Notes under the pieces: generated by a model
The model's input: the letters and a program-made list of their open reading frames with translations, nothing else
What the model was told of the DNA's origin: nothing
Database searches by the model: none
Origin: Flammeovirga pectinis
Lineage (GTDB): Bacteria > Bacteroidota > Bacteroidia > Cytophagales > Flammeovirgaceae
Assembly: GCF_003970675.1 (NCBI RefSeq)
Contig: NZ_CP034562.1
Coordinates: forward strand, 186,001 to 250,000
Length of the DNA stretch: 64,000 nucleotides
Direction of reading: 5' to 3'
Position numbers and translations under genes: made by a program
Part shown: positions 1-64,000 of the stretch, piece after piece
Layout: each line of letters opens with the position of its first letter
How positions within the stretch are numbered: position 1 is the first letter of the stretch

Positions 1-1223
1 TTATTGGTAGCATCGTATAAAGTAAGTGACCAAAAAGAGTCTACTGGAGGTTCTTCATCGAAAGTAATAGTATAACTATTTTTGCCTTCCACAGGTGCAT
101 TATCACTATCAATAAATCGGATAGGGTACATGGCTTCTTTTTCACCTTGACCGCCTAAATAAGGTCCTGAAATTAATGATCTGAAAGGGAAATCATAACC
201 ATAATTATCTAATTTTGTGGCAATATTCCAGCCATTGCTAGTAACTGAAGAAGAATACATAGACGATAAAATAGCCAATGGAGCTTCTATGGCGGCTTCT
301 TTCAAACCTTTAATTTGATGTTCGTTTAGATTATCTGTAGAGAATTTACCTCCTTTAATACCAATTCTCTCAAACTGGCCTACTAAAGAAATATCTTCTG
401 TATAAGTAGGATTTTGAGACAAAGCAAAAGCCAAGTACTTGTAAAAACGAAGTGAATCTGATGTTGGGAAAACAGGCATTTCTGGTAATTCTGTTTGCTT
501 ATTCATGTTTTCATAACCTTTTGATTCACTTAAAGAGCGTAGTTTAAATTGATCTTGAAGTAGATGTAGTTTCTTAATATTCTCCCCTTCTAAAACATGA
601 ATACGACCCCATAACCATGCTTTATCTGTTTTTACAATTACCTTTTTATCAATATCATTAGGTAAGTCACCTTCCCAACCTTCAGGTATTAAAGCAACCT
701 TTAAAGCAGTAGTACCTGTATTTCGTTTACCAATATATTCTACAAGGTTATGGTACATATCAAATACATTTACCACAAAGTAGCGCCCATTTGTATTGGG
801 TGTTTCTAAAATATAGGGTTCTGATAAATCGACAACAGCACTCATGTAATAGGTGTCATTATTGGCCGTTGGCATATCTTTATCTGCAGCAGTAGGAAGG
901 CGTTTTGCCCATCCAATTTTATTTAAAGGAGCTCTATAACTCGTTCTTGGTTTAGGGTTGGGAACAGAAGTATATTCTCTCATCGCTTGTTCCATTCTTA
1001 CTAAAGAATAACCAAACTCATAGGCTAATGTACCAACAGCTTTGGCATCGTAATAGTAACCGAGAGCACCAATTTCAGCATTTGGAGCAACACTAATAAT
1101 GGGATCAGCTTGTTGACTTACTTTATCTTTTATTTCTTGAACCTTATGATCTGGAAGAACTTGTGCAGTACAAGAAAAAGCAGTCATGAGTAAAGATCCG
1201 ATTGTTATTATTATAGATTTCAT
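1..1223 (-). CDS. DUF1254/DUF1214 family secreted protein (3' end cut off by window)
   Basis: The reading frame is open from an ATG at 1223 to the window edge, so about 407 residues are visible and the C-terminus is missing. The N-terminus MKSIIITIGSLLMTAFSC looks like a signal peptide, possibly a lipoprotein one (Cys 18). The body resembles the COG5361 family: an N-terminal DUF1254-like part with the YSLVRMEQAMR and YFVVNVFDMYHN stretches, then a DUF1214-like part with YPIRFIDSDNAPVEG and SFWSLTLYDATN. The biochemical role of this family is not established. It starts 8 nt after the sulfatase stop codon on the same strand, so the two are probably co-transcribed. The family call rests on pattern recognition only. 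Confidence 0.8.
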   Translation of the reverse strand, partial: MKSIIITIGSLLMTAFSCTAQVLPDHKVQEIKDKVSQQADPIISVAPNAEIGALGYYYDAKAVGTLAYEFGYSLVRMEQAMREYTSVPNPKPRTSYRAPLNKIGWAKRLPTAADKDMPTANNDTYYMSAVVDLSEPYILETPNTNGRYFVVNVFDMYHNLVEYIGKRNTGTTALKVALIPEGWEGDLPNDIDKKVIVKTDKAWLWGRIHVLEGENIKKLHLLQDQFKLRSLSESKGYENMNKQTELPEMPVFPTSDSLRFYKYLAFALSQNPTYTEDISLVGQFERIGIKGGKFSTDNLNEHQIKGLKEAAIEAPLAILSSMYSSSVTSNGWNIATKLDNYGYDFPFRSLISGPYLGGQGEKEAMYPIRFIDSDNAPVEGKNSYTITFDEEPPVDSFWSLTLYDATN

Positions 1224-1231
1224 AATTGTAA

Positions 1232-2758
1232 TTATTTTCCGAATTGATCAATAAATGAAGAAGCACCAATTCCAGATCCTTTCTGACGGGGAGGGAACTC
1301 TTTCATGCTTTTAGCAAATTGTTTTAATGGAGGAACAATTGTTGGCAGTATCCAAGTTTTTTCTTTCATCCATAGAAAATGGCCAGGTGTTTCTGGGGTA
1401 CGTTCGTAAGGGTCGAGTTTTAAATCGATAATCATACCAGCGGGTAATTTTTCTGCACTTTTTAGCCATTCATCTTTAATAGCTAAATGTATTTTCCAAT
1501 GGTCTACACGGATTGCCTGTAAATCATTTTCTGCAAAATAGAAGAACTCTCTTCTGTTTGATTTGCCATTTTTAGTAATTAAATCAAGTTGGTTGTACCC
1601 ATCAAGATGTACTTTGTACTCCTTACCATTTATTTTTTTTCCTTCAAGAAGCTCTTCTTTAATATTAGGTTCACCAATAGCAGCCATTAAAGTAGGTACC
1701 CAATCTTCGGCAGTCATTAATTCTCCACTCCATTCTCCTGCAGGAATATGTTCAGGCCACATTACTAACATTGGCACACGGAAACCACCATCCCAAGTAG
1801 TTCCTTTTTCTCCTCTAAAAGATGCCGTTCCAGCACTAGGCCAATGAGCCAAGTTTACTCCATTATCAGAAGTAAATAGTACAATCGTATTTTCTTTTTC
1901 ACCAATATCTTCTAGCGTTTGTAATAACTCACCAACCAAGTAATCTAAATGTAGAAGTCCATCAGCATAGGTGCTATGCCCACTTTTACCTTGCCATTTT
2001 TCTGAAACATAAATTTCTTGGTGCATTCTAGAAGGGTTAAACCATAAAAAGAAAGGGTTATCTTCTTTTTGTTTTTTCTTCATCCATTTCTGAGATATTT
2101 CTAAAACTTCATCATCAAAAGTTTCTTGGCGTAAAGCACCTAACTCACCTTTATCTTCTACAGTAATTTCCCCAACTCTGCCCCATCTTGGATCTACAGT
2201 TGCATCATCAATAGTTGTTGCTTTACTGTAAATCACGTTTCTTGGTCTACCGACAAAGTCTTTATCTTTTGGAAATTCTGGTTGTTCTGGCATTTCCATC
2301 ATATTTAAATGATATAAGAAACCATAAAACTCATCAAAGCCATGTGCAGTAGGGAGGTGTTCGTTTCTATCTCCTAAATGACTTTTTCCAAAATGAGCTG
2401 TGGCATACCCTTGGTCTTTCAGCATTTCTGCTAGCGTAACATCTTCAGATTGTAAACCAATTTTAGAACCTGGCTGGCCTACAGAAGTAAGTCCTGTTCT
2501 AATTGGATATTGTCCTGTAATGAATGAAGACCGACCCGCTGTACAACTTTGTTGTGCGTAATAGTCATTAATTAAAAGCCCTTCATCTGCTATCTGATCT
2601 ATATTTGGCGTACTGACAGCACCTAATCCTCTATGGTAAGCTGAAATATCTTGAGGAGCAACATCGTCCGTCATAATGACTACTATATTTGGTTTTTGTT
2701 GTGCAAAACAGAGCAATGATATACACCAGAAGGCGGTAGTTATTAATAGATTTTTCAT
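1232..2758 (-). CDS. Type I formylglycine-dependent sulfatase (arylsulfatase family)
   Basis: A 508-residue secreted hydrolase predicted to cleave sulfate esters. A signal peptide (about residues 1-20) precedes PNIVVIMTDD, whose paired Asp 31/32 are the expected metal ligands. The active-site motif SCTAGRS has Cys 72, the residue converted to formylglycine in type I sulfatases (C-x-A/P-x-R). Further family motifs are HFGKSHLG, a metal-binding FTSDNG segment and GFRVPMLVMWP. Length is normal for the family. The start is the ATG directly before the signal peptide. It probably forms an operon with the DUF1254 gene 8 nt downstream. Marine Bacteroidetes use such enzymes on sulfated polysaccharides, but the substrate here cannot be read from the sequence. 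An unlinked formylglycine-generating enzyme would be needed; none is in the window. Confidence 0.93.
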   Translation of the reverse strand: MKNLLITTAFWCISLLCFAQQKPNIVVIMTDDVAPQDISAYHRGLGAVSTPNIDQIADEGLLINDYYAQQSCTAGRSSFITGQYPIRTGLTSVGQPGSKIGLQSEDVTLAEMLKDQGYATAHFGKSHLGDRNEHLPTAHGFDEFYGFLYHLNMMEMPEQPEFPKDKDFVGRPRNVIYSKATTIDDATVDPRWGRVGEITVEDKGELGALRQETFDDEVLEISQKWMKKKQKEDNPFFLWFNPSRMHQEIYVSEKWQGKSGHSTYADGLLHLDYLVGELLQTLEDIGEKENTIVLFTSDNGVNLAHWPSAGTASFRGEKGTTWDGGFRVPMLVMWPEHIPAGEWSGELMTAEDWVPTLMAAIGEPNIKEELLEGKKINGKEYKVHLDGYNQLDLITKNGKSNRREFFYFAENDLQAIRVDHWKIHLAIKDEWLKSAEKLPAGMIIDLKLDPYERTPETPGHFLWMKEKTWILPTIVPPLKQFAKSMKEFPPRQKGSGIGASSFIDQFGK

Positions 2759-2877
2759 ATTGTTGTATTCTTTTTATAATTGATATACAGCAAATTTATG
2801 CTATCAATGCCTCTAATTTGAGAGGGAATTAACCACATTAGAAAACTACGGGAAACACGCAGACAAGAAAATAGAGG

Positions 2878-2915
2878 TAAAAAAAATCCCCATGCAAAAC
2901 ATGAGGACAGGATTT
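2878..2915 (-). terminator. Weak terminator-like hairpin
   Basis: An imperfect stem-loop (AATCC..CATG / CATG..GGATT) read on the minus strand runs into a T-rich tract (the A run at 2877-2886). It lies just downstream of the small lipoprotein gene and upstream of the sulfatase. Confidence 0.4.
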
Positions 2916-2938
2916 AAATTAGCTAAGTAAATAGTAAC

Positions 2939-3103
2939 CTAATTATTGATAACAGGAGGTGTTGGTTGAACAGGTCCAGGATCTGCAATTGGATGTTCTG
3001 GAGTTTCTATTGGACCTAATTCGTTGTTATCATTATTACATGAGAAAAAGCTAATTGTTAAAAATAGCACTATCATCTTTCCTATTAATCTTAAATTTTT
3101 CAT
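2939..3103 (-). CDS. Small proline-rich lipoprotein (54 aa)
   Basis: A short open frame of 54 codons from the ATG at 3103. The N-terminus MKNLRLIGKMIVLFLTIS is a basic then hydrophobic signal sequence ending in FFSC, a plausible lipobox with Cys 22. The mature part is about 32 residues, acidic then rich in Pro (GPIETPEHPIADPGPVQPTPP), like a tether without a folded domain. It lies alone between the sulfatase and the response regulator with gaps of 180 and 123 nt. I do not recognise a family. The signal peptide plus start and stop in one frame make it likelier than chance; expression is unproven. Confidence 0.6.
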   Translation of the reverse strand: MKNLRLIGKMIVLFLTISFFSCNNDNNELGPIETPEHPIADPGPVQPTPPVINN

Positions 3104-3226
3104 CTGAATTTTACTTATTTGATTGAAAATTATACTCTCTAATGTGAATCAAAGGTGATGGTTTTAAAGAATATAATTGTACGTAATAAGCAGAGTTCTT
3201 ATAAATACGGGAATCCCTTAGAAGAT

Positions 3227-3883
3227 TTATAGATCTGTAAATAAGTTTCTTTCTATTGCATATAAAACTAATCCTGCCACATTCTTAGCACCTGTTTTTT
3301 CAACTAAATTTCTTTTATGCGTTTCTACTGTTCGCGGAGAAATAAATAACTTTTCTCCAATTTCTATATTTGAAAATTCCTTACAGATAAGGTGTAAAAC
3401 CTCCATTTCTCGTTCTGTTAAAGGTATTTCTGTCAATACTCTTTTCTTTACAGCAGGCTGAGAAGAAAGCCCTTGCATAATAATAGAAGTAACCTCAGAA
3501 GAGTAATAATTTTCTCCATTTGCTACAGATTTAATTGCTTTTCTTAACTCATCTTGTGTACAATCTTTTAGAATATATCCTTTAGCCCCTGCGCTTAGCA
3601 TTTTCTTGATGTTGTAGCTTTCGTTCATCATTGTAAGAGCAAGAACATGAATAGATGGATATTGAGCTGTAATTTCTTTACACAATGTTATACCGTCTTT
3701 TTCGGGCATCATTATGTCTGTAATTACAACATCAACTTTGTGCTTTTCTAATAAAAGAAGTGCCTCAACACCATTCACTGCTTCACCAATAATATCAAAA
3801 TGTTCTTTGTCTAAGAAAGATTTTAATCCCTCTCGGATCATATTATGATCATCAACTAAAAGTACTTTTATAGGGGTATTCAT
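3227..3883 (-). CDS. NarL/LuxR-family response regulator
   Basis: A 218-residue two-component response regulator. The receiver domain (about 5-120) has the acidic pair Asp 11/12, phospho-acceptor Asp 56 in VITDIMMP, and Lys 106 in ILKD. The C-terminal LuxR-type helix-turn-helix (about 150-212) has LTEREMEVLHLI and the recognition segment SPRTVETHKRNL. It starts 2 nt after the stop of the histidine kinase at 3886-5586, so the pair is almost certainly co-transcribed and cognate. It should bind DNA when phosphorylated. Targets are unknown; the divergent GH5 gene is the nearest candidate. Confidence 0.94.
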   Translation of the reverse strand: MNTPIKVLLVDDHNMIREGLKSFLDKEHFDIIGEAVNGVEALLLLEKHKVDVVITDIMMPEKDGITLCKEITAQYPSIHVLALTMMNESYNIKKMLSAGAKGYILKDCTQDELRKAIKSVANGENYYSSEVTSIIMQGLSSQPAVKKRVLTEIPLTEREMEVLHLICKEFSNIEIGEKLFISPRTVETHKRNLVEKTGAKNVAGLVLYAIERNLFTDL

Positions 3884-3885
3884 AA

Positions 3886-5586
3886 TTATAAAGCCAATTC
3901 TAAGACTATTTCTGTTCCTTTATTTTTAACTGATGATATTTGGAGATAAGCTCCAATCGCTTCAGCTCTTGTTTTTAAACTATTTAAGCCAAAGGTATTT
4001 TTTGTTGTTGATAAGTCAAACCCAACACCGTTATCTTCTATAGTTAAAACGAGCAAATCGCTATATTTTAATAATTGTATAGTGCATTTTTCTGCCTCAG
4101 AGTATTTGATAACATTATTGATACTTTCTTGTACAATCCTATATAAAGTCATTTCTACAGAAAGTTTTAATCGTTCCTCATTAAGGTTGTCGTAAAAAAT
4201 AATTTGAGTAGCGGTAGATCCTTCTAATGCACTTATTAGAGCTTGTATTGCCGGAGAAATTCCATTCTGATGTATCACTTTAGGCATAAGGTTATGTGCC
4301 AAAGTTCTACTTTCTTGAATAGCTTTTTTTAGATAATTGTAGCCAACAGTAAACTTATTCATCAGTTCCTTATCAGAAATTTCATCAGAGACACGCACTT
4401 TTTCTAGATTAAGTAAAGAAGTAGACATGGTTTGTTGTAGGCTATCGTGTATATCTCTTGCAATTCTACTTCTCTCTTTATCTTCTGTTTCTAAAATGGC
4501 ATTTATCACTTTCTCTTCTTGTTTCATCTGCTCATTTATATCAGAAAAAGTACCTACAATATGTGTGTTTTTTTTAATTGATGCACTTCTAAAGTTATAC
4601 CACTTTAATTCTTTTGTAGCAGTATAACAACGTACATCAATACTTATAGCACTACCATTTTCAATACAATTTTTAAACTGTTGATTAAATAGATCGAGAT
4701 CTCCTTTATGAATTTGTTCTTGAATTGATGCTATAGATGGCGTCAATTTTTCAGAAGGAAAGTCTAATAGCTTACTATTTTTAGGAAACCAATTGAGTTG
4801 TTTACTTATTAAATCATATTGCCAGATTAAAATACCCGTTCCTTGGGTAGCCAAAGTAAATCGATGGTCACTTTCTACTAAATTATCTTTTGTAGATTGT
4901 AATTCGACTACGCTTTCTTTAAACTTTTTGTCAATGCGTTCTTGTCTTTTTAACCTTAATCTAATTAAGTAATAAGAGGCCGTAGAAAATAGAAGTACAA
5001 AGAGTAATAGTAGCAATAGAGTATAAAAAAGAGTGAAACCTTCTTCTTTACTCTCGTTCCATGTTTTTGTAGTACGAGAATCTATTCTTTTTTCCAAAGA
5101 AAGTAAAAGTGCATTTGCATTGTTCTTAGCGTCTAGATATTCTTTTTGTTGAAGTAAAGCCAATGCGGTACTTTGAGTAGGTAATGCCAAAGCCTTTTTT
5201 TCTATCTGAATAGCTTTATTGGAAAGTAAGAGTGCGTTATTAATCAATTGAATTTCTTGAGAAGTAAAACCTTTTGCTTGTAAACTATCAACTCTAAAAT
5301 CACTTTTAAGAAATTGAGCAGAAGGGTCATCATAATTTAAAAACTTTTGATAGGCCTCTTTCCATATTTCATTTTTACTATAAATAGTATTGGTACATAA
5401 CCGAGTTAGTTCATTATTTCTATCAATTAAATAATCGCTTAAAGCAAAAGAACTTTGACGCTGAAATTGCATACTACCAAACTCTTTTCTGTTATCAAGT
5501 AATCGTAAAAAAATCACTAAGATAATTAGTAGAAATAGAATTACAGTGCTAAATAATAATGTAAAGGAAGTTCTAATTTTAATCAT
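3886..5586 (-). CDS. Membrane sensor histidine kinase (HisKA_3, NarX-like) with PAS domain
   Basis: A 566-residue sensor kinase. Transmembrane segments at about 7-28 and 186-208 flank a helical periplasmic region of about 155 residues. A PAS-like domain (about 240-352) and a HisKA_3 dimerisation domain follow. The phospho-accepting residue is His 380 in ERSRIARDIHDSLQQ. The C-terminal ATPase domain has VQESINNVIKYSEA (N box) and IEDNGVGFD (G1 box). It lies directly upstream of its response regulator (2 nt) and is divergent from the GH5 cellulase with 306 nt between. The ligand is unknown. The position suggests, but does not show, a link to polysaccharide sensing. Confidence 0.94.
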   Translation of the reverse strand: MIKIRTSFTLLFSTVILFLLIILVIFLRLLDNRKEFGSMQFQRQSSFALSDYLIDRNNELTRLCTNTIYSKNEIWKEAYQKFLNYDDPSAQFLKSDFRVDSLQAKGFTSQEIQLINNALLLSNKAIQIEKKALALPTQSTALALLQQKEYLDAKNNANALLLSLEKRIDSRTTKTWNESKEEGFTLFYTLLLLLLFVLLFSTASYYLIRLRLKRQERIDKKFKESVVELQSTKDNLVESDHRFTLATQGTGILIWQYDLISKQLNWFPKNSKLLDFPSEKLTPSIASIQEQIHKGDLDLFNQQFKNCIENGSAISIDVRCYTATKELKWYNFRSASIKKNTHIVGTFSDINEQMKQEEKVINAILETEDKERSRIARDIHDSLQQTMSTSLLNLEKVRVSDEISDKELMNKFTVGYNYLKKAIQESRTLAHNLMPKVIHQNGISPAIQALISALEGSTATQIIFYDNLNEERLKLSVEMTLYRIVQESINNVIKYSEAEKCTIQLLKYSDLLVLTIEDNGVGFDLSTTKNTFGLNSLKTRAEAIGAYLQISSVKNKGTEIVLELAL

Positions 5587-5892
5587 TTACAGTAGCTTTT
5601 TTTTGTTAAGCTAAGGTTGTTGATTTCTAAACTAAATACAAATTTAATGTTTTGAAGAATGAAAAATAAAGCTCTTTTCTAAAGATTATTTATGCTGATT
5701 TAATCGAGTTTACTTAACAACATAACTTTTCTCTTTTTTATTGGAATTTCACCTTGTCCAACTAATTTTTAGTTAAAAAGTGCTCTTATTTACATATAAA
5801 GAGGGTTTGTCGTAGGTTTGTCGTAGTGAAAAATATGGCTTTTTTGATGCTTTAATGAATATTTGTGTATTATCAACACTAATTTTTAGATT
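5587..5892. other. Divergent intergenic region, kinase / GH5 gene
   Basis: This 306-bp AT-rich spacer must hold promoters for both the kinase (minus) and the GH5 gene (plus). The only structured part I see is the TCGTA repeat pair and -7-like box near the GH5 start, listed separately. No open frame worth calling. Confidence 0.6.
5810..5865 (+). promoter_or_regulatory. Putative activator site (TCGTA direct repeat) plus -7 box of the GH5 gene
   Basis: TCGTA occurs at 5810-5814 and 5821-5825, an 11-bp period within TTTGTCGTAGG / TTTGTCGTAGT. After 32 nt comes AATATTTG (5858-5865), one mismatch from the Bacteroidetes -7 consensus TAnnTTTG. The ATG lies 27 nt further on. The same layout with the same 32-nt spacing precedes the GH8 gene (9128-9183). 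Function is inferred from this conservation; the binding protein is unknown. Confidence 0.6.
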
Positions 5893-8817
5893 ATGAAACA
5901 AGCTCTTTCTATTTTACTTCTATTACTTGCAAACCAGATTGTAGTAGGAGAAATACTAACTATTAATAACTGTAACACTATAGTAATACCATCTCAAATT
6001 GAGAGTGAAAATTACTGTGGAATGTCGGGAATACAAACCGAACAAACACAAGACGAATCGGGTAATCTTAATATAGGTTACATAGACGATGACGATTGGA
6101 TGAGTTACAATATCAGTGTACCTGCAAGTGGTACTTATACGCTATCTTACAGAGTGGCTTCTGCTAATGGAGGTAACGAAATTCAGATTGACAAGGATAG
6201 AGGTACTACTGTTTTAGGTACTATTACTGTACCTGCAACAGGTGGGTGGCAAACTTGGCAAACAATAACGCACGACATTTCGCTCCCTCAAGGAGAGTAT
6301 GAAATTGGTATAAAAGCAAACATTGGTGGGTTTAACATCAATTGGTTTAGCATTACTGGGAATGTAGTACCACAAGGTAATTTTCTACATACCGATGGTA
6401 AAAATATTGTAGATGGTAATGGCAATAACTTCTTATTAAATTCTGTAAACCTAGACGGTTGGATGGTACAAGAAGGCTATATTATGGAAGTGCCTTTTGG
6501 ACCACAATGGGAAATTGAGCAAGGAATTATTGATGTAATTGGCGAACAAAACACACAAGAATTTCAAGATGCATGGTTAGATAATATGGTTACAGAAGCT
6601 GATATTATTCAAATTAAATCTTGGGGGTTTAATAGTATTCGTGTACCATTACACTATAACCTCTTTACACTTCCAATAGAAGAAGAGCCAGTAGAAGGGC
6701 AAAGTACGGTGCTTTCTAAAGGTTATAACCTTATCGATAACTTATTGGGATGGTGTAAGCAACATCAAATTTATCTTATTTTAGATTTACACGCAGCTCC
6801 AGGCGGACAAGGAGAAGATCAACCTATTTCTGATTATAACCCTGCAAAACCATCACTTTGGGAAAGCGGAGAGAACAGGTCTAAGACAGTGCATTTATGG
6901 AGAGAAATTGCGTCTAGATATGCTGATGAAGAATGGATTGCAGGCTACGATTTATTAAATGAGACAAATTGGGAATTAGGTGATCAGAATGAAATGCTTT
7001 CCAATCTTTATACGTCTATTTTATGGGAACTAAGACAAGTAGATAGTAATCATATTGTATTTATAGAAGGTAATTGGTGGGCAAATGATTACAGGGGCTT
7101 AACTCCTGCATTTGATGACAATATGGTATATGCTTTTCATAAATATTGGACGGATGTAGATCAAGCATCAATTCAAGAATTTATCGATCTTAGAAACTCT
7201 ACAAATACACCTATTTGGTGTGGTGAAACAGGAGAAAACTCAAATCAATGGTATAGCGAAAACTTCGAATTACTAGAAGCAAACAATATTGGATTCTCTT
7301 TTTGGCCATTGAAAAAAGTAAATCAAATTCAAGGTTTATTAAAGGTAGATCAGCCTCAGGGAATACAGGATATTCTTGATTATTGGAGTGGTGAAGGTGC
7401 AAAACCATCTGTAACAAATGCGAAAGCAGCATTAATGCAATGGGCTGTAAATACTCGATTAGAGAATTGTGAATATAACTATTCTGTGATAGATGCAACA
7501 ACTAGGGCAGTAGGTACAAATGCAACGCAACCTTATGAAGTTGTAAACTTACCTGCAGATAATATTACAGCCGTAAATTATGATTTAGGAAAACAAGGCT
7601 ATGCTTATTTTGAACAAGGTGCAATTGGAGATTATGGTGACAGAGACGCTTGGAATATTAATTGGACTTTTAGAAACGATGCAGTAGATATCTATCAAGT
7701 TGGTGGAAATGGAGCTTATTATATTGGTGAAACAAAAGATAATGAGTGGTTAGGTTACACGGTTAACTTTACAGAAAGTGGACAATATGCGATTACTACA
7801 GAAGTTGCAGCAAATAGTACTGGCGGAGAATATCATATAGAAATTGATGGTGTAAATGTTTCTGGTACGGTACAAGTTAGTAGTACAGGTGGATGGGAAG
7901 CGTTTTCTTTTCAGGAGAGTGGAACGGCAACGGTTAATTCTGGAACAAAGACTATTAAATTTGTTTTTGAAAAGGGAGGCTTTAATATCAAATCACTTGC
8001 ATTTACTAAAACACAGAGTGAAAATATTGAAGTGACTGCTCTTTCTTTATCTCAAAGTTCTGCAAATCTTGCTGTAAATCAGTCTTTACAATTATCAGCA
8101 ACCATATTACCTGCTAACGCAACTGATAAATCTGTGATTTGGTCATCGTCTAATACAACTGTAGCAACTGTCTCTTCAGCAGGAGAAGTAATTACATTAG
8201 CAGAAGGAAATGCTATTATTACAGCACAAAGTAGTGTGTCATCAATACAAAAAACGTGTGCTATATCTGTTACAGGCCAAGAAGAAGAAGAAGGAGGCTG
8301 TGAAAATGCAACACCAATTACTTTAAATTTCTCTTACGATGGCGTAGAAGAACAATGTTGGGTAATTTCTGACAATATTAATTATATCAACTCTTGGGGT
8401 ACAGCCACAGTTACTATTAACGGGGTTGATATTACAAACCTTTGGGTGAATAATTTCCCTGCAAAAGAGAACGGTAAGTATTACATCACTTTTAAGGGTG
8501 CTGAATCTTGGGCACATATCGAAATTGAAGGAGCGGGTAATTCTAATCAGAGAGAAAGTTTGAATAGTGAATTCAATCAGGTTTCCTCTAAAGTATATCC
8601 AAATCCAATTACATCAGGTGATGTACATATTAGTCATCCTATTGAATCTCTAGGAGCAGAAATAAATATTTTTGATGTGGAAGGAAAGAATGTTTATTCT
8701 TCTATTGTCACATCAGAAGAAACAAAAATAGATAAAAAGGCCTTCAATAAAGGATTGTATATTATTACAATTCAGTATTTAGATAAGGTTGAAAAGATAA
8801 AATTAGTTGTGCAATAA
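5893..8817 (+). CDS. Secreted multidomain GH5 beta-glucanase/cellulase with CBM6 and T9SS tail
   Basis: A 974-residue secreted endo-beta-glucanase-type enzyme. Order: signal peptide (1-19); CBM6 (about 26-156); GH5 catalytic domain (about 165-495) with LILDLHAAPGG, acid/base Glu 357 in DLLNETNW and nucleophile Glu 445 in IWCGETGEN; a second, divergent CBM6-like domain (about 548-708); a Big2 domain (about 713-794); an unassigned module of about 75 residues (803-880); and a T9SS type A sorting domain (about 900-974, starting VYPNP). Subfamily and exact substrate (cellulose, mixed-linkage glucan or other beta-glucan) cannot be fixed by eye. It is paired with the GH8 gene downstream, which shares four of its modules, its promoter element and its terminator. 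Confidence 0.93.
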   Translation: MKQALSILLLLLANQIVVGEILTINNCNTIVIPSQIESENYCGMSGIQTEQTQDESGNLNIGYIDDDDWMSYNISVPASGTYTLSYRVASANGGNEIQIDKDRGTTVLGTITVPATGGWQTWQTITHDISLPQGEYEIGIKANIGGFNINWFSITGNVVPQGNFLHTDGKNIVDGNGNNFLLNSVNLDGWMVQEGYIMEVPFGPQWEIEQGIIDVIGEQNTQEFQDAWLDNMVTEADIIQIKSWGFNSIRVPLHYNLFTLPIEEEPVEGQSTVLSKGYNLIDNLLGWCKQHQIYLILDLHAAPGGQGEDQPISDYNPAKPSLWESGENRSKTVHLWREIASRYADEEWIAGYDLLNETNWELGDQNEMLSNLYTSILWELRQVDSNHIVFIEGNWWANDYRGLTPAFDDNMVYAFHKYWTDVDQASIQEFIDLRNSTNTPIWCGETGENSNQWYSENFELLEANNIGFSFWPLKKVNQIQGLLKVDQPQGIQDILDYWSGEGAKPSVTNAKAALMQWAVNTRLENCEYNYSVIDATTRAVGTNATQPYEVVNLPADNITAVNYDLGKQGYAYFEQGAIGDYGDRDAWNINWTFRNDAVDIYQVGGNGAYYIGETKDNEWLGYTVNFTESGQYAITTEVAANSTGGEYHIEIDGVNVSGTVQVSSTGGWEAFSFQESGTATVNSGTKTIKFVFEKGGFNIKSLAFTKTQSENIEVTALSLSQSSANLAVNQSLQLSATILPANATDKSVIWSSSNTTVATVSSAGEVITLAEGNAIITAQSSVSSIQKTCAISVTGQEEEEGGCENATPITLNFSYDGVEEQCWVISDNINYINSWGTATVTINGVDITNLWVNNFPAKENGKYYITFKGAESWAHIEIEGAGNSNQRESLNSEFNQVSSKVYPNPITSGDVHISHPIESLGAEINIFDVEGKNVYSSIVTSEETKIDKKAFNKGLYIITIQYLDKVEKIKLVVQ

Positions 8818-8841
8818 TTATTGTATTGTAAATTGGTATAG

Positions 8842-8878
8842 AACTTCTCTTCTGCTTTGTGGGAGAGAAGTTTTTTTG
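8842..8878 (+). terminator. Rho-independent terminator after GH5 gene
   Basis: The stem AACTTCTCT / AGAGAAGTT with a 13-nt loop is followed by a run of T. The GH8 gene ends in nearly the same hairpin (11602-11638). Confidence 0.88.
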
Positions 8879-9127
8879 TTTAAATACATCTTTGCAGCTT
8901 AAAGAATACACTGCTCGTGGTTTTTATTACTGAGAAGTAAGCAGAGTTTAGCTTCATATCTATGGTCGTTAAATGGTCTTCTCTTGTTAGTCTTTCGTTT
9001 TATAAATAGTAATCTTAACGTATGTGTAACTTATTGATAATAAGATCGTTGATTGTTTTTGAGGTTTCTGTAAACGAAATACTTTTTATATGAAGGAAGT
9101 TTTTGTCTACATCAATAACCGTGGAAG

Positions 9128-9183
9128 TCGTAGGGTTGTCGTACCCAAAAAAATAGAACTCAAGATCCAATAGCTAATATTTG
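9128..9183 (+). promoter_or_regulatory. Putative activator site (TCGTA direct repeat) plus -7 box of the GH8 gene
   Basis: TCGTA at 9128-9132 and 9139-9143 (11-bp period). The 16-bp core differs from the GH5 copy at one base. AATATTTG follows at 9176-9183 after exactly 32 nt, and the ATG 31 nt later. Sequence just downstream of the box (ACACTAAT) also matches the GH5 promoter. Confidence 0.6.
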
Positions 9184-9214
9184 AGTGTTCTAAATACACT
9201 AATAAATATTTTTT

Positions 9215-11578
9215 ATGATGAAAAGAATTATTTTTTTACTTACTATTCTTTTGACGAGCCATTTACTAATTGCTCAGTCGCTAAACTCAGTAAACTATCC
9301 GTATGGTAACATGCCAAGTGCAAGAAGCAACAGTGCCGCAATGGCTTCTTATAATAACTGGAAGAACGGTTATTTAGAGTATTGTAACGAAACAGGAGAA
9401 TTTAGAGTTAGGTTTGATAAACCTAGCCAATCTGTTTCTGAAGGTATTGCATACGGTATGCTTCTATCTGCTTATGCAAAAGACAGAGATGTATTTGATG
9501 GTCTAACAAAGTACTACAACCGTTTTAAAAATGCGGATGGTGTAATGGATTGGAAAATCCAAGGTTGTTGGGAAGTGGCTACAGATTGTGGCTACGGTGA
9601 TGGCCGATGTACGGGTGGTGCTGCCGATGCAGAATTTGATTATGCTTTTGCTTTAATTGTTGCAGAAGCAAATTGGGGTAGCGGAGGCACTCTAAATTAT
9701 GGAGCTTTAGCTAGAGACATGATTGGTATTATTAAAGACAAAGAAATTTCTTCAACGCTTGTTCCTAGACCTGGTCCGGGTTGGGGTGGTGATAACATTA
9801 CTAACCCATCTTATTTTACACCTGCTTATTTTAGAGTATTTGGAGAATATACTAACGATCAAGGCTATTGGAATGGAGTTGTAGCAAAATGTTATGAGAT
9901 ACTAGCTAATATAAAATCAACTTTAAATCCTTCTTATGGATTAGTTCCAGATTGGTGTACTTCGGGAGGATCTTTTTCTGGAGATGCTAGTGGATATTTC
10001 GAAGGAGGAACAAAATATCATTACGATGCTGCACGTACTCCTTGGAGAATGGCAACAGATTATACTTGGTTCGGTGTTTCTGAAGCAGGTGATTACATAA
10101 ACCAAAGTTACCAATTTACAGAAGAAAAAGGTGGGTTAGGAAGTATTGTAGATGGATACAATATGGATGGATCATCTTACGGTACAAATAACAGTGCAAC
10201 TTTCTCTGGATCATTTGCAACATCTTATATGTATGCACCTGCAGGTCAGGATAAGATAGATGGAGCGTATAACTATTTAGTAAATAAATCGCCAAGTGGT
10301 TATTTTAACACTACGTTGTATGCTTTATACATGTTTACAATAACAGGTAACTTCTGGAATCCATTAGAAGGTGGACCTGTAGAATGTACTGCTGTAGCTC
10401 TTCCTGCTCAAATAGAAAGCGAAGATTTTTGTGCAATGTCTGGAATACAAGTAGAAACGACTTTAGACAATAACGGTGGATCTAATATTGGTTATATTGA
10501 TGACGAAGATTGGATGAGTTACAAAATTTCTGTAACAGAAGCGGGAAGTTATAAAGTATCGTATAGAATTGCATCTTTAAACGGTGGTAATGAATTACAA
10601 ATTGATACAGACGCAGGTTCAAATGTTTTAGGAACAGTTGCAATACCTTCTACTGGAGGATGGCAAAACTGGGAAACTGTTGAACATATAATAACTTTAT
10701 CAGCTGGTGAATATGAAATTGGTATTAAAGCAAACATTGGAGGTTTTAACATCAATTGGTTCTCATTTACTAAAAATGGTGGGAATAATATTGCTGTTTC
10801 AGGCTTAAATCTTCAAGCGAATGCTATAACTTTAAAAGTGAATGCTACAACGCAATTATCTGCAGAAGTAGTACCTTCAAATGCTTCAGATAAAAGTATT
10901 ACATGGTCGTCTTCTAACACTTCAATTGCTACAGTAAGCACAACAGGAGAAGTAATAGCTATTGCAAAAGGACAAGCAACAATTACTGCACAAAGTAGTA
11001 ACGCACAAATTAATGCAGCAGTAGTAATTACGGTTACTGAAGGTGGTGAAACTGGAGGTTGTGAAACTTCACAGCCTATAACATTAGATTTTTCTTATGA
11101 TGGTGTAGAGGAACAATGTTGGGTAACTGCTGAAGATATTGATTATATCAATTCTTGGGGAGCACAATCTGTTACAATTAACGGAGTGGATGTAACAAAC
11201 TTATGGATGAATAACCTTCCTGCAAAGCAAGACGGTAAATATTATGTTACTTTTAAAGGACAAGAAAGTTGGGCACATGTAGAGATTATGGGAGCGGCTT
11301 CTAATGGACGTACATCTACAGAATCTTTAGCTTCTAGCATTACAGAAACAGTAGTTTATCCAAACCCTGTTACTGAAGAAGATGTATTTATTAATCATCC
11401 TGCTAACACTATAGGTGCACAAGTAAGAATATTTGATTTGGAAGGTAAAACTATTTATTCTACTCAAACAATATCAAATAAAACACAAATAGCAAGAAGT
11501 GTTTTTAATAAAGGACTTTATATTATTACAGTTGAATATGCAGATAGTATTCAAAAATTGAAATTGATTGTAAAGTAG
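9215..11578 (+). CDS. Secreted multidomain GH8 endoglucanase with CBM6 and T9SS tail
   Basis: A 787-residue secreted enzyme. Order: signal peptide (1-20); GH8 catalytic domain (about 22-382) with catalytic Glu 76 in SVSEGIAYGML and the acidic DAEFDYAFAL segment (Asp 138, Asp 142); CBM6 (about 390-520); Big2 (about 527-608); an unassigned module (about 615-693); and a T9SS type A sorting domain (about 712-787). GH8 enzymes are inverting endo-beta-1,4-glucanases, xylanases or chitosanases; pairing with GH5 favours glucan. The CBM6 matches the N-terminal CBM6 of the GH5 protein closely, yet here it follows the catalytic domain. A second ATG three bases downstream could also be the start. Confidence 0.93.
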   Translation: MMKRIIFLLTILLTSHLLIAQSLNSVNYPYGNMPSARSNSAAMASYNNWKNGYLEYCNETGEFRVRFDKPSQSVSEGIAYGMLLSAYAKDRDVFDGLTKYYNRFKNADGVMDWKIQGCWEVATDCGYGDGRCTGGAADAEFDYAFALIVAEANWGSGGTLNYGALARDMIGIIKDKEISSTLVPRPGPGWGGDNITNPSYFTPAYFRVFGEYTNDQGYWNGVVAKCYEILANIKSTLNPSYGLVPDWCTSGGSFSGDASGYFEGGTKYHYDAARTPWRMATDYTWFGVSEAGDYINQSYQFTEEKGGLGSIVDGYNMDGSSYGTNNSATFSGSFATSYMYAPAGQDKIDGAYNYLVNKSPSGYFNTTLYALYMFTITGNFWNPLEGGPVECTAVALPAQIESEDFCAMSGIQVETTLDNNGGSNIGYIDDEDWMSYKISVTEAGSYKVSYRIASLNGGNELQIDTDAGSNVLGTVAIPSTGGWQNWETVEHIITLSAGEYEIGIKANIGGFNINWFSFTKNGGNNIAVSGLNLQANAITLKVNATTQLSAEVVPSNASDKSITWSSSNTSIATVSTTGEVIAIAKGQATITAQSSNAQINAAVVITVTEGGETGGCETSQPITLDFSYDGVEEQCWVTAEDIDYINSWGAQSVTINGVDVTNLWMNNLPAKQDGKYYVTFKGQESWAHVEIMGAASNGRTSTESLASSITETVVYPNPVTEEDVFINHPANTIGAQVRIFDLEGKTIYSTQTISNKTQIARSVFNKGLYIITVEYADSIQKLKLIVK

Positions 11579-11601
11579 TTCTACATCAAGATCAACAGAA
11601 A

Positions 11602-11638
11602 GAACTTCTCTTCTATACTATAGGGGAGAAGTTTTTTT
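11602..11638 (+). terminator. Rho-independent terminator after GH8 gene
   Basis: The AACTTCTC / GAGAAGTT stem followed by a T run is a near copy of the GH5 terminator at 8842-8878. Confidence 0.88.
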
Positions 11639-11768
11639 ATTCTATTTTTTAGGAAAGAACTAAATTAAAGTTGTTACTTTTAGAGTTAACAATTTTGTAT
11701 GAAAAACATGATTATATTCGGAGTGCTTATTCCTAGTATATTCTAATGATATTTTACTTTTACCAGCT

Positions 11769-14738
11769 ATGAAACAACTAACACTCTTCTTACTTCTAAT
11801 TTCATTAAAAATGTATGGGCAACTTCCCGTTTTCCATACACTCTCTATGAAAGATGGTTTACCTCACAATACAATTAATCAGTTTTGTCAGGATGATTTT
11901 GGGTTTATTTGGGTGGCAACAGATAATGGATTATCAAGGTATGATGCACACTCTTTTAAGAATTATACAAAGTCAACGAGTAAGGGTCTTTCAAACAATC
12001 AGGTACTTTCTCTTTTATACATTAACGAGAAAGAATTTTGGGTAGGAACAGCAAGTTCTTTAGATCTTTTTAATATAGAAGATGATACATTTAAACAGTA
12101 CCCATCAAAAAGTCCTTACAGCAATTATGATGTACCCATAATGAGAATACTTACATTATCTGATTCTATTCTGATTATAGGAACAAACGGAGGTGGTGTA
12201 AGAGGATTTAATAGGCATACTAAGACTTTCTTTTCGATTGTAAATCAGGAAATAGTTAAAGATGTTGGAATAAGAATAGAGAATTTATTTTTAGATAAAA
12301 GAGGGCAATTATGGATTTTTTCTCATGAGAAAGGAATTGTTGTACTGAACCCAAAAATGGATAAAATTGTCTATGAATTTTCTGGCTATGATAAATACGA
12401 ACCATTTTTTGCTTTTAGCGATGCGGAAGATATAGGAAATAATACATTACTTATTTCTTCTTATGGAGATGGTTTATACAAGTATGATATCACAACATTT
12501 CAGTTTTCTAAAGTAAATTATTCTGCTACATCTAAAAGCACGTCATCACTTATTTTTGATTTAGAACAGAGTAATGGTAAGGTCTATATTGCTACAGATG
12601 GGCAGGGAATTTATACTTATGATATAGCAACAGAAAAAAGTACACACTGGAACAAAAAAGTTAACCAGGCTAATGTGTTGGCCAATAATGTGGTGAGATC
12701 ATTATTTATTGATAAAAGACAAAACCTCTGGGCTGGTCATTATCAAGGAGGAATAAGTAGTAAAAAGCATACTAAGGGATTAGAAAGTATTCCCTATAAC
12801 CCAACAGAGAAATATTCTCTAAGTCATTCTCAAGTTTCTGCATTGTTGAATAATAATGATGAACTATGGATTGGTACAGACGGAGGAAAGCTAAATATCT
12901 TATCAGAAGGTACAATTAAAGTAGTAGACCAATTATGTAATCGTGATGTTCCAGAGAAAATTCTAAGTTTATATAAAGACAGTAGAGGATGGATTTGGAT
13001 GGGTACTTATCTGGAAGGAGTATACGTTTATCAGCCCAAAGAAAATAAATTTATTAATATTGAAAAGGATTGGGGAATAGAACTACCAGATAGAGATGTA
13101 CGGTGTTTTTATGAAGATATACACCAAGAAATGTGGATTGGAACACATGGTGGAGGTGTCCTTATTCTTGATTTAAAAGATAAATCTATAGAGCTTTTAC
13201 AATCACATGACCCCAATAGCAACTTATCTATAAATTTTATAAGAGCAATTACTAGAGATAGTTATGGCTTAATCTGGATGGGCACTTCTTATGGTTTAAA
13301 TTGTTACGATCCTGTTCAAAAAAGATGGAGAGTTTACCTGCCAGAAGATGAAAATTCTACTTTGAAAAATGGATATATCAATGCTATTCATGAAGATACT
13401 AAAGGTCGTTTATGGATAGGTACAGGAGAAGGATTGTACCAATACAATAGAAATAAAGATAGTTTTAGTGTACTAAAGAAAAAAGAGGGTTTATCAAGTG
13501 ATATCATCGTGGGGGTTATTGAAGATAATAATCAAAACCTATGGATTACGACAGATAATGGACTTTCAAAAGTAAAGAAAGATGGAACAATAATTCGGTT
13601 TGATGAAAGTGATGGACTTATAGAAAATACTTTTTTTCATGGTGCAGTCGCAAAATCTCCTACAGGAGAAATTTACCTTGGTACAGTAAACGGGTTAGTA
13701 TTTTTTACACCAGAGAATATTAATGAGCAGCACGAAAAAATTGATGTGATTTTTACGGGACTAAAAATATTTAACGAAGATATTTCTGTTGGTAAATTAA
13801 TCAATGATAGAGTTGTTTTAGATAAACCACTTTTAATGAAAGAAGAACTTAAGTTCTTTAAAAAAGAGAATGTACTCACATTTAGTTTCTCTGCTGTTAC
13901 TTACGCCTATTCAGAAAAAGTAACTTTTGAATATTACTTGGAAGGGTTTAATAAATATTGGATCACTTTGCCTAAAGGACGATCTATTACTTTTACCAAT
14001 TTAGACCAAGGAGATTATACCTTACGAGTAAGGGTAAATAATATGGGGCCTTCTCAACCATCAAAAGCAATAAAATTTAAGATACTTCCTCCTTTTTACG
14101 AAACCACATCATTTAAAATAATAATAGGTGTAATTGTGCTCTTCTTATTTTGGTTGTTTTGGCGATTGAGGTATATCAAAATTAAAAGAGAAAATGAGTT
14201 TTTAGAACGAGAAGTAGAACTTGAAAGAGTAAAATCTGAGCAGGATCAAATTAAATTAGAAAAACTACAGTTAGAAAGTGAAGTAAAGGAGAAAAAGGCA
14301 GAATTAGATCTTCACAATACCAAATTGATGTCTAATACTTTACTGATGGTCAATAAAAATGAAATGATGAATCAGGTGAAATCAAACATTAATAATTTCT
14401 CTGATAACATAGAAAATGCAGAAGTAAAGAAAGAAGTAGGAGGGTTATTAAAAATAATTGATACAGGTTTTAAGATAGAAGATGATTGGGAATATTTTGA
14501 ACAACATTTTGATCAAATTCATAAAGATTTCTTTAAAAGAGCAAAAGAAAAATACCCAGACTTAACACTTACCTATTTAAAGTTAATGGCTTATTTAAAA
14601 TTAGAACTAACAACCAAGGAGATAGCTACACTTTTAAATATTTCTACAAGGGGAGTAGAAAAATCTAGGTACCGTTTAAGAAAAAAAATTGGTTTGAATG
14701 CAGGAGAGAACTTTAAAGATGTTTTAGATGATATCTAA
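11769..14738 (+). CDS. Reg_prop/Y_Y_Y membrane regulator with LuxR-type HTH (no kinase domain)
   Basis: A 989-residue one-component transmembrane regulator. A signal peptide (1-17) precedes a long periplasmic region of two-component-regulator propeller repeats (about 25-690), recognisable by recurring LWIGT, MWIGTHGGG and IWMGT blades. Then come a Y_Y_Y domain (about 700-775), one transmembrane helix (about 780-800), a charged coiled coil (about 805-870), and a C-terminal LuxR-like helix-turn-helix (about 925-985; LTTKEIATLLNISTRGVEKSRYRLRKKIG). No HisKA, HATPase or receiver domain is present, so signalling should pass straight to the DNA-binding end. Such sensors in Bacteroidetes usually respond to oligosaccharides. 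It follows the two cellulases by 190 nt and is the leading candidate to bind their TCGTA repeats; that link is inference. Confidence 0.92.
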   Translation: MKQLTLFLLLISLKMYGQLPVFHTLSMKDGLPHNTINQFCQDDFGFIWVATDNGLSRYDAHSFKNYTKSTSKGLSNNQVLSLLYINEKEFWVGTASSLDLFNIEDDTFKQYPSKSPYSNYDVPIMRILTLSDSILIIGTNGGGVRGFNRHTKTFFSIVNQEIVKDVGIRIENLFLDKRGQLWIFSHEKGIVVLNPKMDKIVYEFSGYDKYEPFFAFSDAEDIGNNTLLISSYGDGLYKYDITTFQFSKVNYSATSKSTSSLIFDLEQSNGKVYIATDGQGIYTYDIATEKSTHWNKKVNQANVLANNVVRSLFIDKRQNLWAGHYQGGISSKKHTKGLESIPYNPTEKYSLSHSQVSALLNNNDELWIGTDGGKLNILSEGTIKVVDQLCNRDVPEKILSLYKDSRGWIWMGTYLEGVYVYQPKENKFINIEKDWGIELPDRDVRCFYEDIHQEMWIGTHGGGVLILDLKDKSIELLQSHDPNSNLSINFIRAITRDSYGLIWMGTSYGLNCYDPVQKRWRVYLPEDENSTLKNGYINAIHEDTKGRLWIGTGEGLYQYNRNKDSFSVLKKKEGLSSDIIVGVIEDNNQNLWITTDNGLSKVKKDGTIIRFDESDGLIENTFFHGAVAKSPTGEIYLGTVNGLVFFTPENINEQHEKIDVIFTGLKIFNEDISVGKLINDRVVLDKPLLMKEELKFFKKENVLTFSFSAVTYAYSEKVTFEYYLEGFNKYWITLPKGRSITFTNLDQGDYTLRVRVNNMGPSQPSKAIKFKILPPFYETTSFKIIIGVIVLFLFWLFWRLRYIKIKRENEFLEREVELERVKSEQDQIKLEKLQLESEVKEKKAELDLHNTKLMSNTLLMVNKNEMMNQVKSNINNFSDNIENAEVKKEVGGLLKIIDTGFKIEDDWEYFEQHFDQIHKDFFKRAKEKYPDLTLTYLKLMAYLKLELTTKEIATLLNISTRGVEKSRYRLRKKIGLNAGENFKDVLDDI

Positions 14739-14924
14739 TATCTAAACCTGGACGAAAACTGTACTACTATAGAAATTTCATGTTCGATAGTGAACAAGTG
14801 TAAATAATTAAATAATCTATTTTGATACTTAATTAGTTGATTATTAATATGTTGTATTTTTATGGCATAACTATGGATTTACTATAGACAAATAACAAGT
14901 GTCAAATTAATTACATACATTACT

Positions 14925-15326
14925 ATGAAAACTCTAATTACATCTTTAATCGCAACATTATTTTCTATTACGTTATTTGCTGCTGCACCAGTTGAAAAAC
15001 CTTCTGATGCATCTGCTGAAAAATTAGTGGAAATGATAGAAAATACAACTTCTTCTGATTGGGCAACATACGCTAAAGCAGCAGAATTATCTATTAACTG
15101 GAATGCAGATTTAGCATTAGCAAAAGAATGGATAGACCATGCAATTACTGTAGAAAGAAATCATAAAACATTAGAAATATTAGGTGACTATTATGTTCGT
15201 TTAGGTGACGAAGAAAAAGCATTTGCAGCTTATATGGAGGCAATTGAAATTAATATTACTAACACAGAAAACTTAGACCGTTTACAAAGAAAAGTAATGG
15301 TTTACGCTAAAGAACTTAAGAAATAG
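14925..15326 (+). CDS. Secreted TPR-like protein, function unknown (133 aa)
   Basis: A 133-residue protein with a clear signal peptide (MKTLITSLIATLFSITLFAAA, no lipobox Cys). The helical remainder has TPR-like spacing, clearest in LGDYYVRLGDEEKAFAAYMEAIEI (split here at about residues 85-108). One or two TPR units probably form a small periplasmic interaction scaffold. It follows the regulator by 186 nt on the same strand and has its own terminator. I do not recognise a specific family. Confidence 0.8.
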   Translation: MKTLITSLIATLFSITLFAAAPVEKPSDASAEKLVEMIENTTSSDWATYAKAAELSINWNADLALAKEWIDHAITVERNHKTLEILGDYYVRLGDEEKAFAAYMEAIEINITNTENLDRLQRKVMVYAKELKK

Positions 15327-15356
15327 TATTAAGTAGTTAAGTAAAATTGAATTAGT

Positions 15357-15397
15357 ATCCCTGAAGTGTATTTAGTTACATTTCAGGGATTTTTTTA
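15357..15397 (+). terminator. Rho-independent terminator
   Basis: The hairpin CCCTGAA / TTCAGGG with an inner TGT/ACA pair and a 7-T run, just after the TPR-like gene. Confidence 0.85.
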
Positions 15398-15503
15398 TGT
15401 TTTAACTGATTTTAGAAATCGTAATTAAGTGAATATTTGCTCATTTAAATAGTCAACATCTTTCACAATGTTTTTACCTTTACATACTATTTTTAAAGGA
15501 GCT

Positions 15504-15914
15504 ATGGAAGAGAGAATAAGAAGAACGGTTACAAAGCAATGTAAGGTGATTTTTCCTAATACATTGAACGCTAATAATACTTTATTTGGCGGAGAAGCTA
15601 TGAAATGGATGGACGAAGTAGCGTATATAACAGCAACGAGGTTCACGAGGCAGAAAATGTTTACTTTAAAAACGGAAGATATTAAGTTTTTAAAAACGAT
15701 TGCACCAAATAGCATAGTAGAAGTAATTGGTAGGGTAGAAAAAGCCGATCCTATTAAATTGCGTGTGGTATTAGAAATGTACGCAGAAGATATGTTTTCT
15801 GATACTAGAGAAAAAGTAATGGAAAGCGTATTTATTTTTGTAGCGTTAAATGATAATAATAAGCCTGTAAGAATTGATTACAGTAGGTTCGAAAGAGAAT
15901 TTGCCTTGGCTTAA
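15504..15914 (+). CDS. Acyl-CoA thioesterase (hotdog fold, YciA/BACH-like)
   Basis: A hotdog-fold thioesterase expected to hydrolyse acyl-CoA in the cytoplasm. FPNTLNANNTLFGGEAMKW and the following MDEVAYITATRF are the typical first helix region, with the likely catalytic acid in GGEAMKWMDE. The ATG at 15504 gives a 136-residue protein starting MEERIRRTV, which matches how relatives begin. An in-frame ATG at 15468 would add 12 residues (MFLPLHTIFKGA) that look like leader sequence. It is monocistronic with a strong terminator after it. The acyl substrate is unknown. Confidence 0.88.
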   Translation: MEERIRRTVTKQCKVIFPNTLNANNTLFGGEAMKWMDEVAYITATRFTRQKMFTLKTEDIKFLKTIAPNSIVEVIGRVEKADPIKLRVVLEMYAEDMFSDTREKVMESVFIFVALNDNNKPVRIDYSRFEREFALA

Positions 15915-15931
15915 TAAAATATTCAAATCAG

Positions 15932-15978
15932 AAAGAGCGTATCATCTAACAAATAATTGATGATACGCTCTTTTTATT
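15932..15978 (+). terminator. Rho-independent terminator
   Basis: A 15-bp stem (AAAGAGCGTATCATC and its complement) with a 12-nt loop and T run, directly after the thioesterase gene. Confidence 0.9.
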
Positions 15979-16129
15979 TTAAAGGAATAATTTCTGGTGT
16001 TGATATAATAAATAGAGGTTAAACCTAAACCTAAATCAACATTAACGCTTATTACAAAAGTAAAAATGTCTGATTCTCTTTTGGAGATGTCTTTAATATG
16101 TAAATCGTTCATCTTCAATCAAAAACATT

Positions 16130-17041
16130 ATGAATACCAAAAAAATACTTTTTGCTGCACTAGTTGCACTTAGCTTTTCATGTTCAAAAAATAAAGAAAC
16201 AGATATTACTCCTAAAAAAGATATTGAAGGTTTTCGTACCGAAGAAGTTACTAGTAAAGTAGATAAGAAAGCAGATAAAGAAAATAGTTTAGTTAAAATA
16301 GCAGGTTTAAATAGTCATATTTCTAATACAGGTATTGTTGCTTATGATTATCCAGGGTCACCTAAGGGGGCTGAGTTATTAACTAAACAAGAATTATACG
16401 ATTTAATTAATAAATCTTCTATTTCAGCTGAAGAAAAGAAATGGGCAGATGGGTTTATTTCAGAAGTAAATAAAGCAAGAGAAGCTTATAGAAATGGAGC
16501 TGCAGCTTGGGAAAGTTACCTTAAAGATTATTTAGGAGTAGACTTAAGCAAGAAGTTAGTTCAAAACCAAATGAGTTATGCAGAAGTAACTAGTCAGATT
16601 TCTAAAACTGGACATAATCCTCAGGATGTTACTTATGATGAGCAACTTACAATTGGATGTTATAAATGGAGTGTATTTTATCTTTCTCATGTAAATAGAA
16701 TAGATAATTGGGAATTCTACGCAACAGCGGATGGTAGACCTGCTGAAAATGGAGTAAAATCTCTTGATGGACATGGTGATTTTAGTACTGATCCTAAAAG
16801 ATGGATTGGTTTTGAATTAAGTAAAAAAGAAGAAAAAGGTTCTGCAGAAATAATGGGTCCTAGATGGAAAGCTGATAGCGATCCAAAACACGCAGTAAAA
16901 GGATGGATTGTTGATGATGGAAATGGGCCTGCCAATAATGGAACATGGGGACATAGACAAACTATCTTAAACGAAAAATTAACGAAAGCTGGTGGTTACG
17001 GTGATAGCGTAGAAGGTGCCGGAATGGGACGTTTTAAGTAG
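16130..17041 (+). CDS. Lipoprotein with CAP/SCP-like C-terminal region
   Basis: A 303-residue predicted lipoprotein (MNTKKILFAALVALSFSC, Cys 18) with a charged linker. A helical middle region holds EVNKAREAYRNGAAAWESYL. Near the C-terminus, TWGHRQTILNEKLTKAGGYG resembles the WGHRxNILNPxxTxVG signature of CAP/SCP (cysteine-rich secretory protein-like) domains. The rest of the CAP consensus is hard to match by eye, so the family call is tentative. It sits alone, convergent with the giant adhesin gene across two hairpins. No enzymatic function is claimed. Confidence 0.82.
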   Translation: MNTKKILFAALVALSFSCSKNKETDITPKKDIEGFRTEEVTSKVDKKADKENSLVKIAGLNSHISNTGIVAYDYPGSPKGAELLTKQELYDLINKSSISAEEKKWADGFISEVNKAREAYRNGAAAWESYLKDYLGVDLSKKLVQNQMSYAEVTSQISKTGHNPQDVTYDEQLTIGCYKWSVFYLSHVNRIDNWEFYATADGRPAENGVKSLDGHGDFSTDPKRWIGFELSKKEEKGSAEIMGPRWKADSDPKHAVKGWIVDDGNGPANNGTWGHRQTILNEKLTKAGGYGDSVEGAGMGRFK

Positions 17042-17074
17042 AAAAGACATACATACATAACTAACCTACAAACA

Positions 17075-17115
17075 TATACCCCTCTTTGTTGAAAAATGAA
17101 GGGGGTATTTTTTTG
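17075..17115 (+). terminator. Rho-independent terminator after CAP-like lipoprotein gene
   Basis: The stem ATACCCC.. / ..GGGGGTAT with an A-rich loop followed by a T run. Confidence 0.75.
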
Positions 17116-17173
17116 TTTAAGCACAATAGGATTAAAATATAATTATTTTAATTCTCTGATCACTTCAATTTAT

Positions 17174-17211
17174 AAAAAAAGCCCTTTATCCAGAAGGATA
17201 AAGGGCTTTTT
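17174..17211. terminator. Bidirectional terminator between convergent genes
   Basis: A perfect stem AAAAAGCCCTTTATCC / GGATAAAGGGCTTTTT with loop AGAA. It has T runs in both directions, so it can serve both the lipoprotein gene (plus) and the giant adhesin gene (minus). Confidence 0.93.
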
Positions 17212-17227
17212 AAGAGCTGTTTTTTAT

Positions 17228-20200
17228 CTATTTCTTTACTATTTTTTTATGAATAATACCTTCTTTAGTGGTCAATTCTAATAGGTAGACTCCACTTGCA
17301 ATAGTACCAATATTAATATTTTTTCTTCCAACCATATCAAAAGCATCTTGAGTAATTAAATGCCCAGTATTAGAAAGTAATCTATAACGATTAAATAAAA
17401 GGTCACTTTCAATAGTAAGTGCGTTATCAAAAGGCATAGGATATGCTTTAACATTCGCATCTAATTCTTCAACAAGAGCAGTAACCCCAGCATCTGGTGA
17501 AATTTTGAAATTTACCTGATAAATTTTATCATCAGTAAGAGCATGTTCAATTATAAATAATACAGAATCGTAGGTAACAACATCTACTTCTTGTGCATTA
17601 TACATTATGCTATCTGTAAGGATTCGCTCAATTCTAAAGTTTGTAGAATCTGTAAATACCTCTGTACCATAACTAATTGTACCGTGCGAAGCAGTAGTAA
17701 GCATACGAAGATTTGTTTCCATTGGAATCTGATCTAGGTATAAACTATGGTACAATTGTTTAGATACAGGTGATGAAGCATTACTTGTTGCATTAATTGT
17801 TCCTGCATAGATATTAGTAAAATCATCTTCAGCCATTATATCAATAATAACAGTAAACATACTAGAAGTATTATTTACACTATCAGAAACCATAATTGAA
17901 AACTCATCAGCAGAGATATCTTCACCTATTAATTGATATTGAATAATGTTGTTATCAATGTCATTTTGTGTAAAATTATCTACTTCTATAGCCAAAGAAG
18001 TATTGTATAGCAAACCATGTGCAGGAGCATCTATAACTTGGTAACTAATCATTGACGTACTAGATAAATCATCCGAAAAATGAAGATCATCATGCGTAAT
18101 CATAACATCTGCACTATCAATATGTAAGAACAAGTCTGTCATAGTTTCCATTTCAGGAATATCGTCATCAATAGCATTTAAGGTAAATGTGAATCTTTGC
18201 GTAGAAGAACTTAAAGTGCCATCAGAAACATAAAATGTAAAACTATCTTCTATGGTGTTACTGTGATCATGAGTATATTTAATACTGCCATTTGCAATAT
18301 CACTTAGTGTAAAATAACTACCCGAATTATACCTCTTTCTACCTTTACTCATCTTACCATTAGAAACACCATCAACAATAAAGAATTTCAAATTATTATT
18401 ATCAATATCTACATCTGTAGCAGCAAGTAATGTGGTAGATAGATTGACATATCCTCCCTCATTAATAGTAGCACCAGTATTTATCGTTACTATAGGAACA
18501 TCATCATCAATAGGATTAATAACAAAATAGAAAGTTTCTATTGCAGAGGTTTGTGTACCATCTGTAATTTCTATTTTAATTGAATCTAAAACAGTATTAC
18601 TACCATTGTGCGTATACTTTATTTTTGCTCCATTCAGTTGACTTTGCGTGAATGTGCTATTTGTAGAAAGTGATTTTCTTCCAATTGATAAACGACCATT
18701 TTTTACCGTACTTATTAATGTGTAAATCAAGCTACTATTGTCAGAATCAGCATCTTGTGCTACTAAATTAGTATTTGATATAATGGCTGCATCACCTTCT
18801 AATAGAGTAAGGCTTGTATTTGTGGTCAATACCGGTAGATCATCATCAACTGCAGTAATAATAACCTGTTCTGTAAATGCAGTGGTAGTATTAATACCAT
18901 CGCCTAAAGTAAAGCTAAATTGATCTGACGTTGTATTGGTATCGTTGTGCTCATAAGAGATATTTCCAATATCACCGAACAGGAATGTTTCATTAATCGC
19001 AATTGCAGTTCCATTGTTTTTTAACTGACCATTTACTGGTAAACTAGTTATGGTTACAATGATATTGGCGTTATCAATTTCATCATCTGTTGCATCAAAT
19101 TCCGACGTACTAAAGTTTAAAGTAGCTCCTTCTAATAACTGAGAAGTATTTTCTACTACCATACTTGGTGCATCATCATCTATTAAAGTAATTGTAATGG
19201 CAAAAGTAACTTCTGTAGAAGTATTTGTACCATCTGAAACAGTAAAAGCAAATTGGTCTGAAGTAGTATTACTATCATTGTGCTGATATACTAAATTGGT
19301 AACATCAGCTTTTATAAAGGTATCACCAACGGCTAAAACAGTAGAAGATAAAGTTAAATTACCATTGGTTGGGATAGCAGTTAATGTGTAAATAAGGTTA
19401 CTTAAATCCGTATCATTATCACTTACATCAAGCAGACTTGTAGAGAATGTGAAATTGCTTCCTTCATCTATAGTTTTACCTGTATTTACAGTAATGTAAG
19501 GAAGGTCGTCATCTATAGGATTAATAATAGTAGTAAAGGTTTTTACTACTGAAGTATTTGTACCATCAGTTACAGTGAAGTTGAAATTATCTGTGGTAGA
19601 GTTACTACCGTTGTGTGTGTAGATAACTACAAAATCAGATAGGTGAGAGAGGTTAAATGTACTTCCTACTGAAAGAGAAGTTCCGCTTAATACTAGAGTA
19701 CCTTGAGATGGAATACTACTTAAAGTAAACGTTAAATTACTTACATCTGTATCGTTATCTAATGCATTCAACATAGTTAATGATAATGCATAGTTTCCTC
19801 CTTCATCTATTGTATTACCTGTATTTTTACTGATGTAGGGAACATCATCATCTACAGGGGTAATAGTAGTAGTGAAGGTTTTTACTACTGAAGTATTTGT
19901 ACCATCAGTTACAGTAAAATTGAAATTATCAGCTGTAGAATTACTACCATTGTGGGTATATCTTACCAAAGCATTTGATATATCCGCAGTAGTAAATGTT
20001 CCATTAGCTATAAGGTCTGTGCCATTTAAAGAGATAGCACCCTGACTAGGAGCACTACTTAATGTATAGGTTAAAGTAGTGTCGTCTGTATCTGTATCAG
20101 AAGACGATAACATTGTACTAGTGAATAAATAATTGTCACCTTCATTAATTGTGTTTCCTGTATTATTTACAAGAATAGGAGTGTCATCATCTACAGGAGT

Positions 20201-23200
20201 TATTTTAATACTAAAAGTAGCAATGTCTGATACAGCTTTTGTATCAGTAGCAGCAAAAGTGAAGCTATCTGAAGTAGTATTACTACCATTGTGCACATAT
20301 TTAATATCTCCATTAATTAGACTGCTTTGTAAGAATGCATTATCTGCCTCCATTACAGTTGTACCTTGATAGTACAATGTACCATTTGTAGGAACAGTAG
20401 CTAACATAAAAACAAAATCAGCATCGTCTGCATCGCTACCAAAAATTAAGGTATTGTCTATTATAAATTCACTACCCTCATCGGTAGTTTTACCCGTATT
20501 TACCGTTACTAAAGGAGGTGCATTTTGTGTAATGGTAAAATTGAAAACTGTAATTGCAGAATAATTTACACCATCGTATACTCTGAAACTAAAACTATCT
20601 GTTGTAGTTGTAGCTCCATTATTTTGATACTTAACATTTCCATCTACCAAATCTTGTAAACTAAATTCACTCCCTGTAGTTAATGCAGTCGTATTTAAAG
20701 ATAATGTTCCTGATTGAGGAAGAACATCGTTGATAACAATTTTCAAATCATTGTCGGTATCATCTATATCTGTAACATTAAGTACCAGTGTAGTAAAAAT
20801 GTATGAATTATTAACCAGTACTGTCTGATTATTATTTCTTGTTACAGTAGGTGATTGATTGGTAATAGAATAATTAAAAGTAGTGATACTACTTGCATCT
20901 GTACCGTCTGAAACTGTAAACGTAAAAGAATCTGAAGTAGCGGATGGATCAGAAGGTGAATAAGTAAATACACCACTGTTGATTTCTGCTAATGTAACTT
21001 GGCTACCTGTTGTAAGAGCATTACTATTTAAATATAATGTTCCTTTAGTAGGGAGTATATCATCTATAATTAAATATAAATCTACGGCATCATTATCTGT
21101 ATCAGAAGCATTAATTTCTGAAAGAGTAAAAGTATGTGTAGATGAGTGACTCACTGTTTTACCTGTGTTAGTGGTAACAGTTGGAGCATCGTTAACCGCA
21201 GATATTGTCCATGCAAAGGTTTGCTCTGATGTAGTATTTGTACCGTCCGAAACAATAAAATTGAAGCTATCAGTGGTTGTTTCATCTCCATTGTGTTCAT
21301 AAGTAAGGTTTCCGATTGCACTACTATTAAAAGTAGAAGCCACAGTTACAGGTGTGCCATTTAATTTTAAGACACCATTTGTAGGTAAACTATTTACAGT
21401 AAAGACAAGGGTAGCATCGTCAGAATCTTCATCACTTGCTGTAAATTCTGTTACTGTAAATGTATGCGTAGTTCCCTCATTCATCGTTTTCCCACCATTT
21501 GTTACAGCTGGAGGAGTATCGTCTATAGGTGTAATTGTAATACTAAAACTTTGTGTTGTTGATGTATTTGTACCATCAGAAATGGTAAAAGTAAATTGAT
21601 CTGAAGTAGTATTACTATGGTTATGTATATACGATAGTTGATCTATTTCTGTATTTGTAAATGTACTTTGAGTGGTAAGTGCTGTACCCGATTTGTATAA
21701 AGTACCATTACTAGGCAAGGAAGAAATAGCAAATGTAAGTGATGTATCCTCTGAGTCTTCATCAGTAGCTAACAATTGCGTACTGCTTATATTGGCAGTA
21801 GCCCCCTCTGCTAAAGAAGTTCCTGTATTATTTACCAACGTAGGAGTAGTGTCATCTATAGGATTAATAGTAGTAGTAAAGGTTTTTACTACTGAAGTAT
21901 TTGTACCATCAGTTACAGTGAAGTTGAAATTATCTGTGGTAGAGTTACTACCGTTGTGTGTGTAGATAACTACAAAATCAGATAGGTGAGAGAGGTTAAA
22001 TGTACTTCCTACTGAAAGAGAAGTTCCGCTTAATACTAGAGTACCTTGAGATGGAATACTACTTAAAGTAAACGTTAAATTACTTACATCTGTATCGTTA
22101 TCTAATGCATTCAACATAGTTAATGATAATGCATAGTTTCCTCCTTCATCTATTGTATTACCTGTATTTTTACTGATGTAGGGAACATCATCATCTACAG
22201 GGGTAATAGTAGTAGTGAAGGTTTTTACTACTGAAGTATTTGTACCATCAGTTACAGTAAAATTGAAATTATCAGCTGTTGAATTACTACCATTTTGGGT
22301 ATATCTTACCAAAGCATTTGATATATCCGCAGTAGTAAATGTTCCATTAGCTGTAAGGTCTGTACCATTTAAAGAGATAGCACCCTGACTAGGAGCACTA
22401 CTTAATGTATAGGTTAAAGTAGTGTCGTCTGTATCTGTATCAGAAGACGATAACATTGTACTAGTGAATAAGTAATTGTCACCTTCATTAATTGTGTTTC
22501 CTGTATTATTTACAAGAATAGGAGTGTCATCATCTACAGGAGTTATTGTAATACTAAAAGTAGTAATGTCTGATACAGCTTTTGTATCAGTAGCAGCAAA
22601 AGTGAAGCTATCTGAAGTAGTATTACTACCATTGTGCACATATTTAATATCTCCATTAATTAGACTGCTTTGTAAGAATGCATTATCTGCCTCCATTACA
22701 GTTGTACCTTGATAGTACAATGTACCATTTGTAGGAACAGTAGCTAACATAAAAACAAAATCAGCATCGTCTGCATCGCTACCAAAAATTAAGGTATTGT
22801 CTATTATAAATTCACTACCCTCATCGGTAGTTTTACCCGTATTTACCGTTACTAAAGGAGGTGCATTTTGTGTAATGGTAAAATTAAAAACTGTAATTGC
22901 AGAATAATTTACACCATCGTATACTCTGAAACTAAAACTATCTGTTGTAGTTGTAGCTCCATTATTTTGATACTTAACATTTCCATCTACCAAATCTTGT
23001 AAACTAAATTCACTTCCTGTAGTTAATGCAGTCGTATTTAAAGATAATGTTCCTGATTGAGGAAGAACATCGTCGATGACAATTTTCAAATCATTGTCGG
23101 TATCATCTATATCTGTAACATTAAGTACCAGTGTAGTAAAAATGTATGAATTATTAACCAGTACTGTCTGATTATTATTTCTTGTTACAGTAGGTGATTG

Positions 23201-26200
23201 GTTGGTAATAGAATAATTAAAAGTAGTGATACTACTTGCATCTGTACCGTCTGAAACTGTAAACGTAAAAGAATCTGAAGTAGCGGATGGATCAGAAGGT
23301 GAATAAGTAAATACACCACTGTTGATTTCTGCTAATGTAACTTGGCTACCTGTTGTAAGAGCATTACTATTTAAATATAATGTTCCTTTAGTAGGGAGTA
23401 TATCATCTATAATTAAATATAAATCTACGGCATCATTATCTGTATCAGAAGCATTAATTTCTGAAAGAGTAAAAGTATGTGTAGATGAGTGACTCACTGT
23501 TTTACCTGTGTTAGTGGTAACAGTTGGAGCATCGTTAACCGCAGATATTGTCCATGCAAAGGTTTGCTCTGATGTAGTATTTGTACCGTCAGAAACAATA
23601 AAATTGAAGCTATCAGTGGTTGTTTCATCTCCGTTGTGTTCATAAGTAAGGTTTCCGATTGCACTACTATTAAAAGTAGAAGCCACAGTTACAAGTGTAC
23701 CGTTTAATTTTAAGACACCATTTGTAGGTAAACTATTTACAGTAAAGACAAGGGTCGCATCGTCAGAATCTTCATCACTTGCTGTAAATTCTGTTACTGT
23801 AAATGTATGCGTAGTTCCCTCATTCATCGTTTTCCCACCATTTGTTACAGCTGGAGGAGTATCGTCTATAGGTGTAATTGTAATACTAAAACTTTGTGTT
23901 GTTGATGTATTTGTACCATCAGAAACGGTAAAAGTAAATTGATCTGAAGTAGTATTACTATGGTTATGTATATACGATAGTTGATCTATTTTTGTATTTG
24001 TAAATGTACTTTGAGTAGTAAGTGCTGTACCCGATTTGTATAAAGTACCATTACTAGGCAAGGAAGAAATAGCAAATGTAAGTGATGTATCCTCTGAGTC
24101 TTCATCAGTAGCTAACAATTGCGTACTGCTTATATTGGCAGTAGCCCCCTCTGCTAAAGAAGTTCCTGTATTATTTGCCAAAGTAGGAGTAGTGTCATCT
24201 ATTGCAGTAATTGAGATATTAAATGTAACATCAGTAACATCATCTTTCCCATCTGATAACGTAAAAATTATTTGGTCCGAAGTAGTATTCGTTCCATCAT
24301 GAGTATAACTAACTCTATTATTATTTAAGTCAGTTTGGGTAACAGAAGTAGCGGCAGCTTTTCTTCCATTATTATCTTCTAAGTACAACTGTCCATTAGC
24401 TGCTGCAGTTGTTACTGTAAAAATTAAATCTGTTGCAGCTTCTTCTACATCAGAAGCAGATAGATAATTTGGTGTAATTGTTCCATCTCCACCTTCGTTA
24501 AGTGTGAGGGTATTATTTGTAGCAATTGTTGGGGGAGTGTTTGGGTTGGATAATGTACCAATAAGCATGATATCATCTAATGCTAAACCCCAACCCATAT
24601 CATCACCAGTTGTTTCCTCGTGTTTAAAAGCGATATAAATAGTTTGACCATCGTAGGCAGATAAATCAATGTTTTTTTGCTCCCATGTAGCTCCTGTAAC
24701 TGTATATGTATCTTGAATTGATGAAAAGCTACTGATATCAGATGTTGTAGTAGAAATAAGTACGGTCATTTCATCTTCTGTAGAGTATAAATCGAATCCA
24801 GAAATCCAATAAGATAATCCAACACTTGTATAACTACTTAAATCAATTGCTGATGATATTAACCAGTTTTCCGGAGCAGTTTCAGTATCAGTGTCTTCAG
24901 AATAAGATTCACTTGCAATCATACATCCAGATCTTAAAATCATATCTGTCCATACACCATAAGCAAGGTCATTTTTATCATCAGTGATAATCCAATTGCT
25001 ACCATCATTATCATTATCGACAGTAGTCCAACCTACAGGTAAAGAACAAGTACCTTCACCTAATCCTTCTAAGAATATGTAATTGATGATAGAAATAGCA
25101 GATGTATTTGTTGTAGCATCTGGTGTTTTAGTAGTTCCATCCATTACAAAAGAAGTAAAATCAGCATCTAAAGAATTATTTAGAGTAGCTGAATTTTCTA
25201 CTGAATATACCAACCAAAAATAATTTTCTCCAGCAACTAGATCTTTAGTTCCTGTAAATACCATATTTCCATTTGGAGATGTAATAGTAGTACCATATTG
25301 ATCTGAAGAAGTAAAACTATTAGTAGTAGAATAATAAAGTTTAGCAGAAGTAATATCATCTATATCTGTAGTCCCATTAGTTGAGAACGTTAATGAACTA
25401 ATATTGAAAGGGTTTAATTTACCACATACTTCAATCTTACCTCCTGCAATAGTGATGTCATTCCCTGTTTGTACAAAATCAGATTGGGCGTTTTCTGTTG
25501 TAGCCTGATTGTACATCATGTCTACATCTTCTTTAAATAAACGAAATAAAGTAAAACCTCTACCATCCTCTCCTGTATCAGGGTCATCTGCCCAACCAAC
25601 TTGATATAGTCTATCTCCATATTCCATAATCTGATATCCCCAATCATTAGAATGTCCTTCAAAATGATTATATCCATCATCAGAAAAAGTAGTATCTAAA
25701 TTTCCATCTGTATCCCAACGTGCTACAGTTGTACCATAAGTACCACCTGTAACTAAAAATTTACCATCACTTTGTAATAAAGAGCCGTGAACTTCGATAC
25801 TTACGGTGCCATAACCAGGATATTCAGCAAAAAATTCATCCTTTCCATCATCAGAAAAAGAGGTATCAAATGTACCATCAGCGTTTAATCTTACAGCACC
25901 AATAGTTCTATAATCTGATCCATCTGAATGAGTTTTGTTACTATTACCTCCAATATAAATTTTACCATTAGTATCTTCGAATATACCTTTTCCAGAAGAT
26001 GAACCAGTACCTAAATCAATTGCTACGTAACCATTAGAACCAAAAGAGGTATCTCTAGTACCATTTGCAGTAATACGTATTGCAAATGCTTCATTTTTTG
26101 CTGTTCCACTATATAAATGCCATCCTGTAGCAAGAATATCACCGTCACTAGCTACAGTCATGTCAGAAATCCCTTCCATGAATGAGCCAGAAGAAGAAAC

Positions 26201-26854
26201 GTTCATACGTAGTTCACCACTAGATCCGAAACTAGAATCTACCGTTCCATTTACATTAAATCTTACAAATAAAAGTTGATCATCTGTACTATCCCATTGA
26301 CCACCTATAACAAGCTTACCATCAGATTGAATAATTATATCATTGAAGTTAGTATGGTAACTAGAAGGAGATAAATAAGTAAGCATACCATCGCTAGAAA
26401 AGCTAGTATCTTTTAAACCATTTTCGGTAAGTTTTAAAATTGCTCCATAAATTTTACTTTGACTTTGGTTAGCAGCATTACCTACAATATATATTTCATT
26501 ATCACTGTTGAGTGCAATTCCATAAGGATGTTGATAATAATTAAAGAAGTCAGCTTTCGTCCATCCATTGGTACCAAAAGTAGTATCAAGAGTTCCGTCA
26601 AGGTTTACTCTACAGATACCAAATTTAGCAGTACTACCTTCATAAGTTGATCCTACTAAAATCATTTTTCCTGTATGTGTACCAGACGTATACATGTAGG
26701 AATTGTTTAGCTGAGATTTTCCTTCGGGGTGTGAAAATTTAAAAGTACCATACTGACAATCAAAATCGCCGGGTTGTGCATAGCTACTCAAAGTATAGAG
26801 TAGAACAAATGAAGTTAGAATGCACGTTCTAAGGGTAAATAGTATGCTTCTCAT
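17228..26854 (-). CDS. Giant secreted adhesin-like protein: delta-60 repeats, cadherin-like repeats, T9SS tail
   Basis: A 3,208-residue secreted protein. A signal peptide (1-26) is followed by delta-60-type repeats (about 30-440; recurring LNxDGTxDTSFGxxG). Next come a region like the N-terminal domain of BNR-repeat proteins (about 445-585), a choice-of-anchor-J-like domain (about 590-775; PENWLISSAIDLS, MGWGLALDDIML), about 20 cadherin-like/CSPG-type repeats of about 110 residues (TxxNTGxTxxEG ... TSDxFxFTVSDGTNTS), and a T9SS sorting domain (about 3130-3208, AYPMPFDNALTIES). Acidic DxDxDD runs fit calcium binding. A likely role is surface adhesion or matrix; this is inference. Seven repeats are tandemly duplicated at near identity. 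Confidence 0.93.
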   Translation of the reverse strand: MRSILFTLRTCILTSFVLLYTLSSYAQPGDFDCQYGTFKFSHPEGKSQLNNSYMYTSGTHTGKMILVGSTYEGSTAKFGICRVNLDGTLDTTFGTNGWTKADFFNYYQHPYGIALNSDNEIYIVGNAANQSQSKIYGAILKLTENGLKDTSFSSDGMLTYLSPSSYHTNFNDIIIQSDGKLVIGGQWDSTDDQLLFVRFNVNGTVDSSFGSSGELRMNVSSSGSFMEGISDMTVASDGDILATGWHLYSGTAKNEAFAIRITANGTRDTSFGSNGYVAIDLGTGSSSGKGIFEDTNGKIYIGGNSNKTHSDGSDYRTIGAVRLNADGTFDTSFSDDGKDEFFAEYPGYGTVSIEVHGSLLQSDGKFLVTGGTYGTTVARWDTDGNLDTTFSDDGYNHFEGHSNDWGYQIMEYGDRLYQVGWADDPDTGEDGRGFTLFRLFKEDVDMMYNQATTENAQSDFVQTGNDITIAGGKIEVCGKLNPFNISSLTFSTNGTTDIDDITSAKLYYSTTNSFTSSDQYGTTITSPNGNMVFTGTKDLVAGENYFWLVYSVENSATLNNSLDADFTSFVMDGTTKTPDATTNTSAISIINYIFLEGLGEGTCSLPVGWTTVDNDNDGSNWIITDDKNDLAYGVWTDMILRSGCMIASESYSEDTDTETAPENWLISSAIDLSSYTSVGLSYWISGFDLYSTEDEMTVLISTTTSDISSFSSIQDTYTVTGATWEQKNIDLSAYDGQTIYIAFKHEETTGDDMGWGLALDDIMLIGTLSNPNTPPTIATNNTLTLNEGGDGTITPNYLSASDVEEAATDLIFTVTTAAANGQLYLEDNNGRKAAATSVTQTDLNNNRVSYTHDGTNTTSDQIIFTLSDGKDDVTDVTFNISITAIDDTTPTLANNTGTSLAEGATANISSTQLLATDEDSEDTSLTFAISSLPSNGTLYKSGTALTTQSTFTNTKIDQLSYIHNHSNTTSDQFTFTVSDGTNTSTTQSFSITITPIDDTPPAVTNGGKTMNEGTTHTFTVTEFTASDEDSDDATLVFTVNSLPTNGVLKLNGTLVTVASTFNSSAIGNLTYEHNGDETTTDSFNFIVSDGTNTTSEQTFAWTISAVNDAPTVTTNTGKTVSHSSTHTFTLSEINASDTDNDAVDLYLIIDDILPTKGTLYLNSNALTTGSQVTLAEINSGVFTYSPSDPSATSDSFTFTVSDGTDASSITTFNYSITNQSPTVTRNNNQTVLVNNSYIFTTLVLNVTDIDDTDNDLKIVIDDVLPQSGTLSLNTTALTTGSEFSLQDLVDGNVKYQNNGATTTTDSFSFRVYDGVNYSAITVFNFTITQNAPPLVTVNTGKTTDEGSEFIIDNTLIFGSDADDADFVFMLATVPTNGTLYYQGTTVMEADNAFLQSSLINGDIKYVHNGSNTTSDSFTFAATDTKAVSDITTFSITITPVDDDTPILVNNTGNTINEGDNYLFTSTMLSSSDTDTDDTTLTYTLSSAPSQGAISLNGTDLTANGTFTTADISNALVRYTQNGSNSTADNFNFTVTDGTNTSVVKTFTTTITPVDDDVPYISKNTGNTIDEGGNYALSLTMLNALDNDTDVSNLTFTLSSIPSQGTLVLSGTSLSVGSTFNLSHLSDFVVIYTHNGSNSTTDNFNFTVTDGTNTSVVKTFTTTINPIDDTTPTLVNNTGTSLAEGATANISSTQLLATDEDSEDTSLTFAISSLPSNGTLYKSGTALTTQSTFTNTEIDQLSYIHNHSNTTSDQFTFTISDGTNTSTTQSFSITITPIDDTPPAVTNGGKTMNEGTTHTFTVTEFTASDEDSDDATLVFTVNSLPTNGVLKLNGTPVTVASTFNSSAIGNLTYEHNGDETTTDSFNFIVSDGTNTTSEQTFAWTISAVNDAPTVTTNTGKTVSHSSTHTFTLSEINASDTDNDAVDLYLIIDDILPTKGTLYLNSNALTTGSQVTLAEINSGVFTYSPSDPSATSDSFTFTVSDGTDASSITTFNYSITNQSPTVTRNNNQTVLVNNSYIFTTLVLNVTDIDDTDNDLKIVINDVLPQSGTLSLNTTALTTGSEFSLQDLVDGNVKYQNNGATTTTDSFSFRVYDGVNYSAITVFNFTITQNAPPLVTVNTGKTTDEGSEFIIDNTLIFGSDADDADFVFMLATVPTNGTLYYQGTTVMEADNAFLQSSLINGDIKYVHNGSNTTSDSFTFAATDTKAVSDIATFSIKITPVDDDTPILVNNTGNTINEGDNYLFTSTMLSSSDTDTDDTTLTYTLSSAPSQGAISLNGTDLIANGTFTTADISNALVRYTHNGSNSTADNFNFTVTDGTNTSVVKTFTTTITPVDDDVPYISKNTGNTIDEGGNYALSLTMLNALDNDTDVSNLTFTLSSIPSQGTLVLSGTSLSVGSTFNLSHLSDFVVIYTHNGSNSTTDNFNFTVTDGTNTSVVKTFTTIINPIDDDLPYITVNTGKTIDEGSNFTFSTSLLDVSDNDTDLSNLIYTLTAIPTNGNLTLSSTVLAVGDTFIKADVTNLVYQHNDSNTTSDQFAFTVSDGTNTSTEVTFAITITLIDDDAPSMVVENTSQLLEGATLNFSTSEFDATDDEIDNANIIVTITSLPVNGQLKNNGTAIAINETFLFGDIGNISYEHNDTNTTSDQFSFTLGDGINTTTAFTEQVIITAVDDDLPVLTTNTSLTLLEGDAAIISNTNLVAQDADSDNSSLIYTLISTVKNGRLSIGRKSLSTNSTFTQSQLNGAKIKYTHNGSNTVLDSIKIEITDGTQTSAIETFYFVINPIDDDVPIVTINTGATINEGGYVNLSTTLLAATDVDIDNNNLKFFIVDGVSNGKMSKGRKRYNSGSYFTLSDIANGSIKYTHDHSNTIEDSFTFYVSDGTLSSSTQRFTFTLNAIDDDIPEMETMTDLFLHIDSADVMITHDDLHFSDDLSSTSMISYQVIDAPAHGLLYNTSLAIEVDNFTQNDIDNNIIQYQLIGEDISADEFSIMVSDSVNNTSSMFTVIIDIMAEDDFTNIYAGTINATSNASSPVSKQLYHSLYLDQIPMETNLRMLTTASHGTISYGTEVFTDSTNFRIERILTDSIMYNAQEVDVVTYDSVLFIIEHALTDDKIYQVNFKISPDAGVTALVEELDANVKAYPMPFDNALTIESDLLFNRYRLLSNTGHLITQDAFDMVGRKNINIGTIASGVYLLELTTKEGIIHKKIVKK
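19508..21850 (-). repeat. Tandem duplication inside adhesin gene, C-terminal copy (2,343 bp)
   Basis: This segment matches 21851-24193 at a constant offset of 2,343 bp, with no indel wherever I checked anchors along the length. It encodes 781 residues, seven cadherin-like repeats. Comparing the two translations by eye gives roughly ten amino-acid differences, so the copies are about 98-99% identical. Confidence 0.92.
21851..24193 (-). repeat. Tandem duplication inside adhesin gene, N-terminal copy (2,343 bp)
   Basis: The partner of 19508-21850. Matching starts within GTCATCTAT on the left and ends in the same GTCATCTAT word on the right, so this short word is repeated at all three borders. 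2,343 is 3 x 781, so the reading frame is kept. Confidence 0.92.
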
Positions 26855-27647
26855 TTTAAAAGGGTAAATAGGTAATAAACAGTTATAAGTATTAATAGTA
26901 GCTTTTAAGTCTTTGTGGATATTGTTTTAAATATCAACGAGCGTATAACATTCTCTTTTTTGAAGAAGTTCTACCGCAGTTTTAAAAAAAGGTTTAAAGA
27001 TGTAATACAAAAGGTTATTTGATAGGTATAGTGAATATAGGTTGTTAATTAATAAATGGTTTTAGTAATACCTTACATAGTACTATGGGGGTAATTAGTG
27101 ATGTTTAATGGAATATAACCCATACCTATAGCACTATAAATATAAAATGTAACAAAAGATGTTGACGATAATAATAGAGTTCACCTGTGTAAGGTATTTG
27201 ATTTTGTTTCACTCTAATTTTATAGTTTACTGAGTTTTAACCATGTCTTATATCTACAGGTTTTACATTATAATTGATGAAATAAAAGAAGGCCTCACTC
27301 TAAAAAGAGAAAGGCCAATATCGTTTAATCAAAATGTTGAAAGTTGTAAACTTCTTTGATAAAAAGATACTTTTAAATAGTATTCGTTAGTATTAAAATA
27401 AGTTTTAAGCAGTAACTTCGGGTAAATATCATAGTAAATCACTGTAATATTATCTCATAGCGAGATTTTGTTAATTTTTATTAAGCGAATATAGCCCCTT
27501 TTTCATGATTCCATACAAAAGGATAGTGTTTAATGTTAAGAGTTGAGTAAATAACATTAAATAACGTGTTTTATCTATATAATTTGATGGTTTTGATTGG
27601 ACTGGGATGTTTTACTATTGTGTTTTCGTGAATTTTGATTTACCTCA
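26855..27647. other. Long AT-rich intergenic region upstream of adhesin gene
   Basis: No gene is visible in these 793 bp. The part next to 26854 should hold the adhesin promoter. A hairpin at 27290-27318 could end transcripts from the GLPGLI gene, although it lies about 330 nt from its stop codon. Confidence 0.5.
27290..27318 (-). terminator. Terminator-like hairpin
   Basis: GGCCT..CTCT / AGAG..AGGCC stem with an A-rich loop. Read on the minus strand it is followed by TTCTTTT. Distance to the nearest minus-strand stop makes its role uncertain. Confidence 0.45.
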
Positions 27648-28439
27648 TCAATGATCATGCAATCCATGCCTACTGCAACCAAGTTCTGTAGGTAAATTAA
27701 TAGAGGTGTTTTTTATGCTTTTTGAAAGGATAGAATGGTAGGCGTTTTTATCTATAGAGGTGGAATTTTGATAAGATTTTTCTATAATGATACGTTTATT
27801 AGAGGCCAATTTTTTTAAATAAACTAATGTGAAAACATAGTCTTTATCTAAATCATAAAGTTTGACTATTAAGCCAGGAAGCCCTTTAAATTTATACGGA
27901 CCTTCGGCAATCGGAACCTGTTTTGTAAACCAAGCTTCATAGGTTTTATCACCATAAGTACAAGTAGCTTTTTGGCAAACATAACCTTCAATTCGTTTCT
28001 TTTCGTTAGAGATTTTCCAATCTAAAATTGTGGCAATAGATTCTTGGTAAGAGTAGATATCAAAACCTACTCTATTGTAATGTGTAACCTGATCATTCTC
28101 CTTAAAAAGCTCACTTTGTAAGTATATTGGAGCAACAGGATTATCTGCATTCATATAGTTTAAACGCTCATTACTTACATTAGAATTCATGTTGAACTCA
28201 TCAGAAAGTAACTTTTCATGACTACTAAATTTTGATTTGTTATTTGCTCCAACTTGTAGAACAAATGAGTTAATGTAGAAGGTGTTATCAGTATCATCTT
28301 CCTTGAAATCGAATGTATAGAACGCTTCAATTTTTAAAGGTGTCAAAAATTCGTACGAAGATGATTGACCACAAATACATAAAGTAAACACAAAATAGAA
28401 TAGTAGAAATAGAATAAAGTGCTGAGATAGCTTTGTCAT
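27648..28439 (-). CDS. GLPGLI family protein with Cys/His-rich C-terminal tail
   Basis: A 263-residue protein from the ATG at 28439 (MTKLSQHFILFLLFYFVF..), which gives a clean signal peptide. An ATG 54 nt upstream would only add a second hydrophobic stretch. The signature KGLPGLIVKLYD (about residues 190-201) defines the Bacteroidetes GLPGLI family of secreted proteins of unknown function. Just before it, TYEAWFTKQVPIAEGPYKF is also typical. The C-terminus ends LGCSRHGLHDH, very like the end of the unrelated amidohydrolase at 30674 (IGCCEHGNHKH). This suggests a shared metal-binding tail. It stands alone with more than 750 bp of non-coding DNA on both sides. Confidence 0.88.
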   Translation of the reverse strand: MTKLSQHFILFLLFYFVFTLCICGQSSSYEFLTPLKIEAFYTFDFKEDDTDNTFYINSFVLQVGANNKSKFSSHEKLLSDEFNMNSNVSNERLNYMNADNPVAPIYLQSELFKENDQVTHYNRVGFDIYSYQESIATILDWKISNEKKRIEGYVCQKATCTYGDKTYEAWFTKQVPIAEGPYKFKGLPGLIVKLYDLDKDYVFTLVYLKKLASNKRIIIEKSYQNSTSIDKNAYHSILSKSIKNTSINLPTELGCSRHGLHDH

Positions 28440-29292
28440 TATTTTGAAATAGTAATAAAAAAAAATTAAGAAAAGTAACCAAGTCAATAGCATCCTAAAG
28501 ACTTGATTACTTAGTGTTAGTTGTTTCGGTTTTTAGCTAACTGATTGATAAGAATGATCAAATTTCATTCTTACATCTGCAATTCATTTTTAAAAATGAA
28601 AATCAGGCTTGCAGATATTTTTCTACAAAACATTTGAGCCTAATCTATCTTAGCAAACAATAGGTTTTATAAGGAATAGATTGATTCAAATACATTCTTC
28701 ATCAAAACATTAAAATGTAGTGATAAAGGATTTCTTAAAGTTTTTATGTTGTGTTATAATTGTATAACAGCGTTCAAAATTTTAAGAAAAAATGGAGCTG
28801 AAAATACCTTTAGTAGGATATCTACTGAAAGTTGAATTTTTAGTAGTTATGGATAGATTATAGTACTTTAAAAATAATTTTTCAATCTACTAACGATAAG
28901 GCAATATCTTAAAGCTTTACCTAGATATGATCATGAAAAATTAGATTGAAAATACGAACAGCCTATGATTATCTACTTCGTATGTCGGAATAATAGTTAT
29001 ATTTTGATTAGTAAAATAAGTACAGTTTCTGATTTTAAATAGTTGTTATTTAGATGAATAGGTCTTTTTTTGTTTTCTAAAGTAAGTTAATATTTATTTA
29101 TCTATTTGTGAATAAATCTTAAAGAAGGTGCTGAATTACATTTGTTAACTATTTTTCTGTTAAAAAATAAGTGTAGAAGAGATCAAAAATAACTTAAACT
29201 AAAAGAGGTTACCCCTTTTTATATAAGGAGTAACCTCTTTGTACCTTATCACTTTTAAGAATTAATACAATCGTTATCTGATATTTAAGTTT
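28440..29292. other. Long AT-rich intergenic region
   Basis: These 853 bp have no convincing gene on either strand; only very short frames occur. The GLPGLI promoter should lie at the left end and the subtilase terminator at 29202-29241. Confidence 0.5.
29202..29241 (-). terminator. Terminator downstream of subtilase gene
   Basis: AAAGAGGTTAC / GTAACCTCTTT stem with a further CCTT/AAGG pairing; the A run on its left side is a T run when read on the minus strand. It lies about 50 nt after the subtilase stop codon. Confidence 0.85.
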
Positions 29293-30492
29293 TTATCTAC
29301 TTATGATAACATCAGTACTATCGTCAGGATCATTTTTTACATTTCCAGAAGCTCTTGGGGCTCCTAATAGTAAAACTCCAGCAGCATGAGGAGCAGCCAT
29401 AGATGTTCCACTATTAAGTCCATAATTTCCATTTATTGTGGTTGATAATATGCTAACACCTGGAGCAGCCCAATCTACAGAAGCACCAAAATTAGAAAAA
29501 TAAGCAAATGCATCTGTACTATCAATTGCAGATATGGTATAGACATTAGTTCCATCTGCTCTAGCAGGAGATACATTACTTGTATTTTGAGACTCATTTC
29601 CGGCAGCAAGAACAAATTTGATACCTTTAGCTGCTGCAACTTTTACAGCTCTATCTAAAGATGCGTTTGTTGGAATACCAAGACTCATATTTGCTACATC
29701 GCCACTTTGTCCGTTTGTACCTACAAAGTTTACACCCTCAATTATTCCAGAAGCAGTACCTCCACCATAGTAAGTAACAACTTTAACAGGAATAACAGAT
29801 GCTCCTGCAGCAACACCTACTACACCAATATTATTATCTATTGCAGCTACCGTACCGGCAACATGTGTTCCATGTCCGTTAGTATCGTCAAGTGTTCGGC
29901 TATCTATTCCAAATTTAAAGATATTATAACCTTTTGTCTCGTCAACATTTAAATCGGGGTGGTTAAGATCTATGCCAGAATCAATAATATAGGCAACATT
30001 AGTACCTGCATAGGTTAATGCTCCTCCAACTCTAGTAATTCCCCAAGGAGTTGTTTGAGTAGAAACACTATTAATTATAGTACTTTCGGTATTATCTAAA
30101 AGAAATACCTCGTCTTTTTCAATACTAAAAACACGGTCATCAGCTTTAAGTGCCTCTAATGTTTTTTGATCAGAAATCTTAACTGTAAATCCGTTTACAA
30201 CACCGCCATATACCCGGTCTATCATTGTAGTTGGAATCTTGAATTCCTGTACAAAACTTTCTGCTTGAATGCGCATATCAATTTGTCGTTGTGCAAAATC
30301 TACAGGAGCAGTTTTGGTTCTTGCATTAGATAGCTGATTCTCTAATAAAACAATGTAGGTGTCTTTTACTTCTGTTGTAAGATCTTGTTCTTTAACTGGT
30401 TGATCGATGTTTAGATTTTCATTTGGAGTACATGAAATGAATAGGAAGCCCAAGAATAGAGCTATCGCTAGTTTAAATTTTGCGTGTTCCAT
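29293..30492 (-). CDS. Subtilisin-like serine protease (S8) lipoprotein with I9 propeptide
   Basis: A 399-residue secreted protease. The signal ends in FLFISC (Cys 21), a lipobox. An inhibitor I9-type propeptide spans about 43-132 (DTYIVLLENQL ... VFSIEKDEVF). The S8 domain follows with Asp 171 (YIIDSGIDLNHPD), His 207 (NGHGTHVAGT), oxyanion Asn 299 (LAAGNES) and Ser 364 (SGTSMAAPHAAGV), so the full triad is present. The protein ends soon after the Ser motif with no T9SS tail, so it is compact and probably membrane anchored. It lies between the GLPGLI and amidohydrolase genes, all on the minus strand but with gaps of 853 and 181 nt. Confidence 0.95.
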   Translation of the reverse strand: MEHAKFKLAIALFLGFLFISCTPNENLNIDQPVKEQDLTTEVKDTYIVLLENQLSNARTKTAPVDFAQRQIDMRIQAESFVQEFKIPTTMIDRVYGGVVNGFTVKISDQKTLEALKADDRVFSIEKDEVFLLDNTESTIINSVSTQTTPWGITRVGGALTYAGTNVAYIIDSGIDLNHPDLNVDETKGYNIFKFGIDSRTLDDTNGHGTHVAGTVAAIDNNIGVVGVAAGASVIPVKVVTYYGGGTASGIIEGVNFVGTNGQSGDVANMSLGIPTNASLDRAVKVAAAKGIKFVLAAGNESQNTSNVSPARADGTNVYTISAIDSTDAFAYFSNFGASVDWAAPGVSILSTTINGNYGLNSGTSMAAPHAAGVLLLGAPRASGNVKNDPDDSTDVIISR

Positions 30493-30621
30493 TTTTTAGT
30501 TAGGTTAATTGGTTTTGTTAGTGATAAGATTGTTATATAAATAACAATTGTATTGGTTTCTGTTGTAAAAGTAATATTAATTTATTGATAATCAAATAGG
30601 TTGAGTTGTTGTAAGTGCAAA

Positions 30622-30654
30622 AGTCCTATCAATTAAAGAATAATTGATAGGACT
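30622..30654 (-). terminator. Terminator downstream of amidohydrolase gene
   Basis: A perfect 13-bp stem AGTCCTATCAATT / AATTGATAGGACT with a 7-nt loop. The T tract on the minus-strand side is short (TTTGC), so termination strength is uncertain. Confidence 0.7.
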
Positions 30655-30673
30655 GATGATATGCTATTATATT

Positions 30674-32509
30674 TTAATGCTTATGATTACCATGTTCACA
30701 GCAACCAATTTGAGAAGGTATTGTTATCTCATGCTGAGGATTATAATTTACTGCTACTCCCTTTTGTCTTTTAAAAGTAAATTTACCATCCATCATAGTA
30801 GCATTTACCTTAATTTTTGATAGGTCTCTTTTACCTACTTCAAAAATGTTGTCTTCAAGAATAACTAGATCGGCATATTTTCCTACTTCTATGCTACCAA
30901 TTTTATCTTCCATACGTGCTTGCCAAGCAGGATAAATTGTTAAGGCTTTAATACCTGTAATTAGGTCTAATGGAACTTCTGTTGGAGGAAAAGCTTGAGA
31001 ATTCTCATTCTGAGGATCCTGTAATGTTACAGCGGTTTCTAAGTTGAAAAGTGGATCTAATAATTCTACAGGAGAACTAGGTATATCTGCAGAGATACTT
31101 ACATTGTGGCTTCCATCTTTTGATAAAGAAGTGTACTTCATGAAGTAAGTATTTACACGCTCTTCTCCTAAAAATTTATAGGCATCTTTTGTTTGTCCTT
31201 GCCAATCTGTACCAAATAATGGTGTTGTATTTACTGGGATATTCATTTCTACCACACGTTTATGATCTTCTGGGTGTGTCCAGAAATAATGTTGAAGTAC
31301 ATTTCTAGCAGATGTATTTCCTCTTTTACGAGACGCTTCGATTGCATTAATTGTATAGCGAGTCGTAGCAGATCCATCTACATGCACATGTACATCTAAT
31401 CCGTTGTCATTCGCTTTATTATGAATTTCTAACAGAAGATTTTCTTTTATTCCAGAAACTCCAACCGTACCTGTGTTTAAAAATGGCTCAAGCATTAAAG
31501 AAGTATTAGAGTTCCAATTTCCTTCAGGGTGCACTTTAATACCGTGCATTCTTAAACGGTCGCTATTGTATTTTTCTTTTAAAGCAAGAGTTTCAGAAAT
31601 TAGTAAGTCAACATCATCTTTACTATTTTTATAGACATAATTCTGAAAAGTACGTAGCTTTAATTTACCCTCTTTATCTAGCTTATCTAAGTACTCAAAA
31701 GACCATTTCATATCTTCTTTATATACTTTTAAGTTGGTAATGTTTGGAGTAATTAACCCTTGATTAATAACCGAAGTTAACCCACAAGAAGCCGCTTTAT
31801 TATACAATAACTCTTGGCTTTCTTTCATCATTTTAGATGGATTCCAAGCACCTGCAGCAATAAAGGCATCTAACCATGCCAATTCTACACCAACTCCCTC
31901 TGGAGCACCATTAGCATCTCTTCTCCAATAAGTAAGTCCAGGGTTTGGGTCTTTTGTATCTTTCGATATTTTACCAGCTTCTAAAGCCTTAGTATTAAGC
32001 CACATATCATGGATTGTAAAATCAAAAATCATAGCTGGGCGATCAGGAACAGCTTCATCTAAGTCTTTTGCAGTTGGCCATCCACCATAAGCATCTTTGT
32101 TCCAACCATATCCAAATACAATAGGTTCATCAGGGTTTTGATCGGCATACTCTTTAATCAGTTTTAAATAATCTGCTTTAGATTTTGCATCAAAAAGAGG
32201 TACACCAGCTTTCATCCAGTTTGATGAAATTAAGTGATCGTGTCCACTTACAAATCCGGGTAACATCATTTTACCATGTAAATTAATTACTTCAGTTTTA
32301 TCTCCCATATATTTTTTAGCCTCAATAGAAGATCCTACAAGGATTATTTTATTGTCTTTTACACCTACTGCTTCTGCCCAAGGTTGGTTATCATTAACAG
32401 TATAAATTTTCCCATTAGTGAAAATAATATCTGCTTCTTCAATTGGTTTTGAAGTACAAGAAGCAACAATAAGGGAAATGAAGACAAGAAGGATATATTT
32501 AGATTTCAT
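30674..32509 (-). CDS. Amidohydrolase family 3 (YtcJ-like) lipoprotein with Cys/His tail
   Basis: A 611-residue predicted lipoprotein (VASCTSK, Cys 18) of the amidohydrolase 3 group. The N-terminal composite beta part has ADIIFTNGKIYTVNDNQPWAE, then the metal-binding GFVSGHDHL. The barrel has LDVHVHVDGSAT (His ligands) and the C-terminal AWQARMEDKIGSIEVGKYADLVIL, all typical. The enzyme should hydrolyse C-N bonds, but the substrate is unknown. It ends in IGCCEHGNHKH, shared with the GLPGLI protein at 27648. A damaged partial copy lies 2 kb upstream at 34545-35193, showing a past duplication. Confidence 0.93.
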   Translation of the reverse strand: MKSKYILLVFISLIVASCTSKPIEEADIIFTNGKIYTVNDNQPWAEAVGVKDNKIILVGSSIEAKKYMGDKTEVINLHGKMMLPGFVSGHDHLISSNWMKAGVPLFDAKSKADYLKLIKEYADQNPDEPIVFGYGWNKDAYGGWPTAKDLDEAVPDRPAMIFDFTIHDMWLNTKALEAGKISKDTKDPNPGLTYWRRDANGAPEGVGVELAWLDAFIAAGAWNPSKMMKESQELLYNKAASCGLTSVINQGLITPNITNLKVYKEDMKWSFEYLDKLDKEGKLKLRTFQNYVYKNSKDDVDLLISETLALKEKYNSDRLRMHGIKVHPEGNWNSNTSLMLEPFLNTGTVGVSGIKENLLLEIHNKANDNGLDVHVHVDGSATTRYTINAIEASRKRGNTSARNVLQHYFWTHPEDHKRVVEMNIPVNTTPLFGTDWQGQTKDAYKFLGEERVNTYFMKYTSLSKDGSHNVSISADIPSSPVELLDPLFNLETAVTLQDPQNENSQAFPPTEVPLDLITGIKALTIYPAWQARMEDKIGSIEVGKYADLVILEDNIFEVGKRDLSKIKVNATMMDGKFTFKRQKGVAVNYNPQHEITIPSQIGCCEHGNHKH

Positions 32510-32643
32510 GATGTAATAATTTTATTGATGAATATGAAAGATGATAAATAATGCTTTCATTAGTAGAAGGGGAATGGGAAAGAGAAACCCCTATTTTATC
32601 ATGAAAAAAGAGAAACTTTTGAAAGTATCTCCTTGTAGTTTTT

Positions 32644-34212
32644 CTATTTAAAAGTTGGCATAGTAGGCTTTGTAGTATTCATCTGTTGATTCATCATATC
32701 GAAATGCATTTGATGATTTATCAACATCCAGTTAGTAGTATACTTATAAGTTTGCCACCATTGAGGTGTAGATTGAATTTCGAAAGGAATAACAGTTTCC
32801 ACCATACCTAGCTTACGGTTCTTAGAGCGTATTTTTGTTTTCTTGGGAGAATCATATAATAAATACATTTTGATAAATTTGTCTATTTCATTATCAAAAG
32901 CGGTATCGACAGAGTTTAAAAATTTATAAGATTCTACGTATCCTTTTTGGTTGATAATAGCATAAACAAATAATTTGTTATTGTATGGATTCTTTAGAAG
33001 AAATGACTTACTAAAAAAATCATTAAATCTCCAATTAACGCTTTTTAAATTTAAAGGATTGGTGAAGTTTACTGTTTGCTCATAGAAAATATTATCTTTC
33101 ATGTAAGCAGAAAAGGTAATATTATCGTTTTTTATCTCTTTTTTATACTTGTTTTTTTTAAAAGGATCAATAAAATCTATCTCTCCATTTTCAGATTTTT
33201 CTCCTTTATAATATATTTTTTCAATATTTTCTTCTACACCTCTTTTAATAATTACTTTATTTCTCACTGTATAAACAAGTTTTTTGTCTTTATATACTCG
33301 TCCTAACTCTAGTTTTCCTTCTTTATAATTAAAATCTTTTACCAAAATACCATCAACAAACATTTTAAATCTACCATGTAGTTGCCCTAAAGAAGAGTTT
33401 CTAAAGGAAACAGAATAAAGTAATTGCTGGTTAAAATCGTAAAATAGTTCGGTATACGATTCTGAATTTATTCGATTTACTAAAGAATAATATGTAAAAT
33501 TTTGCGGATGGTTGGTAGGGTTGAAGTTTTTATCAAAATATTGTTTTTCTTGAGTAGAATAGCGCTCTACCATTTTGATATAATTTAGGATATTGTCAAA
33601 TGATTTTCTGTTAAAATCCTTTTTTTTATCAAAACTAAATGGCCATCTAAAATTATTATCTCCTTTCACTTTTTTAAATAAAGGTAATAATTCTCTTCCC
33701 AGATTTGAGTTGTTTTTTTTGAGTACTGTCCATTGCGTTTGTTTATTACTTTTTTGTATAAAATAGGTTTTCTGTTCTTTATAAAATTTTGCAAAAGCAA
33801 TACTATCTATTGTTGTAATATTCTGAACTAATGTTGGCTTTTTTACTTGGTCTTTGAAATTGATATTCTTAGCTAAGAAAAAAGAATCTTGTCCGATAAC
33901 CATTGATTTGTAATCAGCTTCATCTAGCGTTTTTCTAACATTATTAGCTCCTAAAATAGAAAATTGACCTCCTGCAATTTTTAAAAAAGCATAACCAATT
34001 TGGTCTTGATTGTTATAATAATACCCGCGGTTATAGTCAAAAGGTATTTTTTTGAACACAGTGTTAGAGGTTATACATGTAAAAGGATCTAGATATCCAT
34101 GAATAGCATTACCTCCAGCATCATAAAGGTGTCCAACTTCTGTTTGAGCAAAAGTAGTGGCATGGTTTATTAACCATAAAAAGACAAAGAGTCGATTGAA
34201 TAAATTAGTCAT
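32644..34212 (-). CDS. Secreted protein of unknown function with TonB-C-like end
   Basis: A 522-residue protein with a signal peptide (cleavage near TTFAQ, residue 23). I do not recognise the main body, which is rich in Lys, Asn and aromatic residues and has repeated short beta-strand patterns (KDKKLVYTVRNKVIIKRG), as in the MORN-like or antitoxin-type periplasmic repeats. Residues about 418-486 (KLFVYAIINQKGYVESYKFL ... VIPFEI) resemble a TonB C-terminal domain fold. The end is Met/Gln rich (MHFDMMNQQMNTTKPTMP). It lies 134 nt upstream of the amidohydrolase on the same strand. Codon use matches the surroundings. Confidence 0.8.
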   Translation of the reverse strand: MTNLFNRLFVFLWLINHATTFAQTEVGHLYDAGGNAIHGYLDPFTCITSNTVFKKIPFDYNRGYYYNNQDQIGYAFLKIAGGQFSILGANNVRKTLDEADYKSMVIGQDSFFLAKNINFKDQVKKPTLVQNITTIDSIAFAKFYKEQKTYFIQKSNKQTQWTVLKKNNSNLGRELLPLFKKVKGDNNFRWPFSFDKKKDFNRKSFDNILNYIKMVERYSTQEKQYFDKNFNPTNHPQNFTYYSLVNRINSESYTELFYDFNQQLLYSVSFRNSSLGQLHGRFKMFVDGILVKDFNYKEGKLELGRVYKDKKLVYTVRNKVIIKRGVEENIEKIYYKGEKSENGEIDFIDPFKKNKYKKEIKNDNITFSAYMKDNIFYEQTVNFTNPLNLKSVNWRFNDFFSKSFLLKNPYNNKLFVYAIINQKGYVESYKFLNSVDTAFDNEIDKFIKMYLLYDSPKKTKIRSKNRKLGMVETVIPFEIQSTPQWWQTYKYTTNWMLINHQMHFDMMNQQMNTTKPTMPTFK

Positions 34213-34295
34213 TTGTTTGTTTTGGTATGATAATAATCAGTAGTGCAAATATAGTAGATATTTATTTTAAGCTATTTAAAATGCATACAAAAACG

Positions 34296-34317
34296 ACTAC
34301 ATCAAAATAGATGTAGT
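34296..34317 (-). terminator. Hairpin downstream of chimeric pseudogene
   Basis: A perfect 8-bp stem ACTACATC / GATGTAGT with a 6-nt loop and an A run to its left, giving a T run on the minus strand. Confidence 0.6.
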
Positions 34318-34422
34318 TGTAGAAAATACTATGTATTTATAAATTGGTATGTGGTAACGTCTTTAATAACATTTAAGGATGTATTTTTAAATCACTTTAT
34401 TCTTAATACATTAAAAAGTCTA

Positions 34423-35193
34423 TTATCCATTCAGTGTTTTTTTTAGTAAATCATGCTCTTGTTCTCCTTTTTTACTTTTGTTATAGAGTGCAGTAAGCGT
34501 ATTTACAGGCTATTTTTTCTGTGTCATATTTACTAAGAAATAGAGTGAATTTCCTTCAGGATGTATTTTAATACTGTGCATTCTTAAACGGTCACTATTG
34601 TATTTTTCTTTTAAAGCAAGAGTTTCAGAAATTAGTAAGTCAACATCATCTTTACTATTTTCATAGACATAATTCTGAAAAGTACGCAGCTTTAATTTCC
34701 CCTCTTTATCCAGCTTGTTTAAGTACTCAAAAGACCATTTCATGTCTTATTTATATACTTTTAAGTTGGTAATGTTTGGAGTAATTAGTCTTCGATTAAT
34801 AACCGAAGTTAACCCACCATAAGCATCTTTGTTCCAACCATATTCAAATACAATAGGTTCATCAGGATTTTGATCGGCATACTCTTTAATCAGTTTTAAA
34901 TAATCTACTTTAGATTTTGCATCAAAAAGAGGTACACCAGCTTTCATCCAGTTTGATGAAATTAAGTGATCGTGTCCGCTTACAAATCCGGGTAACATCA
35001 TTTTACCATGTAAATTAATTACTTCAGTTTTATCTCCCATATATTTTTTAGCCTCAATAGAAGATCCTACAAGGATGATTTTATTGTCTTTTACACCTAC
35101 TGCTTCTGCCCAAGGTTGGTTATCATTAACAGTATAAATTTTCCCATTAGTGAAAATAATATCTGCTTCTTCAATTGGTTTTGAAGTAGTCAA
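34423..35193 (-). pseudogene. Chimeric pseudogene: amidohydrolase fragment joined to START-like gene 3' end
   Basis: Positions about 34553-35185 copy the amidohydrolase gene (parent about 31521-32455) at high identity; 34423 to about 34552 copy the 3' end of the START-like gene (parent about 36356-36480). The copy lacks the signal peptide and has a 300-bp in-frame deletion whose ends in the parent share CCAC (31782 and 32082). It carries GAA to TAA at 34744-34746, and the fusion stops at TGG to TAG after QKK. The two parts join in frame at the Pro-Glu-Gly codons both parents have. It is almost certainly non-functional. Confidence 0.9.
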
Positions 35194-35343
35194 AAAGCAT
35201 GTAGAACTAAAACTCTTTACCTTACATGTGATATTACTACAACTAATTTAGTTTGTAATAACTGTCTATATAGGTATAAAATACTCATTAAAATATACGA
35301 ATTAGGTCATTTGATTATTATCTTTCGGGAAAAATCAATAAAT

Positions 35344-36348
35344 ATGGAAAAGGCAACCCCTAATGTTATTTCATTTCAAACAGGTTCAGTTGATTATGTT
35401 TTAGAGCAACTAAAAACAAAATTGAATGGGACAATAGAAAATAATGTACTCTCAGTAAATCACCCTCTTTTAAAACTTACTTACGAAAAAATAGAGACTC
35501 TTGAGGGGTTGGATATATTACTTCATGATGTTTATTTTAAACAAGATTTGGACATTAACATTGAAGGGAATAATGAAGGGGTAAAATACATTTATTATAG
35601 ATTTGAATATATTGGAAATATACTATTTGATATTAATGATCCTGAAAAAGATAAATTGAAAAATGCAGTAAACTGTATGTTGATGTTTAGCACGCAAAGG
35701 GCAGTGGTAATAAAAGGTTTGAAGGGAGAAAGGAGTAGATGGTTATCTGTTAGAATATCAAAAGATTTTTTAGAGCAAAATGCTACAATTATTTATAATA
35801 ATTTTTTTAAAATTTTTGATATTGAACAACGTTGGGCCTATTTCGAGATTGCTCCAGTTGATGTTATTTTAATGTTAGAGAAAATTTTCACCTTAAAAGA
35901 AAACACCTCAATTGCCCTTAAGAAAAGTATTATTCTTGGTAAGACAATTGAGATGATAGGTACTTTTGTAGATAGAATGTTGAAACGAGAAGATAACTCG
36001 TTTAACAAGACATTACATGAAAATGACCTTAAACTCATGTTTAATTTAAAAGAAGAACTAACGCAACTTTTTGATAAAACCCCTTTGCTACCAGATTTAG
36101 CCAAAAAGTATGGTATATCAGAATCTAAATTGAAAAGAGATTTTAAAGTAGTTTTTGGAACTACAATACCTCGTTTTCATCAAAATTTCCGTTTAGAGGC
36201 TGCTTATACTATTCTTTCAACAGAACATAAAGCAATCATAGAAGTAGCACGAATAGTAGGCTTTTCATCTATATCTAAATTCTCTTCTATCTTTAAAAAG
36301 CATTATGGAGTATCGCCTAAAGAAGTATCAATAAAATATAAAAACTAG
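35344..36348 (+). CDS. AraC-family transcriptional regulator
   Basis: A 334-residue regulator from the ATG at 35344 (MEKATPNVIS); an upstream in-frame start would add only 11 leader-like residues. The N-terminal half is a divergent sensor domain without recognised motifs. The C-terminal AraC DNA-binding region (about 240-330) has two helix-turn-helix units: LPDLAKKYGISESKLKRDFK and IIEVARIVGFSSISKFSSIF, followed by KKHYGVSPKEV. It is convergent with the START-like gene, stop codons 4 nt apart, and divergent from the chimeric pseudogene. Targets are unknown. Confidence 0.92.
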   Translation: MEKATPNVISFQTGSVDYVLEQLKTKLNGTIENNVLSVNHPLLKLTYEKIETLEGLDILLHDVYFKQDLDINIEGNNEGVKYIYYRFEYIGNILFDINDPEKDKLKNAVNCMLMFSTQRAVVIKGLKGERSRWLSVRISKDFLEQNATIIYNNFFKIFDIEQRWAYFEIAPVDVILMLEKIFTLKENTSIALKKSIILGKTIEMIGTFVDRMLKREDNSFNKTLHENDLKLMFNLKEELTQLFDKTPLLPDLAKKYGISESKLKRDFKVVFGTTIPRFHQNFRLEAAYTILSTEHKAIIEVARIVGFSSISKFSSIFKKHYGVSPKEVSIKYKN

Positions 36349-36352
36349 ACAA

Positions 36353-36976
36353 TTATTTATTCAGTGCTTTTTTTAGTAAATCATGCTCTTGTTCTCCTTT
36401 TTTACTTTCGTTATAGAGAGCGGTAAGCGTATTTATAGGCCAGTTTTTCTGTATCATATTTACAAAGAAATTTGGTAAATCGCCTTCTGGGTCTACTTGG
36501 ATTTCTACTGTTACCTTTGTTTCATTTGTACTTATTCTTTCAAATAAATAGTACAATCTTTTTAAATCTCCCCTAACGCGATCCTTTCTTAGAGGATATT
36601 CATCTCTTTCTATAGAATGAACCAATAAACTAACAGCGGTAGTTGGAGTATCTTCTAAGATAGTCCATTTGCCTTCTAGTACATATTCTCTATCGCTTAC
36701 AGGCCATTGCATATCGTAATGCTCATAGGTAACAAAAGAAAAATCTTCTTCATTTTTTGCAACCAAAATTTCTTCAGCTAATCTAGATACCCATTTTTTT
36801 CTAGTTTCTATATCTTCTAGAATAAATGCAAGTCTAGGAATACTAAATGGCAACTGGGTAACACCTTGGTATGTGCTTACATCACCAGTTACTTGGCTGT
36901 TAAGTGCTACTTCTATTTGTTCTGGAGATGGAATAGCGTGGGAACCTAATGATTTCCAACTAGATTGAATTGACAT
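36353..36976 (-). CDS. START/SRPBCC-like lipid-binding domain protein
   Basis: A 207-residue protein from the ATG at 36976 (MSIQSSWKSLGSH); upstream in-frame codons look like leader. The pattern fits a START-type SRPBCC fold: SFVTYEHYDMQWPVSDREYVL and the C-terminal helix PNFFVNMIQKNWPINTLTALYNES are characteristic of START relatives. Such proteins bind hydrophobic ligands. There is no signal peptide, so it should be cytoplasmic. A degenerate copy of its last 115 bp or so lies in the chimeric pseudogene at 34423. It is convergent with the AraC gene. Confidence 0.8.
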   Translation of the reverse strand: MSIQSSWKSLGSHAIPSPEQIEVALNSQVTGDVSTYQGVTQLPFSIPRLAFILEDIETRKKWVSRLAEEILVAKNEEDFSFVTYEHYDMQWPVSDREYVLEGKWTILEDTPTTAVSLLVHSIERDEYPLRKDRVRGDLKRLYYLFERISTNETKVTVEIQVDPEGDLPNFFVNMIQKNWPINTLTALYNESKKGEQEHDLLKKALNK

Positions 36977-37319
36977 ATAATTGATATTTAATGGGTTTAC
37001 ATATAAGTTACAACAAAAAAATGATATTTCAGTTCCAAAAAACATTTATTTGAACAGTAATTTATGGTTTTTTCTGTCTCTATTAAGAAGGTGTGAAATG
37101 AGGTTAGGAATCGTATTTATTTTTACAATAATTTTGTGCTTGATAAATAGTATTATTATCTTTTTTATACTTCTATTTTGGTGTTTTACAATGGTTTAGA
37201 GATAGTTTTTATTAATTAATTTCTTGATTGTTAAATCGTATTTTCATTGTACTTTTATAGTGTGTTTATGATATTTGTTTTTCGAATCACGATTTATAAT
37301 TCAAAAACAAATACAACTC
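36977..37319. other. Divergent intergenic region, START-like / methyltransferase genes
   Basis: This 343-bp AT-rich spacer should contain promoters for both flanking genes. Frames within it are low-complexity and hydrophobic, with no recognisable protein. Confidence 0.5.
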
Positions 37320-38111
37320 ATGAACAAAGAAATAGTTAGAACTAAAGAAGCAAACACCGTCTATAACAGAAGAACATTAGATAGTGATTATAGAACGCTA
37401 AAATCGATATTAAAACCAGGCATGAAAGTGTTGGATATTGGCTGTGGTACTGGTGCAATTTCTAGAGATATTGCAGAATTTATTGGTAATAATGGTCATG
37501 TGATAGGAATAGATAGAACAGCATCAGCAATAGAGAATGGCAAACAAGTTTATGGAGATGTGCCTAATTTGACATTAAAAGCAGTTGATTTATTTGACTT
37601 TTATTCAGATGAAAAGTTTGATTTAATTGTTGGTGCAAGAGTTTTACAATGGTTAAGTACTCCCAAAGAAGCTTTAGTGAAGATCAAAAGTTTATTAAAA
37701 GATGGAGGGCAAGTTTCTATTTTAGATTATAACCATAATCGTTTAGAGTGGGTTCCTCAACCACCAATTTCTATGCAACGTTTCTATAAAGCATTTTTAT
37801 TATGGAGAAAAGAAGCAGGAATGAATAATGCTATAGGTTCTGATTTGCCTCATTTATTAGAAGAAGTCGGATTTAAAAATGTACATTCTATCAATGCACA
37901 AGAAGATTATACAAGAAATAGAAGTGATTTTGAAGACCGTTTAAATATATGGTCTCATGTTGCAGATCTTAAGCAAATAATAGAGGAGGGGTACTTTTCC
38001 GAAAAGGATAGAATTAAAGCAAAAGAAACGTATGAAGAATGGGTAAAAACTGCTGCCGTATCTATGTCTATGAAATTATTTGATGTTCGAGGTACATTCA
38101 CTTCAAAATAG
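37320..38111 (+). CDS. Class I SAM-dependent methyltransferase
   Basis: A 263-residue methyltransferase from the ATG at 37320 (MNKEIVRTKEANTVYN). Motif I KVLDIGCGTGAISRDIA (about 36-52) binds S-adenosylmethionine; VIGIDRTASAI is motif II; FDLIVGARVLQWLSTP is the post-I region, and GGQVSILDYN follows. It most resembles the UbiE/SmtA-like type 11/25 small-molecule methyltransferases; the substrate is unknown. It is cytoplasmic, monocistronic, with a terminator after it. Confidence 0.9.
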   Translation: MNKEIVRTKEANTVYNRRTLDSDYRTLKSILKPGMKVLDIGCGTGAISRDIAEFIGNNGHVIGIDRTASAIENGKQVYGDVPNLTLKAVDLFDFYSDEKFDLIVGARVLQWLSTPKEALVKIKSLLKDGGQVSILDYNHNRLEWVPQPPISMQRFYKAFLLWRKEAGMNNAIGSDLPHLLEEVGFKNVHSINAQEDYTRNRSDFEDRLNIWSHVADLKQIIEEGYFSEKDRIKAKETYEEWVKTAAVSMSMKLFDVRGTFTSK

Positions 38112-38884
38112 AAGTTTACATGTTTTAAAATTATGGTATGATTTTAAAAAAAGTGCTCTATTTATTTGTAATAGAGCACTCTTGCTTTATGTAATTCTCG
38201 CTATTTAAGAATTTGATTTAGAAATTAATTTTTGTTTTCAAGTTTCCTTATCATCAATTGTACACTATTAATAAAGCAACTTTTATAGTTTCTCTATAAG
38301 TGAATATACATGTTTGTATTATTGTGGATTAAAGATGTTTTAATTTGCTTTTTGTTATTAATTTCACTGTTAATCTTAAATGTAATTATTTGATTATTAG
38401 TCTTTAATTCTTAATCTACAAGGCTAATAACAATATGTGCCATTTAGAAATGTTCACACTTTTATAGTTTTTATTTCTTCTATATTTAACCGTCTAGACA
38501 ACTATTTAATCAATTACAAGCAGCTAAAATGAAATCTATTATTAATGCTCTTTTAGTTTAAAAGACTAATTAAAATTTGATCTTAGATGAATTTAAAATC
38601 TCTTGTAAGCTATTACCAACTTCTTCTTAATTACTTAAAATGAGAAACCTTTAAAACAAAAACGGAAGACTATCTATTTAACTAAAATCTCTTAGAAAAC
38701 CAGCAATAAATATTTTGTATTACTATAGTTTGCTTTTTTCTAGAAAAGCATTCTTTAGGATTTAATAGAATAGGTTTTCTAGTGTGATTTTTTTAGAAGG
38801 TTGACCACAAAAAAGAGTATTTCTTTTATAAAAAGAATACGACTTACTGTATAATTATTAAACTTAATAACTACAATTTTATTT
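38112..38884. other. Long AT-rich intergenic region
   Basis: These 773 bp hold the methyltransferase terminator at the left end. The rest is AT-rich with many stops; I found no gene or RNA that I can name. The lipoprotein promoter should be at the right end. Confidence 0.5.
38152..38180 (+). terminator. Terminator after methyltransferase gene
   Basis: AGTGCTCTATT / AATAGAGCACT stem with a 7-nt loop. An A run precedes it, but only CTTGCTTT follows, so termination on the plus strand is moderate. Confidence 0.7.
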
Positions 38885-39436
38885 ATGAAAACCTTAATTC
38901 CAGCACTATCAATTATTCTACTTCTTTGTATACATTCTTGTAACATTATCGAAGAGTCTAGCTTAAATCCAATTAAAGAAACAACAGCAAATGAAATTCA
39001 AGTAACTACTTTTAATTCATCACCATTGTCAGAACCTCCAGTGATGGAGTATACAACAAGGTTTCAGAATAAAATTAAGGCCACTGATGATTTTAACAAT
39101 ATTAAAGTCAGCTATGTATATCAGCTAGAGGGAGCCCCATATTTAATGCTACCTCGTTTTGTAGAAAACTTAAGAGTCTACGTTAGGTATCGTAATGGTA
39201 ATGAAAGTACTTATGTTCCAGGAATGAATTCTTGGTTTAACGAAAGTACCTTAATTTGTGACTTATTAGTTGATAATAGCGATGATTCTATTGTAAGAGT
39301 TGATATAGTTTTCGACTTATGGAATTTAGATTGGTATTATACCTGTTTATGCTTTTTAGATCCAGTTTTTAATGATTCTACAGCACCAACACTAAAAGAA
39401 TCAAATGTTCGGTTAACGCTAAAAAACATTGATTAG
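38885..39436 (+). CDS. Lipoprotein of unknown function (183 aa)
   Basis: A 183-residue predicted lipoprotein: MKTLIPALSIILLLCIHSC with Cys 19 as lipid anchor. The mature part has alternating beta-like segments (VRYRNGNESTYVPGMNSWF, LICDLLVDNSDDSIVRVDIVF) and two Cys near the end (TCLCF). I recognise no family. It is separated by 773 bp from the gene upstream and is convergent with the gene at 39547, sharing a hairpin with it. Confidence 0.78.
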   Translation: MKTLIPALSIILLLCIHSCNIIEESSLNPIKETTANEIQVTTFNSSPLSEPPVMEYTTRFQNKIKATDDFNNIKVSYVYQLEGAPYLMLPRFVENLRVYVRYRNGNESTYVPGMNSWFNESTLICDLLVDNSDDSIVRVDIVFDLWNLDWYYTCLCFLDPVFNDSTAPTLKESNVRLTLKNID

Positions 39437-39456
39437 TAACTGTGCATAAAGTATAG

Positions 39457-39533
39457 TATAAAAGGAATCAAAAAGTATCATTTTTTTTGAAATTTGACTC
39501 TCAAGAGATTTGATAATTTTTGATTCCTTTATA
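39457..39533. terminator. Long imperfect hairpin between convergent genes
   Basis: Outer arms TATAAAAGGAATCAAAAA and TTTTTGATTCCTTTATA pair around inner sequence with its own TATCA/TGATA match. The position between two convergent stop codons suits a bidirectional terminator. Confidence 0.65.
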
Positions 39534-39546
39534 CAAATAGTAAGTA

Positions 39547-39996
39547 CTAATACTCACTTACTTCTATAGCCAATTGATTTCCATTTTCGGCAGCTTTTTT
39601 ATCTAAATGGGTACCGTAGGCAATTCCTAAACAAAGTCCAAGACTTAATCCAACACCTATATTAATCGAGTCGGTAAGTGTGCCAATAACAACGCCCCCC
39701 ATCATTCCAACAGCTAACCAACGATTACGGTAATAGTTTTTACCCGTGTAGCTAAACTTAGTTTCTAGGTGGCTAATTAAAGTAGAATAGGTGCGTTTTA
39801 ATAATTTAATGAGTGCTTTATCGTCTCCATCAAATGAATTGATACTATCTACTTGTTCGTTTATAGAAGTGATCTCACTTTCAGGTAACTCTTTTTGAGT
39901 AATGGCTGTAAGTAAATTCTCTATTTTAGAATACTGAGAAAGTAATTTTTTATTTCCTTCTGTAGTAGCTCTTTTCTGAATTTTGGTAATGCTCAT
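39547..39996 (-). CDS. Small membrane protein with glycine-rich hydrophobic hairpin
   Basis: A 149-residue protein: a mostly helical, charged N-terminal region (1-90) without signal peptide, then two short hydrophobic Gly-rich segments (about 93-110 GMMGGVVIGTLTD and 113-130 GVGLSLGLCLGIAYG) that resemble a glycine-zipper membrane hairpin. It ends with a charged tail. No family is recognised. It lies 82 nt downstream of the HD-domain gene on the same strand and may be co-transcribed. Confidence 0.75.
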   Translation of the reverse strand: MSITKIQKRATTEGNKKLLSQYSKIENLLTAITQKELPESEITSINEQVDSINSFDGDDKALIKLLKRTYSTLISHLETKFSYTGKNYYRNRWLAVGMMGGVVIGTLTDSINIGVGLSLGLCLGIAYGTHLDKKAAENGNQLAIEVSEY

Positions 39997-40078
39997 TTTA
40001 TTTAACTTTTGGTGTTCATTGTTATTAGTAACCTGAAAGTCAATTTTATTACACCTAATTTCTATTTTTTTTTAAAAA

Positions 40079-40738
40079 TTATAGCTTGCCTTCCCATTCT
40101 CCATAAAATTGTTCAAGAAAACCTTCCATATATTGATGTCGTTTTGCAGCAATTTTTTTAGCAGTTTCTGTATGCATTCTATCTTTTAAAAGAAGGAGTT
40201 TTTCGTAGAAATGAGCTACCGTAGACGATTCACTTTTATGGTAACTATCAAAATCTGTATGCATTTCATATACCTCTTTAGGGTCATAAAGAGAACGGTG
40301 TTTACTACCGCCATAAGCAAAAGCCCTTGCTATACCAATGGCACCAATAGCATCTAATCTATCAGCATCTTGTACAACTTGCCCTTCTATAGAGGGCATT
40401 TCGTCTTTCACATTTGCCCCTTTAAAAGAAACTCTTTTTACAATATCAGCCACTTGTTCGATTGTATCTTTATCAGCACCAGCTTGTTCAAGCCAAGTTT
40501 TTGTTTGTCTGCTACCTTCTAGTAAATCTCCATTATAGAATTTATGGTCGGCAATATCATGTAGAAGTGCAGAGAGTGAAACAATATAAGCGTTACAGTT
40601 CTCAGTTTTAGCAATTTGCTCTGCAGATTTCCAAACACGATAAATGTGGTGCCAATCATGGCCTGTACCTTCACCTGCAAACTTTTCTTCTATAAATTTG
40701 GCTGTTTTATTAATTATTTCTTGCTGAGATGGATTCAT
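40079..40738 (-). CDS. HD-domain phosphohydrolase (YedJ-like)
   Basis: A 219-residue metal-dependent phosphohydrolase. The HD ligand set is visible: GHDWHHIYRVWK (first His), LSALLHDIADHKF (His-Asp pair, about residue 60) and QDADRLDAIGAIGIARAF (second Asp, about 133). The latter, with YGGSKHRSLYDP, is typical of the YedJ/PF01966 subgroup of bacterial HD hydrolases. The substrate is unknown. It is cytoplasmic and divergent from tpx with 82 nt between. Confidence 0.9.
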   Translation of the reverse strand: MNPSQQEIINKTAKFIEEKFAGEGTGHDWHHIYRVWKSAEQIAKTENCNAYIVSLSALLHDIADHKFYNGDLLEGSRQTKTWLEQAGADKDTIEQVADIVKRVSFKGANVKDEMPSIEGQVVQDADRLDAIGAIGIARAFAYGGSKHRSLYDPKEVYEMHTDFDSYHKSESSTVAHFYEKLLLLKDRMHTETAKKIAAKRHQYMEGFLEQFYGEWEGKL

Positions 40739-40820
40739 ATTAATTGTATCTATTAACTTGTGATTAGGTCTAGTATTCTAGGCGAATTTATAAAACTATC
40801 ATTAAACTCTTCCAAATCAA

Positions 40821-41318
40821 ATGGCAGAAATTACATTAAAGGGGAACGCTATCCAAACTATTGGTGAATTGCCAGCAATAGGTTCTCAAGCACCAGACTT
40901 TACACTAGTAAAAGCAGACCTTTCAGAAGTATCATTATCTGATTTAAAAGGTAAAAAAGTAATCTTAAACATTTTTCCAAGTGTAGATACAGGTACTTGT
41001 GCTATGTCTACTCGTACTTTTAATGCAAAAGCATCAGATTTAGAAAATACTGTTGTTGTTTGTGTATCTAAAGATTTACCATTTGCATTTGGTAGATTCT
41101 GTGGCGCTGAAGGTTTAGATGCAGTTATTACTGGTTCTGCTTTTAAAAGCACATCTTTTGAAGATGCTTACGGTTTAAAAATCACTACAGGTCCTTTAGC
41201 AGGTTTATGCTCTAGATCAGTTGTTGTTTTAGACGAAGAAGGAAAAGTAGTTTACACTGAACAAGTGAAAGAAACTGTTGATGAGCCTAATTATGAAGCA
41301 GCTATTGCAGCCGTATAA
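40821..41318 (+). CDS. tpx: Thiol peroxidase Tpx
   Basis: A 165-residue atypical 2-Cys peroxiredoxin that reduces peroxides using thioredoxin. Peroxidatic Cys 60 is in [16 protein letters not shown] and resolving Cys 94 in [10 protein letters not shown], the Tpx spacing. The N-terminus ([26 protein letters not shown]) and length are standard. It is monocistronic with a strong terminator. Cytoplasmic, as there is no signal peptide. Confidence 0.97.
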
Positions 41319-41341
41319 TTAAAGCATCCTTAGGATAAAAG

Positions 41342-41385
41342 AAAAAGGCCTCACATATTTTAATGTATGTGAGGCCTTTTTGTGT
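41342..41385. terminator. Bidirectional terminator after tpx
   Basis: AAAAAGGCCTCACATA and its complement TATGTGAGGCCTTTTT form a long stem with T runs on either strand. Confidence 0.92.
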
Positions 41386-41390
41386 AGTTA

Positions 41391-41445
41391 AAAATAAACC
41401 CTGCCACTATTTGAGAGAGCTTGTGTGTACAGGGTTTATTTTTTT
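41391..41445 (-). terminator. Terminator after beta-barrel-like gene
   Basis: AAATAAACCCTG / CAGGGTTTATTT arms around a 27-nt loop, A/T runs on both sides. It lies about 60 nt from the stop codon of the minus-strand gene at 41504. Confidence 0.7.
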
Positions 41446-41503
41446 GTATTACTAAGTTAAATCAAATTAACACAAATTAAAAATTATTCTTAAAATATAT
41501 TAA

Positions 41504-42322
41504 TTACCTCTTCGAAGGAAGCATTACATAAAATTTAACTTGTACTTGCATTTTCTGATCTTGCATAACATCAGGTCTTACAGCATTGTAGTAAGCACTA
41601 ACGGCAATATTAAAAATAGCTTTTTTAGTTTTTATAATTTGAGATACACCAATTCCTACTGGAATTAACCACTTTTGATCTCCTTCAAAACCCTCATTTT
41701 TCATCAGTAAAGGAGAAGTATTAATACCTGTGCCAGATTTAAAAGAGTAGTTAAAGATGTATTGCATTGTTGTTACATCCATTTTTGCTCCTCCTACGCC
41801 CCATGTTGGAGAATAAGAAGCAACTGCTAAGAAACCCTTATTTTTATAAGTAGCCCCTACATTGATACCTACATTCCAACTGTCGTCACTAGGTGATTTT
41901 AAATCTCCATAAGTATTAGAATTAAACATAACAGCAGGTCCTAAAGAGGGGGCAAATATTCCATTACCAACTTTAAATGGTTTCATAGGAGTAAAATTTG
42001 CTGAATATTGAATGTTACCTAAAGAAGTTTCAGATACACTACCATCAGAAGATCTGCGTGTATCAATTGGTATCATAGCAAAGTTTATTAATTTAATTTT
42101 CTTAGAAATATTTACAGGAATTGCAGGTTCAATGTATAGTGTATTTGTGTTTGGAGTACCTAAAGAGGCATTATTCATAAATATAAATTTGTAAATTTTT
42201 GCTGTTGGATTTAATGCCTCAACAGACATTTCTTGTTTAGAGTTATTGGTAGTTGGGGTACTTTGTGCAAAAGTAAAAAAGGAAATAAGCAATGCCGAAA
42301 TAACTAATAATGATTTTTTCAT
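41504..42322 (-). CDS. Predicted outer-membrane beta-barrel protein, function unknown
   Basis: A 272-residue protein from the ATG at 42322 (MKKSLLVISALLISFFTFAQ), giving a clean signal peptide; an upstream in-frame ATG would disrupt it. The mature part has many alternating strands (GNIQYSANFTPMKPF, WNVGINVGATYKNKGFLAVASYSP, TMQYIFNYSFKSG, FNIAVSAYYNAV) and ends in a strand KFYVMLPSKR, as in transporter-like or phenol-degradation MetA-like barrels. The family call is by pattern only. It is divergent from the AraC gene at 42600. Confidence 0.8.
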   Translation of the reverse strand: MKKSLLVISALLISFFTFAQSTPTTNNSKQEMSVEALNPTAKIYKFIFMNNASLGTPNTNTLYIEPAIPVNISKKIKLINFAMIPIDTRRSSDGSVSETSLGNIQYSANFTPMKPFKVGNGIFAPSLGPAVMFNSNTYGDLKSPSDDSWNVGINVGATYKNKGFLAVASYSPTWGVGGAKMDVTTMQYIFNYSFKSGTGINTSPLLMKNEGFEGDQKWLIPVGIGVSQIIKTKKAIFNIAVSAYYNAVRPDVMQDQKMQVQVKFYVMLPSKR

Positions 42323-42599
42323 TTTATTTTTTTTGAATAGAAAGATTATGACAACCAAAAAATTAAATCGTTTCCAATAATTAATTGATGATACAAATGT
42401 AATATCATTCTATTTGTTAGAGTTGAAACAAAATAAATTTCACTTGTAATATCCTATAAGTTTTAATTCTATTATTAGCTTTTTAAGTGATTATTTGAAG
42501 TTTATTTGTAATATTTTTGTTATTTATTTTACAATTAAATTGTGTGTTTTGTATCTTAATTATTTGATTTTTTTAGTTTGTATGTAAACAATTGTAGAG

Positions 42600-43586
42600 A
42601 TGTTTAAAATTAGTACCTTTAAAGAGTATACAATAGCTCTTATAGAAATATATGGAGGGGTAGAGGTATCAGATACAACTATTGAAATAGATAATAAAAG
42701 ATGTATAGGGGTAATTAAGAAGGTAGAACTAGAGGTAGGCCTTGCTTGTGTTTTACAGCGTTATGAAATAAAAGAGAACATAAAATTAGAATTAGACTAT
42801 CGATCACTAAAAGATTACGATTATATATTTGGTGTTTTTACTACAGGAGATTTGATCAAACTTAAAGAAACAGATCAAGAGCAATCAGTAACTAGCAATA
42901 GAAGAAATTATGGTATTTATACATCCTCTAATCATATTCAAATTGATGGTAATTTAAATAAAGGTGTAGATAACCTTGTGGTTATATTTTTTGTTACAAA
43001 GGAATTTATTTCTACAAAACTATCAAAAGATGCATCTAAAAAACTCTTTAGTTCAGATAAGTTTTATCATTATTTTGATGATATCAAAGAGTTGGATTTC
43101 TATAATTATATTTTGAAAAAAAGTTTAAAAAAGAATTATCACCTATTAGATAAGAATTTATATTTCCAATTGGGAGCACTCTTCTATTTAATTTTAGAGG
43201 AGATTGAATCGTTTAATTTAAACACAAAAATAAATTTTGTGAAAGCGAATATTAGTGATTATGAACGTACAATACTTTTTGAGATAAAAAGAGATATACT
43301 AAAAGATTTATCAGAAAAACCTTCTGTAGAAAAAATCTGTAAAAAAGTTGGTATCCATTTAAATAAATTGGAATTAATGTTTCAATCTATTTTTGGCTAT
43401 ACCATCTATAATTACTATCAATATAAGCGTTTAAAGGCTGCAGCTTTAGAAATAGAGTTGCAAAAATCTACCATAAAAGAAATAGCGTATGATTATGGTT
43501 TTACAGACATGGCACATTTTTCCAATAGCTTTAAAAAGCAGTTTGGAGTACCTCCTTCTAAATATAAGTCTACTTCTTTCTCTTAA
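42600..43586 (+). CDS. AraC-family transcriptional regulator
   Basis: A 328-residue regulator. The N-terminal half (1-225) is a beta-rich sensor-like region with no clear motif. The C-terminal AraC domain (about 232-325) has KPSVEKICKKVGIHLNKLELMF as first helix-turn-helix and TIKEIAYDYGFTDMAHFSNSFK as second, then KQFGVPPSKYK. It is divergent from the beta-barrel-like gene, a possible target. Its stop codon directly abuts that of the convergent CorC-like gene. Confidence 0.92.
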   Translation: MFKISTFKEYTIALIEIYGGVEVSDTTIEIDNKRCIGVIKKVELEVGLACVLQRYEIKENIKLELDYRSLKDYDYIFGVFTTGDLIKLKETDQEQSVTSNRRNYGIYTSSNHIQIDGNLNKGVDNLVVIFFVTKEFISTKLSKDASKKLFSSDKFYHYFDDIKELDFYNYILKKSLKKNYHLLDKNLYFQLGALFYLILEEIESFNLNTKINFVKANISDYERTILFEIKRDILKDLSEKPSVEKICKKVGIHLNKLELMFQSIFGYTIYNYYQYKRLKAAALEIELQKSTIKEIAYDYGFTDMAHFSNSFKKQFGVPPSKYKSTSFS

Positions 43587-44894
43587 TTAATCTTCTTCTG
43601 GAATGGGGAAATGAACTCTTACCATATCAATTCGTGCACCATCCATTGTTACAATATTAAAGATGTAGCCGTCGATATCAATTTCTTCATCAATGCTAGG
43701 AATGTTCCTGTGATGGTACAATATATACCCCCCAAGAGTATCGTATTCACCTTCTTCTTCTATATTCCAACCGTATTTTTCGTTTAGTAAATCAATTTCA
43801 TGACGAGCAGTTAGCAAGAAAGTGTTTTCATCCTCTTTAAAGAAAGGTAAATCTTCTTCGTCATGCTCATCTTCAATTTCACCAACTATTTCTTCGGTAA
43901 TATCTTCTAAAGTAGCAATACCTGCTGTACCTCCATATTCGTCAATAATACAGACCATACTTTTTTGTTCTGCCATCATAAATGCCATCATTTCATCTGC
44001 TGCAGCGGTTTCTGGTTTAGAGGGCATTTCATGAATAATATCTTCTATTTTCTGTGGCTTCTTAAAAAGTTGTCTAGCATGGCAATAGCCAATAATATTA
44101 TCTAGATCATCACTATATATTGGTATTTTAGAATGTCCGCTTTCAATAAATAGCTTTTTGAGAGCATCAATATCTTCTTCAATATCTAAAGCAACAATTT
44201 CCTTTCTAGGGATCATTACATCTCTTGCTCTCACTTCTTTAAATTCAAGAGCATTTTCAAAGAATTTTTTATCAATACTTTCTGCTTCAGTATCATCATC
44301 ATCTTGGGTAGCAATATCAATTTCTTGTATGTACTGTCCTAAGTCGGTGAGGTTAAAGGGGGTTTCTTCTTCTTCACTCTTAATACCCATTAAATATCTA
44401 ATGGTAAACTGAGAGAGTTTTTCTACAACCCACGTAATTGGATACATAACAATGTAGATTACGTTCATTGGTGGGGCTGCAATGTTTAGAAATACATCTG
44501 GATTGAGCATTGTTAAACTTTTTGGGAGAAACTCTGCTGTAATTAAAACAACTACTGTAGATAATATAGTTTGAGAAATTAATACTGAAATTTCTAATGA
44601 ACTACTATCTAATGTTGGAAGCTGTTTTATAAAAAATGCTTGAAGGACTGGGTCCAGAACATTCGATACAAAAATACCATACATTACTAATGCAGAAGTG
44701 TTTCCAATTAGAATGGTGGTAATGAAGGTCGATTTATTTTCAAAAAACTTATTGATTAATCTACCTGTAAAGGAATCCTTTGTTCTTTGTACTTCTATAT
44801 GTAACCTATTTGCTGAAACAAAGGCAATTTCTGTTGCAGAAAAGAAGGCTGAAAATAAAAGGCAAAGTCCTATATAAATTATATTTTCGTTCAT
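43587..44894 (-). CDS. CNNM/CBS/CorC_HlyC-type membrane protein (GldE-like)
   Basis: A 435-residue membrane protein: CNNM transmembrane domain (about 1-190; SATEIAFVSANRLHIE, IGNTSALVMYG), paired CBS domains (about 215-340; ARDVMIPRKEIVALD, HSKIPIYSDDLDNIIGY) and a C-terminal CorC_HlyC domain (about 350-430; YDTLGGYILYHH). The family is proposed to handle Mg2+ or related cations; the gliding protein GldE of Bacteroidetes has the same architecture. Whether this is GldE itself cannot be decided without a tree, so no symbol is given. Divergent from ilvE. Confidence 0.92.
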   Translation of the reverse strand: MNENIIYIGLCLLFSAFFSATEIAFVSANRLHIEVQRTKDSFTGRLINKFFENKSTFITTILIGNTSALVMYGIFVSNVLDPVLQAFFIKQLPTLDSSSLEISVLISQTILSTVVVLITAEFLPKSLTMLNPDVFLNIAAPPMNVIYIVMYPITWVVEKLSQFTIRYLMGIKSEEEETPFNLTDLGQYIQEIDIATQDDDDTEAESIDKKFFENALEFKEVRARDVMIPRKEIVALDIEEDIDALKKLFIESGHSKIPIYSDDLDNIIGYCHARQLFKKPQKIEDIIHEMPSKPETAAADEMMAFMMAEQKSMVCIIDEYGGTAGIATLEDITEEIVGEIEDEHDEEDLPFFKEDENTFLLTARHEIDLLNEKYGWNIEEEGEYDTLGGYILYHHRNIPSIDEEIDIDGYIFNIVTMDGARIDMVRVHFPIPEED

Positions 44895-45032
44895 GTTTTA
44901 CGTTAATTTCTTATCTAAGATCAAAAAAAGTAGGCAACTCTTTCACAAATCTTAAAAAATTTCGTCTCAATAGTACAAATGTATCTATATTTATGACACA
45001 TTTTACATCGCAAAAATTGTTAGGATAAAATT

Positions 45033-46109
45033 ATGAAGGATTTAGCATTAGATATTCGCGTTGAGAAAACGCAAAATTCTCGCTTAAGCGAAGTTGATTT
45101 TAATAATATCCCATTTGGTAAGATTATGGCTGACCACATGTTTGTGGCAGATTACAGCGATGGAAAATGGCATGATTTGAGAGTCGTCCCTTATGGTGAT
45201 TTTCAATTAGGACCAGCAACATCCTCTTTACATTATGGACAAGCAATATTTGAAGGACTGAAAGGTTTTAGAAATGCACAAAATCCAAGTGAGGTTTTAG
45301 TTTTTCGCCCACAAGAAAACGCAAAGAGACTAAATGTTTCTGCTGAGCGAATTTGTATGCCTCAAATTTCAGAAGAAATTTTCATGCAAGGTTTACATGC
45401 TCTTTTAGAAATTGATAGAGATTGGGTTCCAGATACAGAAGATAGTTCTTTATATATTCGCCCGTTTATGTTTGCTACGGATAACTTCCTAGGAATGCGT
45501 CCTTCTGAAACGTATACATTTGCTATAATTACAGCACCGGCTGGTAAATATTATTCAAAGGCATTAAAAGTAAAGGTAGAGAAAGAATTTTCGAGAACTG
45601 CTCCAGGTGGAACAGGGGTCGCAAAAGTAGCTGGAAACTATGCAGCATCTCTTTTACCTGCAAAATTGGCAGCTGAACAAGGGTATGATCAATTACTTTA
45701 TACAGATGCTAAAGAACATAAATATATTGAGGAATCTGGTACTATGAACGTTATGTTTGACATTGACGGTACATTTGTAACAGCACCTACCGTTCCTGTA
45801 GAAGATACGATCTTAAGATCAATTACTCGTTTAACTGTAATAGAATTATTACAAGACATGGGTAAAAAGGTAGAAGAACGTCATATTTCTGTTGAAGAAG
45901 TTATTTCTTCAATTAAGAATGGTAAACTTCGTGGAGCATTCGGTATCGGTACAGCGGTAACAATTGCCCCTTTTGCTACTATTGCAGAAGATGGTGTTGA
46001 TTACGACTTACCAACTGATTATACATTCTCTTTAGAATTGAAAGCTAAATTCCAAGGTATCCAAAAAGGAGAATTGGAAGATACAAAAGGATGGACTTAT
46101 AAGATCTAA
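45033..46109 (+). CDS. ilvE: Branched-chain amino acid aminotransferase
   Basis: A 358-residue PLP enzyme of fold type IV that transaminates Leu, Ile and Val with 2-oxoglutarate. It resembles the long (eukaryote-like) BCAT form: LHYGQAIFEGLKGFR, YIRPFMFATDNFLGM, GGTGVAKVAGNYAAS and YIEESGTMNVMFDI are all family motifs. Length fits. Cytoplasmic. It is divergent from the CorC-like gene and convergent with trmD, with a shared terminator. Confidence 0.95.
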   Translation: MKDLALDIRVEKTQNSRLSEVDFNNIPFGKIMADHMFVADYSDGKWHDLRVVPYGDFQLGPATSSLHYGQAIFEGLKGFRNAQNPSEVLVFRPQENAKRLNVSAERICMPQISEEIFMQGLHALLEIDRDWVPDTEDSSLYIRPFMFATDNFLGMRPSETYTFAIITAPAGKYYSKALKVKVEKEFSRTAPGGTGVAKVAGNYAASLLPAKLAAEQGYDQLLYTDAKEHKYIEESGTMNVMFDIDGTFVTAPTVPVEDTILRSITRLTVIELLQDMGKKVEERHISVEEVISSIKNGKLRGAFGIGTAVTIAPFATIAEDGVDYDLPTDYTFSLELKAKFQGIQKGELEDTKGWTYKI

Positions 46110-46131
46110 TCTTTGCGTAAAGCATTATACT

Positions 46132-46173
46132 AAAAAAGGCAATCTTGAAGTGATCTTCTTGATTGCCTTTTTA
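46132..46173. terminator. Bidirectional terminator between ilvE and trmD
   Basis: AAAAAAGGCAATC / GATTGCCTTTTT stem between the two convergent stop codons. Confidence 0.9.
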
Positions 46174-46182
46174 CTTATATAA

Positions 46183-46914
46183 TTATTTTTTCTTCTTAGT
46201 CTTCGTTTCCTTCACGTCAGGATGAGCTTTTAAATAGTTATCCCATAAATCAGGTCTACGTAGTTGAGTACGTTTTACAGATTCCTCTAAACGCCACTCA
46301 TCAATTTTAGATTCATGGCCAGATAATAGAATGTCAGGAACTTCTTGTCCTTTCCATTCTTTAGGTCTTGTATAAACAGGAGGTGCTAACAAACCATCTT
46401 GGAAAGAATCAGTTAATGCTGATGTCTCATCACCTAGAACTCCTGGTAAAACACGAATTACAGCATCTGCAACAATTGCAGCAGCAAGTTCGCCTCCAGA
46501 TAGTACATAATCTCCAATGCTAATTTCTCTAGTAATTATTTCATCACGTACCCTTTGATCAATCCCTTTGTAATGACCACATAAAATAATAATGTTTTCA
46601 CAAGAAATAGAAAGGTGATTAGCAATTTGTTGATTAAAAACTTCACCATCAGGTGTCATGTAAATTACCTCTTGATAATCTCGTTCCTTTTTTAAATCAT
46701 TAATACAATTAAAAATAGGATCAGCCATTATTACCATACCTGCACCATGTCCATAAGCATAATCATCTATTCTATTGTGCTTATTATTAGCATACTTTCT
46801 TAAGTCATGAACATGAACTTCAGAAAGTGCTTTATCATTTGCTCTCTGTAAAATAGAGTGAGAAAATGGACTATCTAAAAGTTTAGGAACACATGATATG
46901 ATATCTATACGCAT
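46183..46914 (-). CDS. trmD: tRNA (guanine37-N1)-methyltransferase
   Basis: A 243-residue SPOUT methyltransferase that makes m1G37 in t[24 protein letters not shown] start, [14 protein letters not shown] and [13 protein letters not shown] form the SAM-binding trefoil knot, and [15 protein letters not shown] with the YTRP segment completes the signature. A basic tail (KETKTKKKK) is extra. It is not next to rimM or rplS, unlike in Proteobacteria. Divergent from the small lipoprotein gene. Confidence 0.97.
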
Positions 46915-47005
46915 GATGAACTATTTAATATCTGATTTAATAATTTTATCAATTTTCACAAAGGTACAAACAAAGCCGATATAATCGTTTTCTTCGCCTT
47001 GTAAG

Positions 47006-47044
47006 GTTCACATGTGTTACGATAAGTTTGTAAAACATGTGAAC
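47006..47044. promoter_or_regulatory. Inverted repeat, putative operator in trmD / small lipoprotein promoter region
   Basis: GTTCACATGT (47006-47015) and ACATGTGAAC (47035-47044) are perfect inverted arms with 19 nt between. Each arm contains a near-palindrome (CACATGTG, AACATGTG). TAACTTTA at 47051-47058 is one base from the -7 consensus for the plus-strand gene. Confidence 0.45.
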
Positions 47045-47108
47045 AATTGTTAACTTTAGAGAAGTAGAAGTCACGCTCTACGCTGATTATCAAAAATAAT
47101 ATAACACT

Positions 47109-47243
47109 ATGAAATATCTAAAACTACTGCTACTACTCTTGTTTATGATGGGAATGACTAGCTGTGTGTCTTATAAAAGTGCAGTACAGGCGGGTTATAA
47201 CCCCAATGATACTGACAATATTTATCACTTGGCACACGAATAA
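47109..47243 (+). CDS. Small lipoprotein (44 aa)
   Basis: A 44-codon frame: MKYLKLLLLLLFMMGMTSC is a typical lipoprotein signal with Cys 19. The mature peptide has only 26 residues (VSYKSAVQAGYNPNDTDNIYHLAHE after the Cys). It has its own promoter region with an inverted repeat and its own terminator, which support a real gene. No family is recognised. Confidence 0.65.
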   Translation: MKYLKLLLLLLFMMGMTSCVSYKSAVQAGYNPNDTDNIYHLAHE

Positions 47244-47253
47244 GATAAATGCT

Positions 47254-47290
47254 AAACGTACTCTTTAAATAGTAAGGAGTACGTTTTTTT
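47254..47290 (+). terminator. Terminator after small lipoprotein gene
   Basis: AAACGTACTC / GAGTACGTTT stem followed by a run of T, 11 nt after the stop codon. Confidence 0.88.
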
Positions 47291-47429
47291 TATGATCAAT
47301 CTTACTTTAAGTGAATAAGAAGTTAATGGTTTGTCTTTCCAATTAGTTAGAGAGTAAATAAAGATAAAAATACTTGTAAAAATCAATGATTCATCGAACT
47401 TTGTCTTAGTTTTAATTAAACCGAATTTC

Positions 47430-48566
47430 ATGCTTTTTGCACAAGTACCCGGAGCGTCAGACGTTAAGAAATTATTGATTCAAGTTGCAGAGCAAAAAAA
47501 AGTTGCTCATGCTCAATTATTTATAGGAAAAGAAGGAGGGGCTCAGTTAGGAGTAGCACTTGCTTATGCTACTTACTTAAATTGTGAGAACCCAACTCCT
47601 GAGGATGCTTGTGGTACATGTAGATCGTGTAGGAATGCGGCAAAATTAATGTATCCAGATCTTCACTTTGTGTTGCCAACAGCAGTAACAAAGAAAGTGA
47701 CGAAAAGAGACCAAGCTACAACAGAAAAATTTTTACCAGATTGGAGGTCGTTTATAACCGAAGAAAATGGACTTTATAAAAATGTAGCCGATTGGGTAGA
47801 TCATATTGGTGGAGAAAATAAACAAGCTATAATCACTCGTCAGGAAAGTCGAGAAATAATAAAAGCATTATCTGTTAAAGCACATCAAGGTGGATATAAA
47901 ATTGTATTAATATGGATGCCAGAATTAATGCAAGCACCTGCGGCAAATGCTGTTTTAAAGATATTAGAAGAGCCACCAGAAAAGACATTGTTCTTTATGG
48001 TAACGAATGATGCAGAGAAATTAATTGCAACAATCTTATCAAGAACACAAAAAATATATGTTCCTACGCCTAGTGATGAAGATTTGACCTCTTTCTTGGT
48101 AAGCCAAGATATGGAGCCTGAAAAGGCAAAGAGGGTTGCATTTCTTTCTGATGGGAATATAAGAGAGGCATTAAGAATAGCTTCGGATGTTCCCGACCAG
48201 AGTGAGCATTTGTTTAAATCTTGGATGAGGTCTTGTTTTAAAGCAAGCTATACTGAAATTATTACACAGTGGTCTGAAGAGTTCAATAAACTAGGAAAAG
48301 AAGGGCAGAAGAACTTTTTTAAATTTGGACTTACTTTACTAAGAGAGGCAATGCTTATTAAGAACGAAGCTGATGCAGTTGTGAGGCTAGATCAAGAAGC
48401 CCATGAGTTTGCTAAAAACTTTTCTTCTGTATTAACCGATACAAATCTTCCGGTACTGGTAAATAGTTTCAATGATGCTTATTACTTTATCGAAAGAAAC
48501 GGAAATGCAAAGATAATTTTTGTGAGTTTATCAATTAAAGTTGGAAGAGCTTTTGGTAGAAGGTGA
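47430..48566 (+). CDS. holB: DNA polymerase III delta' subunit
   Basis: A 378-residue clamp-loader subunit. It has the delta' N-terminal AAA+ fold with a degenerate P-loop (IGKEGGAQLG), a zinc-binding four-Cys knot (CENPTPEDACGTCRSC), the helix GGYKIVLIWMPELMQAPAANAVLKILEEPP with its LEEPP signature, and sensor-1 ILSRTQKI. Loss of the P-loop Lys-Thr is normal for delta'. The C-terminal collar domain ends KVGRAFGRR. It acts in the clamp loader at the replication fork. It stands 167 nt before clpP with a probable separate promoter between. Confidence 0.93.
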   Translation: MLFAQVPGASDVKKLLIQVAEQKKVAHAQLFIGKEGGAQLGVALAYATYLNCENPTPEDACGTCRSCRNAAKLMYPDLHFVLPTAVTKKVTKRDQATTEKFLPDWRSFITEENGLYKNVADWVDHIGGENKQAIITRQESREIIKALSVKAHQGGYKIVLIWMPELMQAPAANAVLKILEEPPEKTLFFMVTNDAEKLIATILSRTQKIYVPTPSDEDLTSFLVSQDMEPEKAKRVAFLSDGNIREALRIASDVPDQSEHLFKSWMRSCFKASYTEIITQWSEEFNKLGKEGQKNFFKFGLTLLREAMLIKNEADAVVRLDQEAHEFAKNFSSVLTDTNLPVLVNSFNDAYYFIERNGNAKIIFVSLSIKVGRAFGRR

Positions 48567-48637
48567 ATTTTTTCGAAAAAACTTCAAAAAAAACACTAAT
48601 CAGTAAAGATTTTTCTTCTCTCGTAACGGTATTATTT

Positions 48638-48645
48638 TATATTTG
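48638..48645 (+). promoter_or_regulatory. -7 box of clpP promoter
   Basis: TATATTTG matches the Bacteroidetes TAnnTTTG consensus fully and lies about 90 nt before the clpP start. No convincing -33 TTG was found at the right distance. Confidence 0.5.
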
Positions 48646-48733
48646 TATAGGGAAGTATAAAAAATCCCTCTGATAAAACGTTTTTTATTAGAAAATCATT
48701 ACTAATAAGCGAAAACTCATAAAATTTTAATAT

Positions 48734-49414
48734 ATGGACTTTAAGAACGAATTCAAGAAATTTGCCATGAAAGATCAAGGCATTTCAAGCCTTCACATGG
48801 ATAGCTATATTGGTAATTTTGAAAACATGACGCGTACAGTAATTGAAGAGCGTGATCGTCGATTTGCAGAAATTGATGTATTCTCTCGTCTAATCGCTGA
48901 CCGTATCATTTTTATGGGTACTCAAGTAGATGATAATATTTCAAATATTGTGATTGCTCAATTACTATTTTTAGAGTCACTTGATGCTAAAAAAGATATC
49001 TTGATGTATATCAATAGCCCTGGTGGTTCTGTATATGCTGGTTTAGGTATGTATGATACTATGCAGTATGTACGTCCAGACGTTGCAACAATCTGTACAG
49101 GTCTTGCTGCATCTATGGGTGCTGTGTTATTAGCAGGTGGTGCTGAAGGTAAAAGAGCTGCACTTCCACATTCAAGAATCATGATCCACCAACCATTAGG
49201 AGGTGCTCAAGGTCAAGCTTCTGATATTGAAATCACAGCTCGTGAGATTCAAAAATTAAAGAAGGAGTTGTACGAAATTCTAGCAAAACATTCAGGACAA
49301 CCTTATGATAAAGTATGGCAAGATTCTGACCGTGATTACTGGATGCGTGCACAAACAGCTAAGGAATATGGTCTAATCGATGAAGTATTGACTAGAAAGC
49401 CAGACGATAAGTAA
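48734..49414 (+). CDS. clpP: ATP-dependent Clp protease proteolytic subunit
   Basis: A 226-residue serine protease that forms the ClpXP chamber with ClpX. The triad is Ser 127 ([13 protein letters not shown]), His 152 ([13 protein letters not shown]) and Asp 201 (DSDRDYWM). An N-terminal extension of about 28 residues precedes the conserved [16 protein letters not shown]; this may be a processed propeptide. Followed 264 nt later by clpX, the usual order. Confidence 0.97.
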
Positions 49415-49511
49415 TAAATAATCATTTTTCTATTTGTAATAATCTTTATTTGATAACAATAAGTGTTTATCATAAATTAAAATTTTGCAAATAGTGTGAA
49501 TGAATAATTAG

Positions 49512-49541
49512 AAGAGGGAAGTGTTTGTACATTTCCCTCTT
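49512..49541 (+). terminator. Terminator-like hairpin after clpP
   Basis: AGAGGGAA..TGT / ACA..TTCCCTCT stem with a short loop; only a few T follow, so it may be a weak terminator or mRNA stability element. Confidence 0.6.
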
Positions 49542-49552
49542 ACTCATTGTAT

Positions 49553-49644
49553 AAAAGTGCAATTAAATATGTAACTTGCACTTTAATTATATGAATAAAC
49601 ATCTTGATTATTAAGATGTTTCTGTGAAGAGAAGGGATCTCTTC
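49553..49644 (+). promoter_or_regulatory. Three consecutive stem-loops in the clpX leader
   Basis: AAAGTGCAA / TTGCACTTT (49554-49584), AACATCTT / AAGATGTT (49598-49620) and GAAGAGA / TCTCTTC (49626-49644) are perfect stems in a row, ending 34 nt before the clpX ATG. They could structure the leader of a clpP-clpX readthrough mRNA. Function unknown. Confidence 0.45.
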
Positions 49645-49678
49645 ATCATTTAGGAGAGAAAAGGCAAGGAGAGAATAA

Positions 49679-50914
49679 ATGAAAGGTAATTTCTGTTCAT
49701 TTTGTGGCGCACCGAAAGACACGGTTGAATTAATGGTTTCAGGCCAGAACGCCCAAATATGTAATAACTGTATTGAGCAAGTACACCAAATCTTAATGGA
49801 GGAAAGAAAACCTCGTAAAAAAGATGAGGAGTCGTCTGAATTTGCTCTGAAAACACCTGCAGAAATGAAAAAACATCTTGATGAATATATTATTGGTCAA
49901 GATAAAGCAAAAAGAGTATTATCTGTAGCTGTATATAACCACTATAAACGTCTAAATCAAAAATCAGATCCTGATGATATCGTGATTGAAAAATCAAATA
50001 TTATCATGACTGGAAATACGGGTACTGGTAAAACTTTGTTAGCTAAAACATTAGCAAAAGCATTGCAAGTACCATTCTGTATAGCAGATGCAACTGTAAT
50101 TACAGAGGCAGGGTATGTTGGTGAAGATGTAGAAACAATTTTAACACGCTTATTACAAGCTGCAGACTATAATGTTGAGCAAGCTGAACGTGGTATTGTT
50201 TACATTGATGAAATTGATAAAATTGCTCGTAAATCTGATAACCCATCAATCACTCGTGATGTAAGTGGTGAAGGTGTACAGCAAGCATTATTGAAATTAT
50301 TAGAAGGTTCTATTGTAAACGTTCCACCTCAAGGAGGACGTAAGCACCCAGAACAAAAACTGATTTCAGTAAATACAGAAAACATATTGTTTATCTGTGG
50401 TGGTGCATTTGCAGGAATTGCAGATATGATTGCTTCTAGATTAAATACACGTCCTATCGGATTTGCAGGCAAGAAAGAAGATCTACCAGTACTAGATAAA
50501 GAAGAGTTATTAGAGTTTGTAACAGCTCAAGACTTAAAACGTTTTGGTATCATTCCAGAACTTATTGGTCGTTTGCCATTAGTTACATACTTAAAGCCTT
50601 TAGATAGAGCAGCATTAAGAAGTATTCTAACAGAACCGAAGAACGCATTGATTAAACAATATCAAAAATTGTTTGCAATGGAGGATGTCGAGTTAGAAAT
50701 TACTGGTGATGCATTAGATTACATTGTTGATAAAGCAATGGAATACGATCTAGGAGCAAGAGGGTTACGTAGTATCTTAGAAGCAATTATGCTAGATGCA
50801 ATGTACGAAATCCCATCAGGCGAAGAGAAAATTGATAAATTTGTTGTGGATAGAGAATATGCTTCATTGAAATTTGAAAGCTCATCTCACGCAAAAAACT
50901 TAAGAGTAGCTTAA
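49679..50914 (+). CDS. clpX: ATP-dependent Clp protease ATP-binding subunit
   Basis: A 411-residue AAA+ unfoldase that feeds substrates to ClpP. The zinc-binding domain has Cys 6, 9, 28 and 31. Walker A is GNTGTGKT (112-119; usually GPTGxGKT, so Asn replaces Pro), Walker B is IVYIDEIDK, the pore loop is EAGYVGED, and sensor-2 is [12 protein letters not shown]. Length is typical. The start follows a purine-rich stretch (AAGGAGAG). Confidence 0.97.
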
Positions 50915-50948
50915 GTTAGATTTACAACTCCATTTATTTCATAAAATA

Positions 50949-50988
50949 GCAAACAGCAAAGACACTCTAAGAGTGCTTTGCTGTTTGT
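50949..50988 (+). terminator. Terminator-like hairpin after clpX
   Basis: AAACAGCAAAG..ACTCT / AGAGT..CTTTGCTGTTT stem, long and nearly perfect, with a weak T tract. Confidence 0.8.
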
Positions 50989-51021
50989 GTTTATATTTAA
51001 CCTCACATAAATCGATATAGT

Positions 51022-51351
51022 ATGGATTTTAGCAATATGTTTGGACAACTTAAAGATGTTCAAGAAAAATTAAAACTAGCACAAGAAGAGTTAGTGAATG
51101 TAACAGCAGAAGCAGATGCAGGAGGAGGAATGGTTCGTGCAACTGCTAACGCAAAAAAACAAGTCATTAAGTTAGAAATCGATCCTTTATTATGTAAAGA
51201 AGAAGATCGTGAAATGCTACAAGATTTGGTTATTGCAGCAGTAAATAAAGCTATTGCAGAGGCAGATCAGAAAGGACAAGAACGCCTAATGAAAACCACT
51301 AAAGGAATGATGCCAAATATTCCAGGAATGGATTTCGGGAATTTGGGTTAG
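51022..51351 (+). CDS. YbaB/EbfC nucleoid-associated protein
   Basis: A 109-residue small DNA-binding protein. MFGQLKDVQEKLKLAQEELVN is the family helix, followed by GGGMVRATANAKKQVIKLEIDP and the C-terminal MTKGMMPNIPG-like end. YbaB/EbfC dimers bind DNA and may act in nucleoid organisation or recombination. Here it lies between clpX and a glycosyltransferase, not next to dnaX and recR as in many bacteria. Confidence 0.94.
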   Translation: MDFSNMFGQLKDVQEKLKLAQEELVNVTAEADAGGGMVRATANAKKQVIKLEIDPLLCKEEDREMLQDLVIAAVNKAIAEADQKGQERLMKTTKGMMPNIPGMDFGNLG

Positions 51352-51356
51352 ATAAA

Positions 51357-51387
51357 TTGACAAGGTTCGCCTTGTCAATTTCTTTTT
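51357..51387 (+). terminator. Rho-independent terminator after ybaB-like gene
   Basis: A perfect TTGACAAGG / CCTTGTCAA stem with TTCG tetraloop, followed by TTTCTTTTT. Confidence 0.92.
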
Positions 51388-51427
51388 AAACAAACAAATA
51401 AACTATCAGACAAGTTTGTTGACAGAT

Positions 51428-52468
51428 ATGGAGCCAACAAAGAATTTACCTTATAATGAAGTAGCAGTTGTTATACTTAATTATAATGGTAAAAAGTTTT
51501 TAGAAAAATTTTTACCATCAGTGTTGAATAATAGTGATGGGGCAGAAGTAATTATTGCTGATAATGGATCTACAGATGATTCATTACCTTGGCTGAAAGA
51601 TAATTACCCTCAAGTACGCACAATAATTCTTGATAAAAACTACGGTTTTACTGGAGGTTATAATAAGGCTCTTGAACAAGTTAAAGCAAAATATTTTGTA
51701 CTTCTAAATTCTGATATTGAAGTACCTAAAGGTTGGGTAACACCATTATTAGAACTGATGGAAACTTCTCCAGAAGTTGCCGCTTGCCAACCAAAAATTA
51801 AACTTTTCTCGGATAAAAAATATTTTGAACACGCAGGTGCTGCCGGTGGATTCATGGATTATATGGGCTATCCGTTCTGTAGAGGACGCATAATGCATAC
51901 GTTGGAAGAAGATAAAGGGCAGTATAATAGCACAATTGATATTTTTTGGGCTACAGGTGCTTGTTTATTTATTAGAGCAGACTTATATCATGAATTTGAA
52001 GGTTTAGATGATAAGTTTTTTGCTCACATGGAAGAAATAGACCTTTGTTGGAGATTAAAAAGTGCCGGTTATAAAATTAAGGCTGTCTGCACATCAGAAG
52101 TTTACCATGTTGGGGGAGGGACGTTAAGTCGTGAAAACCCTAAAAAAACATACCTCAATTTTCGAAATGGTTTGTTTTTACTCTTTAAAAATTTACCAGC
52201 TTCTAAGTTGTTATCCGTTCTATTTTTTAGAATGATATTAGATGGCGTTGCCGGAATTCGTTTCTTATTAAGAATGGAATTGGCAAACTTCTGGAGTATT
52301 TTAAAAGCACATAGGGATTTCTACCTCACTTTACCCTACTTAGTAAAACAGAGAAAGAAAGTGAAAGTTAAACGAATTGACTTTAAAGAAGTATATGATC
52401 ACATGATTGTGAAAGAATACTTTTTAAAGAAACATACAACATTTGACCACCTCAAAGATTGGAGTTAA
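51428..52468 (+). CDS. GT2-family glycosyltransferase (rhamnosyltransferase-like)
   Basis: A 346-residue glycosyltransferase of the GT-A fold. VAVVILNYNGKKFLEKFLPS begins the nucleotide-binding domain; IIADNGSTDDSLPWL and VLLNSDIEVPKGW (DxD-like) bind nucleotide sugar and metal; MEEIDLCWRLKSAGY holds the ED motif. A hydrophobic region near 240-260 may associate with the membrane. The best start is the ATG at 51428; an upstream in-frame TTG is less likely. Probably acts in cell-surface polysaccharide synthesis. Its 3' end overlaps the PspC-like gene by 4 bp. Confidence 0.94.
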   Translation: MEPTKNLPYNEVAVVILNYNGKKFLEKFLPSVLNNSDGAEVIIADNGSTDDSLPWLKDNYPQVRTIILDKNYGFTGGYNKALEQVKAKYFVLLNSDIEVPKGWVTPLLELMETSPEVAACQPKIKLFSDKKYFEHAGAAGGFMDYMGYPFCRGRIMHTLEEDKGQYNSTIDIFWATGACLFIRADLYHEFEGLDDKFFAHMEEIDLCWRLKSAGYKIKAVCTSEVYHVGGGTLSRENPKKTYLNFRNGLFLLFKNLPASKLLSVLFFRMILDGVAGIRFLLRMELANFWSILKAHRDFYLTLPYLVKQRKKVKVKRIDFKEVYDHMIVKEYFLKKHTTFDHLKDWS

Positions 52469-52692
52469 AAGAGCTTTTCTCTAACATTTTGAGATTGTCT
52501 AATGTACTTTCTAATATTGATAAAAAAGTGTAAAGAAAAGTATAAAATAATAGGTGAACCAAAAGTGAATAAGGAAGCATAAATAAAGTATAAACGGATA
52601 CTGTTTGAGGCAATATTAAGCTTTTTTCCAAGCTTACTACAAACCCCAAATGCATGCTTCTCAATGAATTTTTGAAATAAAAGGGTATTCAT
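52465..52692 (-). CDS. Small PspC-domain membrane protein (75 aa)
   Basis: A 75-residue protein resembling the PspC domain: AFGVCSKLGKKLNIASNSIRLYFIYAS matches the GVCxGLAxxxxIDxxxVRLxFV pattern, and GSPIILYFSLHFF is the second hydrophobic half. The charged tail IRKYIRQSQNVREKLF follows. PspC-type proteins sit in the inner membrane and respond to envelope stress. It is convergent with the glycosyltransferase gene with a 4-bp antisense overlap. An alternative frame at 52452-52664 on the same strand has no such similarity. Confidence 0.78.
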   Translation of the reverse strand: MNTLLFQKFIEKHAFGVCSKLGKKLNIASNSIRLYFIYASLFTFGSPIILYFSLHFFINIRKYIRQSQNVREKLF

Positions 52693-52760
52693 AAATATTA
52701 TAATTTGTTAATGTTTTAAAATAATGATATTGCGTTACACTTACCTAATTATGAATAGTA

Positions 52761-52768
52761 TATCTTTG
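52761..52768 (+). promoter_or_regulatory. -7 box upstream of OmpA/TPR lipoprotein gene
   Basis: TATCTTTG fits TAnnTTTG exactly. It lies about 165 nt upstream of the start codon, giving a long leader if used. Confidence 0.45.
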
Positions 52769-52933
52769 CAAACTGAAATTTCAGCTGACTAAAATGCTAA
52801 AATTATATCAATCTATTCTTTTTTTTAATTAAAAGTTCTAAAAAAAGTTAAGATTTGTACTGTAAAGATGAATTTTGGCAATTGACAGGTAAATTGCGAT
52901 TTCTAGGAATAGAATAAATTTTGGATGACGATT

Positions 52934-54748
52934 ATGAACAAATACACTAGTGCATTGTCTACAGTTCTTGCTGCAGGCACCTTGTTTTTCACAAACTGTT
53001 CGAATGTGGATGTAAACAAGATGGCAGAGGAACAAGGGATGACAATAAATCCTTCACCGCTTGAATTACACGGTGATTCTGTAGTTTTTGATATTGAAAC
53101 TAAGTTACCTCCTAAACTTTTAAAGAAAGGTTACACGTATGATGTTGTAGTACAATACAACCCTAACGATGCAGAACCTATCGAAGTTGGTGTGGTAAGT
53201 TTCAACGGAGACGATTATGCAGATGCTCCTGAAGCTACTCCTGCATTAAGCGAGCACATGGCTTTTGCTTATGAGGATAAGTTCCAAAGAGGACAATTAG
53301 AATACTTAGGTCGTGCGACTAAAGTAAAAAATGAAAAAGTAAAAGAAAGTAACGATGGTGCTTTCGCTGCAATGCCTAATGGCCAAGGTCAAGGTGTTAT
53401 TACAACTGTGAAGAATGTACAACCTACATTCATTGCTAACTATGCAGATCACGGTTACAACAATGCTGAAGAGTATATCCCTACTAACGTAGATTTCTTC
53501 TTCATGCAAGGTTCATCAGTATTACGTTCTTCTGAGAAGCGTGGTGCAGAAGGTAAAGAGTTAACAAACTATGTATCTGCTGCTAACCCAACAAAAACTG
53601 TAACTATTACAGGTTCTCACTCTCCAGAGGGTTCTACTGAAGCGAATACAAAGTTAGCAAACAAACGTCCTGAGGCGGTTGAAGCTTACTACTCATCGTT
53701 AATGAAAAAATATAAGGTTGCTGAGGATGAAGCTCCTCAATTTGTAACTAAGCCAGTTGTTGAAAACTGGACTGCGTTTAAAGCAATCTTGAAAGACTCA
53801 GATAAATTTACTGATTCTGAAAAAGACGAAGTTCTTTCAGTAGTAAACGGTTCTGGTGATTTCGTATCTAAGCAATTGAAATTACAATCACTTGCTTCTT
53901 ACAAAAAATTATTCCGTTACGTATACCCACCATTACGTAATGCTAAATCTGAGATCTTACAGATCAAAGATAAGCTTACTGATGCTGAGATTCAGTCTCG
54001 TGCTGCAAGTATCTCTGAAGGTCAAATGGGCTTAGACTCATTAACTACTCCTGAGTTACTTTACGCTGCAAACTTATCTTCGGATTTAGATGCAAAAGTA
54101 AAAATTTACGAAGCTGCTGTACGTAAAGACGACAGTGCAATTGCTCATAACAACTTAGGTGCAACTTTCTTTGCTCAAGCAAAAGAAGCTAAAGATGCAG
54201 ATGCTGCTATGGCATTAGTTGAAAAAGCAATTCCTCACTTTGAGACTGCTGCTAAGTCAGAAAGTCTTCCTGAAGCTTATGCTAACCTTGCAGGTGCTAA
54301 GTTATTAAAAGGTGATGTAGCTGGTGCTCAAGCTGACATTGAGAAGGCTGCTGCTTCTAGCAACCCTCAAGTAGCTGCAACAGTTAACGCTGTTAAAGGA
54401 TATGTTGCAATCGAAGAAGGCGATTATGATGGTGCTATTCAGTACTTATCTTCTGCTGGAGACGATTCTGGTGTTCTTTACAACAAAGGTTTAGCTTACC
54501 TATTACAAGCTTCTAAGTCTGGTGCATCTGATTACTCTCAAGCTTCTTCTGCTTTTGCTGAGTCTATCAATGCTAAAGACAGCGAGTGGGCTCACTACGG
54601 TGCTGCTATCGTTGCTGCTAGACAATCAAAAGCTGATGATGCTATTAAAGAGATCAAAGCTTCTGGTGATTTGAAAACTAAAGCTGCTCAGGACCTTGAG
54701 TTCTTCAGCTTATGGGATAACGCAGATTTCCAAGCTGCTACTAAGTAG
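52934..54748 (+). CDS. Lipoprotein with OmpA-like and TPR regions, probably highly expressed
   Basis: About 604 residues from the ATG at 52934 (MNKYTSALSTVLAAGTLFFTNC, lipobox Cys); an ATG 9 nt earlier is also possible. A beta-rich region (about 30-190) is followed by an OmpA-C-like segment (PTKTVTITGSHSPEGSTEAN, then LANKRPEAVEAYY), which in this superfamily binds peptidoglycan. The second half is TPR-like helices (IAHNNLGATFFAQAKEAKDA, AYANLAGAKLLKGDVAGAQAD, KGYVAIEEGDYDGAIQYL). Codon choice is much more biased (GCT, GGT, CGT, TCT) than in neighbours, suggesting high expression. A likely role is envelope structure. Confidence 0.88.
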   Translation: MNKYTSALSTVLAAGTLFFTNCSNVDVNKMAEEQGMTINPSPLELHGDSVVFDIETKLPPKLLKKGYTYDVVVQYNPNDAEPIEVGVVSFNGDDYADAPEATPALSEHMAFAYEDKFQRGQLEYLGRATKVKNEKVKESNDGAFAAMPNGQGQGVITTVKNVQPTFIANYADHGYNNAEEYIPTNVDFFFMQGSSVLRSSEKRGAEGKELTNYVSAANPTKTVTITGSHSPEGSTEANTKLANKRPEAVEAYYSSLMKKYKVAEDEAPQFVTKPVVENWTAFKAILKDSDKFTDSEKDEVLSVVNGSGDFVSKQLKLQSLASYKKLFRYVYPPLRNAKSEILQIKDKLTDAEIQSRAASISEGQMGLDSLTTPELLYAANLSSDLDAKVKIYEAAVRKDDSAIAHNNLGATFFAQAKEAKDADAAMALVEKAIPHFETAAKSESLPEAYANLAGAKLLKGDVAGAQADIEKAAASSNPQVAATVNAVKGYVAIEEGDYDGAIQYLSSAGDDSGVLYNKGLAYLLQASKSGASDYSQASSAFAESINAKDSEWAHYGAAIVAARQSKADDAIKEIKASGDLKTKAAQDLEFFSLWDNADFQAATK

Positions 54749-54769
54749 TTTGTAGATATATAAAATCTC

Positions 54770-54809
54770 AAAAGCCATTCTAGAGGAAACTCTAGAATGG
54801 CTTTTTTTT
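54770..54809 (+). terminator. Rho-independent terminator
   Basis: AAAAGCCATTCTAGAG / CTCTAGAATGGCTTTT stem with a GAAA-type loop and long T run. Confidence 0.95.
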
Positions 54810-55012
54810 GTCCATTATTTTAAAAATAGATTATTCAATCTCTAAAGCTCTTTCATGTTGTAATTTAGGTTATTCACAATTGTTGTATTGCTACTATTGT
54901 CGAATATAGAGGTTCAGCTGTTTTAAAAGTGTAATAGATATTAAGGTAAACTGTTCGTTGTTTATTGATAATCAATTGCTCATTAAAATAAAAGACCCCA
55001 AATAAAATAACT

Positions 55013-55957
55013 ATGAAAAAAATATTATTATCTGTCTCGATTGTTGCTTTATTGTTTTCATGTGATAAGGATAAACAAGAAAATGAAATTGAATCATCTT
55101 CAAAATTAAATCAATCATATACGGTTGCGAGTCAGAAAAAAATAGATGAACTAACAATGCAAAATGAGGAATTGTTAGAAACATTAAAGAAATTAAAAGA
55201 AGGTGTTGAAGTTTCAGAACCAGAAACGGCAGCTATGGAAGTTGCAGAAATTACAGAAAAATATGAAGAGTTAGAAGCAACTATGTTAGCATCTAGTGGT
55301 GATGAAATGCTAAAAAGACAATACGAAGGTGCAGTGTCTCAGGTAAAAACATTAGACAATGAACTTGATTTACAGCAGGAAAGAGAAAAAGATCTTAAAA
55401 AAATAATGAGTGATCTATATGATCAAATTACAACTTTACAATCTCAATTAACAGCAGGTGCAACAGATAAAGATCTAGCTAAAAAATATTACGATAATTT
55501 AAGTGATAAAGCTGTTTTAGATCAAGAAGTAAGTAATTTAAAACATACTTTAAAGCAGACTAAATTAAATTATGAAACTGTTTCTAAAGAGTTAGAGACA
55601 GCAAAGAAAAACAGTAAGATTAATCAAGATGCTTATCTAGTTCGTTACAATAAAATGAAAGCAGCAGAACTTAAAGGTATTGCTGACTATCAAAGAAAAT
55701 CAGATGAGTCAAATAGATTTAAGAGTGAGTTAGGTAAAGCAAATTCACAAGCTTATGCTTTTGAGGTAAAGGCAAGAGGTTTAGAATCTGATTTGAAATT
55801 GGAGAAGAGCAAATTGAAAAATGAGCAAGACAATGTAAAAAGAGCTCGTGTAGACTATAACGTTTTAAAAGTTCAAATTGAAAAAATCCTTAAAGATAAA
55901 GGTATTAAATACCAATGGGATGCAACTAATATTGGTAATATCATAACTGTAAAATAA
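55013..55957 (+). CDS. Coiled-coil lipoprotein of unknown function
   Basis: A 314-residue protein. MKKILLSVSIVALLFSC (Cys 17) is a lipoprotein signal. Nearly the whole mature part (about 40-295) is charged heptad-type coiled coil (IDELTMQNEELLETLKKLKE; LESDLKLEKSKLKNEQD). The last 20 residues (YQWDATNIGNIITVK) look globular. No family is recognised; a spacer or scaffold in the periplasm is plausible. It has its own terminator. Confidence 0.82.
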   Translation: MKKILLSVSIVALLFSCDKDKQENEIESSSKLNQSYTVASQKKIDELTMQNEELLETLKKLKEGVEVSEPETAAMEVAEITEKYEELEATMLASSGDEMLKRQYEGAVSQVKTLDNELDLQQEREKDLKKIMSDLYDQITTLQSQLTAGATDKDLAKKYYDNLSDKAVLDQEVSNLKHTLKQTKLNYETVSKELETAKKNSKINQDAYLVRYNKMKAAELKGIADYQRKSDESNRFKSELGKANSQAYAFEVKARGLESDLKLEKSKLKNEQDNVKRARVDYNVLKVQIEKILKDKGIKYQWDATNIGNIITVK

Positions 55958-55984
55958 GCAGCGTGATTATCTAAAAAAATATAG

Positions 55985-56025
55985 AAAAAGTCATTTTACA
56001 ATTCAATTTGTAGAATGACTTTTTT
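55985..56025 (+). terminator. Rho-independent terminator
   Basis: AAAAAGTCATTTTACAA / TTGTAGAATGACTTTTT stem with one internal mismatch. Confidence 0.88.
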
Positions 56026-56188
56026 GATTGCGAAAAGTAAAAGTTGATCGTTATTGTGTAAAAAGTATTAGGTATAATTTGAGCAACGTCAATTATTAAT
56101 GATAACTTTTAAAAAATAGACGAAAACTTACTATCTTGGCAACCGAAAACGAAAATACTGATATAATTAGCCAGACTTTTAATAAGTA

Positions 56189-57169
56189 ATGAGAGAAATT
56201 CAATTCAGAGAGGCACTTAGAGAGGCGATGCAAGAAGAAATGCGTCGTGACAAAGATGTCTTTATCATGGGTGAGGAAGTTGCCGAATACAATGGCGCAT
56301 ATAAAGTAACTCAAGGTATGTTGGACGAATTTGGTCCAGATAGAGTTATTGATACTCCTATCGCAGAACTTGGTTTTGCAGGTATTGGTGTTGGTGCAGC
56401 AATGAACGGTACACGTCCAATTGTTGAATTTATGACATTCAACTTCTCGTTGGTAGCAATTGACCAAATAATTAACAGTGCAGCAAAAATCCATTCAATG
56501 TCAGGTGGGCAGTATTCTGCTCCAATGGTATTCCGTGGACCAACTGGTAACGCTGGACAATTAGGTGCTCAGCACTCACAAAACTTTGAAAACTGGTATG
56601 CAAATACTCCAGGTTTAAAAGTAGTTGTACCTTCTAATCCTAAAGATGCAAAAGGTTTACTTAAAGCATCTATTAGAGATAACGATCCGGTTATCTTTAT
56701 GGAGTCTGAAGTAATGTATGCTGATAAAGGTGAAGTACCAGAAAGCGAATATGTTATTCCAATTGGTGTTGCAGACCTTGTAAGAGAAGGTGCAGACGTT
56801 ACATTAGTTTCTTTTGGTAAAATGATGAAAATAGCTAATCAAGCTGCTGACTCATTAGCAAAAGAAGGTATCGAATGTGAAGTAATCGATTTACGTACTG
56901 TAAGACCAATCGATTTTGATTGTATCTTAAAGTCTGTAAAGAAAACAAATCGTTTAGTTGTTCTTGAAGAGGCTTGGCCTTTAGCATCTATCTCATCAGA
57001 GATTGCACATCACGTTCAATTACATGCTTTTGATTATTTAGATTCTCCTGTTGTTAGAATTACAAATAAAGATGTACCTCTTCCATATGCACCTACATTA
57101 ATCGAAGAAATTCTTCCTAATGTTGAACGCACTATAGAAGCTGTTAAAAAAGTAATTTACAAAGCATAG
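56189..57169 (+). CDS. pdhB: Pyruvate dehydrogenase E1 component beta subunit
   Basis: A 326-residue E1-beta subunit of the alpha2beta2 pyruvate dehydrogenase. [20 protein letters not shown] start, [20 protein letters not shown] (the catalytic/TPP Glu region), [36 protein letters not shown] and [20 protein letters not shown] are standard. It converts pyruvate with the alpha chain and passes the acetyl group to E2. The alpha subunit gene is not adjacent, so the genes are split here. Branched-chain E1-beta is a less likely alternative. Confidence 0.94.
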
Positions 57170-57193
57170 TCTTTATAAAATTACTGATATATA

Positions 57194-57233
57194 AAATCCC
57201 TTGATGACGTAAAAGTTATCAAGGGATTTTTTT
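57194..57233 (+). terminator. Rho-independent terminator after pdhB
   Basis: AAATCCCTTGAT / ATCAAGGGATTT stem followed by a T run. Confidence 0.93.
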
Positions 57234-57347
57234 GTGCTTTTTTTGAACTTAGTATAAGTACAATACTATTACATTTCCTTTTAATGATTAGATGTTATCA
57301 TAAAGTGATGCTGTGCAAAACCTAATCATCATTTTAAATACCGTCTC

Positions 57348-57396
57348 AATCAAGCGTACTACTATAAACTACTATTACAATACGAAGCGCTTGATT
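57348..57396 (+). promoter_or_regulatory. Inverted repeat upstream of CotH-family gene
   Basis: AATCAAGCG (57348-57356) and CGCTTGATT (57388-57396) are perfect 9-bp inverted arms 31 nt apart, with ACTACTAT twice in the loop. It ends 28 nt before the start codon, so it could be an operator or a leader stem. Confidence 0.4.
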
Positions 57397-57424
57397 ATAT
57401 GTCAAATTGTAAAAGAAATTAATT

Positions 57425-58837
57425 ATGAATTTAAAGAAACGAACTAATCAGTTACTTATTCTGTGCTCTTTTTTTGTATTTAGTTGTACAACTACCAACG
57501 TCGAATCAATTCTTGATGATGTTGAAGAAGAGGATCTTGTATTAGAAGATACCACTTTTACACCAACAGATTGGACAGACGCTACCCATAGTAAATCTGC
57601 AGACCCTAATTTTGATGTAGTGTTTGAAGAAAACACAGTAAAAAGGCTAGATATTGTTGTTACAGCATCTAGATGGCAAGTTATGTTAGATAACATGACT
57701 GAATTGTATGGGACATTTGGAGGAGGTAATCAAGGCCCTGGTGGTGGCTTTTCTGATGAAGACCCTACATTTGTTCCTGCAGAAGTATTTTTTGATGATA
57801 AAGAGTGGTACCGTGTAGGTATAAGGTTTAAAGGTAACTCAAGCTTAATGTCAACTTGGAAAAGTGGAAACCTAAAGCTTTCTTTTAAACTAGATTTTGA
57901 TGAGTTTGAAGATGACTATCCTCAAATTGATAATCAACGTTTTTATGGTTTTAAAAAGCTAAGTCTAAAGAATAATTATGATGACAAATCATTAGTAAGA
58001 GAAAAAGTGGCTGGAGATCTATTTAGAAGTGCTGGGCTTGCAGGGTCGCATACTGCATTTTATACTTTGTATGTAGATGCAGGCGAAGGACCTGTTTACT
58101 TTGGTTTATATACTTTGGTAGAAGAGGTTGATGACACAGTAATAGAAACGCAGTTTTCTGACGATGACGGTAACCTGTACAAACCTGATGGAGATGCAGC
58201 TAGTTTTGCTAACGGTACTTATGATGAAACGGAGTTAATAAAGAAAACAAACGAAGACGACCTTGATTGGACGGATGTTAATGCATTGTATTCAATCTTA
58301 CATGATGATAGACGTTTGACTGATGCAGAAGCGTGGAGAACAGATTTAGAAGAAGTTTTTGATGTCCCTGTATTTTTAAAATATCTAGCAGTCAATACGC
58401 TGATTCAGAATTGGGACACATATGGTAAAATGACACACAATTACCTTATGTATAATAATCCAGAGACTGATAAGTTGACTTGGATTCCTTGGGATAATAA
58501 CGAAGCCTTACAAAGTGGAAAACAGGGAGGAGCATTGTCTTTAGATTTTTCTGATTTAAATAGTTCAGATTGGCCACTTATAAGTTATTTATATGCAGAT
58601 GCTACATATAAAGCACAGTATCAAACGTTCTTACAAGAAGTTAATGATGGTGTATTTAGTGCAAGTACAATGCATGTGATTTATAATAATTACGCTACTC
58701 TATTAGCGCCTTATGCAGCAACAGAAAAAGATGGCTATACGTTTTTAAATTCAAGCTCAGATTTTCAGAATGGTATAGATGAATTAAAAAGTCATGTTGA
58801 GAGTAGAAATAACGCAGCAGATAGTTATTTGAATTAA
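57425..58837 (+). CDS. CotH kinase family lipoprotein
   Basis: A 470-residue lipoprotein (FVFSC, Cys 21). The CotH-like domain spans about 75-440: VGIRFKGNSSLMSTW, FYGFKKLSLKNNYDDKSLVREKVA, YFGLYTLVEEVDD, NLYKPDGDAA, and WDTYGKMTHNYLMYNN with WIPWDNNEAL. CotH proteins are atypical protein kinases; the WDxN-type metal-binding segment is present. Bacteroidetes versions often stand near polysaccharide or adhesion genes. No T9SS tail. Substrate unknown. Confidence 0.9.
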   Translation: MNLKKRTNQLLILCSFFVFSCTTTNVESILDDVEEEDLVLEDTTFTPTDWTDATHSKSADPNFDVVFEENTVKRLDIVVTASRWQVMLDNMTELYGTFGGGNQGPGGGFSDEDPTFVPAEVFFDDKEWYRVGIRFKGNSSLMSTWKSGNLKLSFKLDFDEFEDDYPQIDNQRFYGFKKLSLKNNYDDKSLVREKVAGDLFRSAGLAGSHTAFYTLYVDAGEGPVYFGLYTLVEEVDDTVIETQFSDDDGNLYKPDGDAASFANGTYDETELIKKTNEDDLDWTDVNALYSILHDDRRLTDAEAWRTDLEEVFDVPVFLKYLAVNTLIQNWDTYGKMTHNYLMYNNPETDKLTWIPWDNNEALQSGKQGGALSLDFSDLNSSDWPLISYLYADATYKAQYQTFLQEVNDGVFSASTMHVIYNNYATLLAPYAATEKDGYTFLNSSSDFQNGIDELKSHVESRNNAADSYLN

Positions 58838-58857
58838 AAATCAGATACGCATAAAAG

Positions 58858-58893
58858 AAGCATCCATTAGATACAGAATAATGGGTGCTCTTT
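58858..58893. terminator. Hairpin between CotH-family gene and truA
   Basis: AGCATCCATTA / TAATGGGTGCT stem with one mismatch between the two convergent genes; the right arm touches the truA stop codon. Confidence 0.6.
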
Positions 58894-59653
58894 ATTCCTC
58901 AATTTTTTTGATGAAAAGATCGTCAGGATATAAAACCTCTGAAAGAAATAACCCTTTGCCCGGAGCAAGGTATTTAGCAGCACGTTGTCTGTCCATAGAA
59001 CGTAATGTTTCTCGCATATAATCTAAAGACATTCTACCCATACCTACTTCCATCATATTGCCAACAATAATTCTAATCATTCCTCTTAGAAATCTATTTG
59101 CTTGAATATGGAAAGTGTAATGGACGCCCTCTTTTACCCAATAGCATTGCATAATATCACAGATGTGTGTTTTTACATCTTCACTTCTTTTAGAAAATGC
59201 TGTAAAATCATCAAACTCCATTATTATTTTAGCAGCTTCTTGAAGTTTGTTAATATCAGGTGTTCTGAAATAGCTCCATGCTGTATCTATTCTAAAAGGG
59301 TCTTTTTCTAACGTTATATCATATCGATAACTTCTTTTTGTAGCATCAAAGCGAGCGTGTGCTTCGTTTTGCATTAGCCAAAGGCTTTTAACTACAATAT
59401 CGTGTTCTAAGAATGAATTGACTTTATGCAGTAAATTTTGCCCTTCAAGATCTCCATCATAATCAAACATAGCATACTGTTGTGCACAATGTACTCCAGT
59501 GTCTGTTCTTCCGCTTCCAATAGTATTAATTTCTGTTCTCAATATTTTTGATAACACAAAATCTAATCTGCCTTGAACAGTTTTAGCATTAGGTTGTACT
59601 TGCCATCCGTGGTAATTAGTACCTAAATAGGCAACTTCTGCAAAATATCTCAT
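58892..59653 (-). CDS. truA: tRNA pseudouridine(38-40) synthase
   Basis: A 253-residue enzyme that isomerises U38-40 in the tRNA anticodon stem. The catalytic Asp lies in GSGRTDTGVHCAQQ; FAEVAYLGTNYHGWQVQPN at the start and NRFLRGMIRIIVGNMMEVG are family motifs. Length is typical. It lies upstream of no other minus-strand gene nearby; tRNA-Trp follows 84 nt upstream on the same strand with its own terminator between. Confidence 0.97.
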   Translation of the reverse strand: MRYFAEVAYLGTNYHGWQVQPNAKTVQGRLDFVLSKILRTEINTIGSGRTDTGVHCAQQYAMFDYDGDLEGQNLLHKVNSFLEHDIVVKSLWLMQNEAHARFDATKRSYRYDITLEKDPFRIDTAWSYFRTPDINKLQEAAKIIMEFDDFTAFSKRSEDVKTHICDIMQCYWVKEGVHYTFHIQANRFLRGMIRIIVGNMMEVGMGRMSLDYMRETLRSMDRQRAAKYLAPGKGLFLSEVLYPDDLFIKKIEE

Positions 59654-59698
59654 TCTATAAAAGTGAAATTGGAAGGTTTAAAAATGCAGTATAAACAA

Positions 59699-59733
59699 AA
59701 AAACCACAAATTCTATTAAAGAACTTGTGGTTT
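59699..59733 (-). terminator. Terminator downstream of tRNA-Trp
   Basis: AAACCACAA / TTGTGGTTT stem with an inner TTCT/AGAA pair; read on the minus strand it ends in a T run. It lies 5 nt after the tRNA 3' end. Confidence 0.85.
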
Positions 59734-59737
59734 ATAG

Positions 59738-59810
59738 CACGGGCGGTAGGATTCGAACCCACGACCTGCGGTTTTGGAGACCGTAACTCTACCAACTGAG
59801 CTACGCCCGT
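59738..59810 (-). tRNA. tRNA-Trp (anticodon CCA)
   Basis: On the minus strand a 73-nt cloverleaf begins ACGGGCG, which pairs with CGCCCGT at the 3' end before discriminator G. The D-arm is GCTCAGTTGGTAGAGT, the anticodon loop is CTCCAAA (anticodon CCA, reads UGG), and the T-arm is GTGGGTTCGAATCCTAC. CCA is not encoded. Confidence 0.97.
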
Positions 59811-59927
59811 GTTTGTGTCCGTTTTCTTAAGACATTACAATATTACACTGTATGTGGATATAATGCAAATTCTTTCTATAAAAAATAGAACTCCTGTTTT
59901 TATGTCATTCATTATGAGATAGAAATA

Positions 59928-59960
59928 TTGTAGAGGTACCTATAATTAGTACCTCTACAA
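59928..59960 (-). terminator. Terminator after M49-like peptidase gene
   Basis: A perfect 12-bp stem TTGTAGAGGTAC / GTACCTCTACAA with a 9-nt loop, immediately after the stop codon of the minus-strand gene. Confidence 0.85.
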
Positions 59961-59966
59961 TTAAAA

Positions 59967-61613
59967 TTATATACCTAAGGCTTTAATCCCTTGGTTGAAT
60001 ACTACATCTGTAGGGATGTTAGCATCATCAATTTTATCTAAATCTTTTTGAAGTTCTGGTGTAATTCTACCCATTTCTTTTACAAGGTTAGAGACTCCGT
60101 TGTAATCTCCATCTCCTTGAAGTTGTAAAATTTTACTAGAAAGAGCATTCATAGCTTCTTCCATTTTAGCATAATTCACTTTATATAACCCAGTTTTAGA
60201 ATTGTATTCAAAAGCACCATATTGCTTAAAGAAGTTAAAACGGATCATATTAGCAACGCCATGAGCAGATGCTGCACCAAAACGTACTGATCTAAATATT
60301 CCAGCAAGAAAAGTAGTATAATATTCTTTCATATTACCGTCAAGTTCTCCTTTCTTATTTAGCTGAGAAACCATGTATAAGCCAAGAATATCTGCTTTAC
60401 CTTCTTCTAACGCCGAAGCATGCTCTTTCAGTGCTTTTCTTACTGTACCTTTTCCGTTGATCGTTTCTTTTACTCCAAGGCCATGTGCTACTTCATGAAA
60501 CATTGTGTTGGCAAAGAATGCATCGAAAGTAACAAAATTACGTTGAGAAGGGTCGATAAGAACATCAGAGATAGGTAATAGTATCTTATCAAATTTTGCT
60601 CTCATTGCATTTTTTAACTGCAGACGACGAGAACCTTTTTGCTCTTGTACTCTTTCGTCGTTTGGAAGATTGATTGCAATTGTTTTACTACCAGCATTAC
60701 AATCACCAGCATAATAAACAACATCATAAGCATTTAACTGAGAATCTGTACCAGGCATCTCAGACTTATATTTTTTATTTACAGGTAATCCTTTTTGTAA
60801 TTCTGGTAAAAATGAAGCGTACTTTTCTAACTTTTTAGACCATTTCATGTCTTTAATTAGAACATAGGCTTCAAAAGATGTTTTGTAACCAAATAACTTA
60901 TCTTCATAATTTTCGATCGGGCCTACTACAAAATCAATTGGGTTTGATTTCATATCCATCCAAGCTAAATCTGAAGTGAAATAATCGTTAGATAATAGTG
61001 CTTTTGCTCTAAGATCTAAATACTTTTTCAAGCCAGGGTCTTTTGCTAAATGGGCAGCTTCTGAAAGTAAAGACGCGGCAGTTTCCAACTCATTTTTGTA
61101 TTCTTTAGAGTAAGGAATAACTTTTAACTCACCTCTAGAATCTCTTCTTATAACTGTATATAAACTAGTTTTATCACTATTCTTTAATGCTTTAAACTCA
61201 GCTTTAGTCATATCTTGAGGGTAGAAATTTGCCCCAAGAGGCTTTTTAGCAATACCATCAATAAATGGCTTGTTATCTTGTAATCTATCCCAAGGGCCAT
61301 AATTTATAGCCGCATATTCTTTAAGCTCTTTTGATGGAAGTGTCTCCATAAGTGAATTTTTATCACCATATGCCTGTTTCCAAAAAATGTTATCCATTAT
61401 TTTAGCAACCTCAATCATATTTTTGATCATTTTCTTCTGATTAGAAGAAAGGTTACTAGTGTTAGCTGTTAAAGTAAAGTCTGTATATTCAACAAGACTG
61501 TTTACTTTTTTCTGAACAACTATTTCTTTTTTTTCTGTCTTTTTCTCGTGGCTACATCCTGTGAAAAATGCAGTTCCTAATGCTAAACCGACCAAAAGGG
61601 TTGATTTCTTCAT
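59967..61613 (-). CDS. M49-like (dipeptidyl peptidase III-type) zinc peptidase lipoprotein
   Basis: A 548-residue predicted lipoprotein (TAFFTGC, Cys 20). The zinc site is FHEVAHGLG (HExxH) and ASALEEGKADILGLY (third ligand Glu and Asp), as in the plant/bacterial NUDX3-like branch of DPP III relatives. Classical DPP III has HExxGH; here the motif is HExxH followed by Gly. Other matches are PWDRLQDNKPFIDG and YYAGDCNAGSKTIAINLPND. It should act in the periplasm on peptides, but activity is not certain. It lies 82 nt downstream of the EEP-family gene on the same strand. Confidence 0.88.
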   Translation of the reverse strand: MKKSTLLVGLALGTAFFTGCSHEKKTEKKEIVVQKKVNSLVEYTDFTLTANTSNLSSNQKKMIKNMIEVAKIMDNIFWKQAYGDKNSLMETLPSKELKEYAAINYGPWDRLQDNKPFIDGIAKKPLGANFYPQDMTKAEFKALKNSDKTSLYTVIRRDSRGELKVIPYSKEYKNELETAASLLSEAAHLAKDPGLKKYLDLRAKALLSNDYFTSDLAWMDMKSNPIDFVVGPIENYEDKLFGYKTSFEAYVLIKDMKWSKKLEKYASFLPELQKGLPVNKKYKSEMPGTDSQLNAYDVVYYAGDCNAGSKTIAINLPNDERVQEQKGSRRLQLKNAMRAKFDKILLPISDVLIDPSQRNFVTFDAFFANTMFHEVAHGLGVKETINGKGTVRKALKEHASALEEGKADILGLYMVSQLNKKGELDGNMKEYYTTFLAGIFRSVRFGAASAHGVANMIRFNFFKQYGAFEYNSKTGLYKVNYAKMEEAMNALSSKILQLQGDGDYNGVSNLVKEMGRITPELQKDLDKIDDANIPTDVVFNQGIKALGI

Positions 61614-61695
61614 GTTTATATTTCTAAGTTTAAATCAAATCTGTAAAAGAAAAAGATAAAAAATCCTTTCTTTACTCAAGACTACAAATAAATTT

Positions 61696-62766
61696 TTAAT
61701 TTTTAAATGATAATCGTGCTGAAATTGGATAATGATCTGAGTACTTCTGTGAGTTATTTGTTTCAAAAGATTCAATTTTTAACCTATTATCATCAAAAAA
61801 CAATTGATCTATTCGGAAGGGTAGTGCGGTTAAAGTAAATCCAAATCCATTTCCTTTAGCTTCAAACCCATTAGTAAGTAACTTTTGAAGTTGACTATAC
61901 GCATATCCATAAGAAGATTCATTGAGATCTCCACAGACAACAACTGGAAAAGGACTTTTTTTAATCACCTCAGTTAATAAGTCAATTTGTTTACTTCTTA
62001 AAATCGCACCTTTATGTATTTTCTGAATACTAGCGATACTTTTATCTATAAATGTGTTTTTTGTTGGCTCACCATTATCAAGTATGATAGATTGTAAATG
62101 ACAGTTGATAATGCGTATAGTATCTTGATGAGGTATTTTTAGATCAGCGATGAGTATTCCATTAGTAGTAGAGCCTCCAAGGTGTTTAAAATCTATCATT
62201 TCTGTATGTACCATTGGGAATTTAGAAAAAATAGCCAATCCAAAAGTAGCACCAATATGATTTGTAAGAAAAGGAGGAGCATATACTTGGTACCCTTGTT
62301 CCGTTCCTAGCTTTTTATTTATTGTAAATAGTCTATCTGGGTTTTCTTTCGTCATTAGAGTATCACAGTTATAATACTCTTGAAAGCAATAAATGTCTGT
62401 TTTGTCTTGTTTTATCCAGTTCATAAGCCTCTTAGATTCTAGATAATTATGATTCAGATAAGCATAAACATTAAAAACAGAGACATTATAACTCATTACA
62501 CTGAATGATTTTTGTGTTTTTGATGTTATAGAATATTGAAGGGTAGCACTTAGAATAGAAATAACACCAGTTAAATAAATAAGTGCAATTATTAGGTAAC
62601 CTTTTTGTTTGTTTTTGACTTCATAGATGAAACAACCCAAAAACAAAATGCCTAATAAGGGTGTTATTAATGAATAAAATATTGCTAGAGGCATCACTGC
62701 TTCAGAAAGTCTAGCAAATAGTGCGAATGATAAAATAACAACGCCAAAAAATCTAATCATAGGCAA
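61696..62766 (-). CDS. Membrane-anchored endonuclease/exonuclease/phosphatase family protein
   Basis: A 356-residue protein: three hydrophobic segments in the first 80 residues, then an EEP domain (about 90-355). Motifs are MSYNVSVFNVYAYLN, CFQEYYN (catalytic Glu), IINCHLQS, VVCGDLNESSYGYAY (Asp-x-Asn) and SDHYPISARL (Asp-His). The enzymatic set appears complete for a metal-dependent phosphodiesterase; the substrate may be nucleic acid, phospholipid or sugar phosphate. The catalytic part should be periplasmic or cytoplasmic depending on topology, which I cannot fix. It lies upstream of the M49-like gene. Confidence 0.9.
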   Translation of the reverse strand: MPMIRFFGVVILSFALFARLSEAVMPLAIFYSLITPLLGILFLGCFIYEVKNKQKGYLIIALIYLTGVISILSATLQYSITSKTQKSFSVMSYNVSVFNVYAYLNHNYLESKRLMNWIKQDKTDIYCFQEYYNCDTLMTKENPDRLFTINKKLGTEQGYQVYAPPFLTNHIGATFGLAIFSKFPMVHTEMIDFKHLGGSTTNGILIADLKIPHQDTIRIINCHLQSIILDNGEPTKNTFIDKSIASIQKIHKGAILRSKQIDLLTEVIKKSPFPVVVCGDLNESSYGYAYSQLQKLLTNGFEAKGNGFGFTLTALPFRIDQLFFDDNRLKIESFETNNSQKYSDHYPISARLSFKN

Positions 62767-62857
62767 ATATAAAAAACTTCTTTAACCTGTTATTTATCAC
62801 CTTTTTTTTGAAAATATCTCTCTAAATTTATTTGGTATTGCATAAAGCATATTACTA

Positions 62858-62873
62858 CATGACGTAAGTCATG
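62858..62873 (+). promoter_or_regulatory. FNR/CRP-type palindrome (distal), upstream of ccoS
   Basis: CATGAC-GTAA-GTCATG, a perfect palindrome around the N4 centre, core TGAC-N4-GTCA. It is the first of three such sites in about 100 bp. Confidence 0.5.
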
Positions 62874-62922
62874 TTTACTGTGGTAAACCTTTCTTTGCTG
62901 TATCTTCATCGCATTTTGATTT

Positions 62923-62938
62923 ATTGACAAAAGTCAAT
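62923..62938 (+). promoter_or_regulatory. FNR/CRP-type palindrome (middle), upstream of ccoS
   Basis: ATTGAC-AAAA-GTCAAT is a perfect palindrome with core TGAC-N4-GTCA and contains TTGA-N6-TCAA, the classical FNR/FixK/Dnr-like half-site pattern. Confidence 0.6.
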
Positions 62939-62946
62939 ACAAAAAG

Positions 62947-62960
62947 ATGACAACAGTCAT
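62947..62960 (+). promoter_or_regulatory. FNR/CRP-type palindrome (proximal), upstream of ccoS
   Basis: ATGAC-AACA-GTCAT. Its centre (62953.5) lies about 34 nt before the centre of the -7 box at 62984-62991, so it falls near -41 relative to the likely start, the class II activator position. Confidence 0.6.
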
Positions 62961-62983
62961 GTAATGAGGTGGTGTATCACAAT

Positions 62984-62991
62984 TATCTTTG
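62984..62991 (+). promoter_or_regulatory. -7 box of ccoS/ccoN promoter
   Basis: TATCTTTG is an exact match to TAnnTTTG, 38 nt before the ccoS start codon. No -33 box is obvious, as expected for an activator-dependent promoter. Confidence 0.6.
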
Positions 62992-63029
62992 TGCAATATT
63001 AATTGGAACTCTTTTATTTAAAATATCTT

Positions 63030-63209
63030 ATGAGTGCAATCATTGTATTGATCGGAATCAGCCTTATTATAGCTTTGACATTCTTAGCCATTTTTATATG
63101 GTCTGTAAAATCAAATCAGTACGAAGATACTTACACTCCAAGCATCCGAATATTATTCGAAGAAGATGATCGACAACGAACAGCAGCACAAAGGGACGAC
63201 AAGCGCTAA
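63030..63209 (+). CDS. ccoS: Cbb3-type cytochrome oxidase assembly protein CcoS
   Basis: A 59-residue membrane protein from the ATG at 63030 (MSAIIVLIGISLIIALTFLAIFIWSV). One transmembrane helix is followed by the CcoS signature: KSNQYEDTYTPSIRILFEED, the Bacteroidetes variant of the FxWAVxxGQFDDLxxPxxxIL pattern. It is needed for cofactor insertion into cbb3 oxidase. The last 44 nt overlap the start of ccoN in another frame. An upstream in-frame ATG at 63003 is less likely. Confidence 0.9.
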   Translation: MSAIIVLIGISLIIALTFLAIFIWSVKSNQYEDTYTPSIRILFEEDDRQRTAAQRDDKR

Positions 63210-64000
63210 CATAGAGCACTTTGCGTACGACAACGTGATTGTAAAGAATTTTGCAATCGCAACTATGTTTTGGGGCGTAGCCGGTATGGTCGTAGGACTA
63301 CTAATAGCGCTACAATTAGCAAACCCTATTTTTAACCTTGGAGAAATTTCATGGTTAACATTTGGTAGACTTAGACCTCTTCATACAAATGCAGTGATTT
63401 TTGCATTTGTGGGTAATGGTATGTTTGCCGGAGTTTATTATTCACTACCACGTTTAGTGAAAGCTAGAATGTATAGCGACCTTTTAGGTAAAGTACATTT
63501 CTGGGGATGGCAATTAATCATTCTTGCAGCATTAATCACGTTACCTTTAGGTTTTACTCAAGGTAAAGAATATGCAGAACTAGAATGGCCAATTGACATT
63601 GCAATAGCAGTTATCTGGGTTGTTTTTGGTCTTAATATGATCATGACTCTAGTTAAGAGACGAGAACGTCACTTATATGTAGCTATTTGGTTCTACTTAG
63701 CAACATTTGTTACTGTAGCTGTTCTTCACATTGTAAACAGTTTATCATTACCATTATCATTATTTAATTCTTACTCTGTATTTGCAGGTGTTCAAGATGC
63801 ATTAGTGCAATGGTGGTATGGTCACAATGCTGTAGCATTCTTCTTAACTACTCCTTATTTAGGTTTAATGTATTACTTCGTGCCTAAAGCGGCAAATAGA
63901 CCAGTTTATTCTTATAGGCTATCTATTATTCACTTTTGGTCGTTGATATTTATATATATCTGGGCAGGTCCTCACCACTTATTATATACAGCTCTTCCAG
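63166..64000 (+). CDS. ccoN: Cbb3-type cytochrome c oxidase subunit I (CcoN), 3' end beyond window
   Basis: Open from the ATG at 63166 to the window edge, 278 residues visible. After a hydrophilic N-terminus (MIDNEQQHKGTTSANIEHFAYD) come several transmembrane helices with the heme ligand region RPLHTNAVIFAFVGN, the Cu-B His segment WWYGHNAVAFFLTTPYLG, and the His-His pair WAGPHHLLYTALP. It is the catalytic subunit of the high-affinity terminal oxidase used at low oxygen. It starts inside ccoS (44-nt overlap, +1 frame), so translation is probably coupled. In many Bacteroidetes ccoN and ccoO are fused; the end is not visible. Confidence 0.95.
   Translation, partial: MIDNEQQHKGTTSANIEHFAYDNVIVKNFAIATMFWGVAGMVVGLLIALQLANPIFNLGEISWLTFGRLRPLHTNAVIFAFVGNGMFAGVYYSLPRLVKARMYSDLLGKVHFWGWQLIILAALITLPLGFTQGKEYAELEWPIDIAIAVIWVVFGLNMIMTLVKRRERHLYVAIWFYLATFVTVAVLHIVNSLSLPLSLFNSYSVFAGVQDALVQWWYGHNAVAFFLTTPYLGLMYYFVPKAANRPVYSYRLSIIHFWSLIFIYIWAGPHHLLYTALP

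Follow-up and report, generated by a model that had tools for sequence, protein, structure and literature searches.

A composite promoter element, GTCGTA-N5-GTCGTA-N32-AATATTTG, lies upstream of both the GH5 cellulase gene (5809-5865) and the GH8 enzyme gene (9127-9183) of this genome; all coordinates are positions in the window, i.e., the whole 64,000-nt stretch of DNA that was analysed, and G000 designates the genome it belongs to. We favor the view that the two copies are the shared-activator promoters of a two-gene cellulase regulon and, judging from the sequence, a single protein probably switches GH5 and GH8 jointly. The preliminary description had proposed the operator of a two-gene regulon and two nearby regulators as its possible binders: a shared operator plus promoter is supported by our data, while the binder proposals were weakened or countered. 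The features concerned are the following.

3227..3883, minus strand: NarL/FixJ-type response regulator (receiver plus GerE/LuxR HTH), leading candidate for the binder
3886..5586, minus strand: sensor histidine kinase (domains PAS_3, HisKA_3, and HATPase_c), presumed partner of the regulator
5809..5825, plus strand: tandem operator of the GH5 gene, GTCGTA-GGTTT-GTCGTA, with an 11-bp period, at about -61 to -45 of the predicted start
5829..5833, plus strand: A5 tract of the GH5 promoter, 3 nt 3' of the operator, likewise at GH8 and in G004
5858..5865, plus strand: AATATTTG, -7-like box of GH5, 7/8 to TAnnTTTG, 32 nt past the operator, with a predicted start at about 5870
5893..8817, plus strand: GH5 cellulase, by domain content with CBM6, CBM64, Big_2, and a type IX sorting tail
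9127..9143, plus strand: tandem operator of the GH8 gene, GTCGTA-GGGTT-GTCGTA
9147..9153, plus strand: A-tract of the GH8 promoter, 3 nt 3' of the operator
9176..9183, plus strand: AATATTTG, -7-like box of GH8, 32 nt past the operator, with a predicted start at about 9188
9215..11578, plus strand: GH8 enzyme, by domain content with CBM6, Big_2, CBM64, and a type IX sorting tail
11769..14738, plus strand: Reg_prop/Y_Y_Y protein, by its domains with a weak C-terminal GerE-like HTH, disfavored candidate for the binder

As initially described, TCGTA-N6-TCGTA is present at 5810-5825 and 9128-9143, the two 16-mers (TCGTAGGTTTGTCGTA and TCGTAGGGTTGTCGTA) differ by a single base, and the 32-nt gap to AATATTTG (5858-5865 and 9176-9183) is exact at both sites. 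The repeat unit is better written as GTCGTA with an 11-bp period (5809-5825 and 9127-9143). The matching downstream sequence that had also been noted does exist, ACACTAAT being found 3' of both sites (5876-5883 and 9196-9203), but its register is shifted by 2 nt and we therefore place it outside the exact element.

In the window, the exact pair occurs at these two sites only, in line with what had been reported from the other intergenic regions, and copies with up to two mismatches are at chance level (38 versus 35.7 expected). Genome-wide, exact TCGTA-N6-TCGTA was found seven times, four times within open frames (170 to 852 codons long) and three times outside; the latter are the three exact GTCGTA-N5-GTCGTA sites, located at GH5, GH8, and a GH65 gene. 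Since the base composition predicts about 0.4 copies of the 12-base operator per genome, three sites on their own would represent a modest excess. Across the genus, enrichment of the operator without the box is not strong (7 exact copies, one of them, G002 C7, within a reading frame, versus 4 for a reversed control). For the composite, allowing up to three mismatches, we found five matches in nine genomes of the genus, versus 17 for the reversed control. All five were perfect, with the spacing of 32 nt and a position upstream of GH5 or GH8 genes: two in this genome, two in the close relative G006, and one in the distant relative G004; composites with one to three mismatches were absent from the nine genomes. 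Identical sites with identical spacing to the box thus precede more than one target in both G000 and G006, where they stand before both CBM64 genes (named relatives matching only the CBM6/Big_2 part were left out). Likewise, a search of 390 genomes of the order returned no perfect composite beyond the same five, together with five two-mismatch matches (L133-L137). The proposed check on carbohydrate-active genes placed the two perfect composites of this genome upstream of glycoside hydrolase genes. A large regulon was rejected: with up to one mismatch, TCGTA-N6-TCGTA gave 207 matches (the 7 exact ones included), fewer than the 458 of the reversed controls, and GTCGTA-N5-GTCGTA gave 5 versus 15, the comparison being a rough one given that reversal alters the dinucleotides. 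The observation being post hoc, the loose copies in the window being at chance level, and the operator without its promoter box being only mildly in excess, chance resemblance has to be weighed. However, only about 3.5e-5 exact composites are expected per genome from the base composition, and the copy before the orthologous gene of G004 makes chance very unlikely, leaving this explanation next to no probability.

Conservation in relatives, suggested earlier as a further check, was found in part: G006 and G004 have retained the element, and it is absent at the GH5 ortholog of G002, where it was lost or never there. The G004 ortholog of GH5 shares 73% identity over residues 26 to 704 and 55% over residues 809 to 972. 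When its promoter was compared to that of GH5, the motif matched at 20/20 positions and the interspersed columns at 15/37 (Fisher 2.7e-6), with 20/60 upstream and 15/28 downstream, indicating that the site was kept beyond neutral drift, although the motif rests on three promoter types only. These values also bear on the idea that the similarity is a relic of promoter duplication, carried along with the shared C-terminal modules and devoid of operator function. The C-terminal parts of GH5 and GH8 are about 51% identical and their promoters agree in 19/37 interspersed columns, as such a relic would predict, but around the perfect motif of G004 the flanks have drifted, and we consider the idea highly improbable. 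An origin by duplication does not conflict with function, but a relic-only reading does. The G006 GH5 promoter was not counted as a selection footprint, because its perfect identity (5774-5987, 214 bp) continues into the coding sequence and includes 39/39 four-fold sites. At GH8, the perfect run shared with G006 (9147-9238) also reaches the coding region, many mid-intergenic 40-column windows being at 57 to 80%, and it is only mildly supportive.

The consensus of sigma-A promoters in Bacteroidota includes a TTTG at -33. All three promoter types lack TTTG at this usual distance: none precedes the box at GH8, and the single ones at GH5 and in G004 lie just 11 and 13 nt upstream of it. The promoters are therefore probably weak without an activator. 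The box itself resembles sigma-A promoters of this phylum, as AATATTTG matches 7 of the 8 positions of TAnnTTTG and its spacing to the start codon is plausible; besides the missing -33 motif, it differs from the consensus by an A in place of the first T. In Flavobacterium psychrophilum, TAnnTTTG is the -7 box and is positioned at -12 to -5 (PMC9723704, excerpt). We propose that one protein, acting as an activator rather than as a repressor, would occupy both GTCGTA half-sites in head-to-tail fashion on a single face of the helix, as the 11-bp period suggests. From a site centered at about -53, it would recruit to AATATTTG an RNA polymerase carrying the housekeeping sigma factor, and GH5 and GH8, both of them secreted enzymes that bind cellulose, would be produced together. 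The likeliest activator would be the response regulator of the NarL/FixJ type at 3227, which the kinase at 3886-5586 would phosphorylate upon a presumed signal.

The GerE domain of this response regulator is clear, confirming the LuxR-type HTH assigned to it earlier. The kinase gene is divergent from the GH5 gene, and the GH5 site lies between them, here and in G006. An ortholog of the regulator is present in 3/3 genomes with the element, 2 kb (G000 and G006) or 4.8 kb (G004) from GH5, and the element was found only where this regulator exists: in G002, which harbors a GH5 ortholog without the element, the protein that best matches the regulator clusters with paralogs. On the other side, the presumed recognition helix RTVETHKRNL is identical in 8/8 orthologs, and in the five other genomes sharing it (G001, G003, G005, G007, and G008) we found neither a composite with up to three mismatches (0/5) nor an exact operator (0/5), degenerate sites being still conceivable there. 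In addition, in eight loci scanned with up to two mismatches, the GH5 site itself was the only copy in a kinase promoter region. The earlier proposal that this regulator is the binder thus stands as a candidate, with the unchanged helix in five element-free genomes speaking against it; from sequence and linkage, it could well be the activator, a view we hold with slightly less than even confidence.

The other regulator put forward was the Reg_prop/Y_Y_Y protein at 11769, which would bind the sites as a one-component regulator. It is encoded immediately 3' of GH8 on the same strand, is present together with both sites in this genome and in G006, and has a weakly GerE-like C terminus, although this match (19.1 bits) falls under the curated cutoff of 23.5. 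G004, however, harbors the exact element without an ortholog, the sole match at an E value of 1e-100 or better being a 30% homologue on a different contig. This proposal is accordingly weakened, and we regard it as improbable.

A site of another family has also to be considered. The classical pho box lies about two turns closer to the promoter box than the operator described here. The tandem layout of the latter is nevertheless similar to that of the pho box and PhoP box, and its half-sites contain the TGTC core of the Escherichia coli pho box CTGTCAT. According to the excerpt of PMC4832192, OmpR/PhoB-family sites are head-to-tail direct repeats (7-bp + 4-bp or 6-bp + 5-bp), and our sites can be read as TGTCGTA-N4-TGTCGTA (the first base being A at GH8), the layout reported there for PhoP. 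The binder could hence be a regulator that is not linked to the sites and lies beyond the regions we studied, e.g., one of four OmpR/PhoB-type proteins. Such proteins number four per genome in 9/9 genomes, with similar score sets, which suggests that they are core regulators (orthology being deduced from scores), and yet the genus contains just five perfect composites and seven exact operators. Moreover, none of the four proteins of this genome is encoded in the window, and the regulators linked to the sites belong to a different family. We consider an unlinked binder unlikely, though a more serious contender than the Reg_prop protein.

A further, tentative proposal, which we find rather doubtful, is that the operator, the 32-nt spacer, and the -7 box act as a portable cassette for control. 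It would travel with cellulose-binding (CBM64) cellulases and be read by a core two-component regulator with a DNA-binding helix fixed across the genus. If this holds, a genome would gain cellulose control merely by acquiring the gene with its promoter. G004 may have acquired its gene that way, while G001 and G005, whose regulator is 95 to 97% identical to that of G004, have neither gene nor element.

In the DegS/DegU system of Bacillus subtilis, the kinase gene adjoins the regulator gene. The 3227 system resembles it in its LuxR-type GerE HTH regulator, in degradative enzymes among the targets (here putative), and in direct repeats, here candidate sites of the regulator. Unlike DegU, which when phosphorylated controls about 170 genes and for whose phosphorylated form direct repeats were suggested as sites (PMC9263151, excerpt), it would act through an exact element found at one or two genes per genome. 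Polysaccharide genes of Bacteroidota are also known to be under hybrid two-component and ECF-sigma control, including ECF-sigma control of Cytophaga hutchinsonii cellulases (PMC10766802, excerpt). The likeness is in the glycan-degrading genes and the sensor-linked control, a candidate feature here; however, the present locus encodes a kinase/regulator pair of the classical type along with a Reg_prop protein, and its box is sigma-A-like rather than ECF-like. None of the matches listed in our literature search dealt with this element, which would be a new example of a known sort of control device. To our knowledge, regulatory sites for polysaccharide degradation have been little mapped in the Cytophagales. 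The element represents a precise, testable site: its spacing is strict, it has two native targets, and two candidate regulators are encoded nearby. It offers a handle on the control of cellulose degradation in this bacterium and on recognition by linked Reg_prop and NarL-type regulators.

Two further sets of genes were considered as targets. DcaP-family porin genes, which adjoin the kinase and regulator elsewhere, were not convincing: at up to two mismatches, eight loci (L070, L072, and L124-L129) yielded one copy near porins, GTCGCA-N5-GTCGCA in G005 (L125 4996-5012, opposite strand), and another two-mismatch copy (L124) within a reading frame. The G005 repeat lies about 340 bp upstream of the porin gene, a tRNA-Arg gene standing between the two, and is absent in G001, G003, G007, and G008. 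The GH65 gene, located beside a SusD gene, was rejected as a third target: it has an exact operator, but this is not conserved in G006, the repeat is absent from the 330 bp upstream of its homologues in G004, G002, and G008, and the operator stands 28 nt from a TTTATTTG box, versus 32 in the composite. In G006, the first half-site of the GH65 operator is altered, and the part retained is an inverted repeat, GTATTATT-N16-AATAATAC.

The two cellulase genes of Flammeovirga pectinis, GH5 and GH8, lie in the following order with their neighbors and operators (window coordinates):

1232-2758, minus strand, sulfatase gene
3227-3883, minus strand, response regulator gene
3886-5586, minus strand, kinase gene
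5809-5825, operator GTCGTA-N5-GTCGTA of GH5
5893-8817, plus strand, GH5 gene
9127-9143, operator GTCGTA-N5-GTCGTA of GH8
9215-11578, plus strand, GH8 gene
11769-14738, plus strand, Reg_prop protein gene
past the Reg_prop gene, TPR gene, then thioesterase gene

Both products harbor CBM6, Big_2, CBM64, and a type IX secretion sorting tail, which suggests secreted enzymes that bind cellulose. As the preliminary description had it, the AATATTTG box starts exactly 32 nt past the operator at both genes, and the two 16-base cores differ at a single base. The downstream match that it also reported is present at both elements (ACACTAAT), but with the register off by 2 nt. An A5 tract 3 nt past the operator is common to GH5, GH8, and the copy found in G004, a distant relative within the genus. 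Judged from sequence, this composite of operator and box is a real, lineage-restricted promoter element for two cellulase genes. It is a known kind of device, of which this instance is new, and it is of moderate interest because it is sharply testable.

The base composition of the window predicts, per genome, about 0.4 exact operators and 3.5e-5 exact composites. The F. pectinis genome (6.68 Mb, 3 contigs) holds three and two, respectively, and both exact composites precede GH5 and GH8. The weaker pattern TCGTA-N6-TCGTA has seven exact copies there, of which four fall within open frames (170 to 852 codons) and three outside. Across the nine genomes of the genus, the operator by itself shows only a mild excess (7 exact copies versus 4 of the reversed pattern), and it is the composite that stands out. 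Allowing up to 3 mismatches in its 20 specified bases, we found five matches, all perfect and all before GH5 or GH8, while the reversed control gave 17 within the same limit. The proposed two-gene regulon holds. In 390 genomes of the order, at up to 2 mismatches, the same five perfect composites were recovered together with five two-mismatch copies elsewhere (control, 12 matches by row count).

Comparing the upstream regions of GH5 and GH8 orthologs, we found the element in G006 and G004 and not in G002. G006, a close relative, carries both genes and both elements. Its GH5 promoter provides weak evidence of selection, since the genome is close and a 214-bp stretch of perfect identity runs into the coding sequence, where none of the 39 four-fold sites has changed; its GH8 promoter is better kept than much of the upstream intergenic region. 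The informative relative is G004, whose GH5 ortholog (73% identity over residues 26 to 704, 55% over 809 to 972) is split across two frames (6216-8876 of locus L072), yet the promoter element is still perfect. Despite drifted surroundings (ungapped matching columns: upstream, 20/60; interspersed, 15/37; downstream, 15/28), the motif is intact in each of its 20 columns and the spacing is still 32 nt (Fisher test, 2.7e-6 versus the 37 interspersed columns and 9.2e-8 versus all 125 other columns). G002 has a GH5 ortholog (69% identity over the main part), but the element is missing from the 400 bp upstream of it, and no composite occurs genome-wide. In the other five genomes, GH5 matches at E 1e-40 do not exceed 39% identity, and the composite is absent.

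CBM64 genes bear the element in two of two cases in F. pectinis and in G006, where the GH5 and GH8 enzymes are the only two CBM64 proteins found, in one of two in G004, and in none of the single cases in G002, G001, and G008. A second, distant GH5 gene of F. pectinis (39%) has no composite. A GH65 gene was rejected as a third target, its operator match not being conserved in G006. This gene lies in a SusD locus, with a GTCGTA repeat upstream (L003 1500-1560; G000:C1:2746771, minus strand) inside a conserved inverted repeat, GTATTATT-N16-AATAATAC, common to G006; about 5 kb from the site lies the gene of a second Reg_prop protein (30%; G000:C1:2739038-2741974).

In the promoter consensus, TTTG is usual at the -33 distance, and none was found there in the GH5, GH8, or G004 promoter. 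Between operator and box, GH8 has no TTTG, and in GH5 and G004 one stands just 11 and 13 nt upstream of the box. In Flavobacterium psychrophilum, the TAnnTTTG box is placed at -12 to -5 (PMC9723704). With AATATTTG set at these positions, transcription would start at about 5870 (GH5) and 9188 (GH8), giving 23- and 27-nt leaders and an operator at about -61 to -45, centered at -53. The spacing of the two half-sites by one helical turn, upstream of a promoter of this kind, points to an activator that would bind them as a tandem dimer.

As the probable binder of the operator, the preliminary description suggested the Reg_prop protein at 11769 or the response regulator at 3227. The former is disfavored and rather improbable: its orthologs are confined to F. 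pectinis and G006, which both have the element, but G004 keeps the element, its sole match at E 1e-100 or better being a 30% homologue encoded on a separate contig, and the GerE-like match of the protein falls below the Pfam cut-off. The response regulator may quite possibly be the binder, and we propose it tentatively. It has orthologs in eight of the nine genomes (in the tree, the best G002 match falls among paralogs, at 79% to a G003 paralog and 62 to 66% to the orthologs), and all three element-bearing genomes have one near GH5 (2.0, 2.0, and 4.8 kb off), although the gene order differs in G004. However, RTVETHKRNL, presumably its recognition helix, is identical in all eight orthologs, and the composite is absent from five of those genomes, which counts against this candidate. 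The kinase comes after two long genes in G001, G003, G005, and G008; where these genes were scanned, in G001 (L126) and G008 (L124), they are DcaP-type porins. Neither of the latter two genomes has the cellulases, and this arrangement suggests an older role for the kinase/regulator pair. In the eight loci scanned, no operator copy at up to 2 mismatches was found before the porin-type genes, save a GTCGCA-type repeat in G005 (L125 4996-5012; an 11-bp direct repeat of similar layout within a long region that has no listed ORFs), separated from the porin-type gene by a tRNA-Arg gene (5135-5208) and not found at the corresponding loci of G001, G003, G007, and G008. For DegU of Bacillus subtilis, which shares the HTH class of the response regulator, PMC9263151 suggests direct repeats as sites of the phosphorylated form. 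Binding by an unlinked regulator, members of the OmpR/PhoB family included, is conceivable but unlikely; the direct-repeat layout fits that family well (PMC4832192), but each of the nine genomes has four such proteins and none singles out the element-bearing genomes. What probability remains is unassigned or goes to an element that does not act as an operator.

Elsewhere in the window, a cadherin-repeat protein of 3208 aa (17228-26854), which also has a type IX sorting tail, contains identical pattern matches 2343 bp apart (20359/22702 and 21311/23654), which point to long internal repeats.
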